Of a stretch of DNA of 64,000 bases, positions 1 through 64,000 are shown in pieces. Within the stretch, counting starts at the first letter, position 1. Each line of letters opens with the position of its first letter. The notes beneath the pieces are model-generated. The model saw only the letters and a program-made list of their open reading frames with translations. It ran no database searches and was not told the DNA's origin. Position numbers and translations under genes: made by a program. This DNA is from Streptomyces sp. CA-210063 (GTDB lineage: Bacteria; Actinomycetota; Actinomycetes; Streptomycetales; Streptomycetaceae). The stretch is taken from positions 7,440,001-7,504,000 of the forward strand of contig NZ_CP102512.1 of the NCBI RefSeq assembly GCF_024612015.1, read 5' to 3'.

Positions 1-107
1 TGAAGGAAAAGGCCGCCACCCCCGCGCCCGTAAGGGACGCGGGGAACGGCGCGACCAGCCACGACGAGCCCGCACTCGCCGAACCGGCCGCCACACACAA
101 CGGCTGA
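1..107 (+). CDS. C-terminal tail of a gene cut by the window edge
   Basis: An open frame enters from the left edge and stops at TGA 105-107, giving 34 residues rich in Ala, Pro and charged residues and ending ATHNG. The family cannot be told from this piece. The second half of the tail (about 31-100) is itself a diverged copy of the intergenic repeat seen near 53332 and 60655, so the protein seems to have been extended into a repeat. The body of the gene lies outside the window; frame choice rests only on the absence of stops. Confidence 0.4.
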   Translation, partial: KEKAATPAPVRDAGNGATSHDEPALAEPAATHNG

Positions 108-159
108 TGCTCCGCCCCGACGGGTGACCATGGACCAACGGAACGGATACAGGGCCAAC

Positions 160-198
160 GGGACTCGTACACGGGACTCGTACACGGGACTCGTACAG
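160..198. repeat. Three tandem copies of a 13-bp unit
   Basis: The unit GGGACTCGTACAC occurs at 160-172, 173-185 and, with the last two bases changed, 186-198. It lies in the gap between the C-terminal tail at 107 and the convergent acetyltransferase gene that ends at 216. No terminator-like stem is formed; it looks like a simple slippage repeat. Confidence 0.8.
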
Positions 199-215
199 GG
201 TCGGCGAGCGTGCGG

Positions 216-1481
216 TCAGAACCAGTGCAGGCAGTGCGGGGGACGGTCGGCGCGGAAGAGGGCGTCGGCGAGGGTGGCCGCGCCCGGGTGGTGGGCCCGG
301 ATGTGTCCGGCACGCACGAGCGTGCTCGGGGCGGTGCCGCCGAGGTAGATCGAGCCCAGGTCGCGTATGTCCAGGGACAGGTCGGGCTCCCGGTCTGTCG
401 GGACGCAGTCGGCCTTGCCGTCCTGGACGGCCAGCAGGTAGCGGCCGTGTTCGCCGAGGAACGGGTCGTCGACGTCGAGGACGAGTTCGCCGTCCGTGAA
501 CCAGCCACGTGCGGTCAGCGCCTGCGGGACGTCAAGGAGCCGTACGTAGAGCCAGTCCATCTCGTCGCTCACCTGGCCGGCGCGGAAGTCCGCGAGCTGC
601 CAGCGCAGCGGGTGCTCGGGCGGGACGTGCTTGAACACGACCTGAGTGACCAGGTCGTGTCCGAGTACGAACCGGGCCAGGGCCGTGAAGACGGCGTCGT
701 CGGTGGCGATGGTCTCGTCGACCGTCAAGGTGCTGGGGTCATCGATCGAGTAGCTGGCGTACCCGTCCGGGACGCCGTCGGCGTCCCGGTGGACGGCGAT
801 GTAGCGCGGTGCCGGCGAGATCGGGGGCTGCCCCGCGCGCAGGGCCCACCAGCGGTGCGGCCGGGACAGCGCGCCGGGCTGGGCGCGGCGATACCGGTCG
901 TACACCGCTTCCAGGATCTCGCCGCACTCGGCACGCCGCAGCACCTCGACCGAGCCGTTGTCCGAGCCGTTGTCCGAGTCGTTGTCCGAGCCGGCCGCTG
1001 GGGCGCCCGCGACGCCCGCCGCGGTGCGGGCCCGGGGAACGGCGAGGGCGGCCCGGTGGCGCGGCACCGTCAGCTGCTGCGTGTAGGTCGCGGGTCCGTA
1101 GCCGAACCTGCCGTAGATCGGGGCCTCGGAGGCCAGCAGCACGGAGAGGAATTCTCCCCGGGCCCGCAACTCGGTGAGCTGGTGCCGCATCATCGTGCTG
1201 AGCACGCCTCGGCGCCGGTGGGAGGGCAGGACGCCGACGGCGGTCACCCCGGAGGCCGGGACGAGGGTCTCACCGGGCAGGGTGAGTTCGAAAGGGTGCG
1301 CGGCGGCGGTGCCGACGGGCCGCCCGTCCGCCGTCAGGGCGAGCAGGCACCGGTCCATTTCGAGCGCCGACCACCAGAGCCCGCCGCCCTCGACCGGGGT
1401 CTCCGGGAAGCGCCCGAACGCGGCATGGACTGTGTCGACGAAAACGTCGAGATCCTTGTCGGTCGCGGAACGGATCTCCAT
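216..1481 (-). CDS. Eis-like GNAT N-acetyltransferase
   Basis: A 421-residue cytoplasmic protein starting MEIRSATDKDLD. The N-terminal GNAT domain (about 1-150) has the acetyl-CoA loop SHRRRGVLSTMMRHQL, typical of the Eis family. A second GNAT-like domain and a C-terminal sterol-carrier-like domain follow, and the chain ends with a hydrophobic CLHWF tail, as in Eis, where the C-terminal carboxylate acts in catalysis. Family members acetylate amines, including aminoglycosides in mycobacteria; the substrate here is unknown. ATG at 1481 was chosen over an upstream in-frame start because GAGGAGG lies 10-11 bases before it. A 12-bp DNA repeat at about 955-990 encodes a Ser-Asp-Asn linker (SDNDSDNGSDNGS) that is not usual in the family. 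Confidence 0.85.
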   Translation of the reverse strand: MEIRSATDKDLDVFVDTVHAAFGRFPETPVEGGGLWWSALEMDRCLLALTADGRPVGTAAAHPFELTLPGETLVPASGVTAVGVLPSHRRRGVLSTMMRHQLTELRARGEFLSVLLASEAPIYGRFGYGPATYTQQLTVPRHRAALAVPRARTAAGVAGAPAAGSDNDSDNGSDNGSVEVLRRAECGEILEAVYDRYRRAQPGALSRPHRWWALRAGQPPISPAPRYIAVHRDADGVPDGYASYSIDDPSTLTVDETIATDDAVFTALARFVLGHDLVTQVVFKHVPPEHPLRWQLADFRAGQVSDEMDWLYVRLLDVPQALTARGWFTDGELVLDVDDPFLGEHGRYLLAVQDGKADCVPTDREPDLSLDIRDLGSIYLGGTAPSTLVRAGHIRAHHPGAATLADALFRADRPPHCLHWF

Positions 1482-1922
1482 CGCAGCCGCTGCCTCCTCG
1501 AGATACCGGCACCACGACTCGTGGCGTCCCGCCACAGTGCAGCGTCGACCCGTGACCCGGTCAAACGAATTACGACTCAGCCCGGTCCCGGACCGGCGCC
1601 GGGGCTGAGTGCGGTGGTCGGCTCGGCGGCGGTCCTGAGCGAGGCGTCAGGCTGTGACGGGCAGTGAGCGTCCGCCCCGGCGGATGCCCTTCCCACTGCG
1701 GCTGCGGCTGCGGCTGCTGCTGCGGATGGGGATGCGGCTGCGGGCGCGCTCGCGGCGTTGGGCGGCCAGCACGTCGGGGCGTCGGGCGTTGGCGTTGCGC
1801 CAACGCTCCTTCACCCGCTGGTCGATCCGCAAGCTCGCCGACCCTGTCCAGCACTAGGGCGCGTACTTGGTTGTGATCAATAGGCGGTGCTCGGGCCGGA
1901 TAAGGTGCCCCCGAAGTCAGGC
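1482..1922. other. Intergenic stretch with a trinucleotide-like repeat
   Basis: This 441-bp gap separates the divergent Eis-like gene and the small anchored protein gene, so it must hold promoters for both, but no clear -10/-35 pair stands out. Around 1697-1742 a run of CTGCGG units forms a simple repeat. The only coding signal is the doubtful minus-strand frame at 1647-1832. Confidence 0.5.
1647..1832 (-). CDS. Doubtful small basic protein or gene remnant
   Basis: Sixty-one codons from a TTG start, or fewer from the GTG at codon 7, encode a very basic peptide containing VKERWRNANARRPD followed by an Arg-Ser run produced by the CTGCGG repeat. Codons before the repeat have GC-rich third positions and a helix-like Arg/Glu pattern, which suggests a once real protein. 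There is no convincing ribosome binding site and a stop lies only 24 bases upstream. It may be a remnant; the overlapping plus-strand frame at 1654-1857 looks less plausible. Confidence 0.25.
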   Translation of the reverse strand: MRIDQRVKERWRNANARRPDVLAAQRRERARSRIPIRSSSRSRSRSGKGIRRGGRSLPVTA

Positions 1923-2408
1923 ATGAGGGGGATCGCGTTGGAGCGACGGAAGGTGATCGGGATCGGGATCGGGGCGGGGCTGGCGGCCCTACCCGCCTGG
2001 TGGGCCCTGCGTCAGGTGGCGAACGGGACCAAGGAGGACTGGCACACCGACACCGCACCGCTGCAGCGGGCGTTCCCGCTGCTGGGCCCGCTCACCGACG
2101 CCAAGTGGGTGAGCAGCCGGGACAACGACCGGGGCATACCGTCGCCGGAGCTGGTGATTTCGGGCTTCGCCCGGCTGACACCGGGGAAGCTTGCCGAGCT
2201 GACGGCGGCCCATGCCTTCGTTTCCGAGGGGCCGGCCGATGACTTCTCCTCGTGGTTCGAGAAGCCGCTCAAGGGCGAGGGGCCGGAGAACCCGCAGTGG
2301 GTCCGGTCGCACGAGCTCGACCGCGACGGCAGCGGCTACTCCACCAACCTGTGGTTCGACCGTCGCAGCGACACCGTCCGCTTCTGGGCACTCAACCCGT
2401 ACGGCTAG
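1923..2408 (+). CDS. Small membrane-anchored protein, unknown function
   Basis: 161 residues from ATG 1923 (MRGIALERRK). A hydrophobic segment at about residues 10-30 follows a positively charged start, so the chain is probably inserted once with the rest outside, or is a secreted protein with an uncleaved signal. The remainder is soluble-looking, rich in Trp and Asp, and matches no family I recognise. Alternative starts lie at 1887 and shortly downstream; the binding site is weak for each. The 3' end overlaps the decayed GNAT fragment on the other strand by 17 bp. Confidence 0.6.
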   Translation: MRGIALERRKVIGIGIGAGLAALPAWWALRQVANGTKEDWHTDTAPLQRAFPLLGPLTDAKWVSSRDNDRGIPSPELVISGFARLTPGKLAELTAAHAFVSEGPADDFSSWFEKPLKGEGPENPQWVRSHELDRDGSGYSTNLWFDRRSDTVRFWALNPYG

Positions 2409-2544
2409 GCGCGTATCGTAGTTGGGCACTCTCGACCACTCTGCCGTCGGCCCAGATATCGGCGACGACGTCCATCAGCGCCGGGACCTGGCCGGGGCCG
2501 TAGGGGCGGATCACCACGTCAGCACGGGTGCTCGGGATGCTCAC
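2392..2544 (-). pseudogene. N-terminal fragment of a GNAT acetyltransferase
   Basis: From GTG 2544, placed 5 bases after an excellent GGAGGAGA site, the frame reads a GNAT-like start with the stretch IRPYGPGQVPALMDVVADIW and then runs into unrelated sequence after about 33 residues and stops at 50. Full-length GNAT genes have about 150 residues or more, so this looks like a gene cut off near position 2437. It lies downstream of the remnant at 2555 and of the intact GNAT gene at 2709, all on the same strand. An intact short peptide is the alternative reading. Confidence 0.5.
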
Positions 2545-2554
2545 CGTCTCCTCC

Positions 2555-2693
2555 TCAACCGGTGTTGGCGATGGTTCGGTACTCCTCCAGCCAGTCGGCG
2601 ACCGCGGGTACCCGGGAGTGCCGCTGGAGCGCGCTCTCCACGTTGCGCAACTGCTGGAGTCGGCGGTCTCGGAACGCACCCTGGACGAGTATT
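2555..2693 (-). pseudogene. C-terminal fragment of an unidentified protein
   Basis: The frame ending at 2555 encodes about 45 residues of protein-like sequence (LRNVESALQRHSRVPAVADW and then LEEYRTIANTG). No start codon with a binding site is found, and further upstream the frame becomes an antisense reading of the GNAT gene. It stops 10 bases before the GTG of the fragment at 2544, as in a tight operon. I read it as the surviving end of the gene that once preceded the truncated GNAT gene. Confidence 0.4.
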
Positions 2694-2708
2694 GGTGGCT
2701 TCGGTCCC

Positions 2709-3269
2709 TCAACCGCTCTGGTTCCGAGCCGCCCACTCGTGGTCGAGCATCGCGTGGACGATGGAGTCCCGCCACGCTCCGCCCTTGCGGATGTGCTCGC
2801 GAATCCGGCCTTCCTCGACCATCCCGGCCCGCGCCATCGTTCTGGCGGAGGCCTCGTTGGCGGGGGAACGAGCGCCCCAGACGCGGTGGAGGTTCAGTTC
2901 CTCGAAGCCGAGGCCGAGCAGCAACCGCACAGTCTCGACTCCATAGCCTCGCCCCCAAGAGGCTGGGCGCAGGGCGAAACCCATGGTCGCTCCGCTGGGT
3001 TGATGCGGGTCCAGGGCCAGCCGACCGAAGCCGACGAGCGTGTCCGTGTCACGTTCGACCACGGCGACGACGTACTCCCTGCGGTCCCTGGCGGTACCTG
3101 CCTCGATGGAACGGCTCACGATCTGGCGCACCTCATCCCGCGTGCGCGGTTCGAAGGACAGATGCTCGGTCGCCTGCTCGCTGCCGTAGATCGCGAACAC
3201 GGCCTCCGCATCCTCAGACCGCAGTTCGCGTACTTCCAGACGCTTGCTCACGCGATGGACCGGATACAT
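2709..3269 (-). CDS. RimJ/RimL-type GNAT N-acetyltransferase
   Basis: 186 residues starting MYPVHRVSKRLEVRELRSED; a GTG six codons further is an alternative start. The acetyl-CoA loop RPASWGRGYGVETVRLLLGL and the motif NLHRVWGARSPANEASARTM are characteristic of the RimJ/RimL subgroup, which acetylates protein N-termini or small molecules. The start lies 23 bp after the stop of the regulator gene at 3293, so the two are probably co-transcribed. The region downstream holds the decayed GNAT pieces. Substrate unknown. Confidence 0.85.
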   Translation of the reverse strand: MYPVHRVSKRLEVRELRSEDAEAVFAIYGSEQATEHLSFEPRTRDEVRQIVSRSIEAGTARDRREYVVAVVERDTDTLVGFGRLALDPHQPSGATMGFALRPASWGRGYGVETVRLLLGLGFEELNLHRVWGARSPANEASARTMARAGMVEEGRIREHIRKGGAWRDSIVHAMLDHEWAARNQSG

Positions 3270-3292
3270 GCCACGGACTCTACTGGGACCCG

Positions 3293-4630
3293 TCAGCACA
3301 TCAGGGCCGGCCTGTGCGGCGGATACAGGGCGATCTCCTCGCGCAGGTCGCGGGCGACGGCGGCGGTACGGAGGGACTCCCGGCTCAGTGCCACCCGCAC
3401 TCGCTGCGCGGAGACGACAATGCCCCTGTTGCGTCGGCGGGGAGGCAGGTCGAGAACGGGACGGATGGCGTCGGCCGCTCCGTCCAGGTCGTTGGCGTGG
3501 AGCCGGATCAGAGCGAGATTGCACTGTGCGCCCGCCTGGTCTCCGAACGCCCAATGCGGCGCATCGGGATCGCTGAAGACCTCGACGGCCTGCTCCGCCT
3601 GGTTCGCGGTACGCGCGTCGCCATGGCCGAGCAGGACGTGCGATTCCACGGCGTAGTAGAGCTGCTTCTCCGGGCGGAAGGTCAGCAGGCCGCCCAGGTT
3701 GTCGACGTCGTCCGGCACCGTGTGCTCCCGCAGCCGCTCGGCCCGTTCGCTCGCTGCGAGCACGGCTTCCGCGTCTCCCAGCAGTGCAGCCGCCCGTGCC
3801 TCCAAACTGGCGAGCCATACGCTCGTCGTACCCCGCAGGCCGGGGTGTTCGGCGGCCCCCTTCCGCGCGTAGTACAGGGCGTCATCCGCGTTGCCCGACC
3901 AGTAGGTGATGAGCGACTTCAACCCGTCGGTCAACGCGATCAGCACGGGGTGCTCGGCCTGCTGAGCGCACACACCCGCTGCGCGGGCCTGCGTCAACGC
4001 GGTCGACGCGTCCCCCATGTCATGACTGGCCTTCGCCATGAACCACGACAGCAACGTGGCCATGATGTGCAACTGCCGCAACTGCGAAGGCCTCGACCGG
4101 CCGCCTTCGATGTGCCGGAACACCTCGTCCTGGGCGGACACGAGATCGTCGAACACGTCCGTCAGCGGCACCCGCGGGTACCGCTCGGCGATGCTGCGCA
4201 CCTCGTCCTGCAAGAAGCCGATGGTCTCCTCGCCCAACTGTCCCCGTTCCGCTCCCATGGCAAAGTCCCGTGCACGCCGTGCTGCCATTTCAGCGCCCTT
4301 TCTCATGTCGCGCAGTTCCGCGTCCGATGTCGTGTGGTCTTCCGTACGTGACGCCTCGGCAGAGGCGGACAGAGCGTTTTCACCAGGGCCCCACAGTCGT
4401 TCGAAGCTGCAGCCGAACAAGGCCACGAGTACGCGCCGTGCATCTCGGTTCGGCTTTCGCTGGTTGTAGTACCAGGCCTCGAAGGTGCTGGCTGCCGGGG
4501 TGCAGGTCGCCAGATCCGGGTCCTGATCGGTTTCCGACAGCCTCTGTGCGGCCTCTCGAAAGCGGGGAATGAACGCCCTGGGGTCCTTCCACTCCCGTTG
4601 GTCGACCAAATAGCGGAACAACGTGGTCAT
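3293..4630 (-). CDS. Transcriptional regulator with TPR-like sensor domain
   Basis: 445 residues. The first ~85 residues contain a segment compatible with a helix-turn-helix (around TPAASTFEAWYYNQRKPNRDARR), and the rest is made of alpha-helical repeats rich in Ala and Leu, as in the large Streptomyces family of XRE/TPR regulators. ATG 4630 follows GGGGAGGACGCC. It is transcribed away from three small overlapping genes (4929-5697); a regulator of this type beside very small genes is common in Streptomyces and suggests control of, or partnership with, them. DNA binding is inferred, since the helix-turn-helix is not textbook. Confidence 0.7.
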   Translation of the reverse strand: MTTLFRYLVDQREWKDPRAFIPRFREAAQRLSETDQDPDLATCTPAASTFEAWYYNQRKPNRDARRVLVALFGCSFERLWGPGENALSASAEASRTEDHTTSDAELRDMRKGAEMAARRARDFAMGAERGQLGEETIGFLQDEVRSIAERYPRVPLTDVFDDLVSAQDEVFRHIEGGRSRPSQLRQLHIMATLLSWFMAKASHDMGDASTALTQARAAGVCAQQAEHPVLIALTDGLKSLITYWSGNADDALYYARKGAAEHPGLRGTTSVWLASLEARAAALLGDAEAVLAASERAERLREHTVPDDVDNLGGLLTFRPEKQLYYAVESHVLLGHGDARTANQAEQAVEVFSDPDAPHWAFGDQAGAQCNLALIRLHANDLDGAADAIRPVLDLPPRRRNRGIVVSAQRVRVALSRESLRTAAVARDLREEIALYPPHRPALMC

Positions 4631-4928
4631 GGCGTCCTCCCCGCACGGCTCCGTGCTGCGTCACCGCCGCACGACGGTGGAGCGGTCGTGTCTTCAAACT
4701 GCCCTGCGCAGGGGGTGGTTATCGCAGCAGACAAAGTTCCGATGGAAGAGCGATGGAACGGCGCTGTCCATTGCCTCCAGCCGATGGGATTCCGGTGCCG
4801 ATGCGGGGGTGGAGACGCAAGCGCCCGCCTGACCACACTCAGAGGGCGGCTACAGAGCGTGCCCGACCGGTCACGCGCAAGTGCTGACACGGCCCCGGGG
4901 AATGGCCGATCTGACTAGGAGACCGACA

Positions 4929-5243
4929 ATGCACCTTGTATTACGAGCACTCGCATGGGTGAGGGCGATGCTCTTCGGCCGACCCGAATCCAGCCGCACG
5001 GCTTGGGCTACGGAGCCGGAACCTGCCCAGAGGCCGCCCGCACCCAACCTCTCTCCCGAGATGTGGGCCGCGATCCTCGCGAGCGCCCGTCGCCGCAGAG
5101 CCCCACGCCGCTGGCCCGCCAGCGTCCTACCCGCCATCAGCGCGGACGACATCACCAGCACCCTCGTCGGCACCTACCTTTTGCTGCCCGAGGGGCGTCA
5201 ACGTGCACTGATCGCAGCTCGGTTGGTCGAGGAGGCATGCTGA
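4929..5243 (+). CDS. Small hypothetical protein, first gene of a three-gene unit
   Basis: 104 residues from ATG 4929, preceded by AGGAG at 7-bp spacing. The N-terminus MHLVLRALAWVRAMLF is hydrophobic and may be a membrane anchor or signal; the middle is Pro/Arg-rich and the end (ISADDITSTLVGTYLLLP) is ordered-looking. I do not recognise a functional family. The stop TGA overlaps the next start (TGATG at 5241-5245). Divergent regulator gene at 4630; 298 bp between the two starts must hold both promoters, in which I see no clear palindrome. Confidence 0.7.
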   Translation: MHLVLRALAWVRAMLFGRPESSRTAWATEPEPAQRPPAPNLSPEMWAAILASARRRRAPRRWPASVLPAISADDITSTLVGTYLLLPEGRQRALIAARLVEEAC

Positions 5244-5440
5244 TGACCGACGTACAGAACGGTTCCACCGCACCCCGCACCGAGATCCCCATGCTGCGCG
5301 CCTACCGGCTGTGGTTCGAGCACACCCGCAAGTGCAGCGTCGGCTGCAAGGGCACTCCCAAGGCACAGGACGGTTGCGAGGACGGCCGCCAATTGTGGGG
5401 CTCATACCGCCTCGCGCGCATCGGAAAGGCGACGCCATGA
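5243..5440 (+). CDS. Small cysteine-containing hypothetical protein
   Basis: 65 residues from ATG 5243 (MTDVQNGST); an in-frame ATG at 5237 is an alternative, but GAGGAGG is better spaced from 5243. The chain contains RKCSVGCKG followed by a third Cys (DGC), a pattern that could bind metal or form disulfides. No function known to me. It overlaps the previous stop and its own stop overlaps the next ATG (ATGA at 5437-5440), so the three genes are translationally coupled. Confidence 0.7.
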   Translation: MTDVQNGSTAPRTEIPMLRAYRLWFEHTRKCSVGCKGTPKAQDGCEDGRQLWGSYRLARIGKATP

Positions 5441-5697
5441 GCTGGACCATCGAACGTCCACCAGGCCGCCCTGTACGCCGCACTGACGACAACCGCCTCG
5501 CCGTACCGCTCCGCCTGTCCCTCACCGACGGCCACGCCACGGACACCGAACTGACCCTCACCCTCGCTGAAGCAGAGCACCTGCACGCAGCTCTCTGCCG
5601 CGCACTCGACGGTCAGCCGGCACCCTCGGCTGCACCCGACTGCCGGCAGTCGGTTCAGGCCTCACCCGGCACAGCGCACATTGTGAGCCGCGCGTAG
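5437..5697 (+). CDS. Small hypothetical protein, third gene of the coupled unit
   Basis: 86 residues from ATG 5437 (MSWTIERPPGRP). The central stretch LAVPLRLSLTDGHATDTELT and then LTLAEAEHLHAAL reads like a small folded domain with a strand pair and a helix. The C-terminal third is Pro/Ala/Ser-rich. ATGA overlap with the previous gene supports the start. No recognised family. Confidence 0.65.
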   Translation: MSWTIERPPGRPVRRTDDNRLAVPLRLSLTDGHATDTELTLTLAEAEHLHAALCRALDGQPAPSAAPDCRQSVQASPGTAHIVSRA

Positions 5698-5704
5698 CCC
5701 CTGG

Positions 5705-5734
5705 CCGGGGACGTTTCTCGGACCGAATCCCCGG
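5705..5734 (+). terminator. Weak hairpin after the three-gene unit
   Basis: CCGGGGA at 5705-5711 pairs with TCCCCGG at 5728-5734 across a 16-base loop, 7 bp after the stop at 5697. There is no T-run, as is usual in this group of bacteria. It probably ends the small-gene transcript. Confidence 0.45.
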
Positions 5735-5832
5735 CAGGCGCCTTCAGTGGGCCTGCCGGAGCGGACGGGACGCTCTCACGGTCAGTGCTTCAGACCTGAC
5801 ACGACCAATCCAGGCCGACAACGCCCCTGTTA

Positions 5833-6516
5833 TTAATCCCAGATGACCACCTTGACACTCACCGAGACAGGCAGTGGAAGCTGCTCAGCGGAAATGATCG
5901 TAAAAGCCGCGAGGTGCCCTTCTGTGGTGGCTAGGCAATACGTACCGCCAACACTATCTCCTCGAGAAATATAGATCCATTGAGGATTATTCCTCACTTC
6001 GGTTGTTATTCTTTTTTCGCATATGGATCGATCGAGACTGTCCACGTCTCCCGAGGCTTCTGCAGCATGTCCACTCATGACCATGATGGCGGCTGAGGTG
6101 CTGTAATCGCCTCGCAGGTCATCGTCTACGCCAACGAGTTGGCCGGGCCTCTCCCCGTCGAGTTCTGCCCCCACGTCCGAGTTCTGGTTGAGGGATAAGG
6201 GAAGAGTCACGACCCCCTTCCAGTGCGGCTTTGCAGGAGCGGGATTTGGCGGGTCTGATTCTTGAGGCGGGTCAGTTGAATAATCTGGCTTGGCGGTGGG
6301 CGGCGGGGAGGGAGATTCTGAATAGACCGACGTGGGAGAGCTGCTTTCCGCAGCTGCGTCAGGATCTTTTTCGTGCTCCAAGAGCCCCATGAGGGGCACC
6401 ATGAGGGCCGCCGCCGCTGCAATAAGCGCACCAATGATGACTTCCGGATGCTCTGACCAGGCTCGCCGAAACGCACTCGGCTGCCCGTGAGAGTCACTAT
6501 CGGACGTGTTTGCCAT
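5833..6516 (-). CDS. Single-pass membrane protein, unknown function
   Basis: 227 residues from ATG 6516 (MANTSDSDSHG), preceded by GGGGGGATC; upstream in-frame starts lack a binding site. One membrane helix at about residues 25-47 (EVIIGALIAAAAALMVPLMG) separates a short cytoplasmic tail from an external part: a Ser/Pro-rich linker (about 55-100) and a C-terminal domain of about 120 residues with three Cys (one each in SICEK and GGTYC among them) that may form disulfides. Base composition is clearly lower in G+C than the surroundings, which fits recent transfer. No family recognised. Confidence 0.65.
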   Translation of the reverse strand: MANTSDSDSHGQPSAFRRAWSEHPEVIIGALIAAAAALMVPLMGLLEHEKDPDAAAESSSPTSVYSESPSPPPTAKPDYSTDPPQESDPPNPAPAKPHWKGVVTLPLSLNQNSDVGAELDGERPGQLVGVDDDLRGDYSTSAAIMVMSGHAAEASGDVDSLDRSICEKRITTEVRNNPQWIYISRGDSVGGTYCLATTEGHLAAFTIISAEQLPLPVSVSVKVVIWD

Positions 6517-6782
6517 GATCCCCCCGGAGGCTGCCCCATTGGCTCCAGAGTATATCCGCCCGATCTCTGATGGGTAGTGACTGTTGAAGCATTCCAAAGC
6601 ATGGAGACTTCAGCTCTTCGCACATTTATCCGATGGGTGTGCGGGTGTACGGGCGGTGGTGGCGGACCATCCTGTAGCAGCCCTGCCCGCTTGCGGCGGA
6701 AGGCTGCCCCTCCGTCTGCTAGCCGGTGGGGCGGCCGACGTGCTGGGGTGCGCAATGGCTTCGCTGTATTGCCGCCCTCACG

Positions 6783-7485
6783 TTAATGAGGGCACTCGCC
6801 CTTTATCTTCTTGACCCGAATCTTTGTGACGAGCTGGGACTTGCTTGGTGGCGCAGTGAGCGTCGGTGGATCCTTTAGGGTATCAAGAATATCGCCCACT
6901 GAATCTGGTACGAGATAGACGAAGATGTAGAAGTGGGCGCCGATGTCCTTACTCCCTGATCCCACCGTGAATTCTTCCGTATACCACTCGTTTTCTCCTG
7001 GCTCCACTTGTGAGTGTCGGACGTTGTAGAATACGTCGTCGTTGGCGCGACGTGCAGTGCCGTTTGTGTGGCCTACCCAGACTCCAGATCCTTTTGGGAT
7101 CTTTGATCTCCCGGAAACGATGGTGCAGGCGGGAATGTCATCCCCGTGCGGGTTGGGAACTTCGATGCCGTTCTTGATCTCTGTGATGGAGGAGATGAGA
7201 TGTTCGGCTGAGATGTCGCTGATCTTCTCGGGTGCCTTTGCGTCGGGTTTCGACTTCCCTGAATCTCCAACTCCGGACAAGCTCCAGATGAGCGTCAGGC
7301 ATGTCAGCGCAGCGATTGGCGCTAACGCTAGAGGTCAGTCCGCTTATGGCGAAGGCGCCGATGGCTGATACGGCACCCACCAAACCTTCCACGCTGGACA
7401 AGCGGGACTGTAGTTGGCCACCTGATGAGTCATGCTGGTCCGTGCTGGGCTGGCCAGGATCGGCAGGTGCAGAACTGTCTGTCAT
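6783..7485 (-). pseudogene. Membrane-anchored hypothetical gene, apparently frameshifted
   Basis: Frame one starts at ATG 7485 (MTDSSAPADPGQPSTDQHDS) and encodes a Ser/Asp-rich start and a hydrophobic stretch ending FAISGLT. Just there (about 7325-7337) coding quality moves to another frame that continues with LALAPIAALTCLTLIWSL and then a soluble domain of about 150 residues ending KKIKGECPH at 6783. Joined, the two give one protein with two membrane helices, like its neighbour at 5833. The second frame has no ATG or GTG before a stop, only a TTG at 7280. A real mutation or a base-call error are equally possible. Lower G+C than the surroundings. Confidence 0.55.
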
Positions 7486-7647
7486 GTCAGATCTATAACG
7501 TAATGATCCATGCAGCGTCTGGCATTTGTGGATATTCGTCGGTCATGGCCCTGCGGATGGTGTCTCTGAGTCGGCGCCTGCATCGATGGCGTGAGCTTCG
7601 GCGGATGTGCTGCCGGGCAGGCAGACACGGCAACATGCCTAGCCGGC

Positions 7648-8304
7648 TCACCCCAACCGCACAGCCAACGTCACCGCCGCCCCCACCCCCGTCGTGTCCG
7701 TCGTCACCGTCAGGCGGTCCGTGACCAGGTGGGCCAGCCAGAGGCCGCGGCCTCGGCAGCTCTCGGTGAGGCCGGGGAGGAGTTCGGGGAGGGTGGGGGT
7801 GAAGCCGGGGCCGTTGTCGGTGATGCGGCACTCCAGTTCGTGGGGGAGGCGGCGGAGTTCGAGGCGGCCTTGGCCACCGGCGTGTTCGACGGCGTTGGCG
7901 GCGATTTCGCTGACAGCGAGGGTGAACTCGCCGAGGCGTACGCCGCCGAGGCCCGCCGCGGCGGCCGTGTCCTCGACCTGGGCGCGCATCTGGGGGAGGG
8001 TCTCGCCGGTGAAGTGGCGTTTCAGCAAGAGCGTTTCGGGGGTGAGGGCGGGGGCGTCGCCACCCGTACCGCCGCTCGCACCGGTTCCGCCGTCCGTCTC
8101 CCCGCCCGGCGTCACGGCCACTTCCCCGCCTGGCATCACGTCCATCTCCCCGCCCGGCGTCACGGCCACTTCCCCGCCTGGCATCACGTCCATCTCCCCG
8201 CCCGGCGTCACGGCCGCTTCCCCGCCTGGCATCACGTCCATCTCCCCGCCCGGCGCCATGGCCGCTTCCCCGTCCGGCGTCACGTCCGTCTTCCTGCCAC
8301 GCAT
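7648..8304 (-). CDS. ATP-binding protein of the anti-sigma/HATPase_c family
   Basis: 218 residues from ATG 8304 (GTG at 8307 is equally close to the GAGGAGG site). The C-terminal ~125 residues form a GHKL ATPase domain: N-box SEIAANAVEHAGG, G1 box DNGPG, G2 box GRGLWLAHLVTD. Such stand-alone domains in Streptomyces are RsbW-like anti-sigma factors or their partners, acting in the cytoplasm. The first ~90 residues are unusual: tandem PGGE-containing octapeptides produced by a DNA minisatellite. No sigma factor or anti-sigma antagonist gene is adjacent, so the partner is unknown. Confidence 0.8.
   Translation of the reverse strand: MRGRKTDVTPDGEAAMAPGGEMDVMPGGEAAVTPGGEMDVMPGGEVAVTPGGEMDVMPGGEVAVTPGGETDGGTGASGGTGGDAPALTPETLLLKRHFTGETLPQMRAQVEDTAAAAGLGGVRLGEFTLAVSEIAANAVEHAGGQGRLELRRLPHELECRITDNGPGFTPTLPELLPGLTESCRGRGLWLAHLVTDRLTVTTDTTGVGAAVTLAVRLG
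8101..8281. repeat. 48-bp tandem repeat inside the HATPase gene
   Basis: Three full copies, 8101-8148, 8149-8196 and 8197-8244, and a diverged partial fourth copy to about 8281. Copies one and two are identical and copy three differs by one base. Each unit is two 24-bp half-units and encodes sixteen residues of the pattern PGGEMDVMPGGEVAVT on the minus strand. The unit length is a multiple of three, so copy changes keep the frame. Confidence 0.9.
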
Positions 8305-8626
8305 CACGGTCGCCTCCTCGCGATGGGTGTCGATGGGCCTGGGCACGGGGCGCCGGGCGTCAAAGGCGAACTGCCGCACTTCGCCCACGCTAGCCGTGCT
8401 CGCCCGATGAGTACCCAGGGGATCGAGAGGACATCGTGCATGGTCGGAACCGTACGAATCCGACCGAGACGAGATCGCTTTCGCCTGACCTCGGTTGATC
8501 GGTTTGCGCTCATGGATCAGGGGGGCCGGGTCTGTAGGCCGATCGGCGGGGGCCGACAAACGGGCACCGGCTCCCTCCCGCACGGTATGGGAGGGAGCCG
8601 ATGCCCGTTTCCGAGGTGGGGCCGGG
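8305..8626. other. Intergenic stretch upstream of the HATPase gene
   Basis: This 322-bp gap lies between two minus-strand genes. It holds the strong hairpin at 8558-8610 and must contain the promoter of the HATPase gene, but I could not pick a promoter by eye. Confidence 0.5.
8558..8610 (-). terminator. Strong terminator after the sugar-binding lipoprotein gene
   Basis: The arms 8558-8579 (AAACGGGCA..GGCTCCCTCCC) and 8589-8610 pair over 20 of 22 positions with a 9-base loop. The hairpin starts 16 bases downstream of the stop of the binding-protein gene and isolates it from the HATPase gene. Confidence 0.85.
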
Positions 8627-9886
8627 CTACTTCGTCACTCTCGCGATCGACTCCAGCACCGCCTTCGGATTCCCGTCCGGCGTCACCGCCCCGCCGATCT
8701 GTTCGCGGATCGCCGTGGCGACCTCGGACCAGTTGGTCTCGGCGACGGGGTAGAGGCGGAGGTTCTGGAGGGTGTCGAGGCCGTTCCACTGGGACTGGTG
8801 CTTCTTGTCGGCGCGCATGGTGTCGGCGGCGGACGTGGTGACGGGGAGCAGTTCGTACTCGGCGGCCTGCTCGATCACGTACTTGTCGCTGTAGAGGAAG
8901 TCGAGGAACTGGCCGATGGCGTCGCGACGGTCGTCGTTCTTGAACGCGATGACCCAGTCCGCGGTGCCCATGGTGGGCGTCTCCTTGCCGTCGCGGCTCG
9001 GCAGCGGGACGGTGCCGTAGGACACGGAGTCGGAGGAGTCCTCGATCTGGCGGATCAGCGACAGCGGGCCGTTGACCATGGCCACGTCACCCGTGAGGAA
9101 CGCGTCGACGGCCGTGCCACGGTTCAGCTCGCCGGGGGCGACCGGGCCGGTGAGACCCTCGCCGACCAGGTTCTCCTTCAGCCAGGTCAGCGTCGCCACG
9201 TTGGCGGCGGAGGCGATGTCGTAGCTGTTCGTGGTGTCGGTGTAGCCGCCGTCGCCGGCCAGCAGCCACATCAGCGTCTCCGCCTCCGCCTCCTGCGGGC
9301 CGAGCGGCACGGCGATCGGGTACTTCACGCCCTGTGCCTTCAACACGCGGGCGGCGGCGAGGAGTTGGCCCCATGTCTCCGGCGGGTTCAGGTTCGCCCG
9401 CCGGAACAGGTCCTTGTTGTAGTAGAGCAGCCGGGTGCTCGCCGTGAACGGCAGGCCGTACTGGGCCCGGTCCATCTCGCCGGCTTTCGCGAGGCTCGGT
9501 ACGAAGGAGGCCTGGACCGGGACCGACAGCACGTCGTCCGCGCTGTAGAGGAGGTCCCGCGCGGCGTACTCGGAGTAGCTGTCCGTCTGCACGATGTCCG
9601 GTGCCTCGCCCTGTTCGACCAGCTCGGCGACCTTCTCGTCGACCTCGTCCGGGGCGTACACCTCGACGTTCACGTCGATGCCCGGGTGCTCGGCGCCGAA
9701 CGCGAGGGCGACGCGGCCCCAGTAGCCTTCGGAGTTCTTGTGCACGCTGTCGCCGTAGTTGGTCGCGACGACCGTCAGGGAGACCGTCCCCGACTCCGCG
9801 TCCGTGTTCCCGCCGCAGCCGGACAGCGCGGCCGCGAGTCCCAGCGCGGCCGTGGCCGCCACGATCGTCCGGGCCTTGTGGCGCAC
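8627..9886 (-). CDS. Extracellular sugar-binding lipoprotein (ABC, family 1)
   Basis: 419 residues from GTG 9886, chosen because AAGGTGG precedes it and the signal peptide begins there (VRHKARTIVAATAALGLAAA). The lipobox LSGC predicts cleavage and lipidation at Cys. The mature part resembles maltose/multiple-sugar binding proteins: NYGDSVHKN near the start, TRLLYYNKDLFRRA in the middle and a tryptophan-rich C-terminal half. No permease or ATPase gene is adjacent, so it is an orphan receptor that must use a transporter encoded elsewhere; Streptomyces sugar importers often share the MsiK ATPase. A terminator follows. Confidence 0.85.
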   Translation of the reverse strand: MRHKARTIVAATAALGLAAALSGCGGNTDAESGTVSLTVVATNYGDSVHKNSEGYWGRVALAFGAEHPGIDVNVEVYAPDEVDEKVAELVEQGEAPDIVQTDSYSEYAARDLLYSADDVLSVPVQASFVPSLAKAGEMDRAQYGLPFTASTRLLYYNKDLFRRANLNPPETWGQLLAAARVLKAQGVKYPIAVPLGPQEAEAETLMWLLAGDGGYTDTTNSYDIASAANVATLTWLKENLVGEGLTGPVAPGELNRGTAVDAFLTGDVAMVNGPLSLIRQIEDSSDSVSYGTVPLPSRDGKETPTMGTADWVIAFKNDDRRDAIGQFLDFLYSDKYVIEQAAEYELLPVTTSAADTMRADKKHQSQWNGLDTLQNLRLYPVAETNWSEVATAIREQIGGAVTPDGNPKAVLESIARVTK

Positions 9887-9925
9887 GGTCAACCCACCTT
9901 CAGCTTCCAGCCGAGCCTGATACGC

Positions 9926-9992
9926 GTGAGTACAGGAGTGGCGCAGTACGGGAGTACAGGAGCGGGGAAGCGCAGGAGTACGTGAGTACGGA
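9926..9992. repeat. Degenerate GAGTACAGG-type repeat
   Basis: Five spaced copies of a (G)GAGTAC(A/G)GG-like word occur within 67 bp, starting 40 bp upstream of the GTG of the binding-protein gene. The spacing is irregular, so slippage followed by decay is more likely than regulator sites. Confidence 0.6.
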
Positions 9993-10190
9993 GCACGGCC
10001 TCGCTCGCTCGCGTATGCGATGGGCTTGATCGTATGGCGCACACCGGTGCGGTACGGGGCCGTGGCGTTGCGTTTTGGTTCCGACGGCGTGACGGGGCGG
10101 GAGTGACCGAGATGCCCCACCGACGACAGGAAGTACGGAATCGGCGCGCCTGTCGTTCACGTCACCACAGGGGAATCGGGCCCTGGCTCC

Positions 10191-10261
10191 CAGACTTCCT
10201 GGCTCCCTCGCTCCCTGGCTCCCTGGCTCCCTGGCTCCCTGGCTCCCTGGCTCCCAGGCTC
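10191..10261. repeat. 8-bp microsatellite CTCCCTGG
   Basis: About eight copies of CTCCCTGG, of which at least five consecutive copies are perfect, with diverged copies at both ends. It lies 184 bp upstream of the RTX-like gene and 305 bp upstream of the binding-protein gene, so copy changes could alter promoter spacing only if the promoters lie far upstream. Confidence 0.9.
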
Positions 10262-10444
10262 CGCTCGGGGCCACGGCTCGGTGATGCCGAGTGGCCGTGG
10301 GGTGAACTGCGGGATGCGCGTACGAGTACCCGGGATGAAACCGGTCTGGAGGTCGTTCGGGAGGGGCCTTCGGTACAACCCCCGGATCCGGAGGGGTGTC
10401 GTAACGGGTAATCGTTCCAACGCTCCGAAAAGGGGTACTTCGGC

Positions 10445-11320
10445 ATGCCCGCACACAGACTGCGCAAGCACAGAGCCGTCACAGCCGTCACCGCCATCAC
10501 AGCCACCACCGCCCTCCCCCTCGCTCTGGGCGCGGCCCTTCTCACCGCGTCCGCCGTCCACGCCGCCCCCGCACCCACCGCCTCCCTCGTCCACGACAAG
10601 GGCGAACTCTGGTTCAAGGCCGCCCCCGGGCAGGCGAACCGGCTGACGGTGTCCGCGAAGATCGTGGAGCGGACGGAGTGGGAGGCGGACTATGTGCTGA
10701 CCTTCAACGACCGGTACGCCATCACCCTCGGCGCGAGCGAGTGCACCTACCCGAAGCCGGCCGACCGTACCGTCGCCGAGTGCGCGGTTCCCATCCCGAT
10801 GGGCTCCGACGACTCGGACATCTACGACGTCAGCCTGGGCGACGGCAACGACACGGTGACCATCGCCGCCGCCAACTCCGCGTACGCCGCGATCTACGGC
10901 GGCACCGGCAACGACGTCCTGCTGGGCAACAACTCGGTCGTGCTCCACGGCGAGAACGGCAACGACCGGATCGACGGCGGCGGAGGTGTCTGGGGCCTCG
11001 GCTCCTTCGGCGGCCGGGGCAACGACACCATGACCGGCTGCTCCTTCGCGTGCCACGGCGGCGCCGACCACGACACCCTCACCGGAGGCGGCCCCGCGAA
11101 CGGGAACGCCAACGCCCTGTACGGGGACTCCGGCAACGACACCCTGCGCGGCCGGGCCGGAAACGACGTCCTCTACGGCGGCAAGGGCCACGACAAGCTG
11201 TACGGCGAGGACGGCAACGACAAGCTCTTCGGCAACAGCGGCAACGACGTCCTGTACGGCGGCAAGGGCAAGGACACCCTCTCCGGCGGCCCCGGCCGCA
11301 ACAAGCTCCACCAGAACTAG
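10445..11320 (+). CDS. Secreted RTX-like calcium-binding protein
   Basis: 291 residues from ATG 10445, preceded by AAAAGGGG. A Sec signal peptide of about 41 residues ends SAVHA. Residues 45-130 form a domain of unknown type with two Cys (ASECTYP and VAECAVP). From about residue 150 to the end run glycine-rich nonapeptides of the RTX type (YGGTGNDVL, YGDSGNDTL, YGGKGHDKL, FGNSGNDVL), which fold as a calcium-binding parallel beta roll. Gram-negative RTX proteins leave by a type I system; here the signal peptide shows Sec export instead. Calcium-dependent folding outside the cell is inferred. No partner gene is adjacent; a bidirectional terminator follows. Confidence 0.85.
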   Translation: MPAHRLRKHRAVTAVTAITATTALPLALGAALLTASAVHAAPAPTASLVHDKGELWFKAAPGQANRLTVSAKIVERTEWEADYVLTFNDRYAITLGASECTYPKPADRTVAECAVPIPMGSDDSDIYDVSLGDGNDTVTIAAANSAYAAIYGGTGNDVLLGNNSVVLHGENGNDRIDGGGGVWGLGSFGGRGNDTMTGCSFACHGGADHDTLTGGGPANGNANALYGDSGNDTLRGRAGNDVLYGGKGHDKLYGEDGNDKLFGNSGNDVLYGGKGKDTLSGGPGRNKLHQN

Positions 11321-11354
11321 AACGGACGACACCGGGCCGCCCATGATTGAAGCA

Positions 11355-11395
11355 ACGCCCCCAACAGCGGCCCGTACCGGGCCTGTTGGGGGCGT
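11355..11395. terminator. Bidirectional terminator between convergent genes
   Basis: ACGCCCCCAACAG (11355-11367) pairs perfectly with CTGTTGGGGGCGT (11383-11395); an inner GCCCG/CGGGC stem continues the hairpin. It lies between the RTX-like gene (+) and the aminotransferase gene (-). Confidence 0.9.
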
Positions 11396-11433
11396 CGCAT
11401 CATGGGGTCTGTAACGAGGTCAGGGGGACGGGC

Positions 11434-13065
11434 TCACCCCACCTGGTTGTACACCGCTCCCGCCGCCGGCCACCCCTGCGGCTCCTCCAGCGGCTCCGGC
11501 TGCGTACGGCCGCGTACCTGGGCGGCGGTCAGACCCTGGGCGGCGCCGTTCGCGCGGCGGCCCTGGGCGGCGGCCGCGAGGCCGGGCATGCCGGTCTGGG
11601 CGACGGGCTGAAGGCCGGGCGCGGGCATGCCGGCGGCCGGTGCTGCGGGCATCGGGGCCGGCATCGGGGCGGGCGTGGGCATCGGCGCCGGGGCCGGCGC
11701 TGGGGGCGCGAACTGCATGGACGCGGCCGGGGCCGGCGCGGGGGAAGCGAACTGCATGGAGGCCGCGGGGGCCGGCGCCGGGGGCGCGAACTGCATGGAG
11801 GCCGCGGGCGCCGGTGCGGGCATGCTCATGGCCTGCGCGGCGAGGTTGTGCATCCCGGTGCCGCTGGTCTCGCCCATCAGTCTGTCCACGGCCGCCGTAC
11901 CCGAGCTGTAGCTGGTCCCGGTGCTCAGCTCGGGTACGGCGGCTCCCCTCCTGGACCCGTAGAGAACCGACTCCAGGCCGGACACCAGGCGACGCACGTC
12001 CACCTGGGGCCGTACCACGAGTCGCAGGAAGCGACTGGACGAGCCGACCTTGTTGCCGCACTCGCGGACCAGGATCCGGTGCTCGGTGAGCAGCCGGTCA
12101 CGGACCACGGTGCCCTCGGCGCCGACGGGAAGGCGCACGAAGAGGAAGTTCCCCTGGGACGGGTAGACCGTCAGCCCGGGGAGGGCGGAGAGCTGGCGGG
12201 CCATGTCCAGCCGGTCCCGGCGGACCTGGTGCAGGCTCTCCATGTACTCGGCGCCGTGGTTCTTCAGCATGAACACCACGTGCTCGGCGAAGGAGTTGAG
12301 GTTCCACTTCGGCAGCATCGAGCGGACCTTGCCGGCGAGCGCCGGGTTGGCGACCAGATAGCCGAAGCGGATGCCGTGCAGACCGAAGTTCTTGCCGAGG
12401 CTGCGCAGCACGACCACGTTGGGCCGCATGACCGCGTCCTGGACGGTGCTGGGCTCGGACTCGGCGTCGGCGAACTCCAGGAACGACTCGTCGATGACGA
12501 TCAGGTCCAGGTCGGCCATGGCGTCCATGAACTGCACCAGTGCGTGCCGGTGCAGGAAGCCGCCGTCGGGGTTGTTCGGGTTGCAGATGACGGCGACCCG
12601 GGTGCCGCGGGCCCGGATGAACTCGGCGTACTGCGCGAGGTCCAGGGCGAAGCCGCTGGACTCCTGGAGCGGGAACATGTCGACCCGCTTGCCGGTCTCC
12701 ATCGGCTGGTCGGTCCAGCGGCCGAAGGTGGGGACGGGGACGGCGAGGGACTCACGGACCATCAAGTGGTCGAGCCAGGTGATGAGTTCGGTCGAGCCGT
12801 TGCCCATCGCCACGCACTGCGGCGGCAGTTGGAGCAGATTGCACAGCTCCGCCGTGATGGTGTCGGCGCCGCTCGGGTAGTACGTGATGATGTCGCGCAG
12901 CCTTGCCGCCATGTCGTCGAACATGGCGGGGGTGGGGAAGTAAGGGTTGCACGGGATACAGAAGTCCACCGGCCCCGCACCCTCGCCGCCCTCGCGTGTC
13001 AGCGCAGCCATCGAGGGGCTGTGCGCCGCAGTGCTGCGGAACAGCGAGGTGACGTTGTCGGCCAT
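11434..13065 (-). CDS. Class I/II PLP-dependent aminotransferase with repetitive C-terminal tail
   Basis: 543 residues from ATG 13065, preceded by GGAGG. Residues 30-385 form a fold-type I aminotransferase close to histidinol-phosphate aminotransferase/CobD: CNPNNPDGGF binds the cofactor region, IVIDESFLEF carries the PLP-contacting Asp, and SLGKNFGLHGIRFGY holds the Schiff-base Lys. The family makes amino acids or cobalamin precursors; the substrate here is unknown. The last ~150 residues are not part of the family: three SMQFA(P/S)PAPAPAA units from a DNA repeat at about 11690-11830 and further Pro/Ala/Met sequence. The enzyme is probably cytoplasmic, with a flexible tail. The gene stands alone between two terminators. 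Confidence 0.85.
   Translation of the reverse strand: MADNVTSLFRSTAAHSPSMAALTREGGEGAGPVDFCIPCNPYFPTPAMFDDMAARLRDIITYYPSGADTITAELCNLLQLPPQCVAMGNGSTELITWLDHLMVRESLAVPVPTFGRWTDQPMETGKRVDMFPLQESSGFALDLAQYAEFIRARGTRVAVICNPNNPDGGFLHRHALVQFMDAMADLDLIVIDESFLEFADAESEPSTVQDAVMRPNVVVLRSLGKNFGLHGIRFGYLVANPALAGKVRSMLPKWNLNSFAEHVVFMLKNHGAEYMESLHQVRRDRLDMARQLSALPGLTVYPSQGNFLFVRLPVGAEGTVVRDRLLTEHRILVRECGNKVGSSSRFLRLVVRPQVDVRRLVSGLESVLYGSRRGAAVPELSTGTSYSSGTAAVDRLMGETSGTGMHNLAAQAMSMPAPAPAASMQFAPPAPAPAASMQFASPAPAPAASMQFAPPAPAPAPMPTPAPMPAPMPAAPAAGMPAPGLQPVAQTGMPGLAAAAQGRRANGAAQGLTAAQVRGRTQPEPLEEPQGWPAAGAVYNQVG
11690..11830. repeat. In-frame repeat encoding the Pro/Ala/Met tail
   Basis: Three imperfect units of about 39-45 bp, each containing GCGAACTGCATG(G)A, encode SMQFA followed by a Pro-Ala run on the minus strand. 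They lie wholly within the aminotransferase reading frame. Confidence 0.75.
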
Positions 13066-13114
13066 GGAACCTCCGTAGGGGGCGGATCCGCTGGGGACGG
13101 CCGGATCCGACGAC

Positions 13115-13152
13115 TAAGGGCGGCCCATGCGGGGGAGCATGGGCCGCCCTTA
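13115..13152 (-). terminator. Strong hairpin between galM and the aminotransferase gene
   Basis: A perfect 16-bp stem (TAAGGGCGGCCCATGC at 13115-13130 and its complement at 13137-13152) with a 6-base loop. It follows the stop of the epimerase gene by about 79 bp and lies 50 bp before the aminotransferase start, so it ends the sugar operon. Confidence 0.88.
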
Positions 13153-13230
13153 CATACGAAGGCTGGGGTGGCTCTGTTCAACGGCTGAGAATTCGGCGGG
13201 AACTTGTGAACCACCTGTGAAGAAGTGGCG

Positions 13231-14274
13231 TCACTCGAACGCGTGGACCGTCGTCGAGCGGTACGTCTGCCCGGGTCGCAGCAGCGTCGACGGGTACGAC
13301 GCCTTGTTCGGCGAGTCCGGGAAGGCTTGCGTCTCCAGGCACAGCGCGTCCCCCTGCCGGTAGATCTTCCCGGAGGGTCCGACGAGCGTGCCGTCGAGGA
13401 AGTTCCCGGAGTAGAACTGCAGTCCCGGCTCGGTGGTCGCGATCTTCAGCGTACGGCCGGACGCCGGGTCGAAGAGCGTGGCGGCCCACTCCGGATCGGC
13501 CGTCCTGCCCTTGTCGAGCACCCAGTTGTGGTCGAAGCCCTTGGCGTACAGGAGCTGCTGGTCGGCCTCGCGGATGTCGTCGCCGACCGCCTTGGCCCGG
13601 CGGAAGTCGAAGGGGGTGCCCGCGACGTCGGCCGGCTCGCCGGTGGGGATCAGTCCGGCGTCGACGGGGGTGAACCGCGAAGCGCCGAGTGCCAGTCGGT
13701 GGTCGTGGATCGAGCCGCTGCCCTCGCCCGCGAGGTTCCAGTAGACGTGGCTGGTGAGGTTGACGACGGTCACCTTGTCGGTCGTCGCCTCGTAGTCGAT
13801 ACGCCACTCGCCCCGCTCGGTGAGGGTGTACGTGACCCGCACGGCGAGTGTGCCGGGGTAGCCCTGCTCGCCGTCGGCGCTCGTGTACCGCAGATACAGG
13901 CCCACGTCCGAGCCGTCCTCGAACGGCTCGACGTCCCACACCGCCTTGTCGAAGCCGTCCGCCCCGCCGTGCAGGCTGTTCTCGCCGTCGTTGACGGACA
14001 GCTGGTACGTCTCGCCGTCGAGGGTGAACCGGCCCGCGCCGATGCGGTTGCCGTACCGGCCGATCAGGGCGCCGAAGTACGGGGACCCGGCGACGTAATC
14101 CTCGACGGTGTCGAAGCCCAGCGAAACGTTGGCGTACTCGCCGTCACGGTCCGGGATCTCCAACGACTGCACGATGCCGCCGTACGACAGGACCTTCAGC
14201 CTCGTCCCGCCGTTCTCCAGCGACCAGCGGTGGATCTCGGTGCCGTCGGCGAGCTTGCCGAAGAGTTCCTTCAT
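13231..14274 (-). CDS. galM: Aldose 1-epimerase (galactose mutarotase)
   Basis: 347 residues, normal family length, from ATG 14274 after AGGAAG. It interconverts alpha and beta anomers of aldohexoses such as galactose. Recognisable motifs are FGALIGRYGNRIGAGRF, the substrate-loop NDGENSLHGG, the catalytic-His region VNLTSHVYWNL and the catalytic-Glu region CLETQAFPDSPN. No signal peptide, so cytoplasmic. It is the last gene of the ChvE-type uptake unit, 112 bp after the permease stop and after a hairpin, and would feed freshly imported sugar into catabolism. The order binding protein-ATPase-permease-epimerase is conserved in Streptomyces. Confidence 0.95.
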   Translation of the reverse strand: MKELFGKLADGTEIHRWSLENGGTRLKVLSYGGIVQSLEIPDRDGEYANVSLGFDTVEDYVAGSPYFGALIGRYGNRIGAGRFTLDGETYQLSVNDGENSLHGGADGFDKAVWDVEPFEDGSDVGLYLRYTSADGEQGYPGTLAVRVTYTLTERGEWRIDYEATTDKVTVVNLTSHVYWNLAGEGSGSIHDHRLALGASRFTPVDAGLIPTGEPADVAGTPFDFRRAKAVGDDIREADQQLLYAKGFDHNWVLDKGRTADPEWAATLFDPASGRTLKIATTEPGLQFYSGNFLDGTLVGPSGKIYRQGDALCLETQAFPDSPNKASYPSTLLRPGQTYRSTTVHAFE

Positions 14275-14304
14275 CGGCTTCCTGCCTTTCGTGGAACAGC
14301 CGAG

Positions 14305-14390
14305 GGGTCCCGCGCGCTCGTGGCACGCGGGACCCGACGACCTGCTCGAAAAAACTGCTGACGAAAAACCGCTTGTGAAAAACCGCTTAC
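14305..14390 (-). repeat. Three 14-bp repeats and a hairpin after the permease stop
   Basis: GAAAAACCGCTTRY-like units occur at 14348-14362 (diverged), 14363-14376 and 14377-14390; the last includes the permease stop codon. Beyond them a 10-bp stem (GGGTCCCGCG 14305-14314 with CGCGGGACCC 14326-14335) lies before galM. On the transcript this gives T-rich tracts followed by a hairpin, possibly a partial terminator or RNA-processing site that lowers galM expression. Confidence 0.6.
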
Positions 14391-15631
14391 GAACCGGACT
14401 TGCGCTTGTTCCACACGTCGAACCCGACCGCGGCCAGCAGGGCCAGGCCCTTGATGACCTGCTTCCAGTCGGAGCCGACGCCGAGGAGGTTCATACCGTT
14501 GTTCAGCACACCGAGGACGAGACCGCCGATGATCGCGCCGAGGACGGTACCGACACCGCCGCTCATGGACGCGCCACCGATGAACGCCGAGGCGATCGCC
14601 TCGAGTTCGTAGTTCAGGCCCGCCTTCGGTCCGGCCGCGTTGAGGCGGGCGGCGACGACCAGACCGGCCAGGGCCGCGAGCACACCCATGTTCAGGAAGA
14701 CGAAGAAGGTGACCTTCTTGTCCTTGACGCCGGACAGCTTCGCCGCCGGCAGGTTGCCGCCGATCGCGTAGATGTGGCGGCCGAACACGGTGTTGCGCAT
14801 GACGTAGCCGTAACCGACCACCAGCAGGCCCAGGATGATCAGCACGATGGGCGCACCGTTGTAGCTGGCGAGCAGCAGGGTGACGACCATCAGGGCGGAG
14901 ACGATCGCGACCAGCTTCAGCATGAAGAGGTTGGTCGGCAGCTGGTCGAGCGAGAACTCCTGCTGACGCTTCCGGTCCCGGACCTCCTGGATCACCACGA
15001 AGGTGATCAGGACGAGGCCGAGCAGCAGGGTGAGGTTGTGGTAGTTGGTCTCCGGGCCGACCTCCGGGAGGAAGCCGTTGCCCATCTTCTTGAGCCCCTC
15101 CGGGAAGGGACCGAGGGTCTGGCCCTCCAGCAGGATCTCCGTGATACCGCGGAAGGTCAGCATCCCGGCGAGGGTGACGATGAACGACGGTATGCCGAGA
15201 TACGCGATGAAGAAGCCCTGGATCGAGCCCGCCACCGCGCCCGCGAGGAGGCAGAGCACCATGGCGACGGGCCACGGTACGCCGTTCTGCACGGTCAGTA
15301 CGGCCGCGAAGGCGCCGACGAACGCGGTCAGTGAGCCGACCGACAGGTCGATGTGGCCGGCCACGATGACCAGCATCATGCCGATCGCGAGGACCAGGAT
15401 GTAGCTGTTCTGCAGCACCAGGTTGGAGACGTTGCGCGGCAGGAGCAGGTCGCCGTCGGTCATCACGGCGAAGAACGCCACGATCAGGCCGAGCGCGATC
15501 AGCATGCCGTACTGCCGCATGTTGCGGCGCATGCCGTCCATCATCAGCTGCAGCAGGTTCCCGCCCGCCGCACCCCCGCTCTTGCCGGGCGGCGCGGGGG
15601 CCGGGCTCTTGGCGGTCACGTCCGTGCTCAT
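14387..15631 (-). CDS. Sugar ABC transporter permease (GguB/XylH type)
   Basis: 414 residues with about ten predicted membrane helices and the family signatures [16 protein letters not shown] and [16 protein letters not shown]. Members carry xylose, galactose, glucose or arabinose with a ChvE/XylF-type receptor. The ATG at 15631 overlaps the stop of the ATPase gene (ATGA), so the two are coupled. The first 30 residues are a Pro/Gly-rich cytoplasmic tail. A single permease gene implies a homodimeric channel. Confidence 0.93.
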
Positions 15632-17178
15632 CGGGTTACCTCTTTGTCCTTCGTCATCTGACGCATCAGCGATTCCTGCGTGGCCTCGGCACGCGGGAAC
15701 TCACCGGTCAGCCGCCCTGCGGCCATGGTGTAGATGCGGTCGCACATCCCGAGCAGTTCCGGCAGCTCGGAGGAGATGAAGACGACCGCCTTGCCCTCAG
15801 CGGCCAGCTTGTCGATGACCGTGTAGATCTCGTACTTGGCGCCGACGTCGATACCGCGCGTCGGCTCGTCCAGGATCAGCACATCCGGACCCGCGAAGAT
15901 CCACTTGCTGAGGACGACCTTCTGCTGGTTGCCGCCGGACAGCTTGCCCACCGGCTCGAAGACGGTCGGCGCCTTGATGTTCATGGACGTGCGGTAGCGC
16001 TCGGCGACCTGCCGCTCCTCGTGCTCGTCGACCACACCGCGCTTGGAGACCTTGTTCAGGGCGGTCAGCGAGATGTTCCGGTTGATGGTGTCGATGAGGT
16101 TGAGGCCGTAGTGCTTGCGGTCCTCGGTGACGTACGCGATGCCGTGCCCGATCGCCTCGGGGACCGACTTGGTACGGATCTCCTTGCCGTCCTTGAGGAC
16201 CGTGCCGCCCGCGTGCCGGCCGTACGTCCGCCCGAAGACGCTCATGGCGAGTTCGGTGCGGCCGGCGCCCATCAGGCCCGCGATACCGACGATCTCCCCG
16301 CGCCTGACGTTGATCGACACATCGTCGACGACCTTGCGCTGCTGGTCGATCGGGTGGTGCACGGTCCAGTTGCGGATCTCCAGGGCCGGGGCCGAGCCCG
16401 CCTCCGGCTCGTGCGGGGTGCGCTCGGGGAAGCGGTGGTCGAGGTCGCGGCCGACCATGCCGGAGATGATCCGGTCCTCGGTGGTCTCCTCGGCCTTCAC
16501 GTCCAGGGTCTCGATGGACTTCCCGTCGCGGATGATCGTGACCGAGTCGGCGACCCGGCGGATCTCGTTGAGCTTGTGGGAGATGATGATCGAGGTGATG
16601 CCCTGGTTCTTCAACTCCAGGATGAGATCGAGGAGTTTGCCGCTGTCCTCGTCGTTCAGCGCCGCGGTCGGCTCGTCGAGGATGAGCAGCTTCACCTTCT
16701 TCGACAGCGCCTTCGCGATCTCCACGAGCTGCTGCTTGCCCACGCCGATGTCGGCGACCCGGGTCTCGGGGTGGTCGTCCAGACCCACCCGGCGCAGTAG
16801 CTCGCTGGCGTGCCGCAGCGTGTCGTTCCAGTTGATGACCCCGCGCGAGGCGTGCTCGTTGCCGAGGAAGATGTTCTCCGCGAGGGACAGGAACGGCACC
16901 AGCGCCAGCTCCTGGTGGATGATGACGATGCCGTGCTGCTCGCTGGCCCGGATGTCCTTGAAGCTGCAGAGCTCACCCTCGAAGAGGATGTCGCCCTCGT
17001 AGCTGCCGTGCGGATGGACGCCGGAGAGCACCTTCATCAAGGTGGACTTCCCGGCGCCGTTCTCACCGCAGATGGCATGGACCTCGCCCTGGCGGACGGT
17101 CAGTGTGACGTCCGACAGCGCTTTCACACCGGGAAAGGTCTTGACGATCGAGCGCATTTCCAGGACGGGTCCCGCCAT
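15628..17178 (-). CDS. Sugar ABC transporter ATPase (double domain, GguA/XylG type)
   Basis: 516 residues from ATG 17178, preceded by GGAAGG. Two ABC domains in one chain: first Walker [10 protein letters not shown] and Walker [12 protein letters not shown]; the second domain has the degenerate Walker [10 protein letters not shown], normal for this family, the signature LSGGNQQK and Walker [15 protein letters not shown]. It powers import of the sugar bound by the receptor at 17211-18320. The stop overlaps the permease start. Confidence 0.95.
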
Positions 17179-17210
17179 GGTCGTGCCTTCCAATCCGTAA
17201 GGTTCGACGC

Positions 17211-18320
17211 TTACTTGAGCTGGTCCGCCGTGTAGTAGCCGCCGTCGACCAGGACCTTCTCGTAGTTGGTCTTGTCGACGCTCACCGGCTCGAGGAGGTA
17301 GGCCGGGACGACCTTGGACCCGTTGTCGTAGGTCTTGGTGTCGTTGGTCTCGACCTTCTTGTCGTTGAGCACGGCGTCGACCATGTTCGAGGCGACCTTG
17401 GCCAGCTCACGCAGGTCCTTGTAGACGGTCTGCGTCTGGTCGCCCGCGATGATCGACTTCACCGAGGCCAGCTCGGCGTCCTGGCCGGTGATGACCGGCA
17501 GCGGCTTGCTCTTGGAGCCGTAGCCGTCGGACTTCAGCGCCGACAGGATGCCGATGGAGATGCCGTCGTACGGCGAGAGCACCGCGTCGACCTTCTCGCT
17601 CTTGTACGAGGCGGTGAGGATGTCGTCCATGCGGCCCTGGGCGGTGGCGCCGTCCCAGCGCAGGGTGGTGACCTGGGTGAGGTCGGTCTGCTTGGACTGG
17701 ACGACCAGCTTCTTGTCGTCGATGTACGGCTTCAGCACGCTCATCGCGCCGTTGAAGAAGTACTTCGTGTTGTTGTCGTCGTTGGAGCCGGCGAAGAGCT
17801 CGATGTTGAAGGGGCCCTTGCCGTCCTTCAGGCCGAGCTTGTCGACGATGTAGTTGGCCTGGAGCTCGCCGACCTTGGAGTTGTCGAAGGAGGCGTAGTA
17901 GTCGACGTTCTCGCTGCCCAGGATCAGACGGTCGTAGGAGATGACCGGGATGTTCGCGTCCTTGGCCTGCTGGAGCACGTTGTCGAGCGACTTGTTGTCG
18001 ATCGCCGCGACGATCAGTGCCTTGACGTCCTGGGCGATCAGGTTCTCGATCTGCGAGACCTGCGTCTCGGGCTGGTCCTCGCCGTAGACCAGCTGGGTCT
18101 TGTAGCCCTTGGCCTCCAGGTTCTCGACGACGTTCTTGCCGTCGGAGATCCAGCGCTCGGAGGACTTCGTCGGCATCGCGATACCGATGGTGGCGCCCTT
18201 GGTGCTGCCCGAGGAATCCGTCTCGCTGCCACCCTCGGAGCTCTGACCGCAGGCGGACAGGGACAGGGCCAGGGAGGCGGCGGTGGCTATGGAGGCGAGA
18301 GCGGCTCTGCGATTACGCAT
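17211..18320 (-). CDS. chvE: ChvE-type multiple-sugar-binding lipoprotein
   Basis: 369 residues. A lipoprotein signal (LALSLSAC) directs it to the outer face of the membrane. The mature part is a type I periplasmic-binding fold ([46 protein letters not shown]) matching ChvE/XylF receptors for galactose, glucose, arabinose or xylose. The gene lies 32 bp before its ATPase gene and 127 bp after the U32-like gene. Confidence 0.92.
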
Positions 18321-18447
18321 GTCATCTTCCTTGATGTATGTGGCCGGGACCCGATCGGGCGAAGATTGCGGCGAAGGGTTGTGGCAAGGAGTTGTGTCGG
18401 AGTCTGTGCGACTGCGTCGGGTTTTGTGAAGGGAGGTTTCCGGAACG

Positions 18448-19416
18448 TTATGCGGGCGTTCCGAACCGCTTCAGGGCGCCCGGCAGGCGCGAGCCGAGCG
18501 GGGCCATGTCGCCGTCCGCCCCGTGGCGTGCGAGCAGGTCCAGGGCGAGCCGGCCGCGCCGTACGCGTTCCTTGGCCGTGGACAGGGTGAGGTCCCGCAT
18601 GTGGTGCCCGTAGGGGTAGATCCCGGGGGCCTTGGACAGGCCGAACTTCAGATAGAGCGGCGCGCCGCGCCGGATCAGCTCGGCGACCTCGTACATCCGC
18701 ACATAGCCGCCGAGATCGTCCGGGGCCTCGATGTACATGTCCATGGGAGCGCCGGACATCCGCCGGATCTCGGTGAGGTGATCGAGCGTCAGATCGCTCG
18801 GCACATTGATCGAGTCGCCGCCGAGGTTCTCGTACACGGCGTACGCGGTCGGGTTGACCGGCCCGATCAGCGCCGACACCTTGAAGGTCGTGTCGGCCGG
18901 CAGGATGCCCGCGACCCGCGCCTGGTGCAGCGTCCACAGCACACCCTCGTCGGCGACGAGCAGGCACTTCACACCCAGCTCGGTCGCGCGTACGGCGTCC
19001 TCGACACACCCGGCGACCGCGTCGTGGCCCCGGGCTCTGAGGCCGCCGCCCTTGGAGTCGGTACGGGTGGAGCCGCCGATGTCCCAGGTGCCGCGCGGGC
19101 CGGTGAACAGGCAGAGCTCGATGTCGCGCTCCGCCGTCGCCTCCACCATCTCGGTGATCTCGGCGTCGGTGAGCATCCAGATACCGCTGCCCTGGCTGAT
19201 CCGGTGGATCGGCACATCGAGCCGCGAGGACTCCTTGAGGACCACGGCGAGCGCCTCGGGCCCCTCCACGGAGGGCACCTCGGTGCGCCAGCGGCCGCCT
19301 TCGGGGAACGTGTGCGGGGAGGCGTCGGAAGGGTCGAGGGCGGGCGCGCTCAGCCCGAGCGCGGCAAGGGCCTGCTCGCCGGGTCGGCGGGCCGCGGAGG
19401 CGGTGGTGTCGGTCAC
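18448..19416 (-). CDS. U32-peptidase-like protein of a sugar-acid operon
   Basis: 322 residues from GTG 19416, preceded by GAAGGACAG. The sequence has a barrel-like pattern ([69 protein letters not shown]). I relate it to a poorly studied group often called U32 family peptidase and found beside mandelate-racemase-type enzymes in actinobacteria; peptidase activity has not been shown to my knowledge, and a role in sugar-acid metabolism is more likely from context. It lies between the dehydrogenase gene and the ChvE-type importer, with its own upstream motif CGATATCGAAC. Confidence 0.55.
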
Positions 19417-19430
19417 AAGCTGTCCTTCAG

Positions 19431-19441
19431 GTTCGATATCG
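19431..19441 (-). promoter_or_regulatory. CGATATCGAAC motif upstream of the U32-like gene
   Basis: The 11-mer, read on the minus strand, lies 15-25 bp before the GTG at 19416. It is a shortened form of the 13-mers found upstream of the dehydratase gene and of the second receptor gene. Being so close to the start it would overlap the ribosome-binding region, so it may be an operator or a chance match. Confidence 0.35.
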
Positions 19442-19538
19442 CGGACGAGGTTCGCGGCTCTTGGTGCACAAGAATCTTGGGTGTACGCCGGTACGAAGTC
19501 GTCAGGTACCCCGTACCGGCGTACGGCTCAGGGGTGTG

Positions 19539-20561
19539 TCATGGCCGCAGCAGGACCTTTCCGACGGTCGGGTCGCCCGACCCCACCAGCTCGATGGCCT
19601 GCGGGAACTCCTCCAGTGGAAGCTCGTGCGTGACGAGCGGCAGCGGATCGAGGAGCCCGGCCCCGAAGACCCGCACCGTGTGCGCCCAGGCGTCCGGCGC
19701 CGCGCCGAACACGGTGTGCACCTCCAGTTGCCGTACGACGAGATCCGTCGGGTCGAGGCCGTCCGCGCCCGGCGCCGGGATCCCCGTCAGGACCAGCCGG
19801 CCGCCGCGCCGCAGCAGGGCGGCGGCGGTGCGCGCCGCGTCCGCGGACCCGGCGGTCTCGATGACCACATCGAAGTCGCCAGGGAGCTCCTGGTCCTTGG
19901 TGCGGAAGTCCGTGGCGCCGAACCGCTTCGACAGCTCCGCCCGGTCCGGGCGGGTGCCCACGACGAGCAGCTCGGACGGCGATCCCGCCTTCAGGAACTG
20001 AACGGCGAACATGCCGAGCGTCCCCGTGCCCACCACGGCGACCCGCTCACCCGGGACGGCCCTCGCCTTGAGCGCGGCGGCCGCGATGCACGCGGCCGGC
20101 TCCAGCAGCGCCGCCGCCGTCAGATCCGCGTCGTCCGGGAGAACGTGCAGCAGACGGGCGGGCAGCGTGAGCGTGGTGGCCATCGCGCCGGGCTGGGTGA
20201 ACCCGGTCTCCTCGTATCCGGCCGTGCACAGCGTGGTCTCGCCCGCGTGGCAGCGGTCGCACACCTGGCAGTTCCTAAAGCCCTCGCCCACGACCTTGCG
20301 GCCTACAAGAGTTGAAGGCACACCGTCACCGACCGCCGCGACCGTCCCGGACCACTCGTGGCCCGGTGTGAGGGGGTAACGGACGTACCCCTCCGGCCGG
20401 TTGCCCTGGAAGACCTCGCGGTCGCTGCCGCAGATCCCCGAGGCGTGCACCCGGACCAGGGCCTCGCCGGCCTCCGGCTGCCGGGGCTCGTGCGGGACGA
20501 GCCGGTGCTCGCCCGGCGCCTCGATGACGACGGCGGTGGCCGCGTCGGGTGAGGCGGTCAC
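19539..20561 (-). CDS. Zinc-dependent sugar/polyol dehydrogenase (MDR family)
   Basis: 340 residues from GTG 20561, overlapping the dehydratase stop by GTGA; an in-frame start further up is inside that gene and less likely. Medium-chain dehydrogenase signatures: catalytic-zinc Cys in SGICGSDREVF, TPGHEWSGTV with zinc-binding His-Glu, a structural-zinc lobe with fewer Cys than usual (NCQVCDRCHAGETTLC) and the Rossmann motif VVGTGTLGMFAV. With a sugar-acid dehydratase it plausibly oxidises the sugar to the lactone or acid, as galactose dehydrogenase does in the De Ley-Doudoroff route. The cofactor and substrate are not defined by the sequence. Confidence 0.88.
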   Translation of the reverse strand: MTASPDAATAVVIEAPGEHRLVPHEPRQPEAGEALVRVHASGICGSDREVFQGNRPEGYVRYPLTPGHEWSGTVAAVGDGVPSTLVGRKVVGEGFRNCQVCDRCHAGETTLCTAGYEETGFTQPGAMATTLTLPARLLHVLPDDADLTAAALLEPAACIAAAALKARAVPGERVAVVGTGTLGMFAVQFLKAGSPSELLVVGTRPDRAELSKRFGATDFRTKDQELPGDFDVVIETAGSADAARTAAALLRRGGRLVLTGIPAPGADGLDPTDLVVRQLEVHTVFGAAPDAWAHTVRVFGAGLLDPLPLVTHELPLEEFPQAIELVGSGDPTVGKVLLRP

Positions 20562-21715
20562 TGGGTGCCCTTGGGCTTGCGCTGCTCCCAGCCGTCGGCC
20601 CACAGGTCGAAGCGGGCCTGCTGCTGCGGGAACTCCGCCGCCGCGTCCACGTCCAGCTCGACCCCCAGACCGGGCTTGTCGGAGAGGTGGAAGTAGCCGT
20701 CCACGACCTCCGGGGCCCCCGAGATCACCTTCTTGATCTCCGCGTCCGCGAAGTCGTTGAAGTGCTCAAGGATCTTGAAGTTCGGAGCGGTGAAGCCGAC
20801 CTGGAGGGAGGCCGCGGTGAGCACCGGCCCGCCCACGTTGTGCGGCGCGACCAGCATGTAGTGCGTCTCGGCGGTGGCGGCGAGCTTGCGGGTCTCCCAG
20901 ATGCCGCCGATGTGGCCGACGTCGGGCTGGATGATGTCCACGGCCTGGCTCTCGAAGAGCTCCCGGAACTCGATCCGGTCGTGGATCCGCTCACCCGTGG
21001 CGACCGGCATGTCCACCTTGGCGGCGACCTTCTCCAGCGCCTTCAGGTTCTCCGGCGGCACCGGCTCCTCCAGCCACGCGGGCTTGAAGGGCGCCAGGTC
21101 CTTGGCCAGCCGGACGGCGGTGGCGGGCGAGAACCGGCCGTGCATCTCCAGCATCAGCTCGGAGTCCGGCCCGATGGCGTCGCGCACGGCCTCGATCAGG
21201 GAGACCGCGTACAGGCTCTGCTCGTGGTCCAGCTCGAAGTGGCCGGTCCCGAAGGGGTCGATCTTGAGCGCCTTGTAGCCGCGCTCCATGACCCCCTGCG
21301 CCGCCTTGTGGTACGCCTCCGGGGTGCGCTCGGTGGTGTACCAGCCGTTGGCGTACGCCTTGACCTTGTCGGTGACCTTGCCGCCGAGCAGCTGCCAGAC
21401 GGGGACGCCGAGGGCCTTGCCCTTGATGTCCCAGCAGGCCATCTCGATGACGGCGATGCCGGACATCACGATCTCGCCGGCCCGCCCGTAGTCGCCGTAC
21501 TTCATCCGCTTGACGAGGTCCTCGACAGCGAACGGGTCCGAGCCGAGAATGTGGTTGGTCTTCGCCTCGTGCAGATAGCCGAGCAGCGCGTCGGTGTGGC
21601 CCAGCATGCGGGTCTCGCCGACGCCGGTGAGTCCCTCGTCGGTGTGCACCTGGACGTAGGTCAGGTTCCGCCACGGCGTACCGACCACGTGCGTGCTGAT
21701 TCCCGTGATGCGCAC
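20558..21715 (-). CDS. Sugar-acid dehydratase, enolase superfamily (DgoD-like)
   Basis: 385 residues, the full family length. Signatures of the mandelate racemase subgroup: the capping domain ends with IEMACWDIKGKALGVPVWQL, YKALKIDPFG carries the catalytic Lys, LMLEMHGRF and WLEEPVPPEN and ATGERI supply metal ligands, and PDVGHIGGIWETRKLA and APHNVGGP complete the barrel. This pattern is closest to galactonate-type dehydratases, which make 2-keto-3-deoxy acids. First gene of a minus-strand operon that continues with the zinc dehydrogenase. The promoter region carries the CGATATTTCGAAC motif. Confidence 0.88.
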   Translation of the reverse strand: MRITGISTHVVGTPWRNLTYVQVHTDEGLTGVGETRMLGHTDALLGYLHEAKTNHILGSDPFAVEDLVKRMKYGDYGRAGEIVMSGIAVIEMACWDIKGKALGVPVWQLLGGKVTDKVKAYANGWYTTERTPEAYHKAAQGVMERGYKALKIDPFGTGHFELDHEQSLYAVSLIEAVRDAIGPDSELMLEMHGRFSPATAVRLAKDLAPFKPAWLEEPVPPENLKALEKVAAKVDMPVATGERIHDRIEFRELFESQAVDIIQPDVGHIGGIWETRKLAATAETHYMLVAPHNVGGPVLTAASLQVGFTAPNFKILEHFNDFADAEIKKVISGAPEVVDGYFHLSDKPGLGVELDVDAAAEFPQQQARFDLWADGWEQRKPKGTQ

Positions 21716-21738
21716 GGTACTCCCTGTCCTTTGGGTCT

Positions 21739-21751
21739 GTTCGAAATATCG
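21739..21751 (-). promoter_or_regulatory. CGATATTTCGAAC motif upstream of the dehydratase gene
   Basis: Read towards the dehydratase gene the 13-mer is CGATATTTCGAAC, 24 bp before its start codon. The same 13-mer with one change is found 88 bp before the second receptor gene in the same orientation relative to the gene. A related GTTCGAAATG lies at 21759-21768. Proposed binding site of a shared sugar regulator. Confidence 0.5.
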
Positions 21752-21923
21752 TCACACGTTCGAAATGCTGGTCGCGACAGTAAGGACGACCCGGTCTGAG
21801 TGTCAATGGGTCGAACGCATAACGGAAACGTTGCTGTCGCGAGACCTCGACCGAAGCGTGCCGTGTGTCTGTCGCGTTATTCAACCGTGACGCCTTCCCT
21901 GCTGCAGGCCTCTTGACCGCCAT

Positions 21924-21943
21924 GAATTGTTAGCGCTCACAAT
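21924..21943. promoter_or_regulatory. LacI-family operator
   Basis: AATTGTTAGCGCTCACAATG differs at only two positions from the ideal symmetric lac operator AATTGTGAGCGCTCACAATT. The central AGCGCT is the hallmark of LacI/GalR-type sites. It lies 192 bp upstream of the LacI-type gene and 209 bp upstream of the dehydratase start, so it could serve both directions. Confidence 0.8.
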
Positions 21944-22134
21944 GACCTCCGCACTCACCAGTCGTCACCGGGCGGCATCCAAGGAGGTACGAGCGTCGTG
22001 CAGCCACTGCTCCAACTCGCCTTCCCGCCCGGTGCCCTGGGGCTTTCCGGGATCCCGGCGTGAAGCCGGCCGCGCGGGAGCACGCACCCGCATCACAGGT
22101 CTTATCGGCAGACGACCGCCAAGGAGGTGTGGCC

Positions 22135-23181
22135 GTGACGCACCCGCAGCTGCGGCCGCCCACCATGGCCGATGTGGCCCGCCTGGCCGGGGTGTCCCAC
22201 CAGACCGTCTCCCGCGTCCTGGGGGATCACCCCAACGTGCGGGACGAGACCCGGGCCAAGGTGCTGCGCGCGATCGAGGAGATGGGCTACCGCCGCAACT
22301 TCTCCGCACGGGCCCTGGCGACCCGGCGCACCCGGACCCTGGGTGTGGTCGCCTCCAACACCACGCTCTACGGTCCGGCCAGCACGTTGTTCGCGCTGGA
22401 GGAGGCGGCGCGTGCCGAGGGCTACCTCGTCTCGACGGTCAGTCTGCGCAGGCTGACGGTGGAGACGCTGTCCGAGGCTCTTGACCGTCTCAGCGAGGGC
22501 GGGGTGGAGGGAGTGATCGCCATCGCCCCGCAGCGGTCGGCGGTCGAGGCCCTCGCCGAACTCCGCCATCCCTTCCCGGTGGTGGCCGTGGGCACCGGGT
22601 CCGGCGCGGAGGTCCCCAGCGTCAACGTGGACCAGCAGCTGGGCGCGCGGCTGGCCACCGGCCATCTGCTGGCCGTCGGCCACCGCAGGGTCTGGCATCT
22701 CGCCGGGCCCGAGGACTGGCAGGAGTCGGCGGACCGGACCGCCGGCTGGCGGGCCACCCTCGAAGAGGCGGGGGTCGAACCGCCGCTGCCGCTGAGGGGT
22801 GACTGGAGTCCGCTGTCGGGCTACCGTGCGGGCCAGGAACTGGCCGGCTGGGTGGGGCGCGGTCTGACCGCCGTCTTCGTCGCCAACGACCAGATGGCAC
22901 TGGGGGTGCTGCGGGCGCTGCGGGAGGCGGGCGTACGGACTCCCCAGGACGTCGCGGTGGTCGGCTTCGACGACATCCCGGAGTCGGAGTTCTTCGCCCC
23001 GCCGCTCACCACCGTCCGGCAGGACTTCTCGACGGTGGGCAAGCGGAGCATCGCCCTGCTGCTCGACCTCATCGAGGGCCGGACTCCCTCCGGTCGGTCC
23101 AGCGTGGCCATCGAGCCCCAACTCGTCGTCCGCGCCAGCACGTTCCCGTACACCCCTCAGTCGGGAGCCGCACCCGGCTGA
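22135..23181 (+). CDS. LacI/GalR-family transcriptional regulator
   Basis: 348 residues from GTG 22135, preceded by AAGGAGG. The N-terminal helix-turn-helix TMADVARLAGVSHQTVSRVL and hinge EMGYRRNFSARALATRRT are typical; the rest is a periplasmic-binding-like sensor (TLGVVASNTTLYG, VFVANDQMALGVLRAL, VVGFDDIPESEFFAPPLTTV) that should bind a sugar. It precedes the YtfQ-type importer genes, so it most likely represses them and possibly the divergent catabolic operon in the absence of sugar. An operator of the right class lies upstream. Confidence 0.93.
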   Translation: MTHPQLRPPTMADVARLAGVSHQTVSRVLGDHPNVRDETRAKVLRAIEEMGYRRNFSARALATRRTRTLGVVASNTTLYGPASTLFALEEAARAEGYLVSTVSLRRLTVETLSEALDRLSEGGVEGVIAIAPQRSAVEALAELRHPFPVVAVGTGSGAEVPSVNVDQQLGARLATGHLLAVGHRRVWHLAGPEDWQESADRTAGWRATLEEAGVEPPLPLRGDWSPLSGYRAGQELAGWVGRGLTAVFVANDQMALGVLRALREAGVRTPQDVAVVGFDDIPESEFFAPPLTTVRQDFSTVGKRSIALLLDLIEGRTPSGRSSVAIEPQLVVRASTFPYTPQSGAAPG

Positions 23182-23237
23182 CGCGGCACCAGCAGCACCA
23201 ATGGCACTACCCATGGATGTCCACCCCTCACCGTGGC

Positions 23238-23250
23238 CGATATCTCGAAC
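23238..23250 (+). promoter_or_regulatory. CGATATCTCGAAC motif upstream of the second receptor gene
   Basis: Thirteen bases identical but for one position to the motif before the dehydratase gene, here on the plus strand in the 156-bp gap between the LacI-type gene and the receptor gene, 87 bp before ATG 23338. Followed by a partial GATGATCGA. Proposed shared operator. Confidence 0.5.
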
Positions 23251-23337
23251 GATGATCGACAGGCTGGACGCACAGCGGCCGGTCCCATCGAGCACCAGTG
23301 GTCCGTCCCCGGACCGGCTCTTCAAAGGAGAAGAAAC

Positions 23338-24339
23338 ATGCTCAACAGACGGAACTTCCTGACCGCGGCGGTCGGCGTGGTGGCGGCGACGGGCCTGGCG
23401 GCCTGCGCCAAGGAGGACGAGGGCTCCACCGGCACCTCCTCCTCCGGCGGCAAGAAGATCACCCTCGGCTTCTCCCAGGTCGGCTCCGAGAGCGGCTGGC
23501 GCAGCGCCAACACCGACTCGGTGAAGTCGGCGGCCAAGGAGGCGGGTTACAACCTGAAGTTCTCCGACGCCCAGCAGAAGCAGGAGAACCAGATCTCCGC
23601 GATCCGCTCCTACATCGCGCAGAAGGTCGACGTCATCGCCTTCTCGCCGGTGGTCGTCACCGGCTGGGACGCCATCCTCAAGGAGGCCCAGGCGGCGAAG
23701 ATCCCGGTCGTCCTGACCGACCGGTCCGTCGAGAGCGACGAGTCCCTGTTCGTCACCCTGGTCGGCTCCGACTTCACCGACGAGGGCCGCCGCGCCGCCA
23801 AGATCCTGGAGAAGGTCCTGGAGAAGGCCGGCCACAAGGGCAAGGTGAAGATCGCCCAGCTGGAGGGCACCACCGGTGCGGCCCCCGCGATCGAGCGCGC
23901 CAAGGGCTTCAAGGAGGTCATGGACGCGGACCACAAGGACGACTGGGAGATCGTCGTCAGCCAGACCGGTGACTTCACCCGCGCCGGCGGCAAGCAGGTC
24001 ATGGCGGCCTTCCTGCAGTCCAACCCGGACATCAACGTCCTCTACGCGCACAACGACGACATGGGCCTCGGCGCCATCCAGGCCATCGAGGCGGCCGGCA
24101 AGAAGCCCGGCAAGGACATCCTGATCGTCACGGTCGACGGCGTGAAGGACGGCTTCATCGCCATGTCCGAAGGCAAGATCAACGCGATCGTCGAGTGCAA
24201 CCCTCTGCTCGGCCCCCAGCTGATGGAGGTCGTGAAGACGGTCCACGAGGGCGGCACAGTCGAGCGCTGGATCAAGACCGAGGAGAGCGACTTCATGCAG
24301 GACCAGGCCAAGGACGCGCTCCCCACCCGTAAGTACTGA
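23338..24339 (+). CDS. Galactofuranose-type sugar-binding lipoprotein (YtfQ-like)
   Basis: 333 residues from ATG 23338 after AAAGGAG. A twin-Arg-like lipoprotein signal (NRRNFLTAAVGVVAATGLAAC). The mature protein has the type I binding fold of the YtfQ group: ITLGFSQVGSESGWRSANTDS, FSPVVVTGWDAILKEAQ, PVVLTDR, NDDMGLGAIQAIE, DGVKDGFIAM, NPLLGPQLMEV. E. coli YtfQ binds galactofuranose and galactopyranose; the substrate here is inferred from this similarity. A 26-bp palindrome follows the stop. Confidence 0.9.
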   Translation: MLNRRNFLTAAVGVVAATGLAACAKEDEGSTGTSSSGGKKITLGFSQVGSESGWRSANTDSVKSAAKEAGYNLKFSDAQQKQENQISAIRSYIAQKVDVIAFSPVVVTGWDAILKEAQAAKIPVVLTDRSVESDESLFVTLVGSDFTDEGRRAAKILEKVLEKAGHKGKVKIAQLEGTTGAAPAIERAKGFKEVMDADHKDDWEIVVSQTGDFTRAGGKQVMAAFLQSNPDINVLYAHNDDMGLGAIQAIEAAGKKPGKDILIVTVDGVKDGFIAMSEGKINAIVECNPLLGPQLMEVVKTVHEGGTVERWIKTEESDFMQDQAKDALPTRKY

Positions 24340-24367
24340 CCCACCGCACCCACCGGCAGGGAGCCTC

Positions 24368-24393
24368 CGGCCGACCGAGATCTCGGTCGGCCG
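24368..24393 (+). terminator. 26-bp perfect palindrome after the receptor gene
   Basis: CGGCCGACCGAGA and its exact complement abut at 24380/24381, 28 bp after the receptor stop. As RNA it forms a 13-bp stem (with a few bases opened for the loop). Probably a stabilising or attenuating hairpin, giving more receptor than transporter. Confidence 0.75.
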
Positions 24394-24425
24394 GGCCCTG
24401 TGGGCCTGCAACGAATCGCTTCAAG

Positions 24426-24577
24426 AGGAGCGCTGCCGTGACTCCGCCCCGGGTGAGGGGCTTCCAGCCCGAAGGCTGCGGTCCAGCCCGAACCGACTCC
24501 TTGCGGAGCGTAACCCATCTAACACGGAATGAACTTACCCACCGGGCAAAGCCGGTGGCCTCCTCACTAGGAGAGGT
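24426..24577 (+). other. Structured, lower-GC segment between receptor and ATPase genes
   Basis: A good ribosome binding site and GTG (GAGGAGCGCTGCC GTG at 24438) open a frame that has no relation to an ABC protein. The sequence then contains CTCC/GGAG (about 24498-24509) and CCACCGG/CCGGTGG (about 24539-24558) stems and an AT-richer stretch (about 24507-24537). The ATPase gene has its own AGGAGAGGT and ATG at 24578. It looks like a small insertion between the old start region and the present start. I could not assign it to a known element. Confidence 0.4.
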
Positions 24578-26116
24578 ATGGCAGAGCCGCGGCCCGTCCT
24601 GGAGATGACGGGCATAGTCAAGGAGTTTCCGGGGGTACGGGCTCTGTCGGGCGTCGACTTCCGGCTCTTCCCCGGCGAGATCCACGCCCTGATGGGCGAG
24701 AACGGTGCCGGCAAGTCCACCCTCATCAAGGTGCTGACCGGGGTCCACCCCCTGGACGGCGGCACCATCACCCTCGACGGCGAGAGCGTGCGGATCGGCA
24801 GCCCGCTGCAGGCGCAGCAGGCCGGCATCAGCACGGTCTACCAGGAGGTCAACCTCTGCCCCAACCTGTCGGTGGCGGAGAACATCTTCATCGGACGTGA
24901 ACCCACGCGCGCGGGCCGCATCCAGTGGAAGCGGATGCGCAAGGAGGCCGCGGAGCTGGTCGACCGGCTCGGCCTCGACATCGACGTGACCGCGCCCCTG
25001 TCCTCGTACCCGCTGGCCGTGCAGCAACTGGTCGCGATCGTACGGTCGGTGGGCACCGGCGACAGCGACGGCTCGGGCTCCGGCACCAAGGTGCTGGTCC
25101 TGGACGAGCCCACCTCCAGCCTCGACCGCGACGAGGTCCTCGAACTGTTCCGCCTGATGCGGCGCCTGCGGGACGAGGGCGTCGCGATCCTCTTCGTGTC
25201 GCACTTCCTGGACCAGATCTACGAGATCTGCGACCGCATGACCGTGCTGCGCAACGGCACCCTGGTCGGCGAGCACATGGTGAGCGACCTCGACCAGGTC
25301 GGGCTGATCGAGCTGATGATCGGCAAGGCCCTGGACCAGCTGGAGGAGCTCCACGAGCACCAGCTGCGCTCCGACGTCGGCGAGACGCTGGTCGAGGCCG
25401 AGGGCCTGGGCCGGACCGGTGGGATCGCCCCCTTCGACCTGGAGATCAAGAAGGGCGAGGTCGTGGGCCTCGCCGGCCTGCTCGGCTCGGGCCGCACCGA
25501 ACTCGCCCGGCTGCTCTTCGGCGCCGACCAGCCCGACAGCGGCAAGGTGACCATCGGCGGCAAGCAGGTCTCGATGAGCGCCCCGAACGACGCCATCGGC
25601 GCCGGGGTCGCGTTCTGCTCGGAGAACCGCAAGACCGAGGGCCTGGTCCCCGATCTGACGGTGCGGGAGAACATCATCCTGGCCCTCCAGGCGTCCCGCG
25701 GCTGGACCCGGCCCATCCCGGCCTCGCAGCGCGACGAACTGGTCGCCAAGTACATCAGGGCGCTGGACATCCGTCCCGCCAACCCGGAAGCCAGGGTCGG
25801 CCAGTTGAGCGGCGGCAACCAGCAGAAGGTGCTGCTCGCCCGCTGGCTGATCACCCAGCCGAAGCTGCTGATCCTCGACGAGCCCACGCGCGGCATCGAC
25901 GTCGGCGCCAAGGCCGAGATCCAGAAGCTCGTGGTGTCCCTCTCCGAGGACGGCATGTCCGTCCTCTACATCGCGGCCGAGCTGGAGGAGGTCCTCCGCC
26001 TCAGCCACACCATCGGGGTGCTGCGCGACCGCAAGCTGGTGGCGCGGCTCACCAACGGGCCGGAGATCACCACCAGCAGGATCCTGGAGACCATCGCGAG
26101 CGGAGAACACCAGTGA
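24578..26116 (+). CDS. Sugar ABC transporter ATPase (YtfR-like, double domain)
   Basis: 512 residues from ATG 24578 with AGGAGAGG just upstream. Two ABC domains: Walker [10 protein letters not shown], first-domain Walker B VLVLDEPTSSLDRDE; second domain with [17 protein letters not shown] and [14 protein letters not shown]. The first domain lacks the classic LSGGQ and has LSSYPLAVQQLV instead, which is usual in the sugar CUT2 family. A Ser/Gly insertion (GTGDSDGSGSGTK) at residues 158-170 is not usual. The stop overlaps the GTG of the next gene. Confidence 0.93.
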   Translation: MAEPRPVLEMTGIVKEFPGVRALSGVDFRLFPGEIHALMGENGAGKSTLIKVLTGVHPLDGGTITLDGESVRIGSPLQAQQAGISTVYQEVNLCPNLSVAENIFIGREPTRAGRIQWKRMRKEAAELVDRLGLDIDVTAPLSSYPLAVQQLVAIVRSVGTGDSDGSGSGTKVLVLDEPTSSLDRDEVLELFRLMRRLRDEGVAILFVSHFLDQIYEICDRMTVLRNGTLVGEHMVSDLDQVGLIELMIGKALDQLEELHEHQLRSDVGETLVEAEGLGRTGGIAPFDLEIKKGEVVGLAGLLGSGRTELARLLFGADQPDSGKVTIGGKQVSMSAPNDAIGAGVAFCSENRKTEGLVPDLTVRENIILALQASRGWTRPIPASQRDELVAKYIRALDIRPANPEARVGQLSGGNQQKVLLARWLITQPKLLILDEPTRGIDVGAKAEIQKLVVSLSEDGMSVLYIAAELEEVLRLSHTIGVLRDRKLVARLTNGPEITTSRILETIASGEHQ

Positions 26117-27219
26117 GCACCCCATCCGTGGCCTCGACGGGCACGACGCCCCGCTGGCGAGCGCTGACGCACCATCACCTGTTCTGGCCGGTCGCGGTCC
26201 TGGTGGCCCTGCTGCTCGTCAACGTCCCCTTCACGCCCGACTTCTTCTCGATCAGGATGACGGACGGCCACCTCTACGGCAGCCTCGTCTCGATCGTGCT
26301 GTTCGGCTCGCCCCTGATCCTGGTGGCGGTCGGCATGACCCTGGTCATCGCCACCGGCGGCATCGACCTCTCCGTGGGCGCGGTCGTCGCCATCACCGGC
26401 GCCCTGACCTGCTCGTACATCAGTGACCAGGCCGACCAGAACGCGCTGGCCGGGGTGTTCCTGGCCATGGGCATCGGTCTGGTGGCCGCGGTCGTCTGCG
26501 GCCTGTGGAACGGCTTCCTGGTGGCCCGCATGGGCATCCAGCCGATCATCGCGACCCTGATCATCATGGTCGCCGGACGCGGTGTCGCCCAGCTGATCAC
26601 CGACGGCCAGATCATCACCATCAACAGCGAGCCGTACAAGCTGATCGGCGGCGGCTACTGGCTGACGCTGCCCTTCTCCATCTTCGTGGTGGCCGCCGTC
26701 GTCGCCATCACGGTGGCGCTGACCCGCAGGACCGCGCTCGGCCTGCTCGTCGAGTCGGTCGGCGGCAACGCCGAGGCCAGCCGGCTGGTGGGCATCAGGT
26801 CCCGGCGCATCAAGATCATGGTCTATATGTTCTGCGCCCTGTGCGCGGGCATCGCCGGCCTGATGATCAGCTCCAACACCTCGGCCGCGGACGGCAACAA
26901 CGCCGGTCTGTGGATCGAGCTGGACGCGATCCTCGCGGTGGTCATCGGCGGCACCTCGCTGCTCGGCGGCCGGTTCTCGATCGGCGGCACGGTCATCGGC
27001 GCCCTCGTGATCCAGACCCTGACCACCACGATCTACACCATCGGCGTGCCGACCCAGACCAACCTGGTCTTCAAGGCCGTCGTCGTCATCGTCGTCTGCC
27101 TGCTGCAGTCCCCGAAGTTCCGGGCCAAGGTCTTCGGCGCCAGGGGACGCGGACAGGCCGCACCGGCCCAGGCCGCCCCCGCGGCCGACGCCGCCCCGAA
27201 GATGGAGGTGTCGCGATGA
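26113..27219 (+). CDS. Sugar ABC transporter permease (YtfT-like)
   Basis: 368 residues from GTG 26113 (GTGA overlap). About nine membrane helices with the CUT2 signatures ATGGIDLSVGAVVAITGA and ESVGGNAEASRLVGIRSRRI. In the galactofuranose system two different permeases form a heterodimer, and this is the first. The C-terminal tail is Ala/Pro-rich. The stop overlaps the next ATG. Confidence 0.92.
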   Translation: MSTPSVASTGTTPRWRALTHHHLFWPVAVLVALLLVNVPFTPDFFSIRMTDGHLYGSLVSIVLFGSPLILVAVGMTLVIATGGIDLSVGAVVAITGALTCSYISDQADQNALAGVFLAMGIGLVAAVVCGLWNGFLVARMGIQPIIATLIIMVAGRGVAQLITDGQIITINSEPYKLIGGGYWLTLPFSIFVVAAVVAITVALTRRTALGLLVESVGGNAEASRLVGIRSRRIKIMVYMFCALCAGIAGLMISSNTSAADGNNAGLWIELDAILAVVIGGTSLLGGRFSIGGTVIGALVIQTLTTTIYTIGVPTQTNLVFKAVVVIVVCLLQSPKFRAKVFGARGRGQAAPAQAAPAADAAPKMEVSR

Positions 27220-28247
27220 GCGCGACCACCAAGACCCCCGCGGCGCCGGACAACCGTACGAGCCGTACGACGTCGCAGGCCGCGCGCCTGCTCGGCGACC
27301 GGCGGCTGCCCGTCCTGGTCACGGCCGCCCTGTTCCTCGCGATGTACGTCGCCGGTCTCAGCCGGTACCAGAACTACGGGTTCACCGAACCGCAGGTGTT
27401 GCTCAACCTGTTCATCGACAACGGCTATCTGCTGGTCGCCGCCGTCGGCGCCACCTTCGTCATCATGTCCGGCGGCATCGACCTGTCCGTGGGCTCGGTG
27501 ATCGGCTTCACCACCATGTTCACGGCGTGGCTGGTGGAGCGTCAGGGCCTGCCGCTGCTGCTGGTCATCCCGATCGCCCTGGGGGTGGGCGCGTTCGGCG
27601 GCTTCCTCATGGGCTATGTGATCCACAACTTCGAGATCCAGCCGTTCATCGTGACCCTGGCAGGCCTCTTCCTCTTCCGGGGCCTCTGCCTGGTCATCAG
27701 CAAGGAGTCCATCTCCATCAGCGACTCCTCGGTGAGCAGCCTGGCCCAGGCCCAGGCGCAGTTGGGGATCGGCTTCCTGTCGATCGGCGCGATCGTGGCC
27801 CTGGTCGTCCTCGCCGCCGCGTTCTACGTGCTGCACTACACGCGCTTCGGCCGCCGGGTGTACGCCATCGGCGGCAACGAGCAGTCGGCGCTGCTGATGG
27901 GCCTCCCGATGGGCGGCACGAAGATCGCCGTCTACACGGTCAGCGGCTTCTGCTCGGCCCTCGCCGGCCTGCTGTTCATGCTGTACATCCAGTCCGGTGA
28001 CCCGCTGCACGCCGTCGGTATGGAACTCGACGCGATCGCCGCGGTGGTCATCGGCGGCACGCTGCTGACGGGCGGCTCCGGCTATGTCGTGGGCACGCTG
28101 TTCGGCGTCCTCGTCCTTGGCCTGATCAAGAGCCTCATCCAGTTCGAGGGCACGCTCAGCTCCTGGTGGACGAAGATCGCCACCGGTGTGCTGCTCTGCG
28201 CGTTCATCCTGATCCAGCGGGCCATGACGGCCCGTAAGCAGACCTGA
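27216..28247 (+). CDS. Sugar ABC transporter permease (YjfF-like)
   Basis: 343 residues from ATG 27216 (ATGA overlap). CUT2 signatures MSGGIDLSVGSVIGFTTMF and YAIGGNEQSALLMGLPMGGTK. Partner of the permease encoded immediately upstream; two permeases plus double ATPase and receptor are the YtfQRT-YjfF layout. A strong terminator follows. Confidence 0.92.
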   Translation: MSATTKTPAAPDNRTSRTTSQAARLLGDRRLPVLVTAALFLAMYVAGLSRYQNYGFTEPQVLLNLFIDNGYLLVAAVGATFVIMSGGIDLSVGSVIGFTTMFTAWLVERQGLPLLLVIPIALGVGAFGGFLMGYVIHNFEIQPFIVTLAGLFLFRGLCLVISKESISISDSSVSSLAQAQAQLGIGFLSIGAIVALVVLAAAFYVLHYTRFGRRVYAIGGNEQSALLMGLPMGGTKIAVYTVSGFCSALAGLLFMLYIQSGDPLHAVGMELDAIAAVVIGGTLLTGGSGYVVGTLFGVLVLGLIKSLIQFEGTLSSWWTKIATGVLLCAFILIQRAMTARKQT

Positions 28248-28271
28248 GCCGACCAGCACGCACACGGTTGT

Positions 28272-28308
28272 CGAGGTCCGTCGCACACACACCGTGCGAC
28301 GGACCTCG
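28272..28308 (+). terminator. Terminator of the second sugar operon
   Basis: CGAGGTCCGTCGCAC (28272-28286) pairs perfectly with GTGCGACGGACCTCG (28294-28308) across a 7-base loop, 24 bp after the permease stop. Confidence 0.92.
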
Positions 28309-28384
28309 CGGCGTTCACGGCAGCCGGGATCGGAGGATCGGGCGAATGGTCGGTCTTGACCTCAACCGAGCAAACCGGAAAGGG

Positions 28385-28440
28385 AAGTTCCGCACACAAC
28401 CTTCACAGGAGACTCTATGAACGCTCCCTGTGCGGAACTT
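28385..28440 (+). promoter_or_regulatory. Inverted repeat enclosing a ribosome binding site
   Basis: AAGTTCCGCACA (28385-28396) pairs with TGTGCGGAACTT (28429-28440). The 32-base loop holds AGGAG and ATG 28417, the start of a short out-of-frame leader that overlaps the gene at 28455, which has no good binding site of its own. The structure could be a leader that couples or gates translation. Confidence 0.45.
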
Positions 28441-28454
28441 AGTCTTCCCGCGTC

Positions 28455-29186
28455 ATGGACTACTGCCACCCGTGCCGACGGCACCTCAACGGCGCCCTCG
28501 CCTGCCCGGGGTGCGGCACCTCTGTCGAAGAGCTCCGCGCGTACGCGGACGATGCCGACGCGCGCCCGGACGACGCCGAGGAGACCCCCGCCGCGTCCGA
28601 GAACGAGGCCGGCCCCCGTTCGTCGCGTCGCCGGGCCGCCCCCCGCGAGGGGCATGGCGGCGGGACGCGTTCCACCCGCCGCGACCGCAAGGCGGCGGCC
28701 CACCGGCGCCGCCGCAAGCGTGTCCTGCTGATCGGCACCGGCCTGCTGCTGGCCGCCGGCGCGCTGAGCCTGGCGGAGCTGGGCATAGAGGCCCCCGGCT
28801 CCGGTCCGACGACCACCGCGGCGGACGAGGAGTCCGCGGGCGGTGCCTCGGCCTCCCCCGACGGAGGGTCGAAAGAGCAGGACGGCACGACCGGGGACTC
28901 CGGCGAGGACGGCTCCCCGTCCGCCTCGCCCTCCGACTCCGCCTCCCCGTCCGCGTCCGCGTCGGAGAAGGACGACAAGGGCAAGGACGAGGACGAGGAC
29001 GAGAAGGAGCGCGGCGACCAGTCCGCGACCGCGGGCACCCGCCCCGACGCCCCCACCTCGGCCCCGGCCGCCACGTCCGCCCCGGACCCGACGACCGAGC
29101 CCACCACCGACCCCACCACCGACGACCCCACCCCCGAACCGTCGCCCTCGGAGACGTGCGAGAAGTTCCTGTGGTGGTGCGCGTAG
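28455..29186 (+). CDS. SCO2400-family membrane protein with N-terminal zinc ribbon
   Basis: 243 residues from ATG 28455. Residues 1-20 carry Cys4, Cys7, Cys17 and Cys20 (MDYCHPC and ACPGC), a small zinc ribbon on the cytoplasmic side. An acidic then basic linker leads to one membrane helix at about 89-110 (RVLLIGTGLLLAAGALSLAE); the outer part is a long Ser/Thr/Pro/Asp-rich stalk ending CEKFLWWCA. The family is conserved in Streptomyces but has no known role to my knowledge. Weak binding site; see the inverted repeat just upstream. Confidence 0.8.
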   Translation: MDYCHPCRRHLNGALACPGCGTSVEELRAYADDADARPDDAEETPAASENEAGPRSSRRRAAPREGHGGGTRSTRRDRKAAAHRRRRKRVLLIGTGLLLAAGALSLAELGIEAPGSGPTTTAADEESAGGASASPDGGSKEQDGTTGDSGEDGSPSASPSDSASPSASASEKDDKGKDEDEDEKERGDQSATAGTRPDAPTSAPAATSAPDPTTEPTTDPTTDDPTPEPSPSETCEKFLWWCA

Positions 29187-29336
29187 GGGTGGGTCTCAGG
29201 TCAGGTACCTGGCGGCTGTCGCTGTGGCCCCCGGGGCCTTGCCTTCGCTGGCATGTGGCGGGTTCCTGTTGGTGTGCGCGTAGGGGTGGGCCTCAGGTCA
29301 GGAACCCGGCGACCGTCGCCGTGAACCCCCGGGCAT
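29166..29336. repeat. 97-bp tandem duplication of a convergent gene junction
   Basis: Copy one (29166-29262) contains the end of the SCO2400-family gene and a decayed form of the hydrolase end. Copy two (29263 onward) contains a decayed SCO2400-type end (FLLVCA stop) and the real end of the hydrolase gene. The shared part includes TGCGCGTAGGGGTGGG and CTCAGGTCAGG at the same spacing. Duplication of the junction followed by divergence explains both. Confidence 0.75.
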
Positions 29337-30132
29337 CGTCCATCCACGGGTGGTGCGAGGCCCCGTCCTGAACGGCGAGCCGGGCGCCGGGGAACAGCCC
29401 GGCGTACTCGGCCATCGCGCGCGGCGGCGAGTTGAGATCGACCTCCCCGGCGAGCACGAGCACGGGGGCCCCGAACCTGCCGAGAGCGGCACGCGTGCCC
29501 TCCGGGTCGAAGGCGCCCGCCGAGCCGAAGACGCCCGCGGCCTCACCGTTGCGCTGCTCCTCGTCGGCCGCGTGCAGGGCTTGCGCCGCCCCGTCCCAGC
29601 GTCCATGGAAGAACGGCGCGACCGCCTCCCAGTGCCCCTCCTCGGCCCGCCCGGCCGCGATCGCCTCCAGCGCCGCGAACGCCTCGCCGAACCACGGCTC
29701 GCCCTTCCGCAGCCGGGCGAGCGCGAGCCGATCCTCGCCCCCGACCGCGATACCGACCCCGAGGGGACTCGGCGTGACCAGCACGAGCCTGCCCACGCGA
29801 TCCGGGTGGCGGGCGACATACGCCGCCGCGAGATTCGCCCCGGCACAGTGCGCCAGCAGATCGACCTGCTCCAGCCCCAGATGCTCGCGCAGAGCCTCGA
29901 TGTCGTCGGCCTGCCGGTCGCAGCGGTACGTCGCGGTGTCCTCGGGGACCGCGGACCCCCCGGTACCCCGAAGATCCAGCATGACCAGCCGCCGGTGCGC
30001 GGACAGCCCTCCGAGATCACCGAGATAGGCGGAGGCCCGCATGGGCCCGCCGGGCAGACAGACGAGCGGCGGCCCGTCGCCGAGCACGCGGTAGGAGAGC
30101 GGCGTGCCGTCAGGTGCGTGGAAGGTGGCCAT
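29293..30132 (-). CDS. Alpha/beta hydrolase with Cys at the nucleophile position
   Basis: 279 residues from ATG 30132 (GAGGG about 9 bases before). Alpha/beta hydrolase fold: oxyanion region VCLPGGPMRASAYLGDLGG, LDLRGTGGS, nucleophile elbow LLAHCAGAN, acid region LVLAGEVDLNSPP and catalytic His in DGASHHPWMDD. Proline iminopeptidase-like enzymes have Ser in the elbow; here the codon is TGC (Cys), which occurs in dienelactone hydrolases but is rare in this branch. Substrate unknown. Downstream of the M20 peptidase gene on the same strand. Confidence 0.85.
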   Translation of the reverse strand: MATFHAPDGTPLSYRVLGDGPPLVCLPGGPMRASAYLGDLGGLSAHRRLVMLDLRGTGGSAVPEDTATYRCDRQADDIEALREHLGLEQVDLLAHCAGANLAAAYVARHPDRVGRLVLVTPSPLGVGIAVGGEDRLALARLRKGEPWFGEAFAALEAIAAGRAEEGHWEAVAPFFHGRWDGAAQALHAADEEQRNGEAAGVFGSAGAFDPEGTRAALGRFGAPVLVLAGEVDLNSPPRAMAEYAGLFPGARLAVQDGASHHPWMDDARGFTATVAGFLT

Positions 30133-30222
30133 AGGGCAGACCCTCACAGCCCCTTGGCAACGGGGCAACCGTAATTCGCCCCCGCCCAGGCCCCGCGATC
30201 GCGTGCGCAACGCACCCATCGA

Positions 30223-30278
30223 TGAAGGTGACCGTCTCGTCGAGCGGCGCCCGCCCCGCACCATGCAGGTCACCTTCA
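30223..30278 (-). promoter_or_regulatory. 11-bp inverted repeat between peptidase and hydrolase genes
   Basis: TGAAGGTGACC (30223-30233) is the perfect complement of GGTCACCTTCA (30268-30278), 34 bases apart. It lies 9 bp after the M20 peptidase stop and 91 bp before the hydrolase start; either a loose terminator or an operator. Confidence 0.45.
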
Positions 30279-30286
30279 GAAGGGCC

Positions 30287-31567
30287 CTAGGCCCCCCGGG
30301 TGCGTTCCGCGATCCAGCCCGCCATCGCCCGTACGCCGATGCCGATGGCTCGCTCGTCCGGGGCGAAGTCGGGGAAGTGCGGGTAGGCGGTGGTGATGGA
30401 CGCGCCGGGGGCACGGACGCCGAGGAAGGTGTACGTGCCGGGGACGCGGTCCAGGTAGAGGCCGAAGTCCTCCCCGCTGAAGGGAGGGAACGCGGACTGG
30501 AGCACGGTGACCGCATCCCGGCCCCGGGTGCGGCGCAGGTGGTCGGCGAGCATGCGGGCGTCGTGTTCCGGGCAGACCATGGCGGGGAACGGATCGGCGG
30601 GGAAGCTCACCTGGGCCCCCGCGTACGACGTGGCCAGTCGGCGGATGTCGTGGCGTACCTCCGTGTACCGCTCCTCCGGCCAGCAGCGGTAGGACACGCT
30701 CACCCCGGCCTCCCGCACTCCGGCCCGGACGGCCACGAACCGGGCCAACGGCCCGTCCGGCGTCTGGGCGTCGGCGATCATCCGCTCGATGTCGGCGGGC
30801 GTCCGCGGGGGCGTCACCGTGGCGAGCGCGCCGATCTCGGCGGCCAGTCGCCGCGCGGCGTCGGGTGCCGCCGGTCCCGGGAGAGTCACCTCCGCCTTGT
30901 CCTGGCCCGGCATCCCGAAGCCCGGGGTCACGGCGAACCGGCCGACGGGGAAAGGCCCGCAGTGCAGCGCGTGGATCTCCTCGACGCCGGTGCGTTCCAG
31001 CACACCCGCGTCGATCAGCGCGCGGGCTCCGGCGAGGCTCTCCTCGGCGGGCTGGAAGAGAAACACCACCGTTCCGCTCAGTTGCCGCCGCAGCCGCGCC
31101 AGGACCTTCGCGATGCCCAGAGCCACCGTGGTGTGGAGGTCGTGTCCGCAGAGGTGGGCCGCCTCCGTGCCGCCCCCGACGATGTCATGGGGCGGCACCG
31201 CGTCCATGTCCGCCCGGTACGCGACCGTCCGGCCCGGACGCGAGCCACGCAGGACGCCGACGACGCCGTGGCCGCCCACCCCGGTGGCGACGGCCAGCCC
31301 GGCCGCGCGCAGCTCCCGGGTCACCACACCGGCGGTGTATCGCTCCTGCCCCGGCAGCTCGGGGTGCCGGTGGATGTCCCGCCTCAGCTCGATCAGCCCG
31401 CGCTCCAGACGCGCCACCTCGGCGTCCACCGCTCCCTGGCCCACGGACCCTCTTCCCCCGTCGGCGACGGCCCTCCCCGCACTGCCCCACACCGTTCCCG
31501 CACCGGCTGCCGCCGCACCGGCCAGCAGCGCACGGCGCGCGAGAGCATGCTCTATGGGACGCTTCAC
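30287..31567 (-). CDS. Secreted M20-family amidohydrolase (HipO/AmiA-like)
   Basis: 426 residues from GTG 31567 after AGGGGGAAC. A twin-Arg-type signal (ARRALLAGAAAAGAG) suggests Tat export. M20D zinc site: RADMDAVP, CGHDLHTT (Cys and His ligands), QPAEES (catalytic and ligand Glu). The family hydrolyses N-acyl amino acids such as hippurate or indole-acetyl conjugates. It lies 275 bp downstream of the importer ATPase gene on the same strand, so it may be read from the iron-regulated importer transcript and act on a conjugate, which is inference. No hairpin stands out in the gap. Confidence 0.85.
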   Translation of the reverse strand: MKRPIEHALARRALLAGAAAAGAGTVWGSAGRAVADGGRGSVGQGAVDAEVARLERGLIELRRDIHRHPELPGQERYTAGVVTRELRAAGLAVATGVGGHGVVGVLRGSRPGRTVAYRADMDAVPPHDIVGGGTEAAHLCGHDLHTTVALGIAKVLARLRRQLSGTVVFLFQPAEESLAGARALIDAGVLERTGVEEIHALHCGPFPVGRFAVTPGFGMPGQDKAEVTLPGPAAPDAARRLAAEIGALATVTPPRTPADIERMIADAQTPDGPLARFVAVRAGVREAGVSVSYRCWPEERYTEVRHDIRRLATSYAGAQVSFPADPFPAMVCPEHDARMLADHLRRTRGRDAVTVLQSAFPPFSGEDFGLYLDRVPGTYTFLGVRAPGASITTAYPHFPDFAPDERAIGIGVRAMAGWIAERTRGA

Positions 31568-31842
31568 TGTTCCCCCTCGGTCATCCGCCACGTGGTCTTC
31601 CGGAGCGTCCGCCAGGAAGGCCGGCTCTCGGCACCGTGTGTCGTGCCGTCACCGCCCGGCGAGCCGGAGACCTGTCGGAACACGATCGCTCCGCCCGTAG
31701 GCCGCTGCCCATCCGGCGAGCCACCGCTCAGGGGTGGGGATAGCCCCATCAGCGGGATCGCGGGCCGTGGAGAGCCGTGGAGAAGGGTCGAACCCACTGC
31801 GGCGGATCGCCCTTCCCGCGCGCAGAGGCTTCGACCCGTGCT

Positions 31843-33408
31843 TCACGTCATCCCCGCCGGTGTCCGCAGCAGAGCACGCGTCGCCGGGTGGCCCGGAGCG
31901 GTGAAGACGGTCGCCGTGGGGCCGGACTCGGCGGTGCGGCCCGCGTCGAGGACGGTGACCGTGTCGGTGCGGTCGGCGATGAGCGGGAGGTCGTGGCTGA
32001 TGAGGACGAGGGCCGTGCCCCGGTCCGAACGGAGCCGGACCAACAGGTCCATGATCGCCTCGGCGGTGGCGGAGTCCAGCGCCGAGGTCACCTCGTCGCA
32101 GATCAGCACGTCCGGATCGGCCGCCAGCGCCCGCGCGATGGCCACCCGCTGACGCTGTCCGCCGGACAGCTCGTGCGGGTAGCGGGAGGCGAACTCGGGC
32201 AGCAGGCCCACCTGTTCGAGGAGGACCGCCACCCGGGCCGGCACCTCACGGGACGCGCACCGCCGGTGCAGCCGCAGCGGCCTGCCGATCGCGGCGCCGA
32301 CCGTACGGCTGGGGTTGAGCGCACCGAGCGGGTTCTGCGTGACCAGCTGGATGCGGCGTCGCTGCTCGCGGCCGCGGCCGCGCAGGCCGGTGCTCAGTGG
32401 TACCCCGTCGAGGCGGATCGTGCCGGCGGTGACCGATTGCAGCCCGACGACGGCGCGGACGAGGGTGGTCTTCCCGGAGCCCGAGGCGCCGACGATGCCG
32501 GTCGCCGATCCGGGGGCGACGGTCAGTGTGACGCCGTCCAGCGCGGGGGCGTCCGAGCGTCGGCCGAAGGTGACCCGGAGATCGCGCACGTCGAGCACGG
32601 GTACGTCCACCGATCCGGTCTCCCGCGGCCCGCGCTCCGCCGGGTCGCCGGCCGGCGCGTCGCTCCCGTGGGGCGTACGTGGCCGCGGGACATGCGAGGC
32701 GCCGAGTTCCACCACCTCGTCCGCGATCCGCTCGACGAGTTCGGGGTCGTGGCAGGAGAGTGCGACGGCCAGCTGGTGCTCGCGGGCGAGGTGGCCCAGC
32801 AACTCGCCGATCTCGTCCCGGAGTTCGGGGTGCAGGCCGGCGGTCGGCTCGTCGAGGAGGAGGACGTGGGGGCGGCGGGCCAGGGCGCGGGCGAGGGCCA
32901 CGCGGCGCTGCTGTCCGCCGGACAGGGCCGGTGGCCGGCGCGTGGCGAGGCGGCCGTCGTCCGGGAGCCGCACCTCGGCGAGGAGTTGCCGCACCGCCTC
33001 CGGGGCGCGGTCGTCGGAGAGTTCGCGCAGGAGGGAGCGGACGCGCATCCGGGGGTTCAGTCCCGAGCCGGGGTCCTGACCGACGTAGGCGAGCCGCTCG
33101 CGGCGCAGGGCACGCAGCTCCCGTTCGGACAGGGCGAACACGTCACGGCCGAGGACTTCCACACGTCCGGACGTGCGCTCCGTGCCGGGCGGCAGGAGTC
33201 CGGTGAGGGCGCGCAGCAGCGTGGTCTTGCCCGAACCGGAGGGACCGGTCAGCGCGGTCACCCTGCCCGGGTGCAGGGTGAGTCGGGCGTCCTGGAGCAG
33301 GATCCGCCCGTCGGGGGCGGCCACGGTGAGGTCCGTGACCCGGGCCGCCGGGGTGGCGGCGGGCGTGGGGGAGTCGTCCTTCCGGTACCGGTCGGGTGTG
33401 TGACTCAC
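31843..33408 (-). CDS. Peptide/nickel-type ABC ATPase, two domains fused
   Basis: 521 residues from GTG 33408, overlapping the permease stop (GTGA). DppD-like and DppF-like ATPases are fused in one chain: first domain Walker A GPSGSGKTT, LSGGQQRR, LLLDEPT; second GASGSGKTT, LSGGQRQR, LICDEVT. The C-terminal half also has the LVTQNPLGALNPS segment typical of oligopeptide transporters. It energises uptake by the two permeases at 33405-35227. Last gene of the importer unit. Confidence 0.93.
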   Translation of the reverse strand: MSHTPDRYRKDDSPTPAATPAARVTDLTVAAPDGRILLQDARLTLHPGRVTALTGPSGSGKTTLLRALTGLLPPGTERTSGRVEVLGRDVFALSERELRALRRERLAYVGQDPGSGLNPRMRVRSLLRELSDDRAPEAVRQLLAEVRLPDDGRLATRRPPALSGGQQRRVALARALARRPHVLLLDEPTAGLHPELRDEIGELLGHLAREHQLAVALSCHDPELVERIADEVVELGASHVPRPRTPHGSDAPAGDPAERGPRETGSVDVPVLDVRDLRVTFGRRSDAPALDGVTLTVAPGSATGIVGASGSGKTTLVRAVVGLQSVTAGTIRLDGVPLSTGLRGRGREQRRRIQLVTQNPLGALNPSRTVGAAIGRPLRLHRRCASREVPARVAVLLEQVGLLPEFASRYPHELSGGQRQRVAIARALAADPDVLICDEVTSALDSATAEAIMDLLVRLRSDRGTALVLISHDLPLIADRTDTVTVLDAGRTAESGPTATVFTAPGHPATRALLRTPAGMT

Positions 33409-34220
33409 AGGACGGTCACCGCCTTCCGGCCGGTCTGCGGGGCGAGGGCTGCCGCCGCGAGGTTGACGCTCAGGGCGAGCAGGCCGATGGCGGCGCTGGG
33501 GGCGACCACGGCCCAGGGGTTGAGCAGGATGCCGGAGGAGTTCTCGCGGATCATCAACGCCCAGTCGGCGGCCGGGGGTTGGGGCCCGACCTGGAGGAAC
33601 GCGGCCGTGGCGACCAGGTAGACGGCGGCGACGAAGCGCAGACCGAACAGGGCGAGGAGGGTGGCCCGCAGGTTCGGCAGCACCTCGCGCAGCACCAGGT
33701 GCCACAGCCGTTCGCCGCCGGCCGCCGCGGCCTCGACGTAACCGGACGCGGCGACGGGGCCCGCCGCGCCGGCCGCGAGGCGCACCGCGTACGGCACGCC
33801 GAGGACGACGGCGGCGGCGATCACGGCGAGTCGGCCGCCGTCCGGCCAGGAGAGGGTGACGAGGAGGATGCCGAGCACGGCGGGCAGCAGCATCACCACG
33901 TCGGCGGTCCGTTCCACCAGGCGTCCGACGCGGGGCCGGAGCGCGCCGATCGCGCCGAGCACCGCCGCACTGCCGGTGACGAGCACCGCGACGAGAGTGG
34001 AGGACAGGACCAGGTCGCGGCCCCCGGCCAGCAGCCGGCTGAGCACGTCCCGGCCGAGCTGGTCGCCGCCGAGCAGGGCGTCCGGGCCGGGTTCCGCATA
34101 GGGCGCGGTGACCGGGGCGTCGATGGGATGCGGCGCGATCCAGGGCCCGACGAGGGCCAGACACACGAGCAGCAGCGGGGGCAGGACGCGTACGGCGGTG
34201 GCGCGCAGGCGGGGGGTCAT
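33405..34220 (-). CDS. Peptide/nickel-type ABC permease (DppC-like)
   Basis: 271 residues from ATG 34220 (ATGA overlap with the upstream permease). About six helices; N-terminal APHPIDAPVTAPYAEPGPDA and LLGGDQLGRDVLSRLLAGGRD are DppC/NikC signatures, and GYVEAAAAGGERLWHLVLREVLPN is the EAA loop that docks the ATPase. Part of the importer discussed for metal-chelate uptake. Confidence 0.9.
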   Translation of the reverse strand: MTPRLRATAVRVLPPLLLVCLALVGPWIAPHPIDAPVTAPYAEPGPDALLGGDQLGRDVLSRLLAGGRDLVLSSTLVAVLVTGSAAVLGAIGALRPRVGRLVERTADVVMLLPAVLGILLVTLSWPDGGRLAVIAAAVVLGVPYAVRLAAGAAGPVAASGYVEAAAAGGERLWHLVLREVLPNLRATLLALFGLRFVAAVYLVATAAFLQVGPQPPAADWALMIRENSSGILLNPWAVVAPSAAIGLLALSVNLAAAALAPQTGRKAVTVL

Positions 34221-35227
34221 CGGCGGCTTCCCGTCGTCAGGTCCCGTACCAGGTCGGCCAGGAGCAGTACGCCGGTGATGACCGCGCCGGCGAGGGCCGT
34301 CACCCCGGCGATGACGGGGCTGTCGCGGTCGGTGACCGCCGAGGCCAGGACCGAGCCGATACCGGGGTAGTTGAAGATGGTCTCCACGACGACGGCGCCG
34401 CCGAGGAGCATGCCCGTGGAGGTCGCGAGGCCGGCGGTGACGGTGGGCAGGGCACCGGGCAGGACGTGGTGGGTGAGGACCCGGTGCGGCGGGAGCCCGT
34501 CGAGGACGGCGGTCTCCACGTGCGGGGCGCGGGCCTCGTCGGCGAGGGCGGCGCGCACGATGCGGGTGTTCCAGCCGGTCTGCGGGATGGTCAGGGCGAG
34601 CGCGGGCAGGATCAGCATGGTCCAGTCGGAGGGGGTTCCGTCGGCGTCGGTGAGGGTGACGGCGGGCAGCCAGCCGGTCCACAGCGACAGCACCAGGAGC
34701 AGGGCGACGGCCACCACGAACTCGGGCAGCGCGAGGACCGCGGTCGCCGTGCCGGACACCGCCCGGTCCACCCGCCCGTCCGGTCGGAGCGCGGCCCAGC
34801 AGCCGAGCCCCAGGGACAGCGCGGCGGTGAGCAGCAGCGCGAGCCCGCCGAGGACGAGGGTGTTGGGGAAGGCACTCGACAGCAGGTCGGTCACCTTCTC
34901 GCCGCGCGCCGAGGTGCCCAGGTCCGCGGTGGGCAGGCCGCTCATCCAGTCCCAGAAGCGTTCCAGGACCGGTCTGTTCAGGCCCAGCAGCTCCCGCCGC
35001 CGTTCGATGTCGGCCGCGCTCTCGCCGCGCTCGGAGGTCGCGGCCGCGGCGTCCCCGGGGAGCAGTTCGACGGTGAGGAACACCAGCGCGAGGAGCACCA
35101 CGAGCAGCGCCGCCCGCTTCAGGACGACAGCACCCACCCGGGCGAGCAGCAGCAGGGGAGCCCGCGCCGGCCGGACCCTCGGAGTCAGGGGAGAGGGTCC
35201 GGCCGGCGCGGTCGTGTCAGGCGTCAA
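34217..35227 (-). CDS. Peptide/nickel-type ABC permease (DppB-like)
   Basis: 336 residues if it starts at TTG 35227, which overlaps the stop of the binding-protein gene (TTGA); the start is not certain because the first ~40 residues are Pro-rich. Signatures: GLNRPVLERFWDWMSGLPTADLGTSARG in the external loop, ARAPHVETAVLDGLPPHRVL as docking loop, VETIFNYPGIGSVLASAVTDRD near the end, all DppB/NikB-like. Confidence 0.88.
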   Translation of the reverse strand: MTPDTTAPAGPSPLTPRVRPARAPLLLLARVGAVVLKRAALLVVLLALVFLTVELLPGDAAAATSERGESAADIERRRELLGLNRPVLERFWDWMSGLPTADLGTSARGEKVTDLLSSAFPNTLVLGGLALLLTAALSLGLGCWAALRPDGRVDRAVSGTATAVLALPEFVVAVALLLVLSLWTGWLPAVTLTDADGTPSDWTMLILPALALTIPQTGWNTRIVRAALADEARAPHVETAVLDGLPPHRVLTHHVLPGALPTVTAGLATSTGMLLGGAVVVETIFNYPGIGSVLASAVTDRDSPVIAGVTALAGAVITGVLLLADLVRDLTTGSRR

Positions 35228-36777
35228 CGGGCCAGCCACGCCTGTTCGAGCTGGACCCTGCCGTAGCCGGGCAGCGTGGGCAGCCCGTTGACCTTGGCCC
35301 CGGCGAGGTCGATGCCGTCGGCCATGCCCCACAGCAGATAGCCGGAGCTGTCGTACTCGATCTGCTGGAGTTGCTTCAGCAACTGGGTGCGCGCGCTCGC
35401 GTCGGCGGTGCCGATGGCCTTCTCGTAGGCCTCGTCGAAGGCCTCGTCCTTCCAGCCGGCCTCGTTCTGGCCGCTGTCGGAGACCATCGTCTTGCTGGCG
35501 AAGAAGACGACGGAGTCGTTGGTGCCCCAGTAGGTGGTGTAGAGGTCGCCCTTGAGCCAGGTCTTGTCCCAGAAGGTCCCCGACTCCTGCTTGACGACCT
35601 TGACCTTCACGCCGGCCTCGCGGACCTGGGTGGCGAAGAGGGTGGCCGATTCGGCGAGACCGGAGATGTCCTCGGTGGTGTACAGCTCGTACGTCTTGGA
35701 GGTGTCGAACTTCGCCTCCTTCAGCAGTTCCTTGGCCTTGGCGAGGTCACGGGTGCGCTGCGGGATGCTCTTGTCGAAGGCCGGGTCGCCGGTGCCGAGG
35801 ATGTCGTTGGCGACGGTGCCGTAGCCGGAGAGGACCTGCTTGACCATGGCCTCGCGGTCGACGGCCAGGCGCAACGCCTCACGGACCTTCGCGTCGGCGA
35901 ACGGGCCGTCGGCGGTGCGCATGACGATGGGCATGGCCATGTCGTTGGGGCGGCGGACGGCCTGGATGTCCTTGCGGCTCTCGGCCGTACGCGCGGCGAC
36001 GGCGCCGACGTTGGAGGCGAGGTCGATCTGGCCGGCGAGCAGGGCGCTCGCCATGGCCTGCGGGCTCTCGAAGATCTTGACCTCGATGGCGTCGAGGTGC
36101 ACGTCGCCGCCGTACCAGTCCTCGTTGCGGACGAGGCGGGCGTTGCCGCCACGGAACCAGTCGAGCTTGAAGGGGCCGGTGCCGGGGGCCTTGGCGATGT
36201 CCTTGTCGGTGGTGCCCTTCGGTATGACGAAGGTGGTGAGGCGGGTCAGCAGGGGCAGTTCGGCGTTGGCGTAGTCGGAGACGAGGACGACGGTGTCGGT
36301 GCCCTCGGCGGTGATGTTCTTCTCCTGGATGCCGGGCAGCCGGGAGGCGCCCGCGGGGGTGGCGCGCAGGCGCTTCAGCGAGAAGACGAGGTCCTCGGCG
36401 GTGACCGGTGAACCGTCGTGGAACTTCGCGCCCTTGGCGATCGTGAACCGCCAGGTCTTCAGATCGTCCGAGGCCTTCCAGCTCGCGGCGAGGCGGGGCG
36501 CCGTGTTGGGCTTGGCGCCGGGGACGGTCAGGGTGTCGTAGATCAGGCTGAGAATGAGGTAGTCGCTCTCGTTGGCCTGACTCCCGTGCGGATCACGGGT
36601 GATGGCGCCGGCGCGGCCGAGCGCGCCGACCCGCAGGGTGCCGCCCTTGACGGGCTTGGCCGTACCGCCCGTGGCGGACGCGGCCGGCTCCTCGTCGCCG
36701 CCTCCGCAGGCAGTGAGCAGGGTGCCGGCTCCGATGGCGCCACCGAGCCAGAGCATGTGACGTCGCGTCAGCTCCAC
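35224..36777 (-). CDS. Peptide/nickel-type solute-binding lipoprotein (family 5)
   Basis: 517 residues. Lipoprotein signal MELTRRHMLWLGGAIGAG ending LLTAC. Family 5 signatures: LSLIYDTLTV, LAASWKASDDLKTWRFTIAKGAKFHDGSPVTAEDLVFSLKR, GTGPFKLDWF, REALRLAVDREAMV. Members bind peptides, nickel or metal chelates. First gene of the importer, with an iron box 30-48 bp before its start, so expression should fall when iron is plentiful. I infer uptake of a metal-loaded chelator. Confidence 0.92.
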   Translation of the reverse strand: MELTRRHMLWLGGAIGAGTLLTACGGGDEEPAASATGGTAKPVKGGTLRVGALGRAGAITRDPHGSQANESDYLILSLIYDTLTVPGAKPNTAPRLAASWKASDDLKTWRFTIAKGAKFHDGSPVTAEDLVFSLKRLRATPAGASRLPGIQEKNITAEGTDTVVLVSDYANAELPLLTRLTTFVIPKGTTDKDIAKAPGTGPFKLDWFRGGNARLVRNEDWYGGDVHLDAIEVKIFESPQAMASALLAGQIDLASNVGAVAARTAESRKDIQAVRRPNDMAMPIVMRTADGPFADAKVREALRLAVDREAMVKQVLSGYGTVANDILGTGDPAFDKSIPQRTRDLAKAKELLKEAKFDTSKTYELYTTEDISGLAESATLFATQVREAGVKVKVVKQESGTFWDKTWLKGDLYTTYWGTNDSVVFFASKTMVSDSGQNEAGWKDEAFDEAYEKAIGTADASARTQLLKQLQQIEYDSSGYLLWGMADGIDLAGAKVNGLPTLPGYGRVQLEQAWLAR

Positions 36778-36806
36778 TTGTTCCTCATTTTCCCGCAGTT
36801 GGCTGG

Positions 36807-36825
36807 ATTGCTTAGCCTTACCTAC
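36807..36825 (-). promoter_or_regulatory. Iron box (IdeR/DmdR type), importer side
   Basis: Read on the minus strand GTAGGTAAGGCTAAGCAAT matches the 19-bp consensus TTAGGTTAGGCTAACCTAA at 14 of 19 positions by my count. Located 30 bp upstream of the binding-protein start, where a bound repressor would block transcription. Confidence 0.75.
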
Positions 36826-36877
36826 CCTGTGTCGCCCCTGTACGACAAGACCACCAACGGTGTGACATAGATCAAAG

Positions 36878-36896
36878 TTAGGTAAGCCTTCCCTGT
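36878..36896 (+). promoter_or_regulatory. Iron box (IdeR/DmdR type), biosynthesis side
   Basis: TTAGGTAAGCCTTCCCTGT matches TTAGGTTAGGCTAACCTAA at 13 of 19 positions by my count, with an intact TTAGGT left arm. It lies 137 bp before the oxygenase start; CATAGAT at about 36866-36872 could be a -10 element. Confidence 0.7.
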
Positions 36897-37032
36897 TTAC
36901 CTGTGGGGTGGCTATGTTTCCAACGGGCTACCCGAGATCGCATCCGACCACGCGATCGGGATCGGGAGGCCTTCTTCGCCATGCCCGGAGATCCTCAACA
37001 CCTTGCCCCGCACCGGAACGAACGGATCCCCC

Positions 37033-38022
37033 ATGCCCACGGGAATCGCCCCCGTACGTCTGCTCGATCCCGACTCGGTGGCCGAACTGACCGCCGCCGC
37101 CCGCACCCTTCTCACCTCGTACGACGGCTCATCCACCCACCCGGGCCTGCTGGCTCAGGTCCCCGCCGTCGCCGCTGCGTTGAGCGACCGGATACGCCAC
37201 GCCTGCCGCCCCGTCGACACCGCCGAGGGCCTGTTCGTGCTGCGCGGTCTGCCCGTCGACGACGCGGCGCTCGGTCCCACTCCCGGCCACTGGTCGACCG
37301 TCGGCGACGCCGGTGCCGTATACGACGTCGTCCTGCTCCTGCTGTCGACGGTGATGGGTACCCCCATCGCCTGGGAGGGACAGCAGGAAGGCCGTTTCGT
37401 GCACAACATCGTGCCGTCTCCCGGCCACGAGGAGGAGCAGACCGGCGCCAGCAGCAGCGTGCTGCTCAGCCCGCACACCGAGGACGCCTTCCACCCCGGC
37501 CGGGCCCACCTCCTGGTCCTCGGCTGCATGCGCAACCCCGACTCGGTCGCCACCACGGCGGCCAGCATCCGCCAGGTCGAACTCGACGCCGGTGAAGTGA
37601 AGTTGCTCAGCCGCCCGGTCCTGCCGATCCTCCCCGACGACGCCTACGAGGAGGCCCAGGGCTACGCGGGCGAGCCACCGGCCGTGCCCACGCTGTGGGA
37701 GTCGGAGGACGGCCTGACCCTGCGCTTCGACCCGGCCTACACCCCGCTGGACCAGGCACCCGAGGACCACCGCGCGGCCTACGCCCGCCTGGAGGACGAA
37801 CTCGCCCGCGTCAGCGGCGCGGTGAGCCTGAACCCCGGTGAGGTCCTGGTCGTCGACAACGATCTGGTCGTCCACGGCCGGGTGCCCTTCAAGGCCCGCT
37901 ACGACGGCACGGACCGCTGGCTGAAACGTTCCTCCGTGCGCGTGAAGGGCCGCCGGACCCGGCCGCCCGCCGAGGAGTCCGAGCACGGTTACGGCCAGGC
38001 CGCCGTGGAGGCGTTCGCATGA
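37033..38022 (+). CDS. Fe(II)/2-oxoglutarate oxygenase, AsnO/VioC/clavaminate synthase type
   Basis: 329 residues from ATG 37033; the binding site is weak, and a TTG at 37003 is in frame. Iron ligands are visible: HTEDAFH (His-x-Glu) in the centre and the distal His in DNDLVVHGRVPFKARYDG followed by the 2-oxoglutarate-binding Arg in WLKRSSVR. This subgroup hydroxylates free amino acids at the beta carbon (Asn, Arg) or closes clavams. Here the likely substrate is an amino acid or diaminopropionate-derived intermediate of the same operon; that is inference. First gene of the iron-box operon, overlapping the next by ATGA. Confidence 0.88.
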   Translation: MPTGIAPVRLLDPDSVAELTAAARTLLTSYDGSSTHPGLLAQVPAVAAALSDRIRHACRPVDTAEGLFVLRGLPVDDAALGPTPGHWSTVGDAGAVYDVVLLLLSTVMGTPIAWEGQQEGRFVHNIVPSPGHEEEQTGASSSVLLSPHTEDAFHPGRAHLLVLGCMRNPDSVATTAASIRQVELDAGEVKLLSRPVLPILPDDAYEEAQGYAGEPPAVPTLWESEDGLTLRFDPAYTPLDQAPEDHRAAYARLEDELARVSGAVSLNPGEVLVVDNDLVVHGRVPFKARYDGTDRWLKRSSVRVKGRRTRPPAEESEHGYGQAAVEAFA

Positions 38023-39041
38023 CCCGCATCGACAGCCCCGGAGGGAACGCCGTGACGCCCGACGACAAGACCCTGCGCGTCCTCAGCACCAGCGACGTGG
38101 CCGGCATCGACATCACGCTGCCCGACGTCGTCTCCGTGGTGGAACAGGCCTACCGCACCCTGGCCGAGGGCCGCTCCGACAATCCGCAGAAGCTCACCGT
38201 CAAGCCCGAGGACGGCCACTCCGTGGCCTACGCGATGCTCGGCCGGGACGGGGAGCGCGGGGTCGTCGCGGTCAAGACGTCGTACAAGTACGGCCTCCAC
38301 GAGGACCGCGACAAGCAGCACTACTACACGACGCTGAGCCTCTACGACGACGCCACGGGCCTGCCGGTCGCGATGATGGACTGCGGCCGCGTCGGGGCAC
38401 TGCGCACCCCGGCCGTCTCCGCGCTCCTCGCCCGCGAACTCGCCGCCCCCGGCAGCCGCAGCGCCCTCGTCATCGGCACCGGCGTCCAGGGCCGGCTCGC
38501 TCTTCCCTTCCTGCTGACCACGCTGCCGGACCTGGACCGGCTGATGCTCTTCGGGACCCACCCCGACGGCATCCGGGCCGTACGCGAACAGCTGCACGCC
38601 CACTTCCCCGAGCGGGACGTGGAGATCGTGACGGATCTGCGCGCGGCCGCCGAGGAGGCGGACATCGTGCTCGCCACCGCCGGCCCCAACACGCCCGCGT
38701 CCGTCGAGGCCGAGTGGCTGAAGCCGTCGGCCCTGTCCGTGCTGATCGGGTACGGCATCGCGGCCTCCACCCTGCACACGGCCGACCGCGTCATCGCCAC
38801 CAGCGAGGCCCAGATGCGGGTCACCGGTACCGACATGGCGGACGCGAGCGGTCGACTGCGCGACGTGGACGCCGAGTTCCCCGAGGTCCTGGCGGGCCGT
38901 GCCGAGGGCCGTACGGACGCCGGACAGCGGATCTTCGCGTACAACAGTGGGCTGGTCGTCACCGACATCGCGCTCGGCCACCGGTTCGCACAGCTCGCGC
39001 TCGCCCAGGGGCTGGGCACGGCGGTACCGCTGTGGACGTGA
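38019..39041 (+). CDS. sbnB: SbnB-like dehydrogenase of diaminopropionate synthesis
   Basis: 340 residues from ATG 38019 (ATGA overlap). Ornithine cyclodeaminase fold: VKTSYKYGLHEDRDKQHYYTTLSLYDDATGLPVAMMDCG, then GALRTPAVSALLARELA and the NAD site ALVIGTGVQGRLALP. In staphyloferrin B synthesis SbnB oxidatively cleaves N-(1-amino-1-carboxyl-2-ethyl)-glutamate to L-2,3-diaminopropionate and 2-oxoglutarate. The presence of an SbnA homologue two genes on favours that role over ornithine cyclodeamination. Confidence 0.85.
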   Translation: MTRIDSPGGNAVTPDDKTLRVLSTSDVAGIDITLPDVVSVVEQAYRTLAEGRSDNPQKLTVKPEDGHSVAYAMLGRDGERGVVAVKTSYKYGLHEDRDKQHYYTTLSLYDDATGLPVAMMDCGRVGALRTPAVSALLARELAAPGSRSALVIGTGVQGRLALPFLLTTLPDLDRLMLFGTHPDGIRAVREQLHAHFPERDVEIVTDLRAAAEEADIVLATAGPNTPASVEAEWLKPSALSVLIGYGIAASTLHTADRVIATSEAQMRVTGTDMADASGRLRDVDAEFPEVLAGRAEGRTDAGQRIFAYNSGLVVTDIALGHRFAQLALAQGLGTAVPLWT

Positions 39042-40399
39042 CCACCACCCTCACCTCGCACACCACCGAGGAGGTGCGCGCGCTCCTCGCCCCGCCCGGC
39101 AGCGCCCTTCCGCACGAGCTGAGCCACGGTCTGGGCGGGCCGTACCACCTGCTGTTCCCGCAGCGGTTCGACGCCAACGCCGCCGCTTTCCGGCAGGCGT
39201 TCGCCGATGCGGGCGTGGACGGCCGGGTGTACTTCGCCAAGAAGGCCAACAAGGCCGCCGTCTTCGTGGAGCGGGCGGCCGTCGCGGGCCTGGGCGTGGA
39301 CGTGGCGAGCCACGGCGAGCTGCGCGAGGCGCTGGCGGCCGGTGTGCGCGGTACGGACCTGGTCGTCACCGGCCCGGCCAAGGACGACCAACTGCTGCGG
39401 GTCGCCGTGCTGCACGGCGCGCTCGTCGCCGTGGACGCCCTCGACGAACTGGACCGCGTCCTCGCCCTCGCCGACGAACTCGGCCGTACCGCCCGGGTGT
39501 TGCTACGTCGCCTTCCCCCCGGCCAGCCGCACAGCCGCTTCGGGCTGGACGACGCCGAGATGAACACGGCCCTGCGCCGCTGCCGCACCGAGCACGTGGA
39601 CATGGCGGGGTTCAGCTTCCACCTCTCCGGCTACGACATCCGTGAACGGGCCGACCTCGCCGCCGAGTTGGTACGGCTGTGCGCCCAAGCCCGTACGTGG
39701 GGGCTGCGGGCCGACCGGATCAGCGTCGGCGGCGGCTTCGCGGTGGACTACGTGGGCGCGGAGGACTGGCGCCGCTTCCAGGAAAGCACCCGCCCCGAGC
39801 ACTTCCACAAGCACAAGGCCTTCTCCGGCTACTACCCGTACCACTCGCCCGTCGCCGGAGCCGACGCCCTCGCCGCCATGCTCACGACCACGCCGGCGGG
39901 CGAGGAGTCGACCCTGGCCGAACTGGTACGGGCGGCCGGGGTGACGCTGCTCGTCGAGCCGGGCAGGGCGCTGCTGGACCAGGCGGGCTGCACCGTCTTC
40001 CGGGTCCAGGGCGTCAAGGAACGCGACGGCTACGACATCCTCACCGTGGACGGCAGCAGCCTCAGCCTGTCCGAGCAGTGGTTCGAGAGCGAGTTCCTCC
40101 CGGACCCGGTGCTCATCCCCGCCGACCGGGCCGACATCGCCGACGCGGGCCCGTACCCGGCCTGTGTGGGCGCCGCGACGTGCCTGGAGTCGGACATGCT
40201 CACCTGGCGAAAGATCCCCTTCCCCGTCCGCCCGGCCACCGGCGACCTGCTGGTGTATCTGAACACCGCGGGCTACCAGATGGACTCCAACGAGTCCCCG
40301 TTCCACGAGCTGCCGCTGCCGCCCAAGGTCGTCATCGAGCCACCCACGTACGACTCCCCCTCCGCCCGTCCCCGCTGGCGTCTCGACCGCCACCCGTAG
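39038..40399 (+). CDS. Fold-type III PLP decarboxylase, SbnH-like
   Basis: 453 residues from GTG 39038 (GTGA overlap; GTG 39032 also in frame). Alanine-racemase-type barrel: YFAKKANKAAVFVERAA carries the PLP Lys, RISVGGGFAVDY the glycine loop, LLVEPGRALLDQAG the substrate/PLP region, and PYPACVGAATCLESDMLTW the C-terminal active-site Cys. Relatives include diaminopimelate decarboxylase, the Y4yA group and SbnH, which decarboxylates a citryl-diaminopropionate intermediate. Here it should decarboxylate diaminopropionate or a derivative, giving an ethylenediamine unit. Confidence 0.85.
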   Translation: MTTTLTSHTTEEVRALLAPPGSALPHELSHGLGGPYHLLFPQRFDANAAAFRQAFADAGVDGRVYFAKKANKAAVFVERAAVAGLGVDVASHGELREALAAGVRGTDLVVTGPAKDDQLLRVAVLHGALVAVDALDELDRVLALADELGRTARVLLRRLPPGQPHSRFGLDDAEMNTALRRCRTEHVDMAGFSFHLSGYDIRERADLAAELVRLCAQARTWGLRADRISVGGGFAVDYVGAEDWRRFQESTRPEHFHKHKAFSGYYPYHSPVAGADALAAMLTTTPAGEESTLAELVRAAGVTLLVEPGRALLDQAGCTVFRVQGVKERDGYDILTVDGSSLSLSEQWFESEFLPDPVLIPADRADIADAGPYPACVGAATCLESDMLTWRKIPFPVRPATGDLLVYLNTAGYQMDSNESPFHELPLPPKVVIEPPTYDSPSARPRWRLDRHP

Positions 40400-40412
40400 G
40401 GAGTTCTCAGCC

Positions 40413-41468
40413 ATGAACCCTCTGGACCACCCTCTGCACCGGCCGGCCATCGTCCGCCAGGTCTCCGAACTCATCGGCGCCACCCCGCTGTTCGAGCTGT
40501 GCCGCACCGAGAGCGACGCACGGCTGCTGCTGAAGCTGGAGCAGTTCAACCCGACCGGGACGGCGAAGATACGCATGGCCCGGCAGATGGTGATCGACGC
40601 CGAGGAGCGCGGGCTGCTGCGCCCCGGCGGCCGGATCATCGAGTCCACCTCGGGCAACACCGGGCTCGGTCTCGCGGTCGTCGCCGCCGAGCGCGGCTAC
40701 ACGTTCACCGCGGTCGTCGACCACCACGCCTCCAAGGACAAGCTGCGCGCCATGAAGGCCATGGGCACGGAACTCGTCTACGTCGCCGACGAGGGTGACG
40801 ACGACCTGGCCACGGCCGCGCGTGAGGAGCTGGCGGAGCGCATGGCCGCCGAGTCCGACAACGCCTACTTCACCGAGCAGCACAACAACCTCGCCAACGG
40901 GGTCGGTTACCACCCGGTGGCCCGGGAGCTCGACGCCGCGCTGGACGGCCGTATCGACATCCTGATCGGCGCGGTCGGCACCGGCGGCGGCCTGTTCGGC
41001 ACCGGGGGCGCACTGCGCCGGACCGTGCCCGAGGTCACGATCGTCGGGGTCGAGCCCAAGGGCTCCATCGCCTTCGGGCCGCCCGCGCACGACTACCACC
41101 AGTCGGGGACCGGCACACCCGAGGGCGCCACCATCGGCGCCATGGTCGACTACGGGCTGCTGGACGAGGGCGCGAAGGTCGGCGACGTGGAGGCCTTCGC
41201 GACCGCGCGGGCCGTCGCCCGCCGCACCGGGCTGCTGCTCGGCGGCTCGGCGGGCGGGGTGGTGTACGAGGCACTGACCCGGATGACCTCGCTCGCGCCG
41301 GGGACGACTATGGTCGCTCTGATCAACGACGGCGGGGAGAAGTACCTGGACACCGTCTTCGACGACGACTGGATGAGCGCCCGGGACCTGCTCTCCCCCG
41401 ACGTCGAACGCGAGGTGGACGAGCTGCTCGCCAAACTCCGCCGCGTCGCACCGGACGCGCGGGGATAA
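40413..41468 (+). CDS. sbnA: SbnA-like synthase of diaminopropionate synthesis (cysteine synthase family)
   Basis: 351 residues from ATG 40413, 13 bp after the previous stop with AGGGAG upstream. Fold-type II PLP enzyme: QFNPTGTAKIRMAR has the PLP Lys, STSGNTGLGLAVVAAERG the cofactor loop, GAVGTGGGLFGTGG the phosphate loop. SbnA joins O-phosphoserine and glutamate. The typical cysteine synthase loop has SVKDR; here TAKIRM, as in the SbnA branch. The pair with SbnB defines a diaminopropionate pathway. Confidence 0.87.
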   Translation: MNPLDHPLHRPAIVRQVSELIGATPLFELCRTESDARLLLKLEQFNPTGTAKIRMARQMVIDAEERGLLRPGGRIIESTSGNTGLGLAVVAAERGYTFTAVVDHHASKDKLRAMKAMGTELVYVADEGDDDLATAAREELAERMAAESDNAYFTEQHNNLANGVGYHPVARELDAALDGRIDILIGAVGTGGGLFGTGGALRRTVPEVTIVGVEPKGSIAFGPPAHDYHQSGTGTPEGATIGAMVDYGLLDEGAKVGDVEAFATARAVARRTGLLLGGSAGGVVYEALTRMTSLAPGTTMVALINDGGEKYLDTVFDDDWMSARDLLSPDVEREVDELLAKLRRVAPDARG

Positions 41469-41508
41469 CACCCCGTCGTACGCCCCCCACACCCCAGGAA
41501 CGGAACCG

Positions 41509-42909
41509 ATGCCGCCCGCCCTCGCCCGCCTCCTCGGCGACAGCCGCGCCCTCGCCTCGCTCGCCGTGCCGCTGGCGCTCACCCAGCTCGCCCAGGTCGC
41601 CCTGACCACCACCGACACCGTCATGATGGGCCTGCTCGGCACCGAGGCCCTGGCGGCGGGCGGCCTCGCCATGGTGATCTTCAACCAGTTGCGCACGATG
41701 GGCGTCGGCATGGTCACCGCCGTCGGCAACCAGGTCGCGGCGGCCGACGCGCGGGCGGAATCCGCCGGGGTCTCCGAGGAGGCGCAGGAGGATGTCCGGG
41801 ACCTCGTCCGCGCCAGCCTCCTGCTGTCCACCCTCGCGGGCGTCGTCGGTGCCGTCCTGATGGTGCTCATCGGGCACGCCGTGATCCTGCTCGGCCAGGA
41901 CCCGGAGGTGGTCGACGCCGCGAAGCCCGTCCTCTACACGATGGCGCCCGGACTGATCCCCTGCCTGTGGTTCCAGGCGATACGGCAGTTCACCGTCGGC
42001 ATGCGCCGCCCCCAGGCCCTGCTGCGCATCACCCTCGCCTCGATCGCCGTCAACGTGGGCCTCAACTGGGCCTTCATCCACGGCACCTGGATCTTCCCCG
42101 AGCTGGGCCTGCCGGGCATCGGCCTGTCCACCAGCCTGGTGTACGCCCTGTCCTGCCTGGCCCTCTACTTCTCCGCCCGGCGCGACGCCCGGCTCGCCCC
42201 GGTGCTGTCCCTCAGTATCTGGAAGACCCGGCCCGCCACGCTGCGCAGGCTCACCGGCCTCGGCACGCCGATCGCCGCCACCTACGGCTCCGAGGCGGGC
42301 TTCTTCTTCGTCGTCGCGCTCTTCGCGGGCAGCTTCGGCACGTCGGCGCTGGCCGCGCACACCGCCGTCAACCAGCTCGTCTACATCGTCTTCCAGATAG
42401 CCGTCGGCCTCTCCCACGCCGCGTCCATCGGGGTCAGCCGTGAGCTGGCGCTGCACCACCTGGCCGCTGCCCAGCGCCTGAAGACCACGGCCCTGGCCTG
42501 TGCGGCGGCGGTGATGGCCGTGGTCGGGCTGGTGTACGTGACCCTGCCGGGCCTGGTCCTCGCCCCCTTCTTCGACAGCGGCGACGACAGGGCCGTGGAG
42601 ATCGCCACGCAGCTGCTGCTGGTCGCCGCCGTACTGCAGTTCTTCGACTGCACCCAGAACATCGGCGTCGGTCTCCTGCGCGGCCTCGACGACACCAAGG
42701 GCGGCTTCCGGGTCACCCTCGTCGGCTACTGGCTCGTGGGCCTGCCCGCCGCAGTCCTTCTCGGCCTCGCCACCGGGCTGGACACCCTCGGCATCTGGCT
42801 CGGCCTCCTCACCGGCCTCGCCACCACCGCCGTACTCCTCCTGCGCCGCTTCAACCGAGGCCTCGACCGGCTGCCCCGGGCGACGGAACCGGCGCCGTCC
42901 CAGGCCTGA
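41509..42909 (+). CDS. MATE-family multidrug/metabolite exporter
   Basis: 466 residues, twelve predicted helices, from ATG 41509 (AGGAACGGAACCG before it). Start LAVPLALTQLAQVALTTTDTVMMGLLG and the internal repeat GTPIAATYGSEAGFFFVVALFAGSFG are MATE signatures. Co-directional, 40 bp after the SbnA-like gene, so it is the likely exporter of the operon product. A Glu/Ala-rich loop (about residues 83-100) is unusual but located in a cytoplasmic turn. Confidence 0.9.
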   Translation: MPPALARLLGDSRALASLAVPLALTQLAQVALTTTDTVMMGLLGTEALAAGGLAMVIFNQLRTMGVGMVTAVGNQVAAADARAESAGVSEEAQEDVRDLVRASLLLSTLAGVVGAVLMVLIGHAVILLGQDPEVVDAAKPVLYTMAPGLIPCLWFQAIRQFTVGMRRPQALLRITLASIAVNVGLNWAFIHGTWIFPELGLPGIGLSTSLVYALSCLALYFSARRDARLAPVLSLSIWKTRPATLRRLTGLGTPIAATYGSEAGFFFVVALFAGSFGTSALAAHTAVNQLVYIVFQIAVGLSHAASIGVSRELALHHLAAAQRLKTTALACAAAVMAVVGLVYVTLPGLVLAPFFDSGDDRAVEIATQLLLVAAVLQFFDCTQNIGVGLLRGLDDTKGGFRVTLVGYWLVGLPAAVLLGLATGLDTLGIWLGLLTGLATTAVLLLRRFNRGLDRLPRATEPAPSQA

Positions 42910-42964
42910 TGCTCCGCTCGGTTCGGCCGGCGGACCACCCGCCGGCCGTCCGCCGCCCTACGTC

Positions 42965-43411
42965 TTACGCGTCCAGCATCCGCCGCAGCAGATTCCGCAA
43001 CGACTCCCGCTCGGCCGCGCTCAACCCGGCCAGCGGCTCCCGGGCGAAGCCCAGGGAATCCCGCAGGCTGCGAGCCACCCGCCGCCCCTCCTGCGTCGCC
43101 GCGGCCAGCTTCACCCGTCGGTCGTTGGGGTCGGGTCGCCGCTCGACCAGCCCCCGCCCCTCCAGCCGGTCCACGATCCCCGTCACGTTCGACGGTTCGC
43201 AGCGGAGTTTCTGGGCGAGGCGGCGCATGGGGAGCGGTTCCAGGGACAGAAGACCGAGGAGGCGGGCTTGGGCCCCGGTGAGGGAGTGTTCCGCGGCGGC
43301 GTCCTCGTACTCCTCGTGGTAGCGGGCCACGACCGTACCGATGAGCTCGACGACCTCAAGGGTCAGCGAGTCGACGCGGGGGGTCGGGACGGTCGTCTTC
43401 TCCATGGCCAT
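42965..43411 (-). CDS. MarR-family transcriptional regulator
   Basis: 148 residues from ATG 43411 (ATG 43405 also possible). Winged helix-turn-helix: LTGAQARLLGLLSLEPLPMRRLAQKLRCEPSNVTGIVDRLEGRGLVERRPDPNDRRV. Divergent from the reductase gene at 43524, whose expression it probably represses through the AT-rich inverted repeat in the 112-bp gap. Convergent with the MATE gene. Confidence 0.9.
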   Translation of the reverse strand: MAMEKTTVPTPRVDSLTLEVVELIGTVVARYHEEYEDAAAEHSLTGAQARLLGLLSLEPLPMRRLAQKLRCEPSNVTGIVDRLEGRGLVERRPDPNDRRVKLAAATQEGRRVARSLRDSLGFAREPLAGLSAAERESLRNLLRRMLDA

Positions 43412-43432
43412 GGGCTCCAGACTACCTCTTTA

Positions 43433-43455
43433 CTTGACAACATGAAATATTCAAG
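43433..43455. promoter_or_regulatory. Probable MarR operator
   Basis: CTTGA and TCAAG arms 13 bases apart (43433-43455), within an AT-rich stretch between the divergent MarR and reductase genes. An outer pair CTACCT (43422) and AGGTAG (43470) with ACAAC/GTTGT adds symmetry. TTGACA at 43435-43440 could also be the -35 of the reductase promoter. Confidence 0.55.
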
Positions 43456-43523
43456 CGCATGGTTGTTTCAGGTAGTGAAGTAACCGCACGGTATGTACGA
43501 ACGCACCCGCAGGAAGGCCCCCC

Positions 43524-44546
43524 ATGTCCGACACCCCCGCCCTCCCCGCCACCAGCCGCGAATGGCACCTGCTGAGCCGCCCCGTCGGCTGGCCCAAGGA
43601 CGAGGACTTCGCCCTGGTCGAGGCGGAGATCCGGCAGCCCGGCACGGGTGAGGTCCTCGTACGGAACAAGTACCTCTCCGTGGACCCGTACATGCGTGGC
43701 CGCATGAGCGACGCGAAGTCGTACGTCGCCCCGTTCGAGCTGGGCAAGGTCATGCAGGGTGGTGCCGTGGGCGAGGTCGTGGCCTCCGGGGCCGAGGGCA
43801 TAGCCGTCGGTGACCACGTGCTGCACTTCGGCGGCTGGCGCGAGTACGCGACCTTCGACGCCAAGCAGGCCGTGAAGGTGGACCCGGACGCGGCGCCGCT
43901 CTCCGCCTACCTCGGCGTCCTCGGCATGACCGGTCTCACCGCCTACGCGGGCCTGCTGCGGGTCGGCGCCTTCAAGGAGGGCGACGCGGTGTTCGTGTCC
44001 GGCGCCGCCGGCGCCGTCGGCAGCCAGGTCGGCCAGATCGCCAAGCTGAAGGGCGCCTCCCGTGTCATCGGCTCCGCCGGCTCCGACGAGAAGGTCAAGC
44101 TGCTCGTCGAGGAGTACGGCTTCGACGCCGCCTTCAACTACAAGAACGGCCCGGTCTGGGAGCAGCTCAAGGAGGCCGCCCCGGACGGCATCGACGTCTA
44201 CTTCGACAACGTCGGCGGCGAGCACCTGGAGGCCGCGATCGGCGCGCTCAACCTGCGCGGCCGGGCCGTGATCTGCGGCATGATCTCCCAGTACAACGCG
44301 ACCGAGCCGACCCCCGGCCCGCGCAACATGGTCAAGATCCTGCAGAACCGCCTCCGCGTCGAGGGCGTCCTCGTCGGCGACCACTACGACCTCCAGCCCC
44401 AGTTCGTCCAGGACATCGGCCCCTGGGTCGCCTCGGGCGAACTCAAGTACCGCGAGACGGTCGTCGAGGGCATCGAGAACAACCTCGAAGCCTTCCTCGG
44501 CGTCCTGCGCGGCGACAACACCGGCAAGATGATCGTCAAGCTCTGA
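43524..44546 (+). CDS. NADP-dependent oxidoreductase (leukotriene/curcumin reductase type)
   Basis: 340 residues, zinc-free medium-chain reductase. SREWHLLSRPVGWPKDEDF at the start, LSVDPYMRGRM, Rossmann loop VFVSGAAGAVGSQVGQIAKLKG, YFDNVGGEHLEAAI, GMISQYNATEPTPGPRNM. Members reduce alkenals, enones or leukotriene-like molecules with NADPH and often answer to electrophile stress, which suits control by the divergent MarR regulator. Terminator follows. Confidence 0.93.
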   Translation: MSDTPALPATSREWHLLSRPVGWPKDEDFALVEAEIRQPGTGEVLVRNKYLSVDPYMRGRMSDAKSYVAPFELGKVMQGGAVGEVVASGAEGIAVGDHVLHFGGWREYATFDAKQAVKVDPDAAPLSAYLGVLGMTGLTAYAGLLRVGAFKEGDAVFVSGAAGAVGSQVGQIAKLKGASRVIGSAGSDEKVKLLVEEYGFDAAFNYKNGPVWEQLKEAAPDGIDVYFDNVGGEHLEAAIGALNLRGRAVICGMISQYNATEPTPGPRNMVKILQNRLRVEGVLVGDHYDLQPQFVQDIGPWVASGELKYRETVVEGIENNLEAFLGVLRGDNTGKMIVKL

Positions 44547-44602
44547 AGAAGCTCGCGCGGCAGAACCCGTGACGCTTGTATGACTCAGTCGTTGCACACG
44601 CC

Positions 44603-44637
44603 GGAGTCCGCACCCCTGGACGTGGGGTGCGGACTCC
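44603..44637. terminator. Bidirectional terminator
   Basis: GGAGTCCGCACCCC (44603-44616) pairs perfectly with GGGGTGCGGACTCC (44624-44637), 7-base loop, between the convergent reductase and beta-lactamase-fold genes. Confidence 0.92.
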
Positions 44638-44660
44638 GCCATGTGTGCGGACGTACGGCC

Positions 44661-45839
44661 TCAGCCGGCCGACGCCGCCGTGTGCACCGCCCGCACCAGC
44701 TGCGCGTTCTCCGGCGCCGCCCCACCCGGGAAGGCCATCCGGCGGCGGGTGTAGCCGTATGCCAGGCCGCTGCGGGGGTCGGCGAAGGCCTGGGAGCCGC
44801 CCGCGCCGCTGTGGCCGAAGGCGCCGGCGCCCAGGAAGGGGTAGAGGTTCTCGCCGGTGGCCTGGAAGCCGAGGCCATACGCCCTGGGGGCGCGGGCCAC
44901 GAGGTCGAAGCCGAGGGAGTGGATCTGGCCCACCTCGGCGATGGTGTCGGGCTTCAGTAGCGGAGGTCGGCCGTCCACCGTGCTGATGGCCGCCGCGTAC
45001 ATGCCGGCGAGGCCGCGTGCGGAGGCGATGCCGCCCGCCGAGGCCTGGCCGCTCGCCCGGACGGCGGGGGAGTTGGGGAAGTCGGTCAGCTCGCCCGGGT
45101 CCGGCACCTGGCTGTTGAACGCGATCGAGGACAGCGTGTGCGGTCCGCGTGGCACCGCGTCCAGTTCGGCCTGCTGGGCGGGTGTCGGGACCATCGGCAG
45201 GACGGTACGGAAACGGGGCTCGTGCCCGGGCGGCAGCCCCAGGAAGAAGTCGAGGCCGTACGGGGCACGGACCCGCTCCTCGTACACCTCCGGGAGCGTG
45301 CGGCCCGTCGCGCGCCGTACGACCTCTCCGGTGAGCGCCCCGATGACGAGCGCGTGGTAGCCGAAGGCGCTGCCCGGGCGCCAGAAGGGGCGCTGGACGG
45401 CGAGGCGTTCGGCGATGACGCGATCGTCCGCCAGCTCCTCGTCCGTGAACCCGGCGTCGATGCCGATGAGCCCCGCCCGGTGCGTGATCAGTTCCCGCAG
45501 GGTCACCGAACCCTTGCCCTCGGCCGCGAACTCCGGCCAGTAGTGGGCGACTTCACGGTCCAGCTTCAGCACACCGTCCTGGACGAGGAGCGCGACGACG
45601 AGATGGGCGGCCCCCTTGGTGGAGGAGAACACGCCGTGCAGCGAGTCACCGCCCGCCGCCGCGTCCGCCTCGGGGGCCGCCCACAGGTCGACGACCCGCC
45701 GCCCGTGCACATACGCGGTCAACTGCCCCTCGTAATCGGCCCGTTCGGTGGCCACGAACGCGGCGAACTCCTCGCGCACCGCCTCGAAGCCGTCGGCGAC
45801 CGTGCCGTGGACGGTGACCGTCCCTGTCTGCTGTGTCAT
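44661..45839 (-). CDS. Serine hydrolase of the class C beta-lactamase fold (EstB-like)
   Basis: 392 residues. Active-site SxxK is FSSTKGA, the Tyr motif is FGYHAL (Y-x-A instead of Y-x-N), and the third motif is FGHSGAGG. The layout matches carboxylesterases such as EstB rather than true beta-lactamases. No signal peptide, so cytoplasmic. ATG 45839; no strong binding site. 38 bp downstream of nothing obvious; the M14 peptidase gene ends 38 bp upstream, so the pair may be co-transcribed. Confidence 0.85.
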   Translation of the reverse strand: MTQQTGTVTVHGTVADGFEAVREEFAAFVATERADYEGQLTAYVHGRRVVDLWAAPEADAAAGGDSLHGVFSSTKGAAHLVVALLVQDGVLKLDREVAHYWPEFAAEGKGSVTLRELITHRAGLIGIDAGFTDEELADDRVIAERLAVQRPFWRPGSAFGYHALVIGALTGEVVRRATGRTLPEVYEERVRAPYGLDFFLGLPPGHEPRFRTVLPMVPTPAQQAELDAVPRGPHTLSSIAFNSQVPDPGELTDFPNSPAVRASGQASAGGIASARGLAGMYAAAISTVDGRPPLLKPDTIAEVGQIHSLGFDLVARAPRAYGLGFQATGENLYPFLGAGAFGHSGAGGSQAFADPRSGLAYGYTRRRMAFPGGAAPENAQLVRAVHTAASAG

Positions 45840-45877
45840 CGCGCTCCCGCCTGAATGATCGACCGATGATGAGTGGG

Positions 45878-48427
45878 TCAGGACACCGTCAGCAACGCCC
45901 GCCCCACCTGCGGGAATTCTCCCTTCGGGTGGTCACGGAAGAGCGGTTCCGTGCCGAAGAGGACAGCGTTCGGGCCGCTGACGACGGACGGCCGGCCCGC
46001 CGCCGCTGCCGGGCCGCCGGCGCCGTCCTCCCGTGGCCGCCAGTGCCCGGAGACGAGCGGGTTTCCGGTGCCGTACGACTGCTCGACGGTGACGCCGGGG
46101 CCGAGGTCGGTGAACCAGACGGGCGCGTAGACGAAGCTGTGGTCCGGTGCGCCACCTGTCACCGGGCCGCCCGAATTCACCACGCGGACCACGCCGTTGG
46201 CGTCCCCGTTGCCCGCCACCGCTGTCGCCTTCAGCTGCCCGGTGGCCGTGGTGAGCGCGGCGCCGGTCGCGCCCCGGCCGACCAGCCCGTGGCCGCCGAG
46301 GAAGTCGGCGAGGGCCGTACGGGCGGACGCGTTCAGACCGCCGTACGACAGCCCGGACGACACGAAGAGCACATCGGCCCTCGACCAGTCGAAGCCCGCG
46401 TTGAGGACCGCCGTCGACACCGGGACGACGTCGAAGTTCATCTCGCGGAGTGCGAACAGCTCGCCCGCCGTGACGGCCGCGGCGACGCGGACCGGGTGGA
46501 GGGGGATGCCCTTGACGGTCCTGGTCGCGTCGAAGGCCACGTCGTACGACCTCGCGAGCGCCTCGGCCTGCCGTCGCGCCGAGGACGGGACGAGCGCGCT
46601 GCCGTCGGCCGCCTGACGTACCGAAATCCCGTCCTGGAGAAGGGAGTTGAGGGCGGCGATCTCCTGCGGGGAGTCCAGGCGCAGGCGCAGATCGCCGCGC
46701 GGGGCCACGTATCCGACGCGGGCCGCCGCCTTCACCGGGCGTGCGGAGACGGCCGACAGCCGGCCGCTCTCGACGCCCACCACACTCGCCCCCCACAGCC
46801 GGCCCAGGCTCCAGCCGGAGATGTCGTACATCACCGAGACCTTGTCGCTGATGTCCCGCCCGTCGGCCAGCAGGACGTTGGCCAGCCCACGCTTGGGCTG
46901 GCGCATGTCGACGACGTACGAGCCCTTCGCGTACGACCGGCCGCCGAGCCGGAAGGAGTGGGTGGCGCGGGTGACGCGTACGTCGTTGGCGAGCAGGTGG
47001 TCGACGAGGCGGGCGGCGGCCGTGGCGGACCGCTGGGCGGTGCCCGCCGGGATGACGTAGGCGCGCGGGAACTTCGTCGTGTAGACGTCCTCGGGGCCGA
47101 TGCCGGGCACGCCGGGCACGGTCTCCTCGGAGACGGGGACCTGGGCGGCGCCCGTGGCACCGCGCCGGAAGACCTCGATCTGGTCGGCGATCAGGGAGGT
47201 CCGCCTCTCCCGCACGAAGTCGAGCGTCGCGCGCAGGGCCGCGCCCGCCACGTCCACGTTGATCGCGGAGCGGCGACGGAGTTCGGTGGCAGGCAGCGAC
47301 TCGTAGTCCGCGTTGTTGACGCGGAGCGGGATCTCCACGGTGTGCGCGGCGACCGTGCCGTGGAAGGCCGCGTACTGCGGGGTGAAGATCGGCGGCCAGT
47401 CGTCCCAGCCCTCCTCCGCGTCGCGGAACGGGATCTGGGCCGGGTCGACGCCGTCCTTCCCGGGTGTGTAACCGAGGCCGTTGACGGCGGACTCCATGCC
47501 GAGGGCGTTGGCGTAGGTGTTCTTGAGGAAGAGGTCGTACTCGTAGTTCTCGCCGTGCGGGGGAGTGGTCGGCTCGATGAGCGTGCCGTTGACGTACCCG
47601 TGCAGGTCGAGCATCACGGCCGGCTGTTTGTCGATCTGGATCTGGCGCATCACCCGCACCTCGGGCTGGGAGGCGGTGACGAAGTCCCGGTTCATGTCGA
47701 AGCCGCCTGCGTTCGTGCGGGTGCCCGCGATACGGCCGTCCGGGTTGGCGGTGATGTTGAAGTACAGGCGGGAGTGGGCGAGGAGGTCCCTCGTCTTCGT
47801 GTCACTCGCCGTCGCGAGGCGCTCGATGAGCTTCAGGGACGCGTCCGTGCCCTCCCACTCGTTGCCGTGGATGTTGTTGTTGAAGAAGACGGGCGTCTTG
47901 TACGACTTCTTGACCGCCGGGTCCTTGGCGGCCGACCCCGGTGCGGATTCGATGAGTTCGCGCATCCTCGCCTGGCTACGGGCCTGGCGTGCGGTCTCCG
48001 GGGCGGTCACGGTGACGAGGTAGAGCCGGTGGCCGCCGGCCGAGCGTCCGGCGACCTCGACGCTCACCCGGTCGCCGAGCCCCTGGAGGGCGTTCAGCTT
48101 CGGGGCGATGGCGTGGTACGGGGTGAGGCCGAGCTTGATGGACTTGTCGGCCGGGTTCTCGGGATCGGGGGAGAGGATCTGCTCGCGGGGATAACCGCGG
48201 CTGGAACCGGCCGTGTCGGCGAGGTCGGTGACCGGCGCCGTGAGGCCCCGCCGGGCCGCGCCCGCCGGGGCCTTGGCGGCGCCCTGCGGCAGCGCGGAGC
48301 CCTCGCGGACGGTGGGCTTCGGGTCGGCGCCCGCGGGGTGCGGGGCGATCAGGAGCGACCCTGTGGTGACAGTGACGGCGGCAACGCTGAACAGTGCGGA
48401 TCTCGGGCCGGGTCTCGGCGGACGCAC
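45878..48427 (-). CDS. Secreted M14-family zinc carboxypeptidase, large
   Basis: 849 residues from GTG 48427, after AGGAGGTAGC; in-frame starts further up are less likely. Signal peptide VRPPRPGPRSALFSVAAVTV to about residue 33. M14 domain (about 100-430): zinc ligands His and Glu in NNIHGNEWEG, second-half His in VMLDLHGYVNG, NPDGR and NMNRD-like FDMNRDF, and the general base Glu in HTVEIPLRVNN. The C-terminal ~400 residues are a flavodoxin-like or lipase-like module of unknown role seen in Streptomyces members. Degrades peptides outside the cell. Confidence 0.88.
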   Translation of the reverse strand: MRPPRPGPRSALFSVAAVTVTTGSLLIAPHPAGADPKPTVREGSALPQGAAKAPAGAARRGLTAPVTDLADTAGSSRGYPREQILSPDPENPADKSIKLGLTPYHAIAPKLNALQGLGDRVSVEVAGRSAGGHRLYLVTVTAPETARQARSQARMRELIESAPGSAAKDPAVKKSYKTPVFFNNNIHGNEWEGTDASLKLIERLATASDTKTRDLLAHSRLYFNITANPDGRIAGTRTNAGGFDMNRDFVTASQPEVRVMRQIQIDKQPAVMLDLHGYVNGTLIEPTTPPHGENYEYDLFLKNTYANALGMESAVNGLGYTPGKDGVDPAQIPFRDAEEGWDDWPPIFTPQYAAFHGTVAAHTVEIPLRVNNADYESLPATELRRRSAINVDVAGAALRATLDFVRERRTSLIADQIEVFRRGATGAAQVPVSEETVPGVPGIGPEDVYTTKFPRAYVIPAGTAQRSATAAARLVDHLLANDVRVTRATHSFRLGGRSYAKGSYVVDMRQPKRGLANVLLADGRDISDKVSVMYDISGWSLGRLWGASVVGVESGRLSAVSARPVKAAARVGYVAPRGDLRLRLDSPQEIAALNSLLQDGISVRQAADGSALVPSSARRQAEALARSYDVAFDATRTVKGIPLHPVRVAAAVTAGELFALREMNFDVVPVSTAVLNAGFDWSRADVLFVSSGLSYGGLNASARTALADFLGGHGLVGRGATGAALTTATGQLKATAVAGNGDANGVVRVVNSGGPVTGGAPDHSFVYAPVWFTDLGPGVTVEQSYGTGNPLVSGHWRPREDGAGGPAAAAGRPSVVSGPNAVLFGTEPLFRDHPKGEFPQVGRALLTVS

Positions 48428-48838
48428 GCTACCTCCTGGAGTGGGGTTCCTCGGACGTGCCGGTGCGGGTGTGTCAACCACGGGAGGTCAACCACAGGTG
48501 GTCTACCTGTTCGACTCCCGGGCAACAAGAGGGCACAGCCATCACCCGTGCCTCGAACGGCACTTCTTCGGGCGCCGGAGAGGGCATGCTGAACGCGGTA
48601 CCGGCTCGGGCTCGGCCGTCGGCCTGCCCTTCGGCGGCCTTCGGCTCAGACTTCGACTCGGCGCCGGGTCTCGCTTCGGCTCGGCGTCGGGTCTTGGCTT
48701 GGGCTCGACCCGGGCTCGGCTTCGGCTGGACCTGGCCTCGGCTTCGGCTCGACCCGGGCTCGGCTTCGGCTCGACCCGGGCTCGGCTTCGGTACCGCCCG
48801 GTACGAGGTGAGGCTTCGCGCAAGGCGAGGAGGACCCA
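48428..48838. other. Divergent intergenic stretch with a CGGCTTCGGCTCG-type tandem repeat
   Basis: In this 411-bp gap a 22-bp unit (GACCCGGGCTCGGCTTCGGC plus TC) occurs three times, with shorter related words, over about 48660-48795. No credible gene. The promoter of the peptidase gene must lie in the first ~150 bp and that of the gene at 48839 near or within the repeat. Confidence 0.7.
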
Positions 48839-49442
48839 TGGCCCCGATCCCGTCGCTGATTCCGTCCCTGCCCGGCAGGGACGACCTGGTGCGGATGGCG
48901 CGCACCACGACCGACATCACCGGCCAGCTCCTGGACACGGCCGGGAACATCACCAGGATCGCCGTCAACACCCTTGATCCACGCGACGGTTCGGGCACCG
49001 AGATGCTGCGCGTACTGCGCCGGACCACGGCCGAGCTGGCCGACGCGAGCGCGTCGCCGCAGGCCCAGGAGGCCTTCTACCGCATCGTGGAGACCCTGAC
49101 CCGGCTGGCACCACCGGCGCGCCCCTCGCCGTCCACCCCGTCAGCGAACCGGCTCAGGCCCTCCTCGCCGCCATCGGCGACAGCCTGCTGCCGGTCCTCG
49201 ACGCGGTCGAACCGGCGGTCGAGGAGGCCGTGGTGGTCCTCGGCGAGCTGGTGGAGGCGAGCTCCCCGCTGCTCCCCGCGGCGGCGGGCCTCGCCGCGGG
49301 CACCCTGCTGGTCCTGACCCCCGTCCTCCACGCCGCCGCCGAGGTCCTGCGCGACTCGACCCCCGAACTCCGCCGTATCGCCGACGCGTTGACCGCCGCG
49401 CTCGCCCCGCTGATACCGTCCCTGTGGACTGAGCGGAAGTGA
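48839..49442 (+). pseudogene. Hypothetical helical protein gene with a frameshift
   Basis: From ATG 48839 (GGAGG at 48828-48832) the frame encodes ordered helical sequence (MAPIPSLIPSLPGRDDLVRM, TTDITGQLLDTAGNITRIAV, FYRIVETLTRLA) to about 49110. There coding quality jumps to the -1 frame, GTTGAPLAVHPVSEPAQ and then LLAAIGDSLLPVLDAVEPAV and on to WTERK, stop at 49440-49442. The original frame continues as low-quality Arg/Ser sequence to 49317. One missing base near 49107-49116 would explain it. No family recognised; the whole would be about 200 residues, possibly a phasin-like amphipathic protein. Confidence 0.55.
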
Positions 49443-49606
49443 GCCCGATCAGCCGCGCGCCCCGAACGGTCTTGGGCGCACTGGTCCCCGGCGTACTCGA
49501 CCCCGGGGCGGTGACACGCATCCTGTGCGTGGTCCGGGCCCGGGAGGCCAGTTCCCTGCGCGACCTGGCCAAACAGGTACAGCCAGAGGCGACGGGGAGG
49601 CCCTGA
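49439..49606 (+). CDS. Small coupled protein, unknown
   Basis: 55 residues from GTG 49439, overlapping the stop of the previous gene (GTGA). Sequence VSPISRAPRTVLGALVPGVL then ITR/LCVV-like and a helical end (SSLRDLAKQVQPEATGRP). Codon use is GC3-rich and the start is coupled, which supports a real gene, but it is short and has no recognised family. Confidence 0.45.
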   Translation: MSPISRAPRTVLGALVPGVLDPGAVTRILCVVRAREASSLRDLAKQVQPEATGRP

Positions 49607-49792
49607 ACCATCACACCGGTGGAACAGGGGCCCCGCACGCTGACGCCTACCTCGCGTCCCAGATCGCACAATCACGCTAACCCAAACGGCCCAGGGCAGC
49701 GCTAGCCTGGAAGCCGACCATCACACGATCGAGCTAATTCGACCTCGTATGCACTCCTTGACGAGCAGTTACCATCCCCCCAGGTCGGGAAG

Positions 49793-50224
49793 ATGACCAC
49801 CGAGGCCCACCACGTCGATCACGAACTCGTCCAGGCCGCGGCGCAGGTCGCCCGCACCCGGTGCCGGGGCGACAACCACACCATGGCGGCCGCGGCCCGC
49901 GCTCGGGACGGTCGGATCGTCACGGCGGTGAACGCCTACCACTTCACCGGAGGCCCCTGCGCCGAGCTGGTCCTCATCGGCACGGCAGCAGCCCAGGGGA
50001 TCTACGAGCTGGACACGATCGTCGCCGTGGGCGACCGCGACCGGGGCGTCGTCCCGCCGTGCGGCCGGTGCCGTCAGGTCCTTCTCGACTACTTCCCCGC
50101 CCTCAAGGTCATCGTCGGCCAAGGCCAAGGCCAAGGCGAAGACGACCGCGTCCGAGCCGTCCCCATCGCCGACCTGCTGCCCGAAAGCTACGTCTGGGCC
50201 GACCACCAGCTCGACGCCGAGTAG
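49793..50224 (+). CDS. Cytidine deaminase family, blasticidin-S-deaminase-like
   Basis: 143 residues. The zinc site is GGPCAELVLIG and PPCGRCRQVLLDYF. Ordinary bacterial cytidine deaminases have HAE or CAE followed by PCGxCRQ; the short tetrameric form with TGGPCAE resembles blasticidin S deaminase. It should deaminate cytidine or a cytosine nucleoside. A 6-bp DNA repeat (GGCCAA, 50118-50137) inserts GQGQGQGQ before the C-terminal strand. Solitary gene with a weak binding site. Confidence 0.85.
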   Translation: MTTEAHHVDHELVQAAAQVARTRCRGDNHTMAAAARARDGRIVTAVNAYHFTGGPCAELVLIGTAAAQGIYELDTIVAVGDRDRGVVPPCGRCRQVLLDYFPALKVIVGQGQGQGEDDRVRAVPIADLLPESYVWADHQLDAE

Positions 50225-50234
50225 TCCGCGACTC

Positions 50235-50270
50235 GGTACGACCGGTACGACCGGTACGACCGGCACGACC
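50235..50270. repeat. Four tandem copies of GGTACGACC
   Basis: Units at 50235, 50244, 50253 and 50262 (the last GGCACGACC), directly after the deaminase stop and 58 bp before the kinase-like gene. Confidence 0.9.
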
Positions 50271-50327
50271 CGCCCCCGCCGGCCGAAGCGGACCACCAAG
50301 GCCGCCCCCACGTGCTACGCATCAGCG

Positions 50328-51407
50328 ATGAACCCTTCCGACTCCGACACCGAGATGTCACGCGGCGCGCGTCTGGCCGCCCACAGCGCCGTCTCCGCCG
50401 CCCTCGCCCCGCACAGCGACCGCGCCCTGGGCGAGCTCCTCGACACGGCCGCCCCGCTGGGCTCCGGCATCGGCGGCAAGTCGGCGCTGCTGGAGGTCGC
50501 CGGAACCCCGGTCTTCGTGAAGCGCGTCCCTCTCACCGACCTGGAGCGGCGGCCGGAGCACGTCCACTCCACGGCGAACCTCTTCCGGCTCCCGCTCTTC
50601 TGCCAGTACGGCATCGGCAGCCCCGGCAGCCCCGGTTTCGGCGCCTGGCGGGAACTCGCCGTACACACGATGACGACGAACTGGGCGCTCGCGGGGGAGT
50701 ACGACGGCTTCCCCCTCATGCACCACTGGCGCGTACTGCCGGACTCCATCCCCCTCCCCGAGGAACTGGCCGACGTCGAACGGGCCGTCGCCCACTGGGG
50801 CGGCGGCCCCCACATACGCCACCGCATCGAGGCCCTCCAGAAGTCGTCGGCGAGCATCGCGCTGTTCCTCGAGTACATCCCGCAGAACCTCCACCACTGG
50901 CTGGGCGAACAGACGGCCGCCGGTGCCGAGGCAGCCGACCGGGCCTGCGCCCTGGTGGAGCGTGAACTGGCCGTAGGCGTCTCCTCCATGAACAGCCGAG
51001 GCCTCCTGCACTTCGACGCCCACTTCGAGAACATCCTGACCGACGGCCACCGCCTCTACTTCGCCGACTACGGCCTCGCCCTCTCCTCCCGCTTCGCCCT
51101 GTCCCCGCAGGAGACCGCCTTCTACGACCGCCACCGCACCTACGACCACTGCTACTCCCTCAGCTACCTGGTGAAGTGGCTGGTCACCGATCTGTACGGC
51201 TACGGGCGGGACGAGCGCGAGGCCCGGATACGCGCGTACGCCCGGGGTGAGCGCCCCACCGGCATCCCGGACACCGCCGCGGCGATCATCACCCGCCACG
51301 CCCCGCTCACCGCGGTGATGACGGACTTCTCCCGCCGCTTCGGGGACGGGAACAGGGAGACCCCGTATCCCCTGGACCAGCTCCGCCGACTGGGCCTCGT
51401 CACCTAA
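50328..51407 (+). CDS. Protein-kinase-like fold protein
   Basis: 359 residues from ATG 50328 (a second ATG at codon 10). A Lys in VFVKRVPL, the catalytic-loop-like HFDAHFENIL (His-x-Asp...Asn) and the metal-binding FADYGLA (DYG in place of DFG) show the kinase fold. Glycine-rich loop GSGIGGKSALLEV. No membrane segment. May phosphorylate a protein or small molecule such as an antibiotic; not one of the standard Ser/Thr kinases because the usual GxGxxG and APE motifs are altered. No partner gene next to it. Confidence 0.7.
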   Translation: MNPSDSDTEMSRGARLAAHSAVSAALAPHSDRALGELLDTAAPLGSGIGGKSALLEVAGTPVFVKRVPLTDLERRPEHVHSTANLFRLPLFCQYGIGSPGSPGFGAWRELAVHTMTTNWALAGEYDGFPLMHHWRVLPDSIPLPEELADVERAVAHWGGGPHIRHRIEALQKSSASIALFLEYIPQNLHHWLGEQTAAGAEAADRACALVERELAVGVSSMNSRGLLHFDAHFENILTDGHRLYFADYGLALSSRFALSPQETAFYDRHRTYDHCYSLSYLVKWLVTDLYGYGRDEREARIRAYARGERPTGIPDTAAAIITRHAPLTAVMTDFSRRFGDGNRETPYPLDQLRRLGLVT

Positions 51408-51423
51408 AAGAGGCAGCCAGTTT

Positions 51424-51438
51424 CCTAAAACCTTTAGG
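51424..51438. promoter_or_regulatory. TetR operator CCTAAA-N3-TTTAGG
   Basis: A perfect 6-bp inverted repeat, 39 bp before the TetR start. A further half-site CCTAAAAG lies at 51403-51410, overlapping the stop of the kinase-like gene. Typical position for autorepression. Confidence 0.7.
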
Positions 51439-51476
51439 CAACTGCATAATCGACCATGTCGAGCGAAAGGAGCGCC

Positions 51477-52055
51477 ATGGCACGCGTAGGGCTCACCCCG
51501 GAACGCCTGACCCAGGCGGGCGCGGAGCTGGCCGACGAGATCGGCTTCGACGAGGTGACCGTCTCGGAGCTGGCGCGACGGTTCGACGTGAAGGTCGCGA
51601 GCCTGTACTCGCATGTGAAGAACTCCCAGGACCTCAGGACCCGGATCGCCCTGCTCGCCCTCGAGGAACTGGCCGACCGGGGCGCCGCCGCGCTCGCCGG
51701 GCGGGCCGGCAAGGACGCGCTGACGGCGCTGGCGAACGTGTACCGCGACTACGCCCGCGAACACCCCGGCCGCTATGCCGCGGCCCGGTTCAGACTCGAC
51801 CCGCAGACGGCCGCGGCCAGCGCCGGCGGCCGGCACGCGCAGATGACGCGGGCGATCCTGCGCGGCTACGACCTGACCGAGCCGGACCAGACCCACGCGG
51901 TCCGGCTGCTGGGCAGCGTCTTCCACGGCTACGTCAGCCTGGAGTCGGCGGGTGGCTTCAGCCACAGCGCCCCCGACTCGCAGCAGAGCTGGGAGCGGAT
52001 CCTGGACGCCCTGGACGCCCTGCTGCGCAACTGGCCCGCCCACCCACCCCGTTGA
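51477..52055 (+). CDS. TetR-family transcriptional regulator
   Basis: 192 residues from ATG 51477 after AAAGGAG; an in-frame start at 51456 is less likely. Helix-turn-helix FDEVTVSELARRFDVKVASLYSHVKNSQDL and the C-terminal WHG-type domain (YAREHPGRYAAARFR) of the TetR_C group. It precedes the SGNH hydrolase gene at 52119 by 63 bp and is probably autoregulated by the palindrome upstream. Confidence 0.9.
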   Translation: MARVGLTPERLTQAGAELADEIGFDEVTVSELARRFDVKVASLYSHVKNSQDLRTRIALLALEELADRGAAALAGRAGKDALTALANVYRDYAREHPGRYAAARFRLDPQTAAASAGGRHAQMTRAILRGYDLTEPDQTHAVRLLGSVFHGYVSLESAGGFSHSAPDSQQSWERILDALDALLRNWPAHPPR

Positions 52056-52118
52056 CCGTCGGGACGACCGCCCCCACACCGCCAGGCAGTCCACCCCCAC
52101 CGATCGTCAGGTTGAGCC

Positions 52119-53312
52119 ATGCCCGCGAAGCACGAGAAGCACAAGAAGCACGACTGGATCACGACTTCCATCACCGCGGAACTCCTGCGCGGCGCCCTGG
52201 AGTTGGAGCGCACCGAGCGCGGCGTGCTGCCGCACCGGCTGCCCGCCCGGGCCCGCGCCCAGTGCGCCGACCCGCAGCTGGCCATGGTCGAGTCCCAGCC
52301 CTCCGGCGTACGCCTGGTCTTCCGCACCCGCGCCACCACCGTCGAACTCGACACCCTGCGCACCAAGCGGACCTACGTGGGCGCCCCGCCGCGCCCCGAC
52401 GGCGTCTACGACCTGCTCGTCGACGGCCGCCTGACGGACCAGGCGAGCGTGCCGAACGGCAACACCGTGACGATCGACATGGCGGCCGGCACGGCGGAGC
52501 ACCGCGCGGGCCCGCCCGGCACCGTCACCTTCACGGACCTCCCCGACGGCCTCAAGAGGGTCGAGATCTGGCTCCCGCACAACGAGACCACCGAACTCGT
52601 CGCCCTGCGCACCGACGCCCCCGTCGAGCCCGCCCCGGACCAGGGCCGCAGGGTGTGGCTGCACCACGGCAGCTCGATCAGCCACGGCTCCGACGCGGCC
52701 AGTCCCACCAGCATCTGGCCCGCCTTCGCCGCCTCCCTCGGCGGCGTCGAACTGATCAACCTGGGCCTCGGCGGCAGCGCCCTCCTCGACCCCTTCACCG
52801 CCCGCGCCATGCGGGACACCCCCGCCGACCTGATCAGCGTCAAGATCGGTATCAACCTCGTCAACCACGACGTGATGCGGCTGCGCGCCTTCACCTCCGC
52901 CGTCCACGGCTTCCTCGACACCCTCCGCGACGGCCACCCCACCGCGCCCCTCCTCGTCGTGTCCCCCATCCTCTGCCCCATCCACGAGGACACCCCCGGC
53001 CCCAGTGCCCCCGACTTCACCGACCTCGCCGAGGGCCGCCTCCGCTTCCGCGCCATGGGCGACCCCGAGGACCCCACCCCCGGGAAACTGACCCTCCGAC
53101 TGATCCGCGACGAGCTCTCGGCCCTGGTCGCCCAACGCACGCCCGACGACCCCAACCTCCACTACCTGGACGGCCTGGCCCTTTACGGCGAGTCCGACGC
53201 CACAGCCCTCCCGCTCCCCGACGACCTCCACCCGGACGCGGAGACCCACCGCCACATCGGCAACCGCTTCGCGGACCAGGTCTTCACAGCCAACGGCCCC
53301 TTCGCGCCCTGA
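52119..53312 (+). CDS. SGNH/GDSL-family esterase with N-terminal beta domain
   Basis: 397 residues. Residues 35-170 form an all-beta domain of the type found in front of some carbohydrate esterases; residues 180-390 are the SGNH hydrolase: block I HHGSSISHGSDA (GSSIS in place of GDSIT), block II NLGLGGSA, block III KIGINLVNH (N of GxND), block V DDLHPDAETH (Asp and His). No signal peptide; the Lys/His-rich start (MPAKHEKHKKHDW) is unusual. Probably deacylates a sugar or lipid. Downstream of the TetR gene; a hairpin and a repeat copy follow. Confidence 0.82.
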   Translation: MPAKHEKHKKHDWITTSITAELLRGALELERTERGVLPHRLPARARAQCADPQLAMVESQPSGVRLVFRTRATTVELDTLRTKRTYVGAPPRPDGVYDLLVDGRLTDQASVPNGNTVTIDMAAGTAEHRAGPPGTVTFTDLPDGLKRVEIWLPHNETTELVALRTDAPVEPAPDQGRRVWLHHGSSISHGSDAASPTSIWPAFAASLGGVELINLGLGGSALLDPFTARAMRDTPADLISVKIGINLVNHDVMRLRAFTSAVHGFLDTLRDGHPTAPLLVVSPILCPIHEDTPGPSAPDFTDLAEGRLRFRAMGDPEDPTPGKLTLRLIRDELSALVAQRTPDDPNLHYLDGLALYGESDATALPLPDDLHPDAETHRHIGNRFADQVFTANGPFAP

Positions 53313-53367
53313 AGGGCCGCAGGCCCTTTCAGGGGCGCGGGGAACTGCGCGATCAGCCACACACAAC
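53311..53367 (+). repeat. Terminator hairpin plus dispersed Streptomyces repeat
   Basis: AAGGGCC-GCA-GGCCCTT (53312-53328) starts at the stop of the esterase gene and is a terminator-like stem. It is followed by GGGGCGCGGGGAACTGCGCG and ATCAGCCAC (53332-53360), the core of an intergenic repeat that I know to be widespread in Streptomyces; related copies in this window lie at about 31-100, 58903-58935 and 60655-60715. Confidence 0.8.
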
Positions 53368-53422
53368 CGGCACATACGCTCCCACAGAGGTCCCCCTCAC
53401 CCCTTCTGGGTAAAGTGCGCCC

Positions 53423-54250
53423 ATGCGCGATCTAGGGGTGGGCTTCCAGTACCTCGTCCGTGGCCAACGCTGGGTGGCCCAACACGGCAAGCAATACGGC
53501 TTCGGACTCGTCCCGGGCCTGATCACACTCGTCCTCTACATAGCAGCCCTGGTGGCCCTGGCCTTCTGGGGCCCGGACTTCGTCACCTGGGCCACCCCCT
53601 TCGCGGACGACTGGTCCAGCCCCTGGCCGGGCCTCTTCCGCGGCTTCCTCACCGTCGTCCTGTTCGCCCTGGCCCTCGCCCTCGCGGTCATCACCTTCAC
53701 CGCCGTGACCCTCCTCATCGGCCAGCCCTTCTACGAGAACCTCTCGGAGAAGGTCGACCGGGACGTCTCCCCCGACGGCACCGCACCGGAGTCGGGCCTG
53801 CCGCTGTGGCGGGAGCTGTCGATCTCGGCCCGCGACAGCCTCCGTATCCTCGCGCGGGCGCTCCTGTGGGCCGTGCTGCTCTTCGCCCTCGGCTTCGTCC
53901 CGTTCATCGGCCAGACGGTCGTCCCCGTGATCGGCTTCTTCGTCACCGGCTTCTTCCTCACCGAGGAACTGACCGCCGTGGCCCTCCAGCGCCGCCGCGT
54001 CGAACTCCGCGACCGCCTCGCCCTGCTCCGCTCCCGCAAGATGCTCATCTGGGGCTTCGGCACCCCGCTGGCCCTCGCCTTCCTGGTGCCGTTCGTCGCC
54101 GTCTTCCTGATGCCGGGCGCGGTGGCGGGCGCCACCCTCATGGCCCGCGACCTGCTCGGCGAGGAGACGGCCGACGAGGACGGGCAGAACCGCGCCGTCC
54201 ACCCCGGCCACCCGAACCCCATGTTCCGTAAGCCGGAGGTCGGCGGGTGA
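53423..54250 (+). CDS. EI24/CysZ-type membrane protein
   Basis: 275 residues, four to five membrane helices (LVPGLITLVLYIAALVALAF, LTVVLFALALALAVITFTAV, ALLWAVLLFALGFVPFIGQTV, VPVIGFFVTGFFLTEELT, TPLALAFLVPFVAVF). The EI24 domain is shared with the sulfate-related CysZ family; actinobacterial members have no settled role. Acidic C-terminal tail. Convergent with the pyroglutamyl-peptidase-like gene 28 bp away. Confidence 0.85.
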   Translation: MRDLGVGFQYLVRGQRWVAQHGKQYGFGLVPGLITLVLYIAALVALAFWGPDFVTWATPFADDWSSPWPGLFRGFLTVVLFALALALAVITFTAVTLLIGQPFYENLSEKVDRDVSPDGTAPESGLPLWRELSISARDSLRILARALLWAVLLFALGFVPFIGQTVVPVIGFFVTGFFLTEELTAVALQRRRVELRDRLALLRSRKMLIWGFGTPLALAFLVPFVAVFLMPGAVAGATLMARDLLGEETADEDGQNRAVHPGHPNPMFRKPEVGG

Positions 54251-54278
54251 ACGAGCTCCTCGCCCTGGAAGCCGTCCC

Positions 54279-55538
54279 TCACACGGTCGAGCCGGTGACC
54301 GCCACGGTCACGATCGCCCGCACCTGAGCCACGATGTCCAGCCGGTTCCGTACGAACTCGGGATCGGTCACGGCCCCGGTCGTCGGATCCGTGTTGCCGG
54401 CCCCGAACTGCAGGACCGGCGTGTGCACATGCCCGCCCGGCAGGGAGCCCAGCCCCAGCCGGTCGCGCAGGAGCGTGGCCCGGTAGGCGATCTCGTTGGA
54501 GAGGTAGTTGCCGCCGCCTCCGGCCCGCGCCGTCGACCCGGCGGTCGGCCCTTGTGGCCGTACGACCGCCTCCGTGCCGCCCGCCGGGATCTCCGTCACG
54601 CTCGTGTTGTCGTACACCGGGAAGCGGCCGGTGTTCGCGGCGACGATGTCCGCGTACGGCAGGGTCGTCGACGTCCACTGCGGCTGCGTGGCGGGATCGG
54701 CGACCGGGATGGTCTCCGTGCGGCCGATGTTGTCGTTGTCCGGGAAGCCGCCGCGCCAGGCCCCGTTGGTCCGCTCGATGTCGAACCGGCCGACCCGGCC
54801 CTGACTGACGGTCGCGAAGAGATCCACGCGGGGCAACTGCCGCCGAAGCGTGCGCTCGACCGTGCCGTCCGCGAAATCCTGCCAGCGGACAGGGAACACG
54901 GCGGTCTCGATCCGCGCCGGCCCGTCGGCGGTCTGGATCACCGTCCCGTCGAGCGCGAGGGCCGTGGCCCCGGACGGATTGGAGATCCGCACGTCCCGGT
55001 CCAACGTGAACGGATCGAACCCGGTGACGAGGATCCGCTTCACGTCCTTGCCACGGGAGCCGTGCGCCGGATACCGAAGGGAGTCCTGCCCGCGAGACGC
55101 CTGCTCCAACTTGCCTATCAGCGCCACTCTCTGACGATCATTCAGATCGAACCCCGGCTCCCACCCCCGCACTTCCCGCGTCATCCCCAACCGCGCCCAG
55201 TACAGCGGCCGGTCGTCGTCCCGGCTCAGATCCCCGCGCGCCGGCGCCCGCCCCTGCACCCGGTCCACCGCCCGCGCCCACAACCGCGCCCCCTCCCGTA
55301 CGACGATCCGCTCGGCCTGCGCGTACGACCGCGCCTTGCTGAGCGCCCGCCCCAACTCCGGGGCCACGGCGTCGAATCCGGAGCGCCGCAGAATCTCCTG
55401 GGGCGCGGCCCGGTCGAGCCGCTGCTCCTCGACGGTCGCCGAGACATCCGCTTCGGCACCGCCGGCCGTCGTCGGGGCCGCGAGCCCCGCCAGCAGTGCG
55501 AGCCCGAGTACGCCGATCCGAACAGGTAGGTAATTCAA
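54279..55538 (-). CDS. Secreted pyroglutamyl-peptidase homologue, catalytic Cys replaced
   Basis: 419 residues from TTG 55538 (AAGGA 11 bases before; start uncertain). Signal peptide VLGLALLAGLAAPTTAGGA. Residues ~175-400 match peptidase family C15: RILVTGFDPF, ISNPSG, FATVSQGRVGRFDIERTNGAW (Glu region), GNYLSNEIAYRATLL in place of the usual YVCN/YLCN segment, and the His region GGHVHTPVL. The catalytic Cys is therefore Ser. Either a Ser-based hydrolase or a non-catalytic homologue. The N-terminal ~150 residues are an extra helical domain. Confidence 0.78.
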   Translation of the reverse strand: MNYLPVRIGVLGLALLAGLAAPTTAGGAEADVSATVEEQRLDRAAPQEILRRSGFDAVAPELGRALSKARSYAQAERIVVREGARLWARAVDRVQGRAPARGDLSRDDDRPLYWARLGMTREVRGWEPGFDLNDRQRVALIGKLEQASRGQDSLRYPAHGSRGKDVKRILVTGFDPFTLDRDVRISNPSGATALALDGTVIQTADGPARIETAVFPVRWQDFADGTVERTLRRQLPRVDLFATVSQGRVGRFDIERTNGAWRGGFPDNDNIGRTETIPVADPATQPQWTSTTLPYADIVAANTGRFPVYDNTSVTEIPAGGTEAVVRPQGPTAGSTARAGGGGNYLSNEIAYRATLLRDRLGLGSLPGGHVHTPVLQFGAGNTDPTTGAVTDPEFVRNRLDIVAQVRAIVTVAVTGSTV

Positions 55539-55720
55539 GGGAGTTCAGGTCCTTCCGTCGCCGTGGGGGAGCGTGGTGCCGAACGGCCGAAAGTATCGCG
55601 TGACATGAGTGGCGCGCGCTACGGGAGGTGCGCCGGATCAAAGCCGGGAGCCCCAGGCAGGGATCTCCCCGACCGCCTCCCGCAGCACCCCGACGAACGC
55701 CTCCCGCGGCCGGGTGACCC

Positions 55721-56296
55721 TCAGCCCACGTCCTCGCCCAGCAGGGTCAGGAAGTCCCGGAACGCCCCCGGCATGTCCACGGCCTCCGGATCCAGCAGCC
55801 ACTGGTACTGCAGTCCGTCCATCACGGCCACCAGCAGCGGCGCCGCCCGCTCCGGCGTGAGCCCGCTGGGCAGCCGGCCCCCGTACTCGGCGCGCAGCAC
55901 CTCGGCCATCGCCCCCCGCACCCGCCCGTACCGCTCGGTGAAGAACTCCCGCGCCGGATGCCCCTCGGTGACGCTCTCGCCGAGCAGCGCGGAGAAGGTC
56001 TGGATGATGCCGGGCCGCATGGCGTTGTACTCGACGAGGGAACCCAGCAGATCGAGCCGCAGCGGGCTGTCGGGCACGGCGTCCCAGCGGTCGCGTTCCT
56101 CGAGGACGGCGACGAGGAGCGCGTCCTTGGTGGGGAAGTAGTGCAGCAGCCCCTGCTGGGTGAGCCCGACGCGCTCGGCGACCGCGGCCATGCTCGCGCC
56201 CCGGTAGCCCCGCTCGGCGATCACCTCCAGAGCCGCCCGCACGATCCCGGCGCGCCGCTCCTCACCCCTGACGCCCCTGGTCCTGGTACCGCTCAT
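55721..56296 (-). CDS. TetR-family regulator next to a beta-glucosidase gene
   Basis: 191 residues from ATG 56296 (weak binding site; an in-frame start 45 bp upstream is less likely). Helix-turn-helix YRGASMAAVAERVGLTQQGLLHYFPTKDALL. The C-terminal half resembles BetI-type ligand domains. Divergent from the GH3 gene at 56427, whose 130-bp promoter gap includes ACCT...AGGT around 56362-56379, a possible but weak operator. Likely represses the glucosidase. Confidence 0.88.
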   Translation of the reverse strand: MSGTRTRGVRGEERRAGIVRAALEVIAERGYRGASMAAVAERVGLTQQGLLHYFPTKDALLVAVLEERDRWDAVPDSPLRLDLLGSLVEYNAMRPGIIQTFSALLGESVTEGHPAREFFTERYGRVRGAMAEVLRAEYGGRLPSGLTPERAAPLLVAVMDGLQYQWLLDPEAVDMPGAFRDFLTLLGEDVG

Positions 56297-56426
56297 GGCG
56301 TCACCGTACGGCACATGGCCCCATAGGGCCCGGCTGAACATAACGGCAGGATAACGAAACCTACCGCTCTACAGGTGATGGAGGCACGATGGGAGGGCAG
56401 AACGGACTCGATGAGGAGGCACCGCG

Positions 56427-58886
56427 ATGGCGGCAACCCCGGGCACGACCCCGGCCGACGAGGCACGCGAGGCGGTCGTGGAGGCGGCCCTCGGCAAGCT
56501 CGACCTCGACGCCAAGGCCCGGCTGCTCTCCGGCCAGGACATGTGGACGCTGCCCGCGCTTCCCGAGATCGGTCTGAAGTCCCTCGTGATGTCCGACGGC
56601 CCGATCGGTGTACGAGGAGTGCGCTGGACCGCCGACGACCCGTCCGTCGCACTGCCCTCCCCGACCGCCCTCGCCGCCACCTGGGACCCCGAACTCGCCC
56701 GCAGGGCAGGCGTGTTGCTGGCCCAGGAGGCCCGCCGCAAGGGCGTCCACGTCCTCCTCGCCCCCACCGTCAACCTCCACCGCTCCCCGCTCGGCGGCCG
56801 CCACTTCGAGGCGTACAGCGAGGACCCGTACCTCACCGGCGAGATCGGCTCGGGCTACGTGAACGGCGTCCAGTCCGGCGGCGTGGGCACCACGGTCAAG
56901 CACTTCGTCGCCAACGACGCCGAGACCGACCGCTTCACGGTGAACAACCTGGTCGGCGAACGCGCCCTGCGCGAGCTCTACTTGGCCCCCTTCGAGGCGA
57001 TCGTGGCGAACGCCCACCCCTGGGGCATCATGACCGCCTACAACACGGTCAACGGCACCACGATGACCGAGCACCACTACCTCGTGAACGAGGTCCTGCG
57101 CGACGAGTGGGGCTTCGACGGCTTCAACGTCTCCGACTGGATGGCCGCCCGTTCGACGACCGGCGCCATCGAGGGCGGCCTCGACGTCGCCATGCCCGGC
57201 CCCGTCACCGTCTACGGCGAAGCCCTGGCCACCGCCGTACGCGCCGGCGAGGTCAAGGAGACCAAGGTCGACGAGGCGGTCCGCCGGGTCCTGCGCCTGG
57301 CCGCCCGCGTCGGCATCCTGGAGGGCGCCGACCCGGTGGTCACCGAGCCCCCCGCCCCCGTCGACGGCGACGCCCTGGCCCGCGAGATCGCCCGCCGCGC
57401 CTTCGTCCTCGTCCGCAACGAGGTACGGAACGGGCAGCCGGCCCTGCCCCTGCGGCCCGGCGCGAAGATCGCGCTGATCGGTTCCGCGGCCCGCGACGCC
57501 CGCGTCCTCGGCGGCGGCTCCGCCACCGTCTTCCCGCCCCGGATCGTCTCCCCGCTCGACGGCCTCACGGCCGCTCTCCCCGAGGGCACGCTGACGTACG
57601 CGGTGGGCGCCGACCCGAACACCGAACTGGCCGTCGCCGACAAGGGATTCGCACTCCGCGCCATCTGCCGGGACGCCGCCGGTCACGTCATCGGCGCGGA
57701 CCCCGCCCCCAACGGCACCGTCCAGTGGTTCGACACCGCCCTTCCCGAGGGCGTCACCCCCGAAGCCCTGCACACCGTCGAGCTGACCGGCACCTTCACC
57801 CCGCGCGAGACCGGCACGCACACCTTCGGCATCAAGGGCCTCGGCGCCTTCAAGCTCACCATCGACGGCACGACGTACTTCGACGCCGCCCAGACCACCG
57901 ACGAGGACGACCCCTTCGTGTCGTTCTTCGGCGCCCCCGTCCCCCGGGCCGAGGCCGACCTGACCGCAGGCACCCCGGTCGGGGTCTCCCTCACCTACGT
58001 CGTGGCACTCCCCGACAACCTCCCCGTGAAGGTCGTCGCCTTCTCTCTCTGCCACCAGGAACCGCAGCGCGACCCCGACGACCTGATCGCCGAGGCCGTG
58101 GAGGCCGCCCGCGCCGCCGACACGGCCGTCGTCGTGGTCGCCACCACCGAACGCGTCGAGTCCGAGGGCTTCGACCGCAAGGACCTCCACCTCCCCGGCC
58201 GCCAGGACGACCTGGTCCGCGCGGTGGCCGCCGCCAACCCCGACACGGTCGTCGTCGTCAACTCCGGCTCCCCGGTGGAACTCCCCTGGCGCGACGACGT
58301 CGCCGCCGTCCTCCTCACCTGGTTCCCCGGCCAGGAGGGCGGCGCCGCCCTGGCCGACGTCCTCACCGGCACCCACGAGCCCGGCGGCCGCCTCCCCACC
58401 ACCTGGTGCGCCCTCCCGGACGCCCCCGTCACCCAGGTCGTCCCGACATCCGGTGAACTCGCCTACGACGAGGACGTGTTCATCGGCTACCGGGCCTGGG
58501 AGAAGAACGCCGCGACCCCCTCGTACCCCTTCGGCCACGGCCTCGGCTACACCGACTGGACGTACGAGTCCCTCGAGATCACGGACGGTACGACGGCGAC
58601 GGTCCGCGTCCGCAACACGGGCGACCGGGAGGGACGGGAGACCGTCCAGCTCTACCTGGCCCCGACGACGCCGGACGAGAACCGCCCACCCCGCTGGCTG
58701 GCGGGTTTCGCGACGGTCGAGGCGGCCCCCGGCGAGACGACGGAGGCAGTCGTCCGACTCCCGCGCCGAGCCTTCGAGATCTGGGACGAGACCGCCAACT
58801 CGTGGACGCACAAGAACGGTTCGTACGAGGTAGTGGCAGGCCGCTCAGTGGCTGACCGCCGCCTCACGGCAACCATGGAGGCGTAG
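56427..58886 (+). CDS. Beta-glucosidase, glycoside hydrolase family 3
   Basis: 819 residues from ATG 56427 after AGGAGG at ideal spacing. GH3 N-terminal barrel (about 40-320): LVMSDGPIGVRG, APTVNLHRSPLGGRHFEAYSEDPYLTG, VKHFVANDAETDR, catalytic nucleophile Asp in GFNVSDWMA. A PA14 domain is inserted at about 430-560 (FTPRETGTHTFGIKGLG), then the C-terminal GH3 domain (LTWFPGQEGGAALADVL) and a fibronectin-III-like end. No signal peptide, so it cleaves imported beta-glucosides inside the cell. Regulated by the divergent TetR gene. Confidence 0.95.
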   Translation: MAATPGTTPADEAREAVVEAALGKLDLDAKARLLSGQDMWTLPALPEIGLKSLVMSDGPIGVRGVRWTADDPSVALPSPTALAATWDPELARRAGVLLAQEARRKGVHVLLAPTVNLHRSPLGGRHFEAYSEDPYLTGEIGSGYVNGVQSGGVGTTVKHFVANDAETDRFTVNNLVGERALRELYLAPFEAIVANAHPWGIMTAYNTVNGTTMTEHHYLVNEVLRDEWGFDGFNVSDWMAARSTTGAIEGGLDVAMPGPVTVYGEALATAVRAGEVKETKVDEAVRRVLRLAARVGILEGADPVVTEPPAPVDGDALAREIARRAFVLVRNEVRNGQPALPLRPGAKIALIGSAARDARVLGGGSATVFPPRIVSPLDGLTAALPEGTLTYAVGADPNTELAVADKGFALRAICRDAAGHVIGADPAPNGTVQWFDTALPEGVTPEALHTVELTGTFTPRETGTHTFGIKGLGAFKLTIDGTTYFDAAQTTDEDDPFVSFFGAPVPRAEADLTAGTPVGVSLTYVVALPDNLPVKVVAFSLCHQEPQRDPDDLIAEAVEAARAADTAVVVVATTERVESEGFDRKDLHLPGRQDDLVRAVAAANPDTVVVVNSGSPVELPWRDDVAAVLLTWFPGQEGGAALADVLTGTHEPGGRLPTTWCALPDAPVTQVVPTSGELAYDEDVFIGYRAWEKNAATPSYPFGHGLGYTDWTYESLEITDGTTATVRVRNTGDREGRETVQLYLAPTTPDENRPPRWLAGFATVEAAPGETTEAVVRLPRRAFEIWDETANSWTHKNGSYEVVAGRSVADRRLTATMEA

Positions 58887-58902
58887 GGCACAGCGGCCGA
58901 CC

Positions 58903-58935
58903 CAGGGGCGCGGCGCACGCCCACGGCGGAACCCC
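58903..58935. repeat. Partial copy of the dispersed repeat
   Basis: CCCAGGGGCGCGGCGCACGC and the following CACGGCGG between the convergent GH3 and SGNH lipoprotein genes keep the GGGGCGCGG core but have lost the rest. Confidence 0.5.
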
Positions 58936-58938
58936 AGG

Positions 58939-59847
58939 TCACGACTTCTCCTCGGCGTCCTCGCTGATGATCCGGTACGCGATCTCCGCCAGCCGCGCCT
59001 GCCCGTTCACGCTCGGGTGGAACCAGTCCCACTGGCTGAGCTGGGACTGCCCGAAGCGGTAGTCGAAGACGGCGTCTCCGTCGTAGCGGCAGTAGCGGTC
59101 CTCCTCGCAGACCTCGCGCAGGACGTCGTTGTACGCCTCCACCCGGTCCTGGACGGTGTCCCGCCGCTCGGTGGCAGCCGCGGTGAGGAGGTCGGGGTCG
59201 GCGAGCATGGACGGGCAGATGCCCAGCTTCCAGACCTGCTTGCCGACCGGGTTCGTACGGCCCTCGGACCACAGCCGCTTCAGGTCCGGGACGCTCGCCA
59301 CGAACACCTGAGCCTTGGGCAGACTGTCGCGCAGGGCGGCCATCGCGTCCTCGAAGTCGGCGCGGAAGTCGGCGACCGGGGTCATGGCGGCGGCGCTCGC
59401 ACGGCACGCGTCGTTCGCGCCGATCATCACCGCGACCAGCTCCGGCTCACGCGTCACCGCCCGTGCCATCTGGCTCGGCAGGTCGGCCATCCGGGCCCCG
59501 GTCACCGCGTAGTTCCAGCTCCGCCGGGCCGCGCCGGCCGCACCCAGCAGCCGTACGGCGAGGCTGTCGACCGAGGCGTCGCTGCCGGTCGCCCACGAGA
59601 CCTCGGGGCAGTCGGACAGCACCTTGCACGCGTCGAAACCTCGGGTGATGGAGTCGCCGACGGCGACCAGCGACTCGGGGGTGCTGTCCCAGGCGGGGGT
59701 GGGCGACGCCGAGGGCTTGGCCTTCGACTCCGTTCCCTCGGGGCCGGGGGAGTTGCCACCGGTGGCGTCGCAGCCGGTCACGGCCAGCAGGACCGCCGCC
59801 AAGGCGGCACCGAACACCGCCCTCGAACGGTGGCGTCGCATCCGCAT
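58939..59847 (-). CDS. SGNH/GDSL-family lipoprotein esterase
   Basis: 302 residues (ATG 59847, or 59841). Lipoprotein signal with LLAVTGC. Four canonical SGNH blocks: VAVGDSITRG, the G of VTGARMADL, MIGANDACRAS, and DWFHPSVNGQ with Asp and His. Several Cys (DACKVLSDC, GICPS, VCEEDRYC) suggest disulfides outside the cell. Substrate not predicted; relatives are esterases or lipases. Confidence 0.9.
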   Translation of the reverse strand: MRMRRHRSRAVFGAALAAVLLAVTGCDATGGNSPGPEGTESKAKPSASPTPAWDSTPESLVAVGDSITRGFDACKVLSDCPEVSWATGSDASVDSLAVRLLGAAGAARRSWNYAVTGARMADLPSQMARAVTREPELVAVMIGANDACRASAAAMTPVADFRADFEDAMAALRDSLPKAQVFVASVPDLKRLWSEGRTNPVGKQVWKLGICPSMLADPDLLTAAATERRDTVQDRVEAYNDVLREVCEEDRYCRYDGDAVFDYRFGQSQLSQWDWFHPSVNGQARLAEIAYRIISEDAEEKS

Positions 59848-60123
59848 CCCCTGGTCCCCTCGTCGGTCCTACACGTGCACGTTCTCACCCATGACAACGC
59901 GCGAGGGTTCCCGACGCGGGAGGCGCATGCGAAGGGCGTGGCGAAAGGTGCAACTGTTCCGTACCGCACAGGCGTCCCCTCGGGTGAAACCCGCGTTCTT
60001 CCTGGCTCTGGCTCCGACGGTACGTCACACTCCTTGCCCCGCCGCACGGTAGCCTCGCCACGTGGCGGCTCCGCCACTGCCGTTCCATCAAATGACAAGA
60101 TGCGCTGCTCTGTGGAGGCCCCG

Positions 60124-60618
60124 GTGACGACACGTGGAGTCCTGTACGTGCACTCCGCGCCGCGTGCGCTGTGCCCGCACGTCGAGTGGGCCGTCGCGGG
60201 GGTTCTCGGGACGCGCGTGAACCTCGACTGGATCCGGCAGCCGGCCGCCCCGGGCACCTGGCGCTCCGAGTTCTCCTGGCAGGGGCAGGCCGGTACGGCC
60301 TCCAAGCTCGCGTCCGCGCTGCGCGGCTGGCACCTTCTCCGCTTCGAGGTCACCGCCGAGCCCTGCGCCACCGCCGAGGGCGAGCGCTACAGCTGCACCC
60401 CCGACCTCGGCATCTTCCACGCCGTCACCGGCATCCACGGCGACATCCTCATCCCCGAGGACCGCCTCCGCGCCGCGCTCACCAGATCCCAGCGCGGCGA
60501 GACGGACCTGGAGGCCGACATCGCCAAGCTCCTGGGCAAGCCCTGGGACGACGAGCTGGAACCCTTCAGATACGCGGGAGAGGGCGCACCCGTGCGTTGG
60601 CTGCACCAAGTGGTGTAG
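60124..60618 (+). CDS. DUF3145 protein
   Basis: 164 residues from GTG 60124, with GGAGG 5 bases upstream (ATG 60100 also in frame). The sequence (TTRGVLYVHSAPRALCPHVE, WAVAGVLGTRVNLDWIRQPA, HLLRFEVTAEP, GIFHAVTGIHGDILIPEDRL, WLHQVV) matches the actinobacterial DUF3145 family, which lies beside the fab cluster in Streptomyces. Function unknown. Convergent with fabF. Confidence 0.88.
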   Translation: MTTRGVLYVHSAPRALCPHVEWAVAGVLGTRVNLDWIRQPAAPGTWRSEFSWQGQAGTASKLASALRGWHLLRFEVTAEPCATAEGERYSCTPDLGIFHAVTGIHGDILIPEDRLRAALTRSQRGETDLEADIAKLLGKPWDDELEPFRYAGEGAPVRWLHQVV

Positions 60619-60654
60619 AGGGCCGCTTTCGGGTGCAGGCAGGATGCAAGCTTT

Positions 60655-60715
60655 TAGGGGCGCGGGGCTGTGTCGATATGCGGCTCCGCCGCGTGGGCGC
60701 GACCAGCCCCCACCC
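60655..60715 (+). repeat. Dispersed repeat, palindromic variant
   Basis: AGGGGCGCGGGGCTGTGTCG, ATATGCGGCTCCGCCGCGTG and GGCGCGACCAGCCCCC. Relative to the copy at 53332 it carries an inserted CGGCTCCGCCG-type hairpin, a variant form common in Streptomyces intergenic repeats. Confidence 0.75.
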
Positions 60716-60740
60716 ACTCGCACCCGACGTACAAACCGAT

Positions 60741-60774
60741 GTGGCCCGAACCCCTGAAAAGGGATCCGGGCCAC
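60741..60774 (-). terminator. Terminator of the fab operon
   Basis: GTGGCCCG (60741-60748) pairs with CGGGCCAC (60767-60774), with an inner CCC/GGG pairing, 14 bp after the fabF stop. Confidence 0.8.
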
Positions 60775-60788
60775 ACCCACGTCAGCGG

Positions 60789-62060
60789 TCAAACGGTCCT
60801 GAACGCCAGCACCACGTTGTGCCCACCGAACCCGAACGAGTCGTTGAGGGCGGCGATGCGGCCCTCGACCGGCAGCTTCCTGGCCTCCCCGCGCACAATG
60901 TCCGCGTTGGCCTCCGCCTCGGGGTCGAGGTTCTCCACGTTGATCGTCGGCGGAGCCACCCGGTGGTACAGCGCGAGCACCGTCGCCACCGTCTCCACCC
61001 CGCCGGCCCCGCCGAGCAGATGCCCGGTCATGGACTTCGTCGCGGACACCGCGAAGTGGTCGGTGTCGTCGCCGAACACCTTCCGCAGCGCCTTCAGCTC
61101 GGCGATGTCACCGGCCGGCGTCGACGTCCCGTGCGCGTTGACGTGCATGATCTCCGCAGGGTCCAGGTCGGTGCGGTCCAGCAGGTTCTGGAGGGCGTGG
61201 GCGATGCCCCGCCCCTCCGGCTCCGGCTGCACGATGTCGTGGCCGTCGGCGGAGATGCCCTGGCCGACCGCCTCCGCGTAGACCCGGGCGCCACGCGCCG
61301 CTGCGTGCTCCGCGGACTCCAGGACGACCACGCCCGCACCCTCGCCGAGGACGAAGCCGTCCCGGCCGGTGTCGTACGGACGCGACGCGCCCTGCGGGTT
61401 CTCGTTGTTCTTGGACATCGCCATCATGTTGCCGAACGCGGCGATCGGCAGCGGATGGATGGCGGCCTCGGTGCCACCGGCGATCACGATGTCGGCGCGG
61501 CCGGTGCGGATCATCTCGATGGCGTAGCCGATGGCCTCGGCGCCCGACGCGCAGGCGGAGACCGGGGTGTGCACACCGGCGCGGGCGCCGACGTACAGAC
61601 CGACGTTGGCGGACGGGCCGTTGGGCATCAGCATGGGCACGGTGTGCGGGGAGACGCGGCGTACGCCCTTCTCCTTCAGCACGTCGTACTGGTCGAGCAG
61701 GGTCGTGACACCGCCGATGCCGGAGGCGATGACCGCACCGACCCGGTCCGCGTCGACGGTGCCGTCGTCGGCCGAGGTCTCGGTGTAACCGGCGTCGGCC
61801 CACGCCTCCTTGGCCGCGATCAGCGCGAACTGCGCCGAGCGGTCCAGACGGCGGGCCTGCGGCCGGGGAATGACCTCGGTCGGCTCCACCGCGACCGGTG
61901 CGGCGATACGGACCGCCTGCTCGGCGGCCCACTCCTGCTCCAGGGCACGGACACCGGACCGGCCGGCGATCAGCCCCTCCCAGGTGGAAGTCGCGTCGCC
62001 ACCCAGCGGTGTGGTTGCGCCGATACCGGTGACGACCACGGTGCGATTGGTCGAGCTCAC
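60789..62060 (-). CDS. fabF: 3-oxoacyl-ACP synthase II
   Basis: 423 residues from GTG 62060 after GGAGAAAATTCCC. Condensing enzyme of fatty-acid elongation. Catalytic Cys in VSACASGAEAIGYAIEMI, His in VNAHGTSTPAGD and in NSFGFGGHN, as well as GEGAGVVVLE. Cytoplasmic, acts on acyl-ACP and malonyl-ACP. Last gene of the minus-strand fabD-fabH-acpP-fabF operon; 100 bp after acpP. Confidence 0.97.
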   Translation of the reverse strand: MSSTNRTVVVTGIGATTPLGGDATSTWEGLIAGRSGVRALEQEWAAEQAVRIAAPVAVEPTEVIPRPQARRLDRSAQFALIAAKEAWADAGYTETSADDGTVDADRVGAVIASGIGGVTTLLDQYDVLKEKGVRRVSPHTVPMLMPNGPSANVGLYVGARAGVHTPVSACASGAEAIGYAIEMIRTGRADIVIAGGTEAAIHPLPIAAFGNMMAMSKNNENPQGASRPYDTGRDGFVLGEGAGVVVLESAEHAAARGARVYAEAVGQGISADGHDIVQPEPEGRGIAHALQNLLDRTDLDPAEIMHVNAHGTSTPAGDIAELKALRKVFGDDTDHFAVSATKSMTGHLLGGAGGVETVATVLALYHRVAPPTINVENLDPEAEANADIVRGEARKLPVEGRIAALNDSFGFGGHNVVLAFRTV

Positions 62061-62160
62061 GGGAATTTTCTCCAACGGTTACGAGGATTCAGCGGCGCCA
62101 CCGCCGGGTGGCGGGGCAAACGGACTGCTCCGCGGACCGGGCCGGACCCGGTCCGTCGGA

Positions 62161-62409
62161 TCAGGCCTGGTTCTTGAGGATGTAGTTGGTCGCGTCGCCG
62201 ACCGTCTTGAGGTTCTTGACGTCGTCGTCCGGGATCTTGACGTCGAAGCGCTCTTCGGCGGCGACGACGACCTCGACCATGGACAGGGAGTCGACGTCCA
62301 GGTCGTCGGTGAAGGACTTGTCCAGCTGGACGTCCTCGACCGGGATGCCGGCGATCTCGTTCACGATGTCGGCGAGACCGGCGACGATCTCTTCCTGAGT
62401 GGCGGCCAT
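62161..62409 (-). CDS. acpP: Acyl carrier protein
   Basis: 82 residues from ATG 62409, AAGGAG eight bases upstream; a longer in-frame reading lacks a binding site. The phosphopantetheine Ser is in DLDVDSLSMVEVV. Acidic small helical protein that carries the growing acyl chain between FabD, FabH and FabF. Confidence 0.97.
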   Translation of the reverse strand: MAATQEEIVAGLADIVNEIAGIPVEDVQLDKSFTDDLDVDSLSMVEVVVAAEERFDVKIPDDDVKNLKTVGDATNYILKNQA

Positions 62410-62511
62410 GTCGGGCGCTCCTTCGTTGTTTTCCAGAGGGTTGGCGGCCCGCCGCGTCAGCGGCAGGTTGTGCGTTTTCCCGCGCCGGACCACAAGATCC
62501 GAAGCGGTTGC

Positions 62512-63543
62512 CTAGGGGAGGGTAACGACCGTCGCGGCGTACACGAGACCCGCCCCGAAGCCGATGACGAGCGCGGTGTCGCCGCTCTTCGCCTCGCCGG
62601 TCGCCAGGAGCCGCTCCATCGCGAGCGGGATCGAGGCGGCCGAGGTGTTGCCGGTGGTGCGTACGTCACGCGCGACCGTGACATGCTCCGGCAGCTTGAG
62701 TGTCTTCACCATCGAGTCGATGATCCGCTCGTTGGCCTGGTGCGGAATGAAGACGTCCAGGTCGTCCGAGCCGATCCCGGCCGCGTCCAGCGCCTGCTGA
62801 GCGACCTTCGCCATCTCGAACACGGCCCAGCGGAACACCGCCTGGCCCTCCTGCGTGATCGCGGGGAACTTGACCTTGCCCTCGCTGTCGAGCGGGAGCT
62901 TGTCGAGGTCACCGATCCGGTACTCGTCCCACGGGACCGTCTGCTTGATCGTTCCGGCTTTGTCGCCCTCGGAGCCCCACACCGTCGGGCCGATGTGCGG
63001 CTCCTGGGAGGGGCCGACGACGACCGCGCCGGCGCCGTCCCCGAAGAGGAAGGCCGTGGCCCGGTCCTCCAGGTCGGTCAGGTCGGACAGCCGCTCGACG
63101 CCGATGACCAGGACGTACTCCGCCGAGCCCTCGACGACCATGCCCTTGGCGAGGGTCAGGCCGTAACCGAAGCCCGCGCAGCCGGCCGAGATGTCGAAGG
63201 CGGCGGCCTTGGCGGTGCCCAGCTTGTCGGCGATCTCGGTGGCGACGGCCGGGGTCTGGCTGAAGTGCGAGACCGTCGAGACGACGACCGCGCCGATCTG
63301 CTCGACGGAGATACCGGCGTCGGCGATCGCTTTCCCGGACGCCTCGATCGACATGGCGGCGACGGTCTCCTCGTCGTTCGCCCAGTGCCGGGTCTCGATG
63401 CCGGAGCGGGAGCGGATCCACTCGTCGGACGAGTCGATCTTCTCCAGGATCACGTCGTTGGGTACCACCCGGACCGGACGGTAGCCGCCCACGCCGAGGA
63501 TGCGTGCGTAGGGGGCGCCCTTGCTCGGCCTGATCTTCGACAT
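62512..63543 (-). CDS. fabH: 3-oxoacyl-ACP synthase III
   Basis: 343 residues from ATG 63543. Catalytic Cys in ISAGCAGFGYGL, His in FIPHQANERI, Asn in TGNTSAASIPLAMER. It starts fatty acid chains from acyl-CoA; in Streptomyces it accepts branched primers, which set the branched-fatty-acid pattern. 13 bp after the fabD stop. Confidence 0.97.
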   Translation of the reverse strand: MSKIRPSKGAPYARILGVGGYRPVRVVPNDVILEKIDSSDEWIRSRSGIETRHWANDEETVAAMSIEASGKAIADAGISVEQIGAVVVSTVSHFSQTPAVATEIADKLGTAKAAAFDISAGCAGFGYGLTLAKGMVVEGSAEYVLVIGVERLSDLTDLEDRATAFLFGDGAGAVVVGPSQEPHIGPTVWGSEGDKAGTIKQTVPWDEYRIGDLDKLPLDSEGKVKFPAITQEGQAVFRWAVFEMAKVAQQALDAAGIGSDDLDVFIPHQANERIIDSMVKTLKLPEHVTVARDVRTTGNTSAASIPLAMERLLATGEAKSGDTALVIGFGAGLVYAATVVTLP

Positions 63544-63556
63544 AGGTCCAGGACTC

Positions 63557-64000
63557 CTAGTTCAGGTGCTCGGCGATGAGCGCGCGAGCGGCGTCGAGGT
63601 CGTCGGGTGTCTTCAGCGCCACCGTCGCCACGCCCGGCAGTGCACGCTTGGCGAGACCCGTGAGCGTGCCGCCGGGGCACACCTCGACGAGCGCCGTCAC
63701 GCCCAGCTCCTTGAAGGTCTCCATGCACAGGTCCCAGCGGACCGGGTTGGCGACCTGACCGACCAGACGGGAGAGCACCTCGGCGCCGGTGGCGACCGCC
63801 TGCCCGTCCTTGTTCGAGACATAGGTGACCTTGGGGTCCCCGGGCGACAGATCCACGGCGGCCTCGGCGAGGCTGTCGACGGCGGGGGACATGTGGTGCG
63901 TGTGGAAGGCGCCGGCGACCTTCAGGGCGACGACCCGTCGTACGCCCTCGGGCTTGTCCGCCTCCAGGGCGGCCAGTTGCTCCAGGGTGCCGGCGGCGAC
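63557..64000 (-). CDS. fabD: Malonyl-CoA:ACP transacylase, C-terminal part
   Basis: The visible 147 codons run to the window edge without a start. VAGAFHTHHMSPA contains the catalytic His of FabD transacylases, and CPGGTLTGLAKR near the C-terminus fits the family. Loads malonyl units onto AcpP. The N-terminal half with the GHSxG motif lies beyond 64000. Confidence 0.95.
   Translation of the reverse strand, partial: VAAGTLEQLAALEADKPEGVRRVVALKVAGAFHTHHMSPAVDSLAEAAVDLSPGDPKVTYVSNKDGQAVATGAEVLSRLVGQVANPVRWDLCMETFKELGVTALVEVCPGGTLTGLAKRALPGVATVALKTPDDLDAARALIAEHLN

What the first reader, a model, noticed from the sequence alone, without database searches (positions are those of the whole stretch)
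31843..42909. Iron-box-controlled gene set for a small diaminopropionate-derived chelator without any NRPS or NIS synthetase
Seen: two divergent operons share a promoter region with two iron boxes. One encodes a peptide/nickel-type importer, the other an AsnO/VioC-like oxygenase, SbnB-like, SbnH-like and SbnA-like enzymes and a MATE exporter, with overlaps that show one transcript. Known: SbnA and SbnB make L-2,3-diaminopropionate and SbnH is a decarboxylase in staphyloferrin B synthesis. Inferred: the cluster makes, exports and re-imports a metal chelator under low iron. It lacks SbnE/F/C-type synthetases, so the assembly chemistry would be new or use an enzyme encoded elsewhere. I do not know of a described cluster with exactly this set.
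Basis: partly seen in the sequence, partly recalled or inferred. Interest (0 to 1): 0.88.

Follow-up and report, generated by a model that had tools for sequence, protein, structure and literature searches.

The report
Known EDHA iron-chelator gene cluster

Summary
In detail: nine genes at 31843-42909 form two divergent operons whose shared 255-bp region has two iron boxes, and the window has no NIS (PF04183) or NRPS condensation (PF00668) match. The novelty claim does not hold. All nine genes occur in the same order and orientation in Streptomyces sp. MA5143a (77-95% protein identity) and S. scabiei 87.22 (71-89%). Passages of two papers name MA5143a as reference for the EDHA (ethylenediaminesuccinic acid hydroxyarginine) operon and an 11-kb EDHA cluster in S. 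scabiei; the window cluster is 11.07 kb. The primary paper (Spohn 2018) is not held. The oxygenase is nearest to L-arginine hydroxylases, fitting a hydroxyarginine arm. Where binding-protein and oxygenase genes adjoin, an iron box is present in 81 of 81 distinct relatives. Most likely chemistry (inferred): Arg hydroxylation, PLP beta-substitution on O-phosphoserine, coupling by the SbnB-family enzyme, decarboxylation, MATE export, NikA-type re-import. In passing: six of 148 genomes of a mycobacterial-type genus hold relatives (eight copies); none of seven fetched shows the oxygenase, and five lie beside lpqS, a copper-homeostasis gene: a possible copper-linked chelator.

The parts
31843..33408 (-). 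ABC transporter ATPase, two fused nucleotide-binding domains (521 aa)
   Evidence: PF00005, 2 stretches; NikE/Dpp/Cnt-type models hit below their cut-offs
33405..34220 (-). ABC permease 2, NikC/OppC-type; 4-nt overlap with the ATPase gene
   Evidence: PF00528; NCBIfam Opp2C/Opp1C 109 bits, below cut-off; start
34217..35239 (-). ABC permease 1, NikB/OppB-type; start codon uncertain (GTG 35239 taken)
   Evidence: PF00528; NCBIfam Opp2B 202 bits vs 350 cut-off (scanned from 35215); start candidates
35224..36777 (-). Substrate-binding protein with a lipoprotein-like start, NikA/DppA family (SBP_bac_5), presumed receptor for the metal-chelator complex
   Evidence: PF00496 E 3.4e-78; NikA 121 bits vs 393 cut-off
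36807..36825 (.). Iron box 1 (DmdR1/IdeR-type operator) upstream of the importer operon
   Evidence: 14/19 to the recalled consensus; conserved in relatives
36878..36896 (.). Iron box 2, upstream of the biosynthetic operon
   Evidence: 14/19; conserved in relatives
37033..38022 (+). Fe(II)/2-oxoglutarate L-arginine hydroxylase-like oxygenase (hydroxyarginine arm)
   Evidence: best PDB chain L-arginine beta-hydroxylase 4m23, 181 bits, vs asparagine oxygenase 2og5, 113 bits; GntD 250 and VioC 217 bits, both below cut-off; H148, E150 and H281 invariant in 86 of 86 aligned
38019..39041 (+). Ornithine-cyclodeaminase/mu-crystallin family enzyme (SbnB-like), proposed coupling enzyme
   Evidence: PF02423; SbnB model 110 bits vs 326.9 cut-off
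39032..40399 (+). Fold-type III PLP decarboxylase (SbnH/LysA-like; several database entries say 'Y4yA family' or 'alanine racemase'), proposed to strip the carboxylate from the serine-derived bridge
   Evidence: PF02784; LysA 124 bits vs 297.9 cut-off; names
40413..41468 (+). Cysteine-synthase-fold PLP enzyme (SbnA-like), proposed beta-substitution on O-phosphoserine
   Evidence: PF00291; SbnA model 228 bits vs 349.95, cystathionine beta-synthase model 229 bits; Lys52, the presumed PLP lysine, invariant in 86 of 86 aligned
41509..42909 (+). MATE-family exporter, presumed chelator secretion
   Evidence: TIGR00797 175.8 bits vs 147.4 cut-off, met

Best explanation
The locus is an orthologue of the EDHA (ethylenediaminesuccinic acid hydroxyarginine) aminopolycarboxylate siderophore cluster. 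When iron is low, a DmdR1/IdeR-type repressor leaves the two boxes and both operons are transcribed (inferred from the boxes). The oxygenase hydroxylates L-arginine, probably at C-beta (inferred from family). The SbnA-like PLP enzyme replaces the phosphate of O-phospho-L-serine with the alpha-amino group of an amino acid, most simply hydroxyarginine, giving an N-(2-amino-2-carboxyethyl)-amino acid (inferred). The SbnB-family enzyme joins the free amine to a C4 2-oxo acid such as oxaloacetate by reductive amination, the reverse sense of SbnB's known oxidation (recalled), giving the succinyl arm (inferred). The PLP decarboxylase removes the carboxylate of the former serine unit, leaving an ethylenediamine bridge (inferred). 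The product would be a hexadentate ligand: two amines, three carboxylates, one hydroxyl (my reading of the name). MATE exports it; the NikA/DppA-type binding protein and ABC importer take back the ferric complex (inferred). Shown here: gene content, order, conservation, family likeness, iron boxes. From passages of papers: EDHA assignment and iron response of the family. The confidence given is for the identity of the cluster; for this order of chemical steps I would say about 0.5.
For: All nine genes collinear and equally oriented in Streptomyces sp. MA5143a (L047) and S. scabiei 87.22 (L051) (spans 11.2 and 11.0 kb, window 11.07 kb). PMC10702961 (passages) names MA5143a as EDHA reference with genes AesA-D and calls EDHA iron-responsive. 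PMC8914351 (passages) gives an 11-kb EDHA cluster scab_5231-scab_5311 (nine tags if numbered in tens, my inference). Of 89 distinct loci with the decarboxylase, 70 have all nine genes in the window's arrangement and 82 the five-gene core. Iron boxes in 81 of 81 regions between adjoining binding-protein and oxygenase genes, MA5143a (15 and 14 of 19) and S. scabiei (15 and 14) included. Oxygenase nearest to Arg hydroxylases. In two beta-proteobacteria (L122, L126) the core carries a different oxygenase (30-31% identity) whose best models are again GntD and VioC and, for L122, whose best solved structures include L-Arg hydroxylases; L122 has a TonB-dependent siderophore receptor upstream.
Against: The primary EDHA paper is not held, so I did not check gene by gene that the published AesA-D are these genes, nor the published structure and pathway. 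That L051 is scab_5231-5311 is inferred from size, gene number and position. No enzyme reaches an equivalog cut-off, so substrates are inferred; the best oxygenase model is the enduracididine hydroxylase GntD rather than VioC. At a guanidinium-contact position recalled for VioC the window oxygenase has Ala where 4m23 has Tyr in the phmmer alignment. Iron boxes were not found in L110, L118, L122 and L126, core loci without the NikA-type binding protein. PMC8914351 reports that the S. scabiei cluster responds to cello-oligosaccharides, so iron need not be the only signal.
Confidence: 0.92

Rival explanations
1. Same assembly line but a different final ligand: the oxygenase in this lineage acts on another basic amino acid (for example an enduracididine-like one), giving an EDHA analogue.
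For: The best NCBIfam model is the enduracididine hydroxylase GntD (250 bits) ahead of VioC (217), both below cut-off. The Arg-hydroxylase family is known for drift in outcome (NapI desaturates; recalled).
Against: Nine-gene collinearity with the EDHA reference strain at 91% oxygenase identity. By Pfam none of the nine genes is an aminotransferase-type enzyme of the sort I recall for enduracididine synthesis. The best solved structure is an L-Arg hydroxylase.
Confidence: 0.06
2. Zinc- or nickel-directed chelator (EDDS-like zincophore or nickelophore) rather than an iron system, since the importer is NikA-type.
For: EDDS in Amycolatopsis japonicum is Zur-controlled (PMC6103462, passage). Importer resembles nickel/opine transporters.
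Against: Iron boxes in 81 of 81 relatives tested; best score for a recalled 15-nt Zur-type consensus is 10 of 15 in the window region and 7-11 in 88 relatives' regions, duplicates included. The family is reported as iron-responsive.
Confidence: 0.03
3. Staphyloferrin-B-like siderophore finished by an NIS synthetase encoded elsewhere in the genome.
For: SbnA/SbnB/decarboxylase likeness; 6 IucA_IucC matches elsewhere in the genome.
Against: No IucA_IucC match in the window. The same nine genes travel together in 70 of 89 distinct relatives, though I did not search those loci for NIS genes. An Arg-hydroxylase-like gene has no place in staphyloferrin B (recalled).
Confidence: 0.02

Closest known systems
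EDHA (ethylenediaminesuccinic acid hydroxyarginine) cluster, Streptomyces sp. MA5143a / S. scabiei 87.22; MIBiG BGC0002567 per PMC11888242
   Same: All nine genes, same order and orientation, 71-95% protein identity, about 11 kb, two iron boxes
   Different: Nothing found beyond sequence divergence
[S,S]-EDDS (aes) cluster of Amycolatopsis japonicum
   Same: Aminopolycarboxylate chelator made without NRPS/NIS (recalled)
   Different: Zur-controlled; two succinate arms, so no Arg oxygenase expected (recalled); its sequence was not compared here
Staphyloferrin B (sbnA-I) of Staphylococcus aureus
   Same: SbnA and SbnB families and a fold-type III PLP decarboxylase (likeness to SbnH itself recalled)
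   Different: Needs NIS synthetases (recalled), absent from the window; here an Arg-hydroxylase-like gene instead; equivalog cut-offs not met
Viomycin/capreomycin Dap and hydroxyarginine genes (VioC/CmnC and SbnA/SbnB-type genes; recalled)
   Same: Arg hydroxylase with SbnA/SbnB-type genes; CmnC and CmnK chains are hit by the oxygenase and the OCD protein
   Different: Those feed an NRPS antibiotic (recalled); here no NRPS in the window, and a decarboxylase and iron boxes

Membership tests
EDHA siderophore cluster | Orthologous gene set, order and orientation as in Streptomyces sp. MA5143a | tested here: met
   9 of 9 genes, 77-95% identity
EDHA siderophore cluster | Size of S. scabiei scab_5231-5311 (11 kb per PMC8914351) | tested here: met
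   Window 11.07 kb; S. scabiei locus L051 has the nine genes over 11.0 kb; tag identity itself inferred
EDHA siderophore cluster | Iron boxes in the shared promoter region, as in the reference strain | tested here: met
   14 and 14 of 19 in the window; 15 and 14 in MA5143a
EDHA siderophore cluster | Iron-responsive expression | not testable with these tools
   No expression data
EDHA siderophore cluster | Arginine hydroxylase for the hydroxyarginine arm | tested here: inconclusive
   Family-level: nearest to L-Arg hydroxylases, below equivalog cut-offs
EDHA siderophore cluster | Product is EDHA | not testable with these tools
   No metabolite data
EDDS (aes) zincophore cluster | Zur control | tested here: not met
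   Best score for a recalled Zur-type consensus 10 of 15 in the window region; two iron boxes instead
EDDS (aes) zincophore cluster | Sequence relation to the A. japonicum genes | not tested
   Its locus was not among the 80 fetched
Staphyloferrin B / NIS siderophores | IucA/IucC-type synthetase in the cluster | tested here: not met
   6 genome matches, none in the window
NRPS siderophores | Condensation-domain NRPS in the cluster | tested here: not met
   31 genome matches, none in the window; nearest more than 200 kb away
Staphylopine-type opine metallophores | Importer meets Cnt models | tested here: not met
   CntA 92 bits vs 800, CntD 243 vs 380
Staphylopine-type opine metallophores | Nicotianamine-synthase-like and opine dehydrogenase genes (recalled) | tested here: not met
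   No such family among the Pfam hits of the nine genes

The most novel reading that the evidence does not exclude
The SbnA-like / SbnB-family / decarboxylase / MATE set is a portable, synthetase-free assembly line for EDTA-like chelators whose arm and metal are swapped by changing one gene and one operator: iron with an Arg hydroxylase (this window), zinc without one (EDDS, recalled and not compared here), and copper in some mycobacterial-type genomes, where copies without the oxygenase lie downstream of lpqS, two of them with a RicR-type box just upstream. In all of them the SbnB-family enzyme would run as a synthetic reductive coupler rather than releasing diaminopropionate.
Probability: 0.4. 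Interest if true: 0.55.

Novelty: already known. Interest (0 to 1): 0.2.

Why it matters
It adds one more genome to a known siderophore family and shows that iron boxes accompany the cluster in 81 of 81 distinct relatives with the adjoining NikA-type binding protein. What remains open is the coupling chemistry, and whether the same enzymes make chelators for other metals, notably the copper-linked relatives seen in passing.

Tried and rejected
Zinc control was considered from memory of EDDS and rejected on the operators. A Dap-forming SbnA/SbnB pair feeding an NIS synthetase was considered and judged unlikely. I suspected that the distant oxygenase in Paraburkholderia/Trinickia meant a non-arginine arm; its best models are again GntD and VioC (below cut-off) and solved L-Arg enzymes (L122 only), so the idea was dropped. 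Rfam (gathering thresholds) and tRNA scans of the window found nothing. A residue-level reading of substrate from the oxygenase alignment was not decisive. No structure prediction was run. Two searches for EDDS/aes genes in print gave no account of its gene set (listings, and passages of three of the papers and, for one that also came up, none read).
Full report
Where it lies. The window is bases 7440001-7504000 of a single-contig genome of 10.86 Mb, taken as Streptomyces because its nearest named relatives are. The nine genes were found at the stated coordinates. Pfam assigns: two fused ABC ATPase domains, two binding-protein-dependent permeases, an SBP_bac_5 binding protein, a TauD-fold oxygenase, an ornithine cyclodeaminase/mu-crystallin protein, an Orn/Arg/DAP decarboxylase-type PLP enzyme, a PALP enzyme and a MATE transporter. 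The left operon reads leftwards (binding protein, permease, permease, ATPase), the right one rightwards (oxygenase, OCD, decarboxylase, SbnA-like, MATE). On the right, neighbours overlap by 4 and 10 nt, then lie 13 and 40 nt apart; on the left they overlap by 4, 4 and 16 nt, the last depending on an uncertain start of the first permease.

Iron boxes. In the 255-bp gap between the binding-protein and oxygenase starts, two 19-mers match the recalled DmdR1-type palindrome at 14 of 19; no other 19-mer in the 64-kb window reaches 13. Their cores form an 11-nt inverted pair. Conservation: among 88 relatives in which binding-protein and oxygenase genes adjoin, 88 have a 19-mer of 13 or better and 81 have two. 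After removing duplicate loci the counts are 81 of 81 and 74 of 81; 6 of 3000 control stretches of 310 nt elsewhere in the same loci reach 13, and 24 of 1760 mononucleotide-shuffled regions do. Core loci without that binding protein were looked at apart: L108 16 of 19, but L110 11, L118 9, L122 10 and L126 10; so the box is not universal. Two further actinobacterial loci reach 14 (L134) and 13 (L135). A recalled Zur-type consensus scores 10 of 15 in the window and 7-11 in the 88 relatives.

What the enzymes are. No enzyme reaches an NCBIfam equivalog cut-off: SbnB model 110 bits against 326.9; SbnA model 228 against 349.95, level with cystathionine beta-synthase at 229; decarboxylase best against LysA, 124 against 297.9; oxygenase GntD 250 against 345 and VioC 217 against 418.6. 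MATE meets its subfamily cut-off (175.8 against 147.4). Against solved structures the oxygenase is nearest to L-arginine beta-hydroxylase 4m23 (181 bits), then 6daw (recalled as the arginine desaturase NapI), CmnC and the L-Arg hydroxylase 2wbq group (recalled as VioC), and further from asparagine oxygenase 2og5 (113 bits). H148, E150 and H281, the presumed metal ligands, are invariant in 86 of 86 aligned. The OCD protein is about as near to pyrroline-2-carboxylate reductase (68 bits) as to 4m54 (60 bits; recalled as SbnB, the entry says putative ornithine cyclodeaminase). So 'SbnA/B/H-like' is right at family level and should not be read as function.

Relatives. In 150 genomes of the genus (own included) 43 have an oxygenase match at E 1e-40 or better; 18 have one at 60% identity or more, and 17 of these carry it beside at least the OCD and decarboxylase genes (the exception is G109, locus L043). 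A scan of named species genomes with the decarboxylase gave 303 relatives, of which the best 80 were kept. With the 20 loci that makes 100, of which 92 are distinct; 89 of these hold the decarboxylase, 82 the five-gene core collinear and 70 all nine genes in the window's arrangement. Of the 19 that fall short, by my reading 11 are cut by contig ends, six lack the NikA-type importer genes in whole or nearly so (L041, L093, L110, L118, L122, L126), L036 lacks a recognisable ATPase and L123 a recognisable MATE. In 396 genomes drawn from the phylum (own included) 6 have the decarboxylase. Of the three outside the genus, L134 has all nine genes, L135 the five-gene core, and L133 a core without oxygenase.

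Identification. I recalled the EDHA siderophore and looked for it in print. PMC8914351 (passages) states that S. scabiei has an 11-kb cluster, scab_5231 to scab_5311, for EDHA, missed by the genome mining used there, citing Spohn et al. 2018. PMC10702961 (passages) uses Streptomyces sp. MA5143a as EDHA reference with genes AesA-D, calls EDHA iron-responsive, and detected the class with antiSMASH 7. PMC11888242 (passages) gives MIBiG BGC0002567 and 1,450 related windows in 24 genera. Both named strains had turned up in my own scan before that reading: MA5143a (L047) with all nine genes at 77-95% identity and S. scabiei 87.22 (L051) at 71-89%. I therefore take the window's cluster as a member of the EDHA family. 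The primary paper is not held; that AesA-D are these very genes, and the published pathway, I could not read.

Mechanism. Shown: gene set, arrangement, families, operators. From papers: product name and iron response of the family. Inferred: arginine hydroxylation; PLP-dependent replacement of the phosphate of O-phosphoserine by an amino acid's amine; reductive coupling with a C4 2-oxo acid by the OCD-family enzyme; decarboxylation to leave an ethylenediamine bridge; MATE export; NikA-type re-import. I favour hydroxyarginine as the amine in the SbnA-like step, because none of the nine genes is an aminotransferase that would turn it into a 2-oxo acid.

An independent support. In Paraburkholderia lacunae and Trinickia dinghuensis (L122, L126) the core is present with a clearly different oxygenase (30-31% identity to the window's, against 50-65% for the other four genes). 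Its best NCBIfam models are again GntD and VioC, below cut-off, and for L122 the best solved structures are 6daw (216 bits) and L-Arg hydroxylases (up to 202 bits). L122 has a TonB-dependent siderophore receptor upstream (344 bits against 223.5); L126 has a similar frame (my reading). Replacement of the gene with retention of the apparent substrate class favours hydroxyarginine as a real part of the product.

A copper-linked relative. L133 (G296) has SbnA-like, OCD, decarboxylase and MATE genes but no oxygenase match, downstream of an LpqS gene (NF052429, 141.9 bits against 35) and a divergent multicopper oxidase. One exact match to the recalled RicR-type palindrome lies just upstream of the part of lpqS that fits the model; 39 of 200 shuffles of the locus hold at least one match at up to one mismatch. 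In 148 genomes of that genus 6 have the decarboxylase, eight copies in all, three of them in G562 and one (G642) with stops inside. I fetched seven of the eight. Five have the order lpqS, cysK2-like, OCD, decarboxylase, MATE; L151 is cut by a contig end inside the OCD gene and L155 is interrupted; no oxygenase match was found in any of the seven; the multicopper oxidase is found in L133 and L154 only; the palindrome lies just upstream of lpqS in L133 and L150, elsewhere in L153, L154 and L155, and not in L151 or L152; no iron box above 12 of 19 was found. That lpqS and cysK2 belong to the copper response in M. bovis/M. tuberculosis is in PMC9048740 (passages). Two searches (20 of 104 and 15 of 38 papers listed, titles and abstract openings seen) showed no paper on such a chelator cluster; this is weak evidence of novelty.

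Verdict. Interest is low for the window itself; the open questions are the coupling chemistry and the copper-linked relatives.

Noticed in passing
L133:4337-11694 (G296); also L150, L152, L153, L154: Core without the oxygenase (cysK2-like, OCD, decarboxylase, MATE) directly downstream of the copper gene lpqS in five of seven fetched loci, with a RicR-type palindrome just upstream of lpqS in L133 and L150: possibly a copper-linked EDDS-like chelator.
   Followed up: partly
L122:4273-16700 and L126:4427-12745: Paraburkholderia and Trinickia carry the core with a non-orthologous GntD/VioC-type oxygenase; L122 has a TonB siderophore receptor upstream (L126 a similar frame) and Fe-siderophore-type ABC importer genes after the MATE gene (my reading of the ORFs), so the Gram-negative version uses a different uptake system.
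   Followed up: partly
L093, L108 (=L041), L110, L118: Actinobacterial loci with the five-gene core but no NikA-type importer beside it (L093 keeps a 100-residue piece of the binding protein at 47% identity); L093 and L108 still have an iron box of 15-16/19, L110 and L118 none above 11/19 in the stretch examined.
   Followed up: partly
L123 right of 8574; L036 left of 5649: Streptosporangium minutum has eight of the genes but no recognisable MATE in the fetched stretch; L036 has eight without a recognisable ATPase.
   Followed up: no
L118:6881-7869: The oxygenase match in this S. chattanoogensis locus lies in two frames, so the gene may be broken or the sequence wrong there.
   Followed up: no
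L043 (G109), L045, L046: Oxygenase relatives (60%, 47%, 42% identity) without any of the other eight genes in the fetched stretch: Arg-hydroxylase-like genes in other contexts.
   Followed up: no
window 29293-31591 and 42965-48481: Flanking genes: alpha/beta hydrolase, M20 peptidase, MarR regulator, zinc-type oxidoreductase, beta-lactamase-family protein, M14 carboxypeptidase; no sign that they belong to the cluster.
   Followed up: partly
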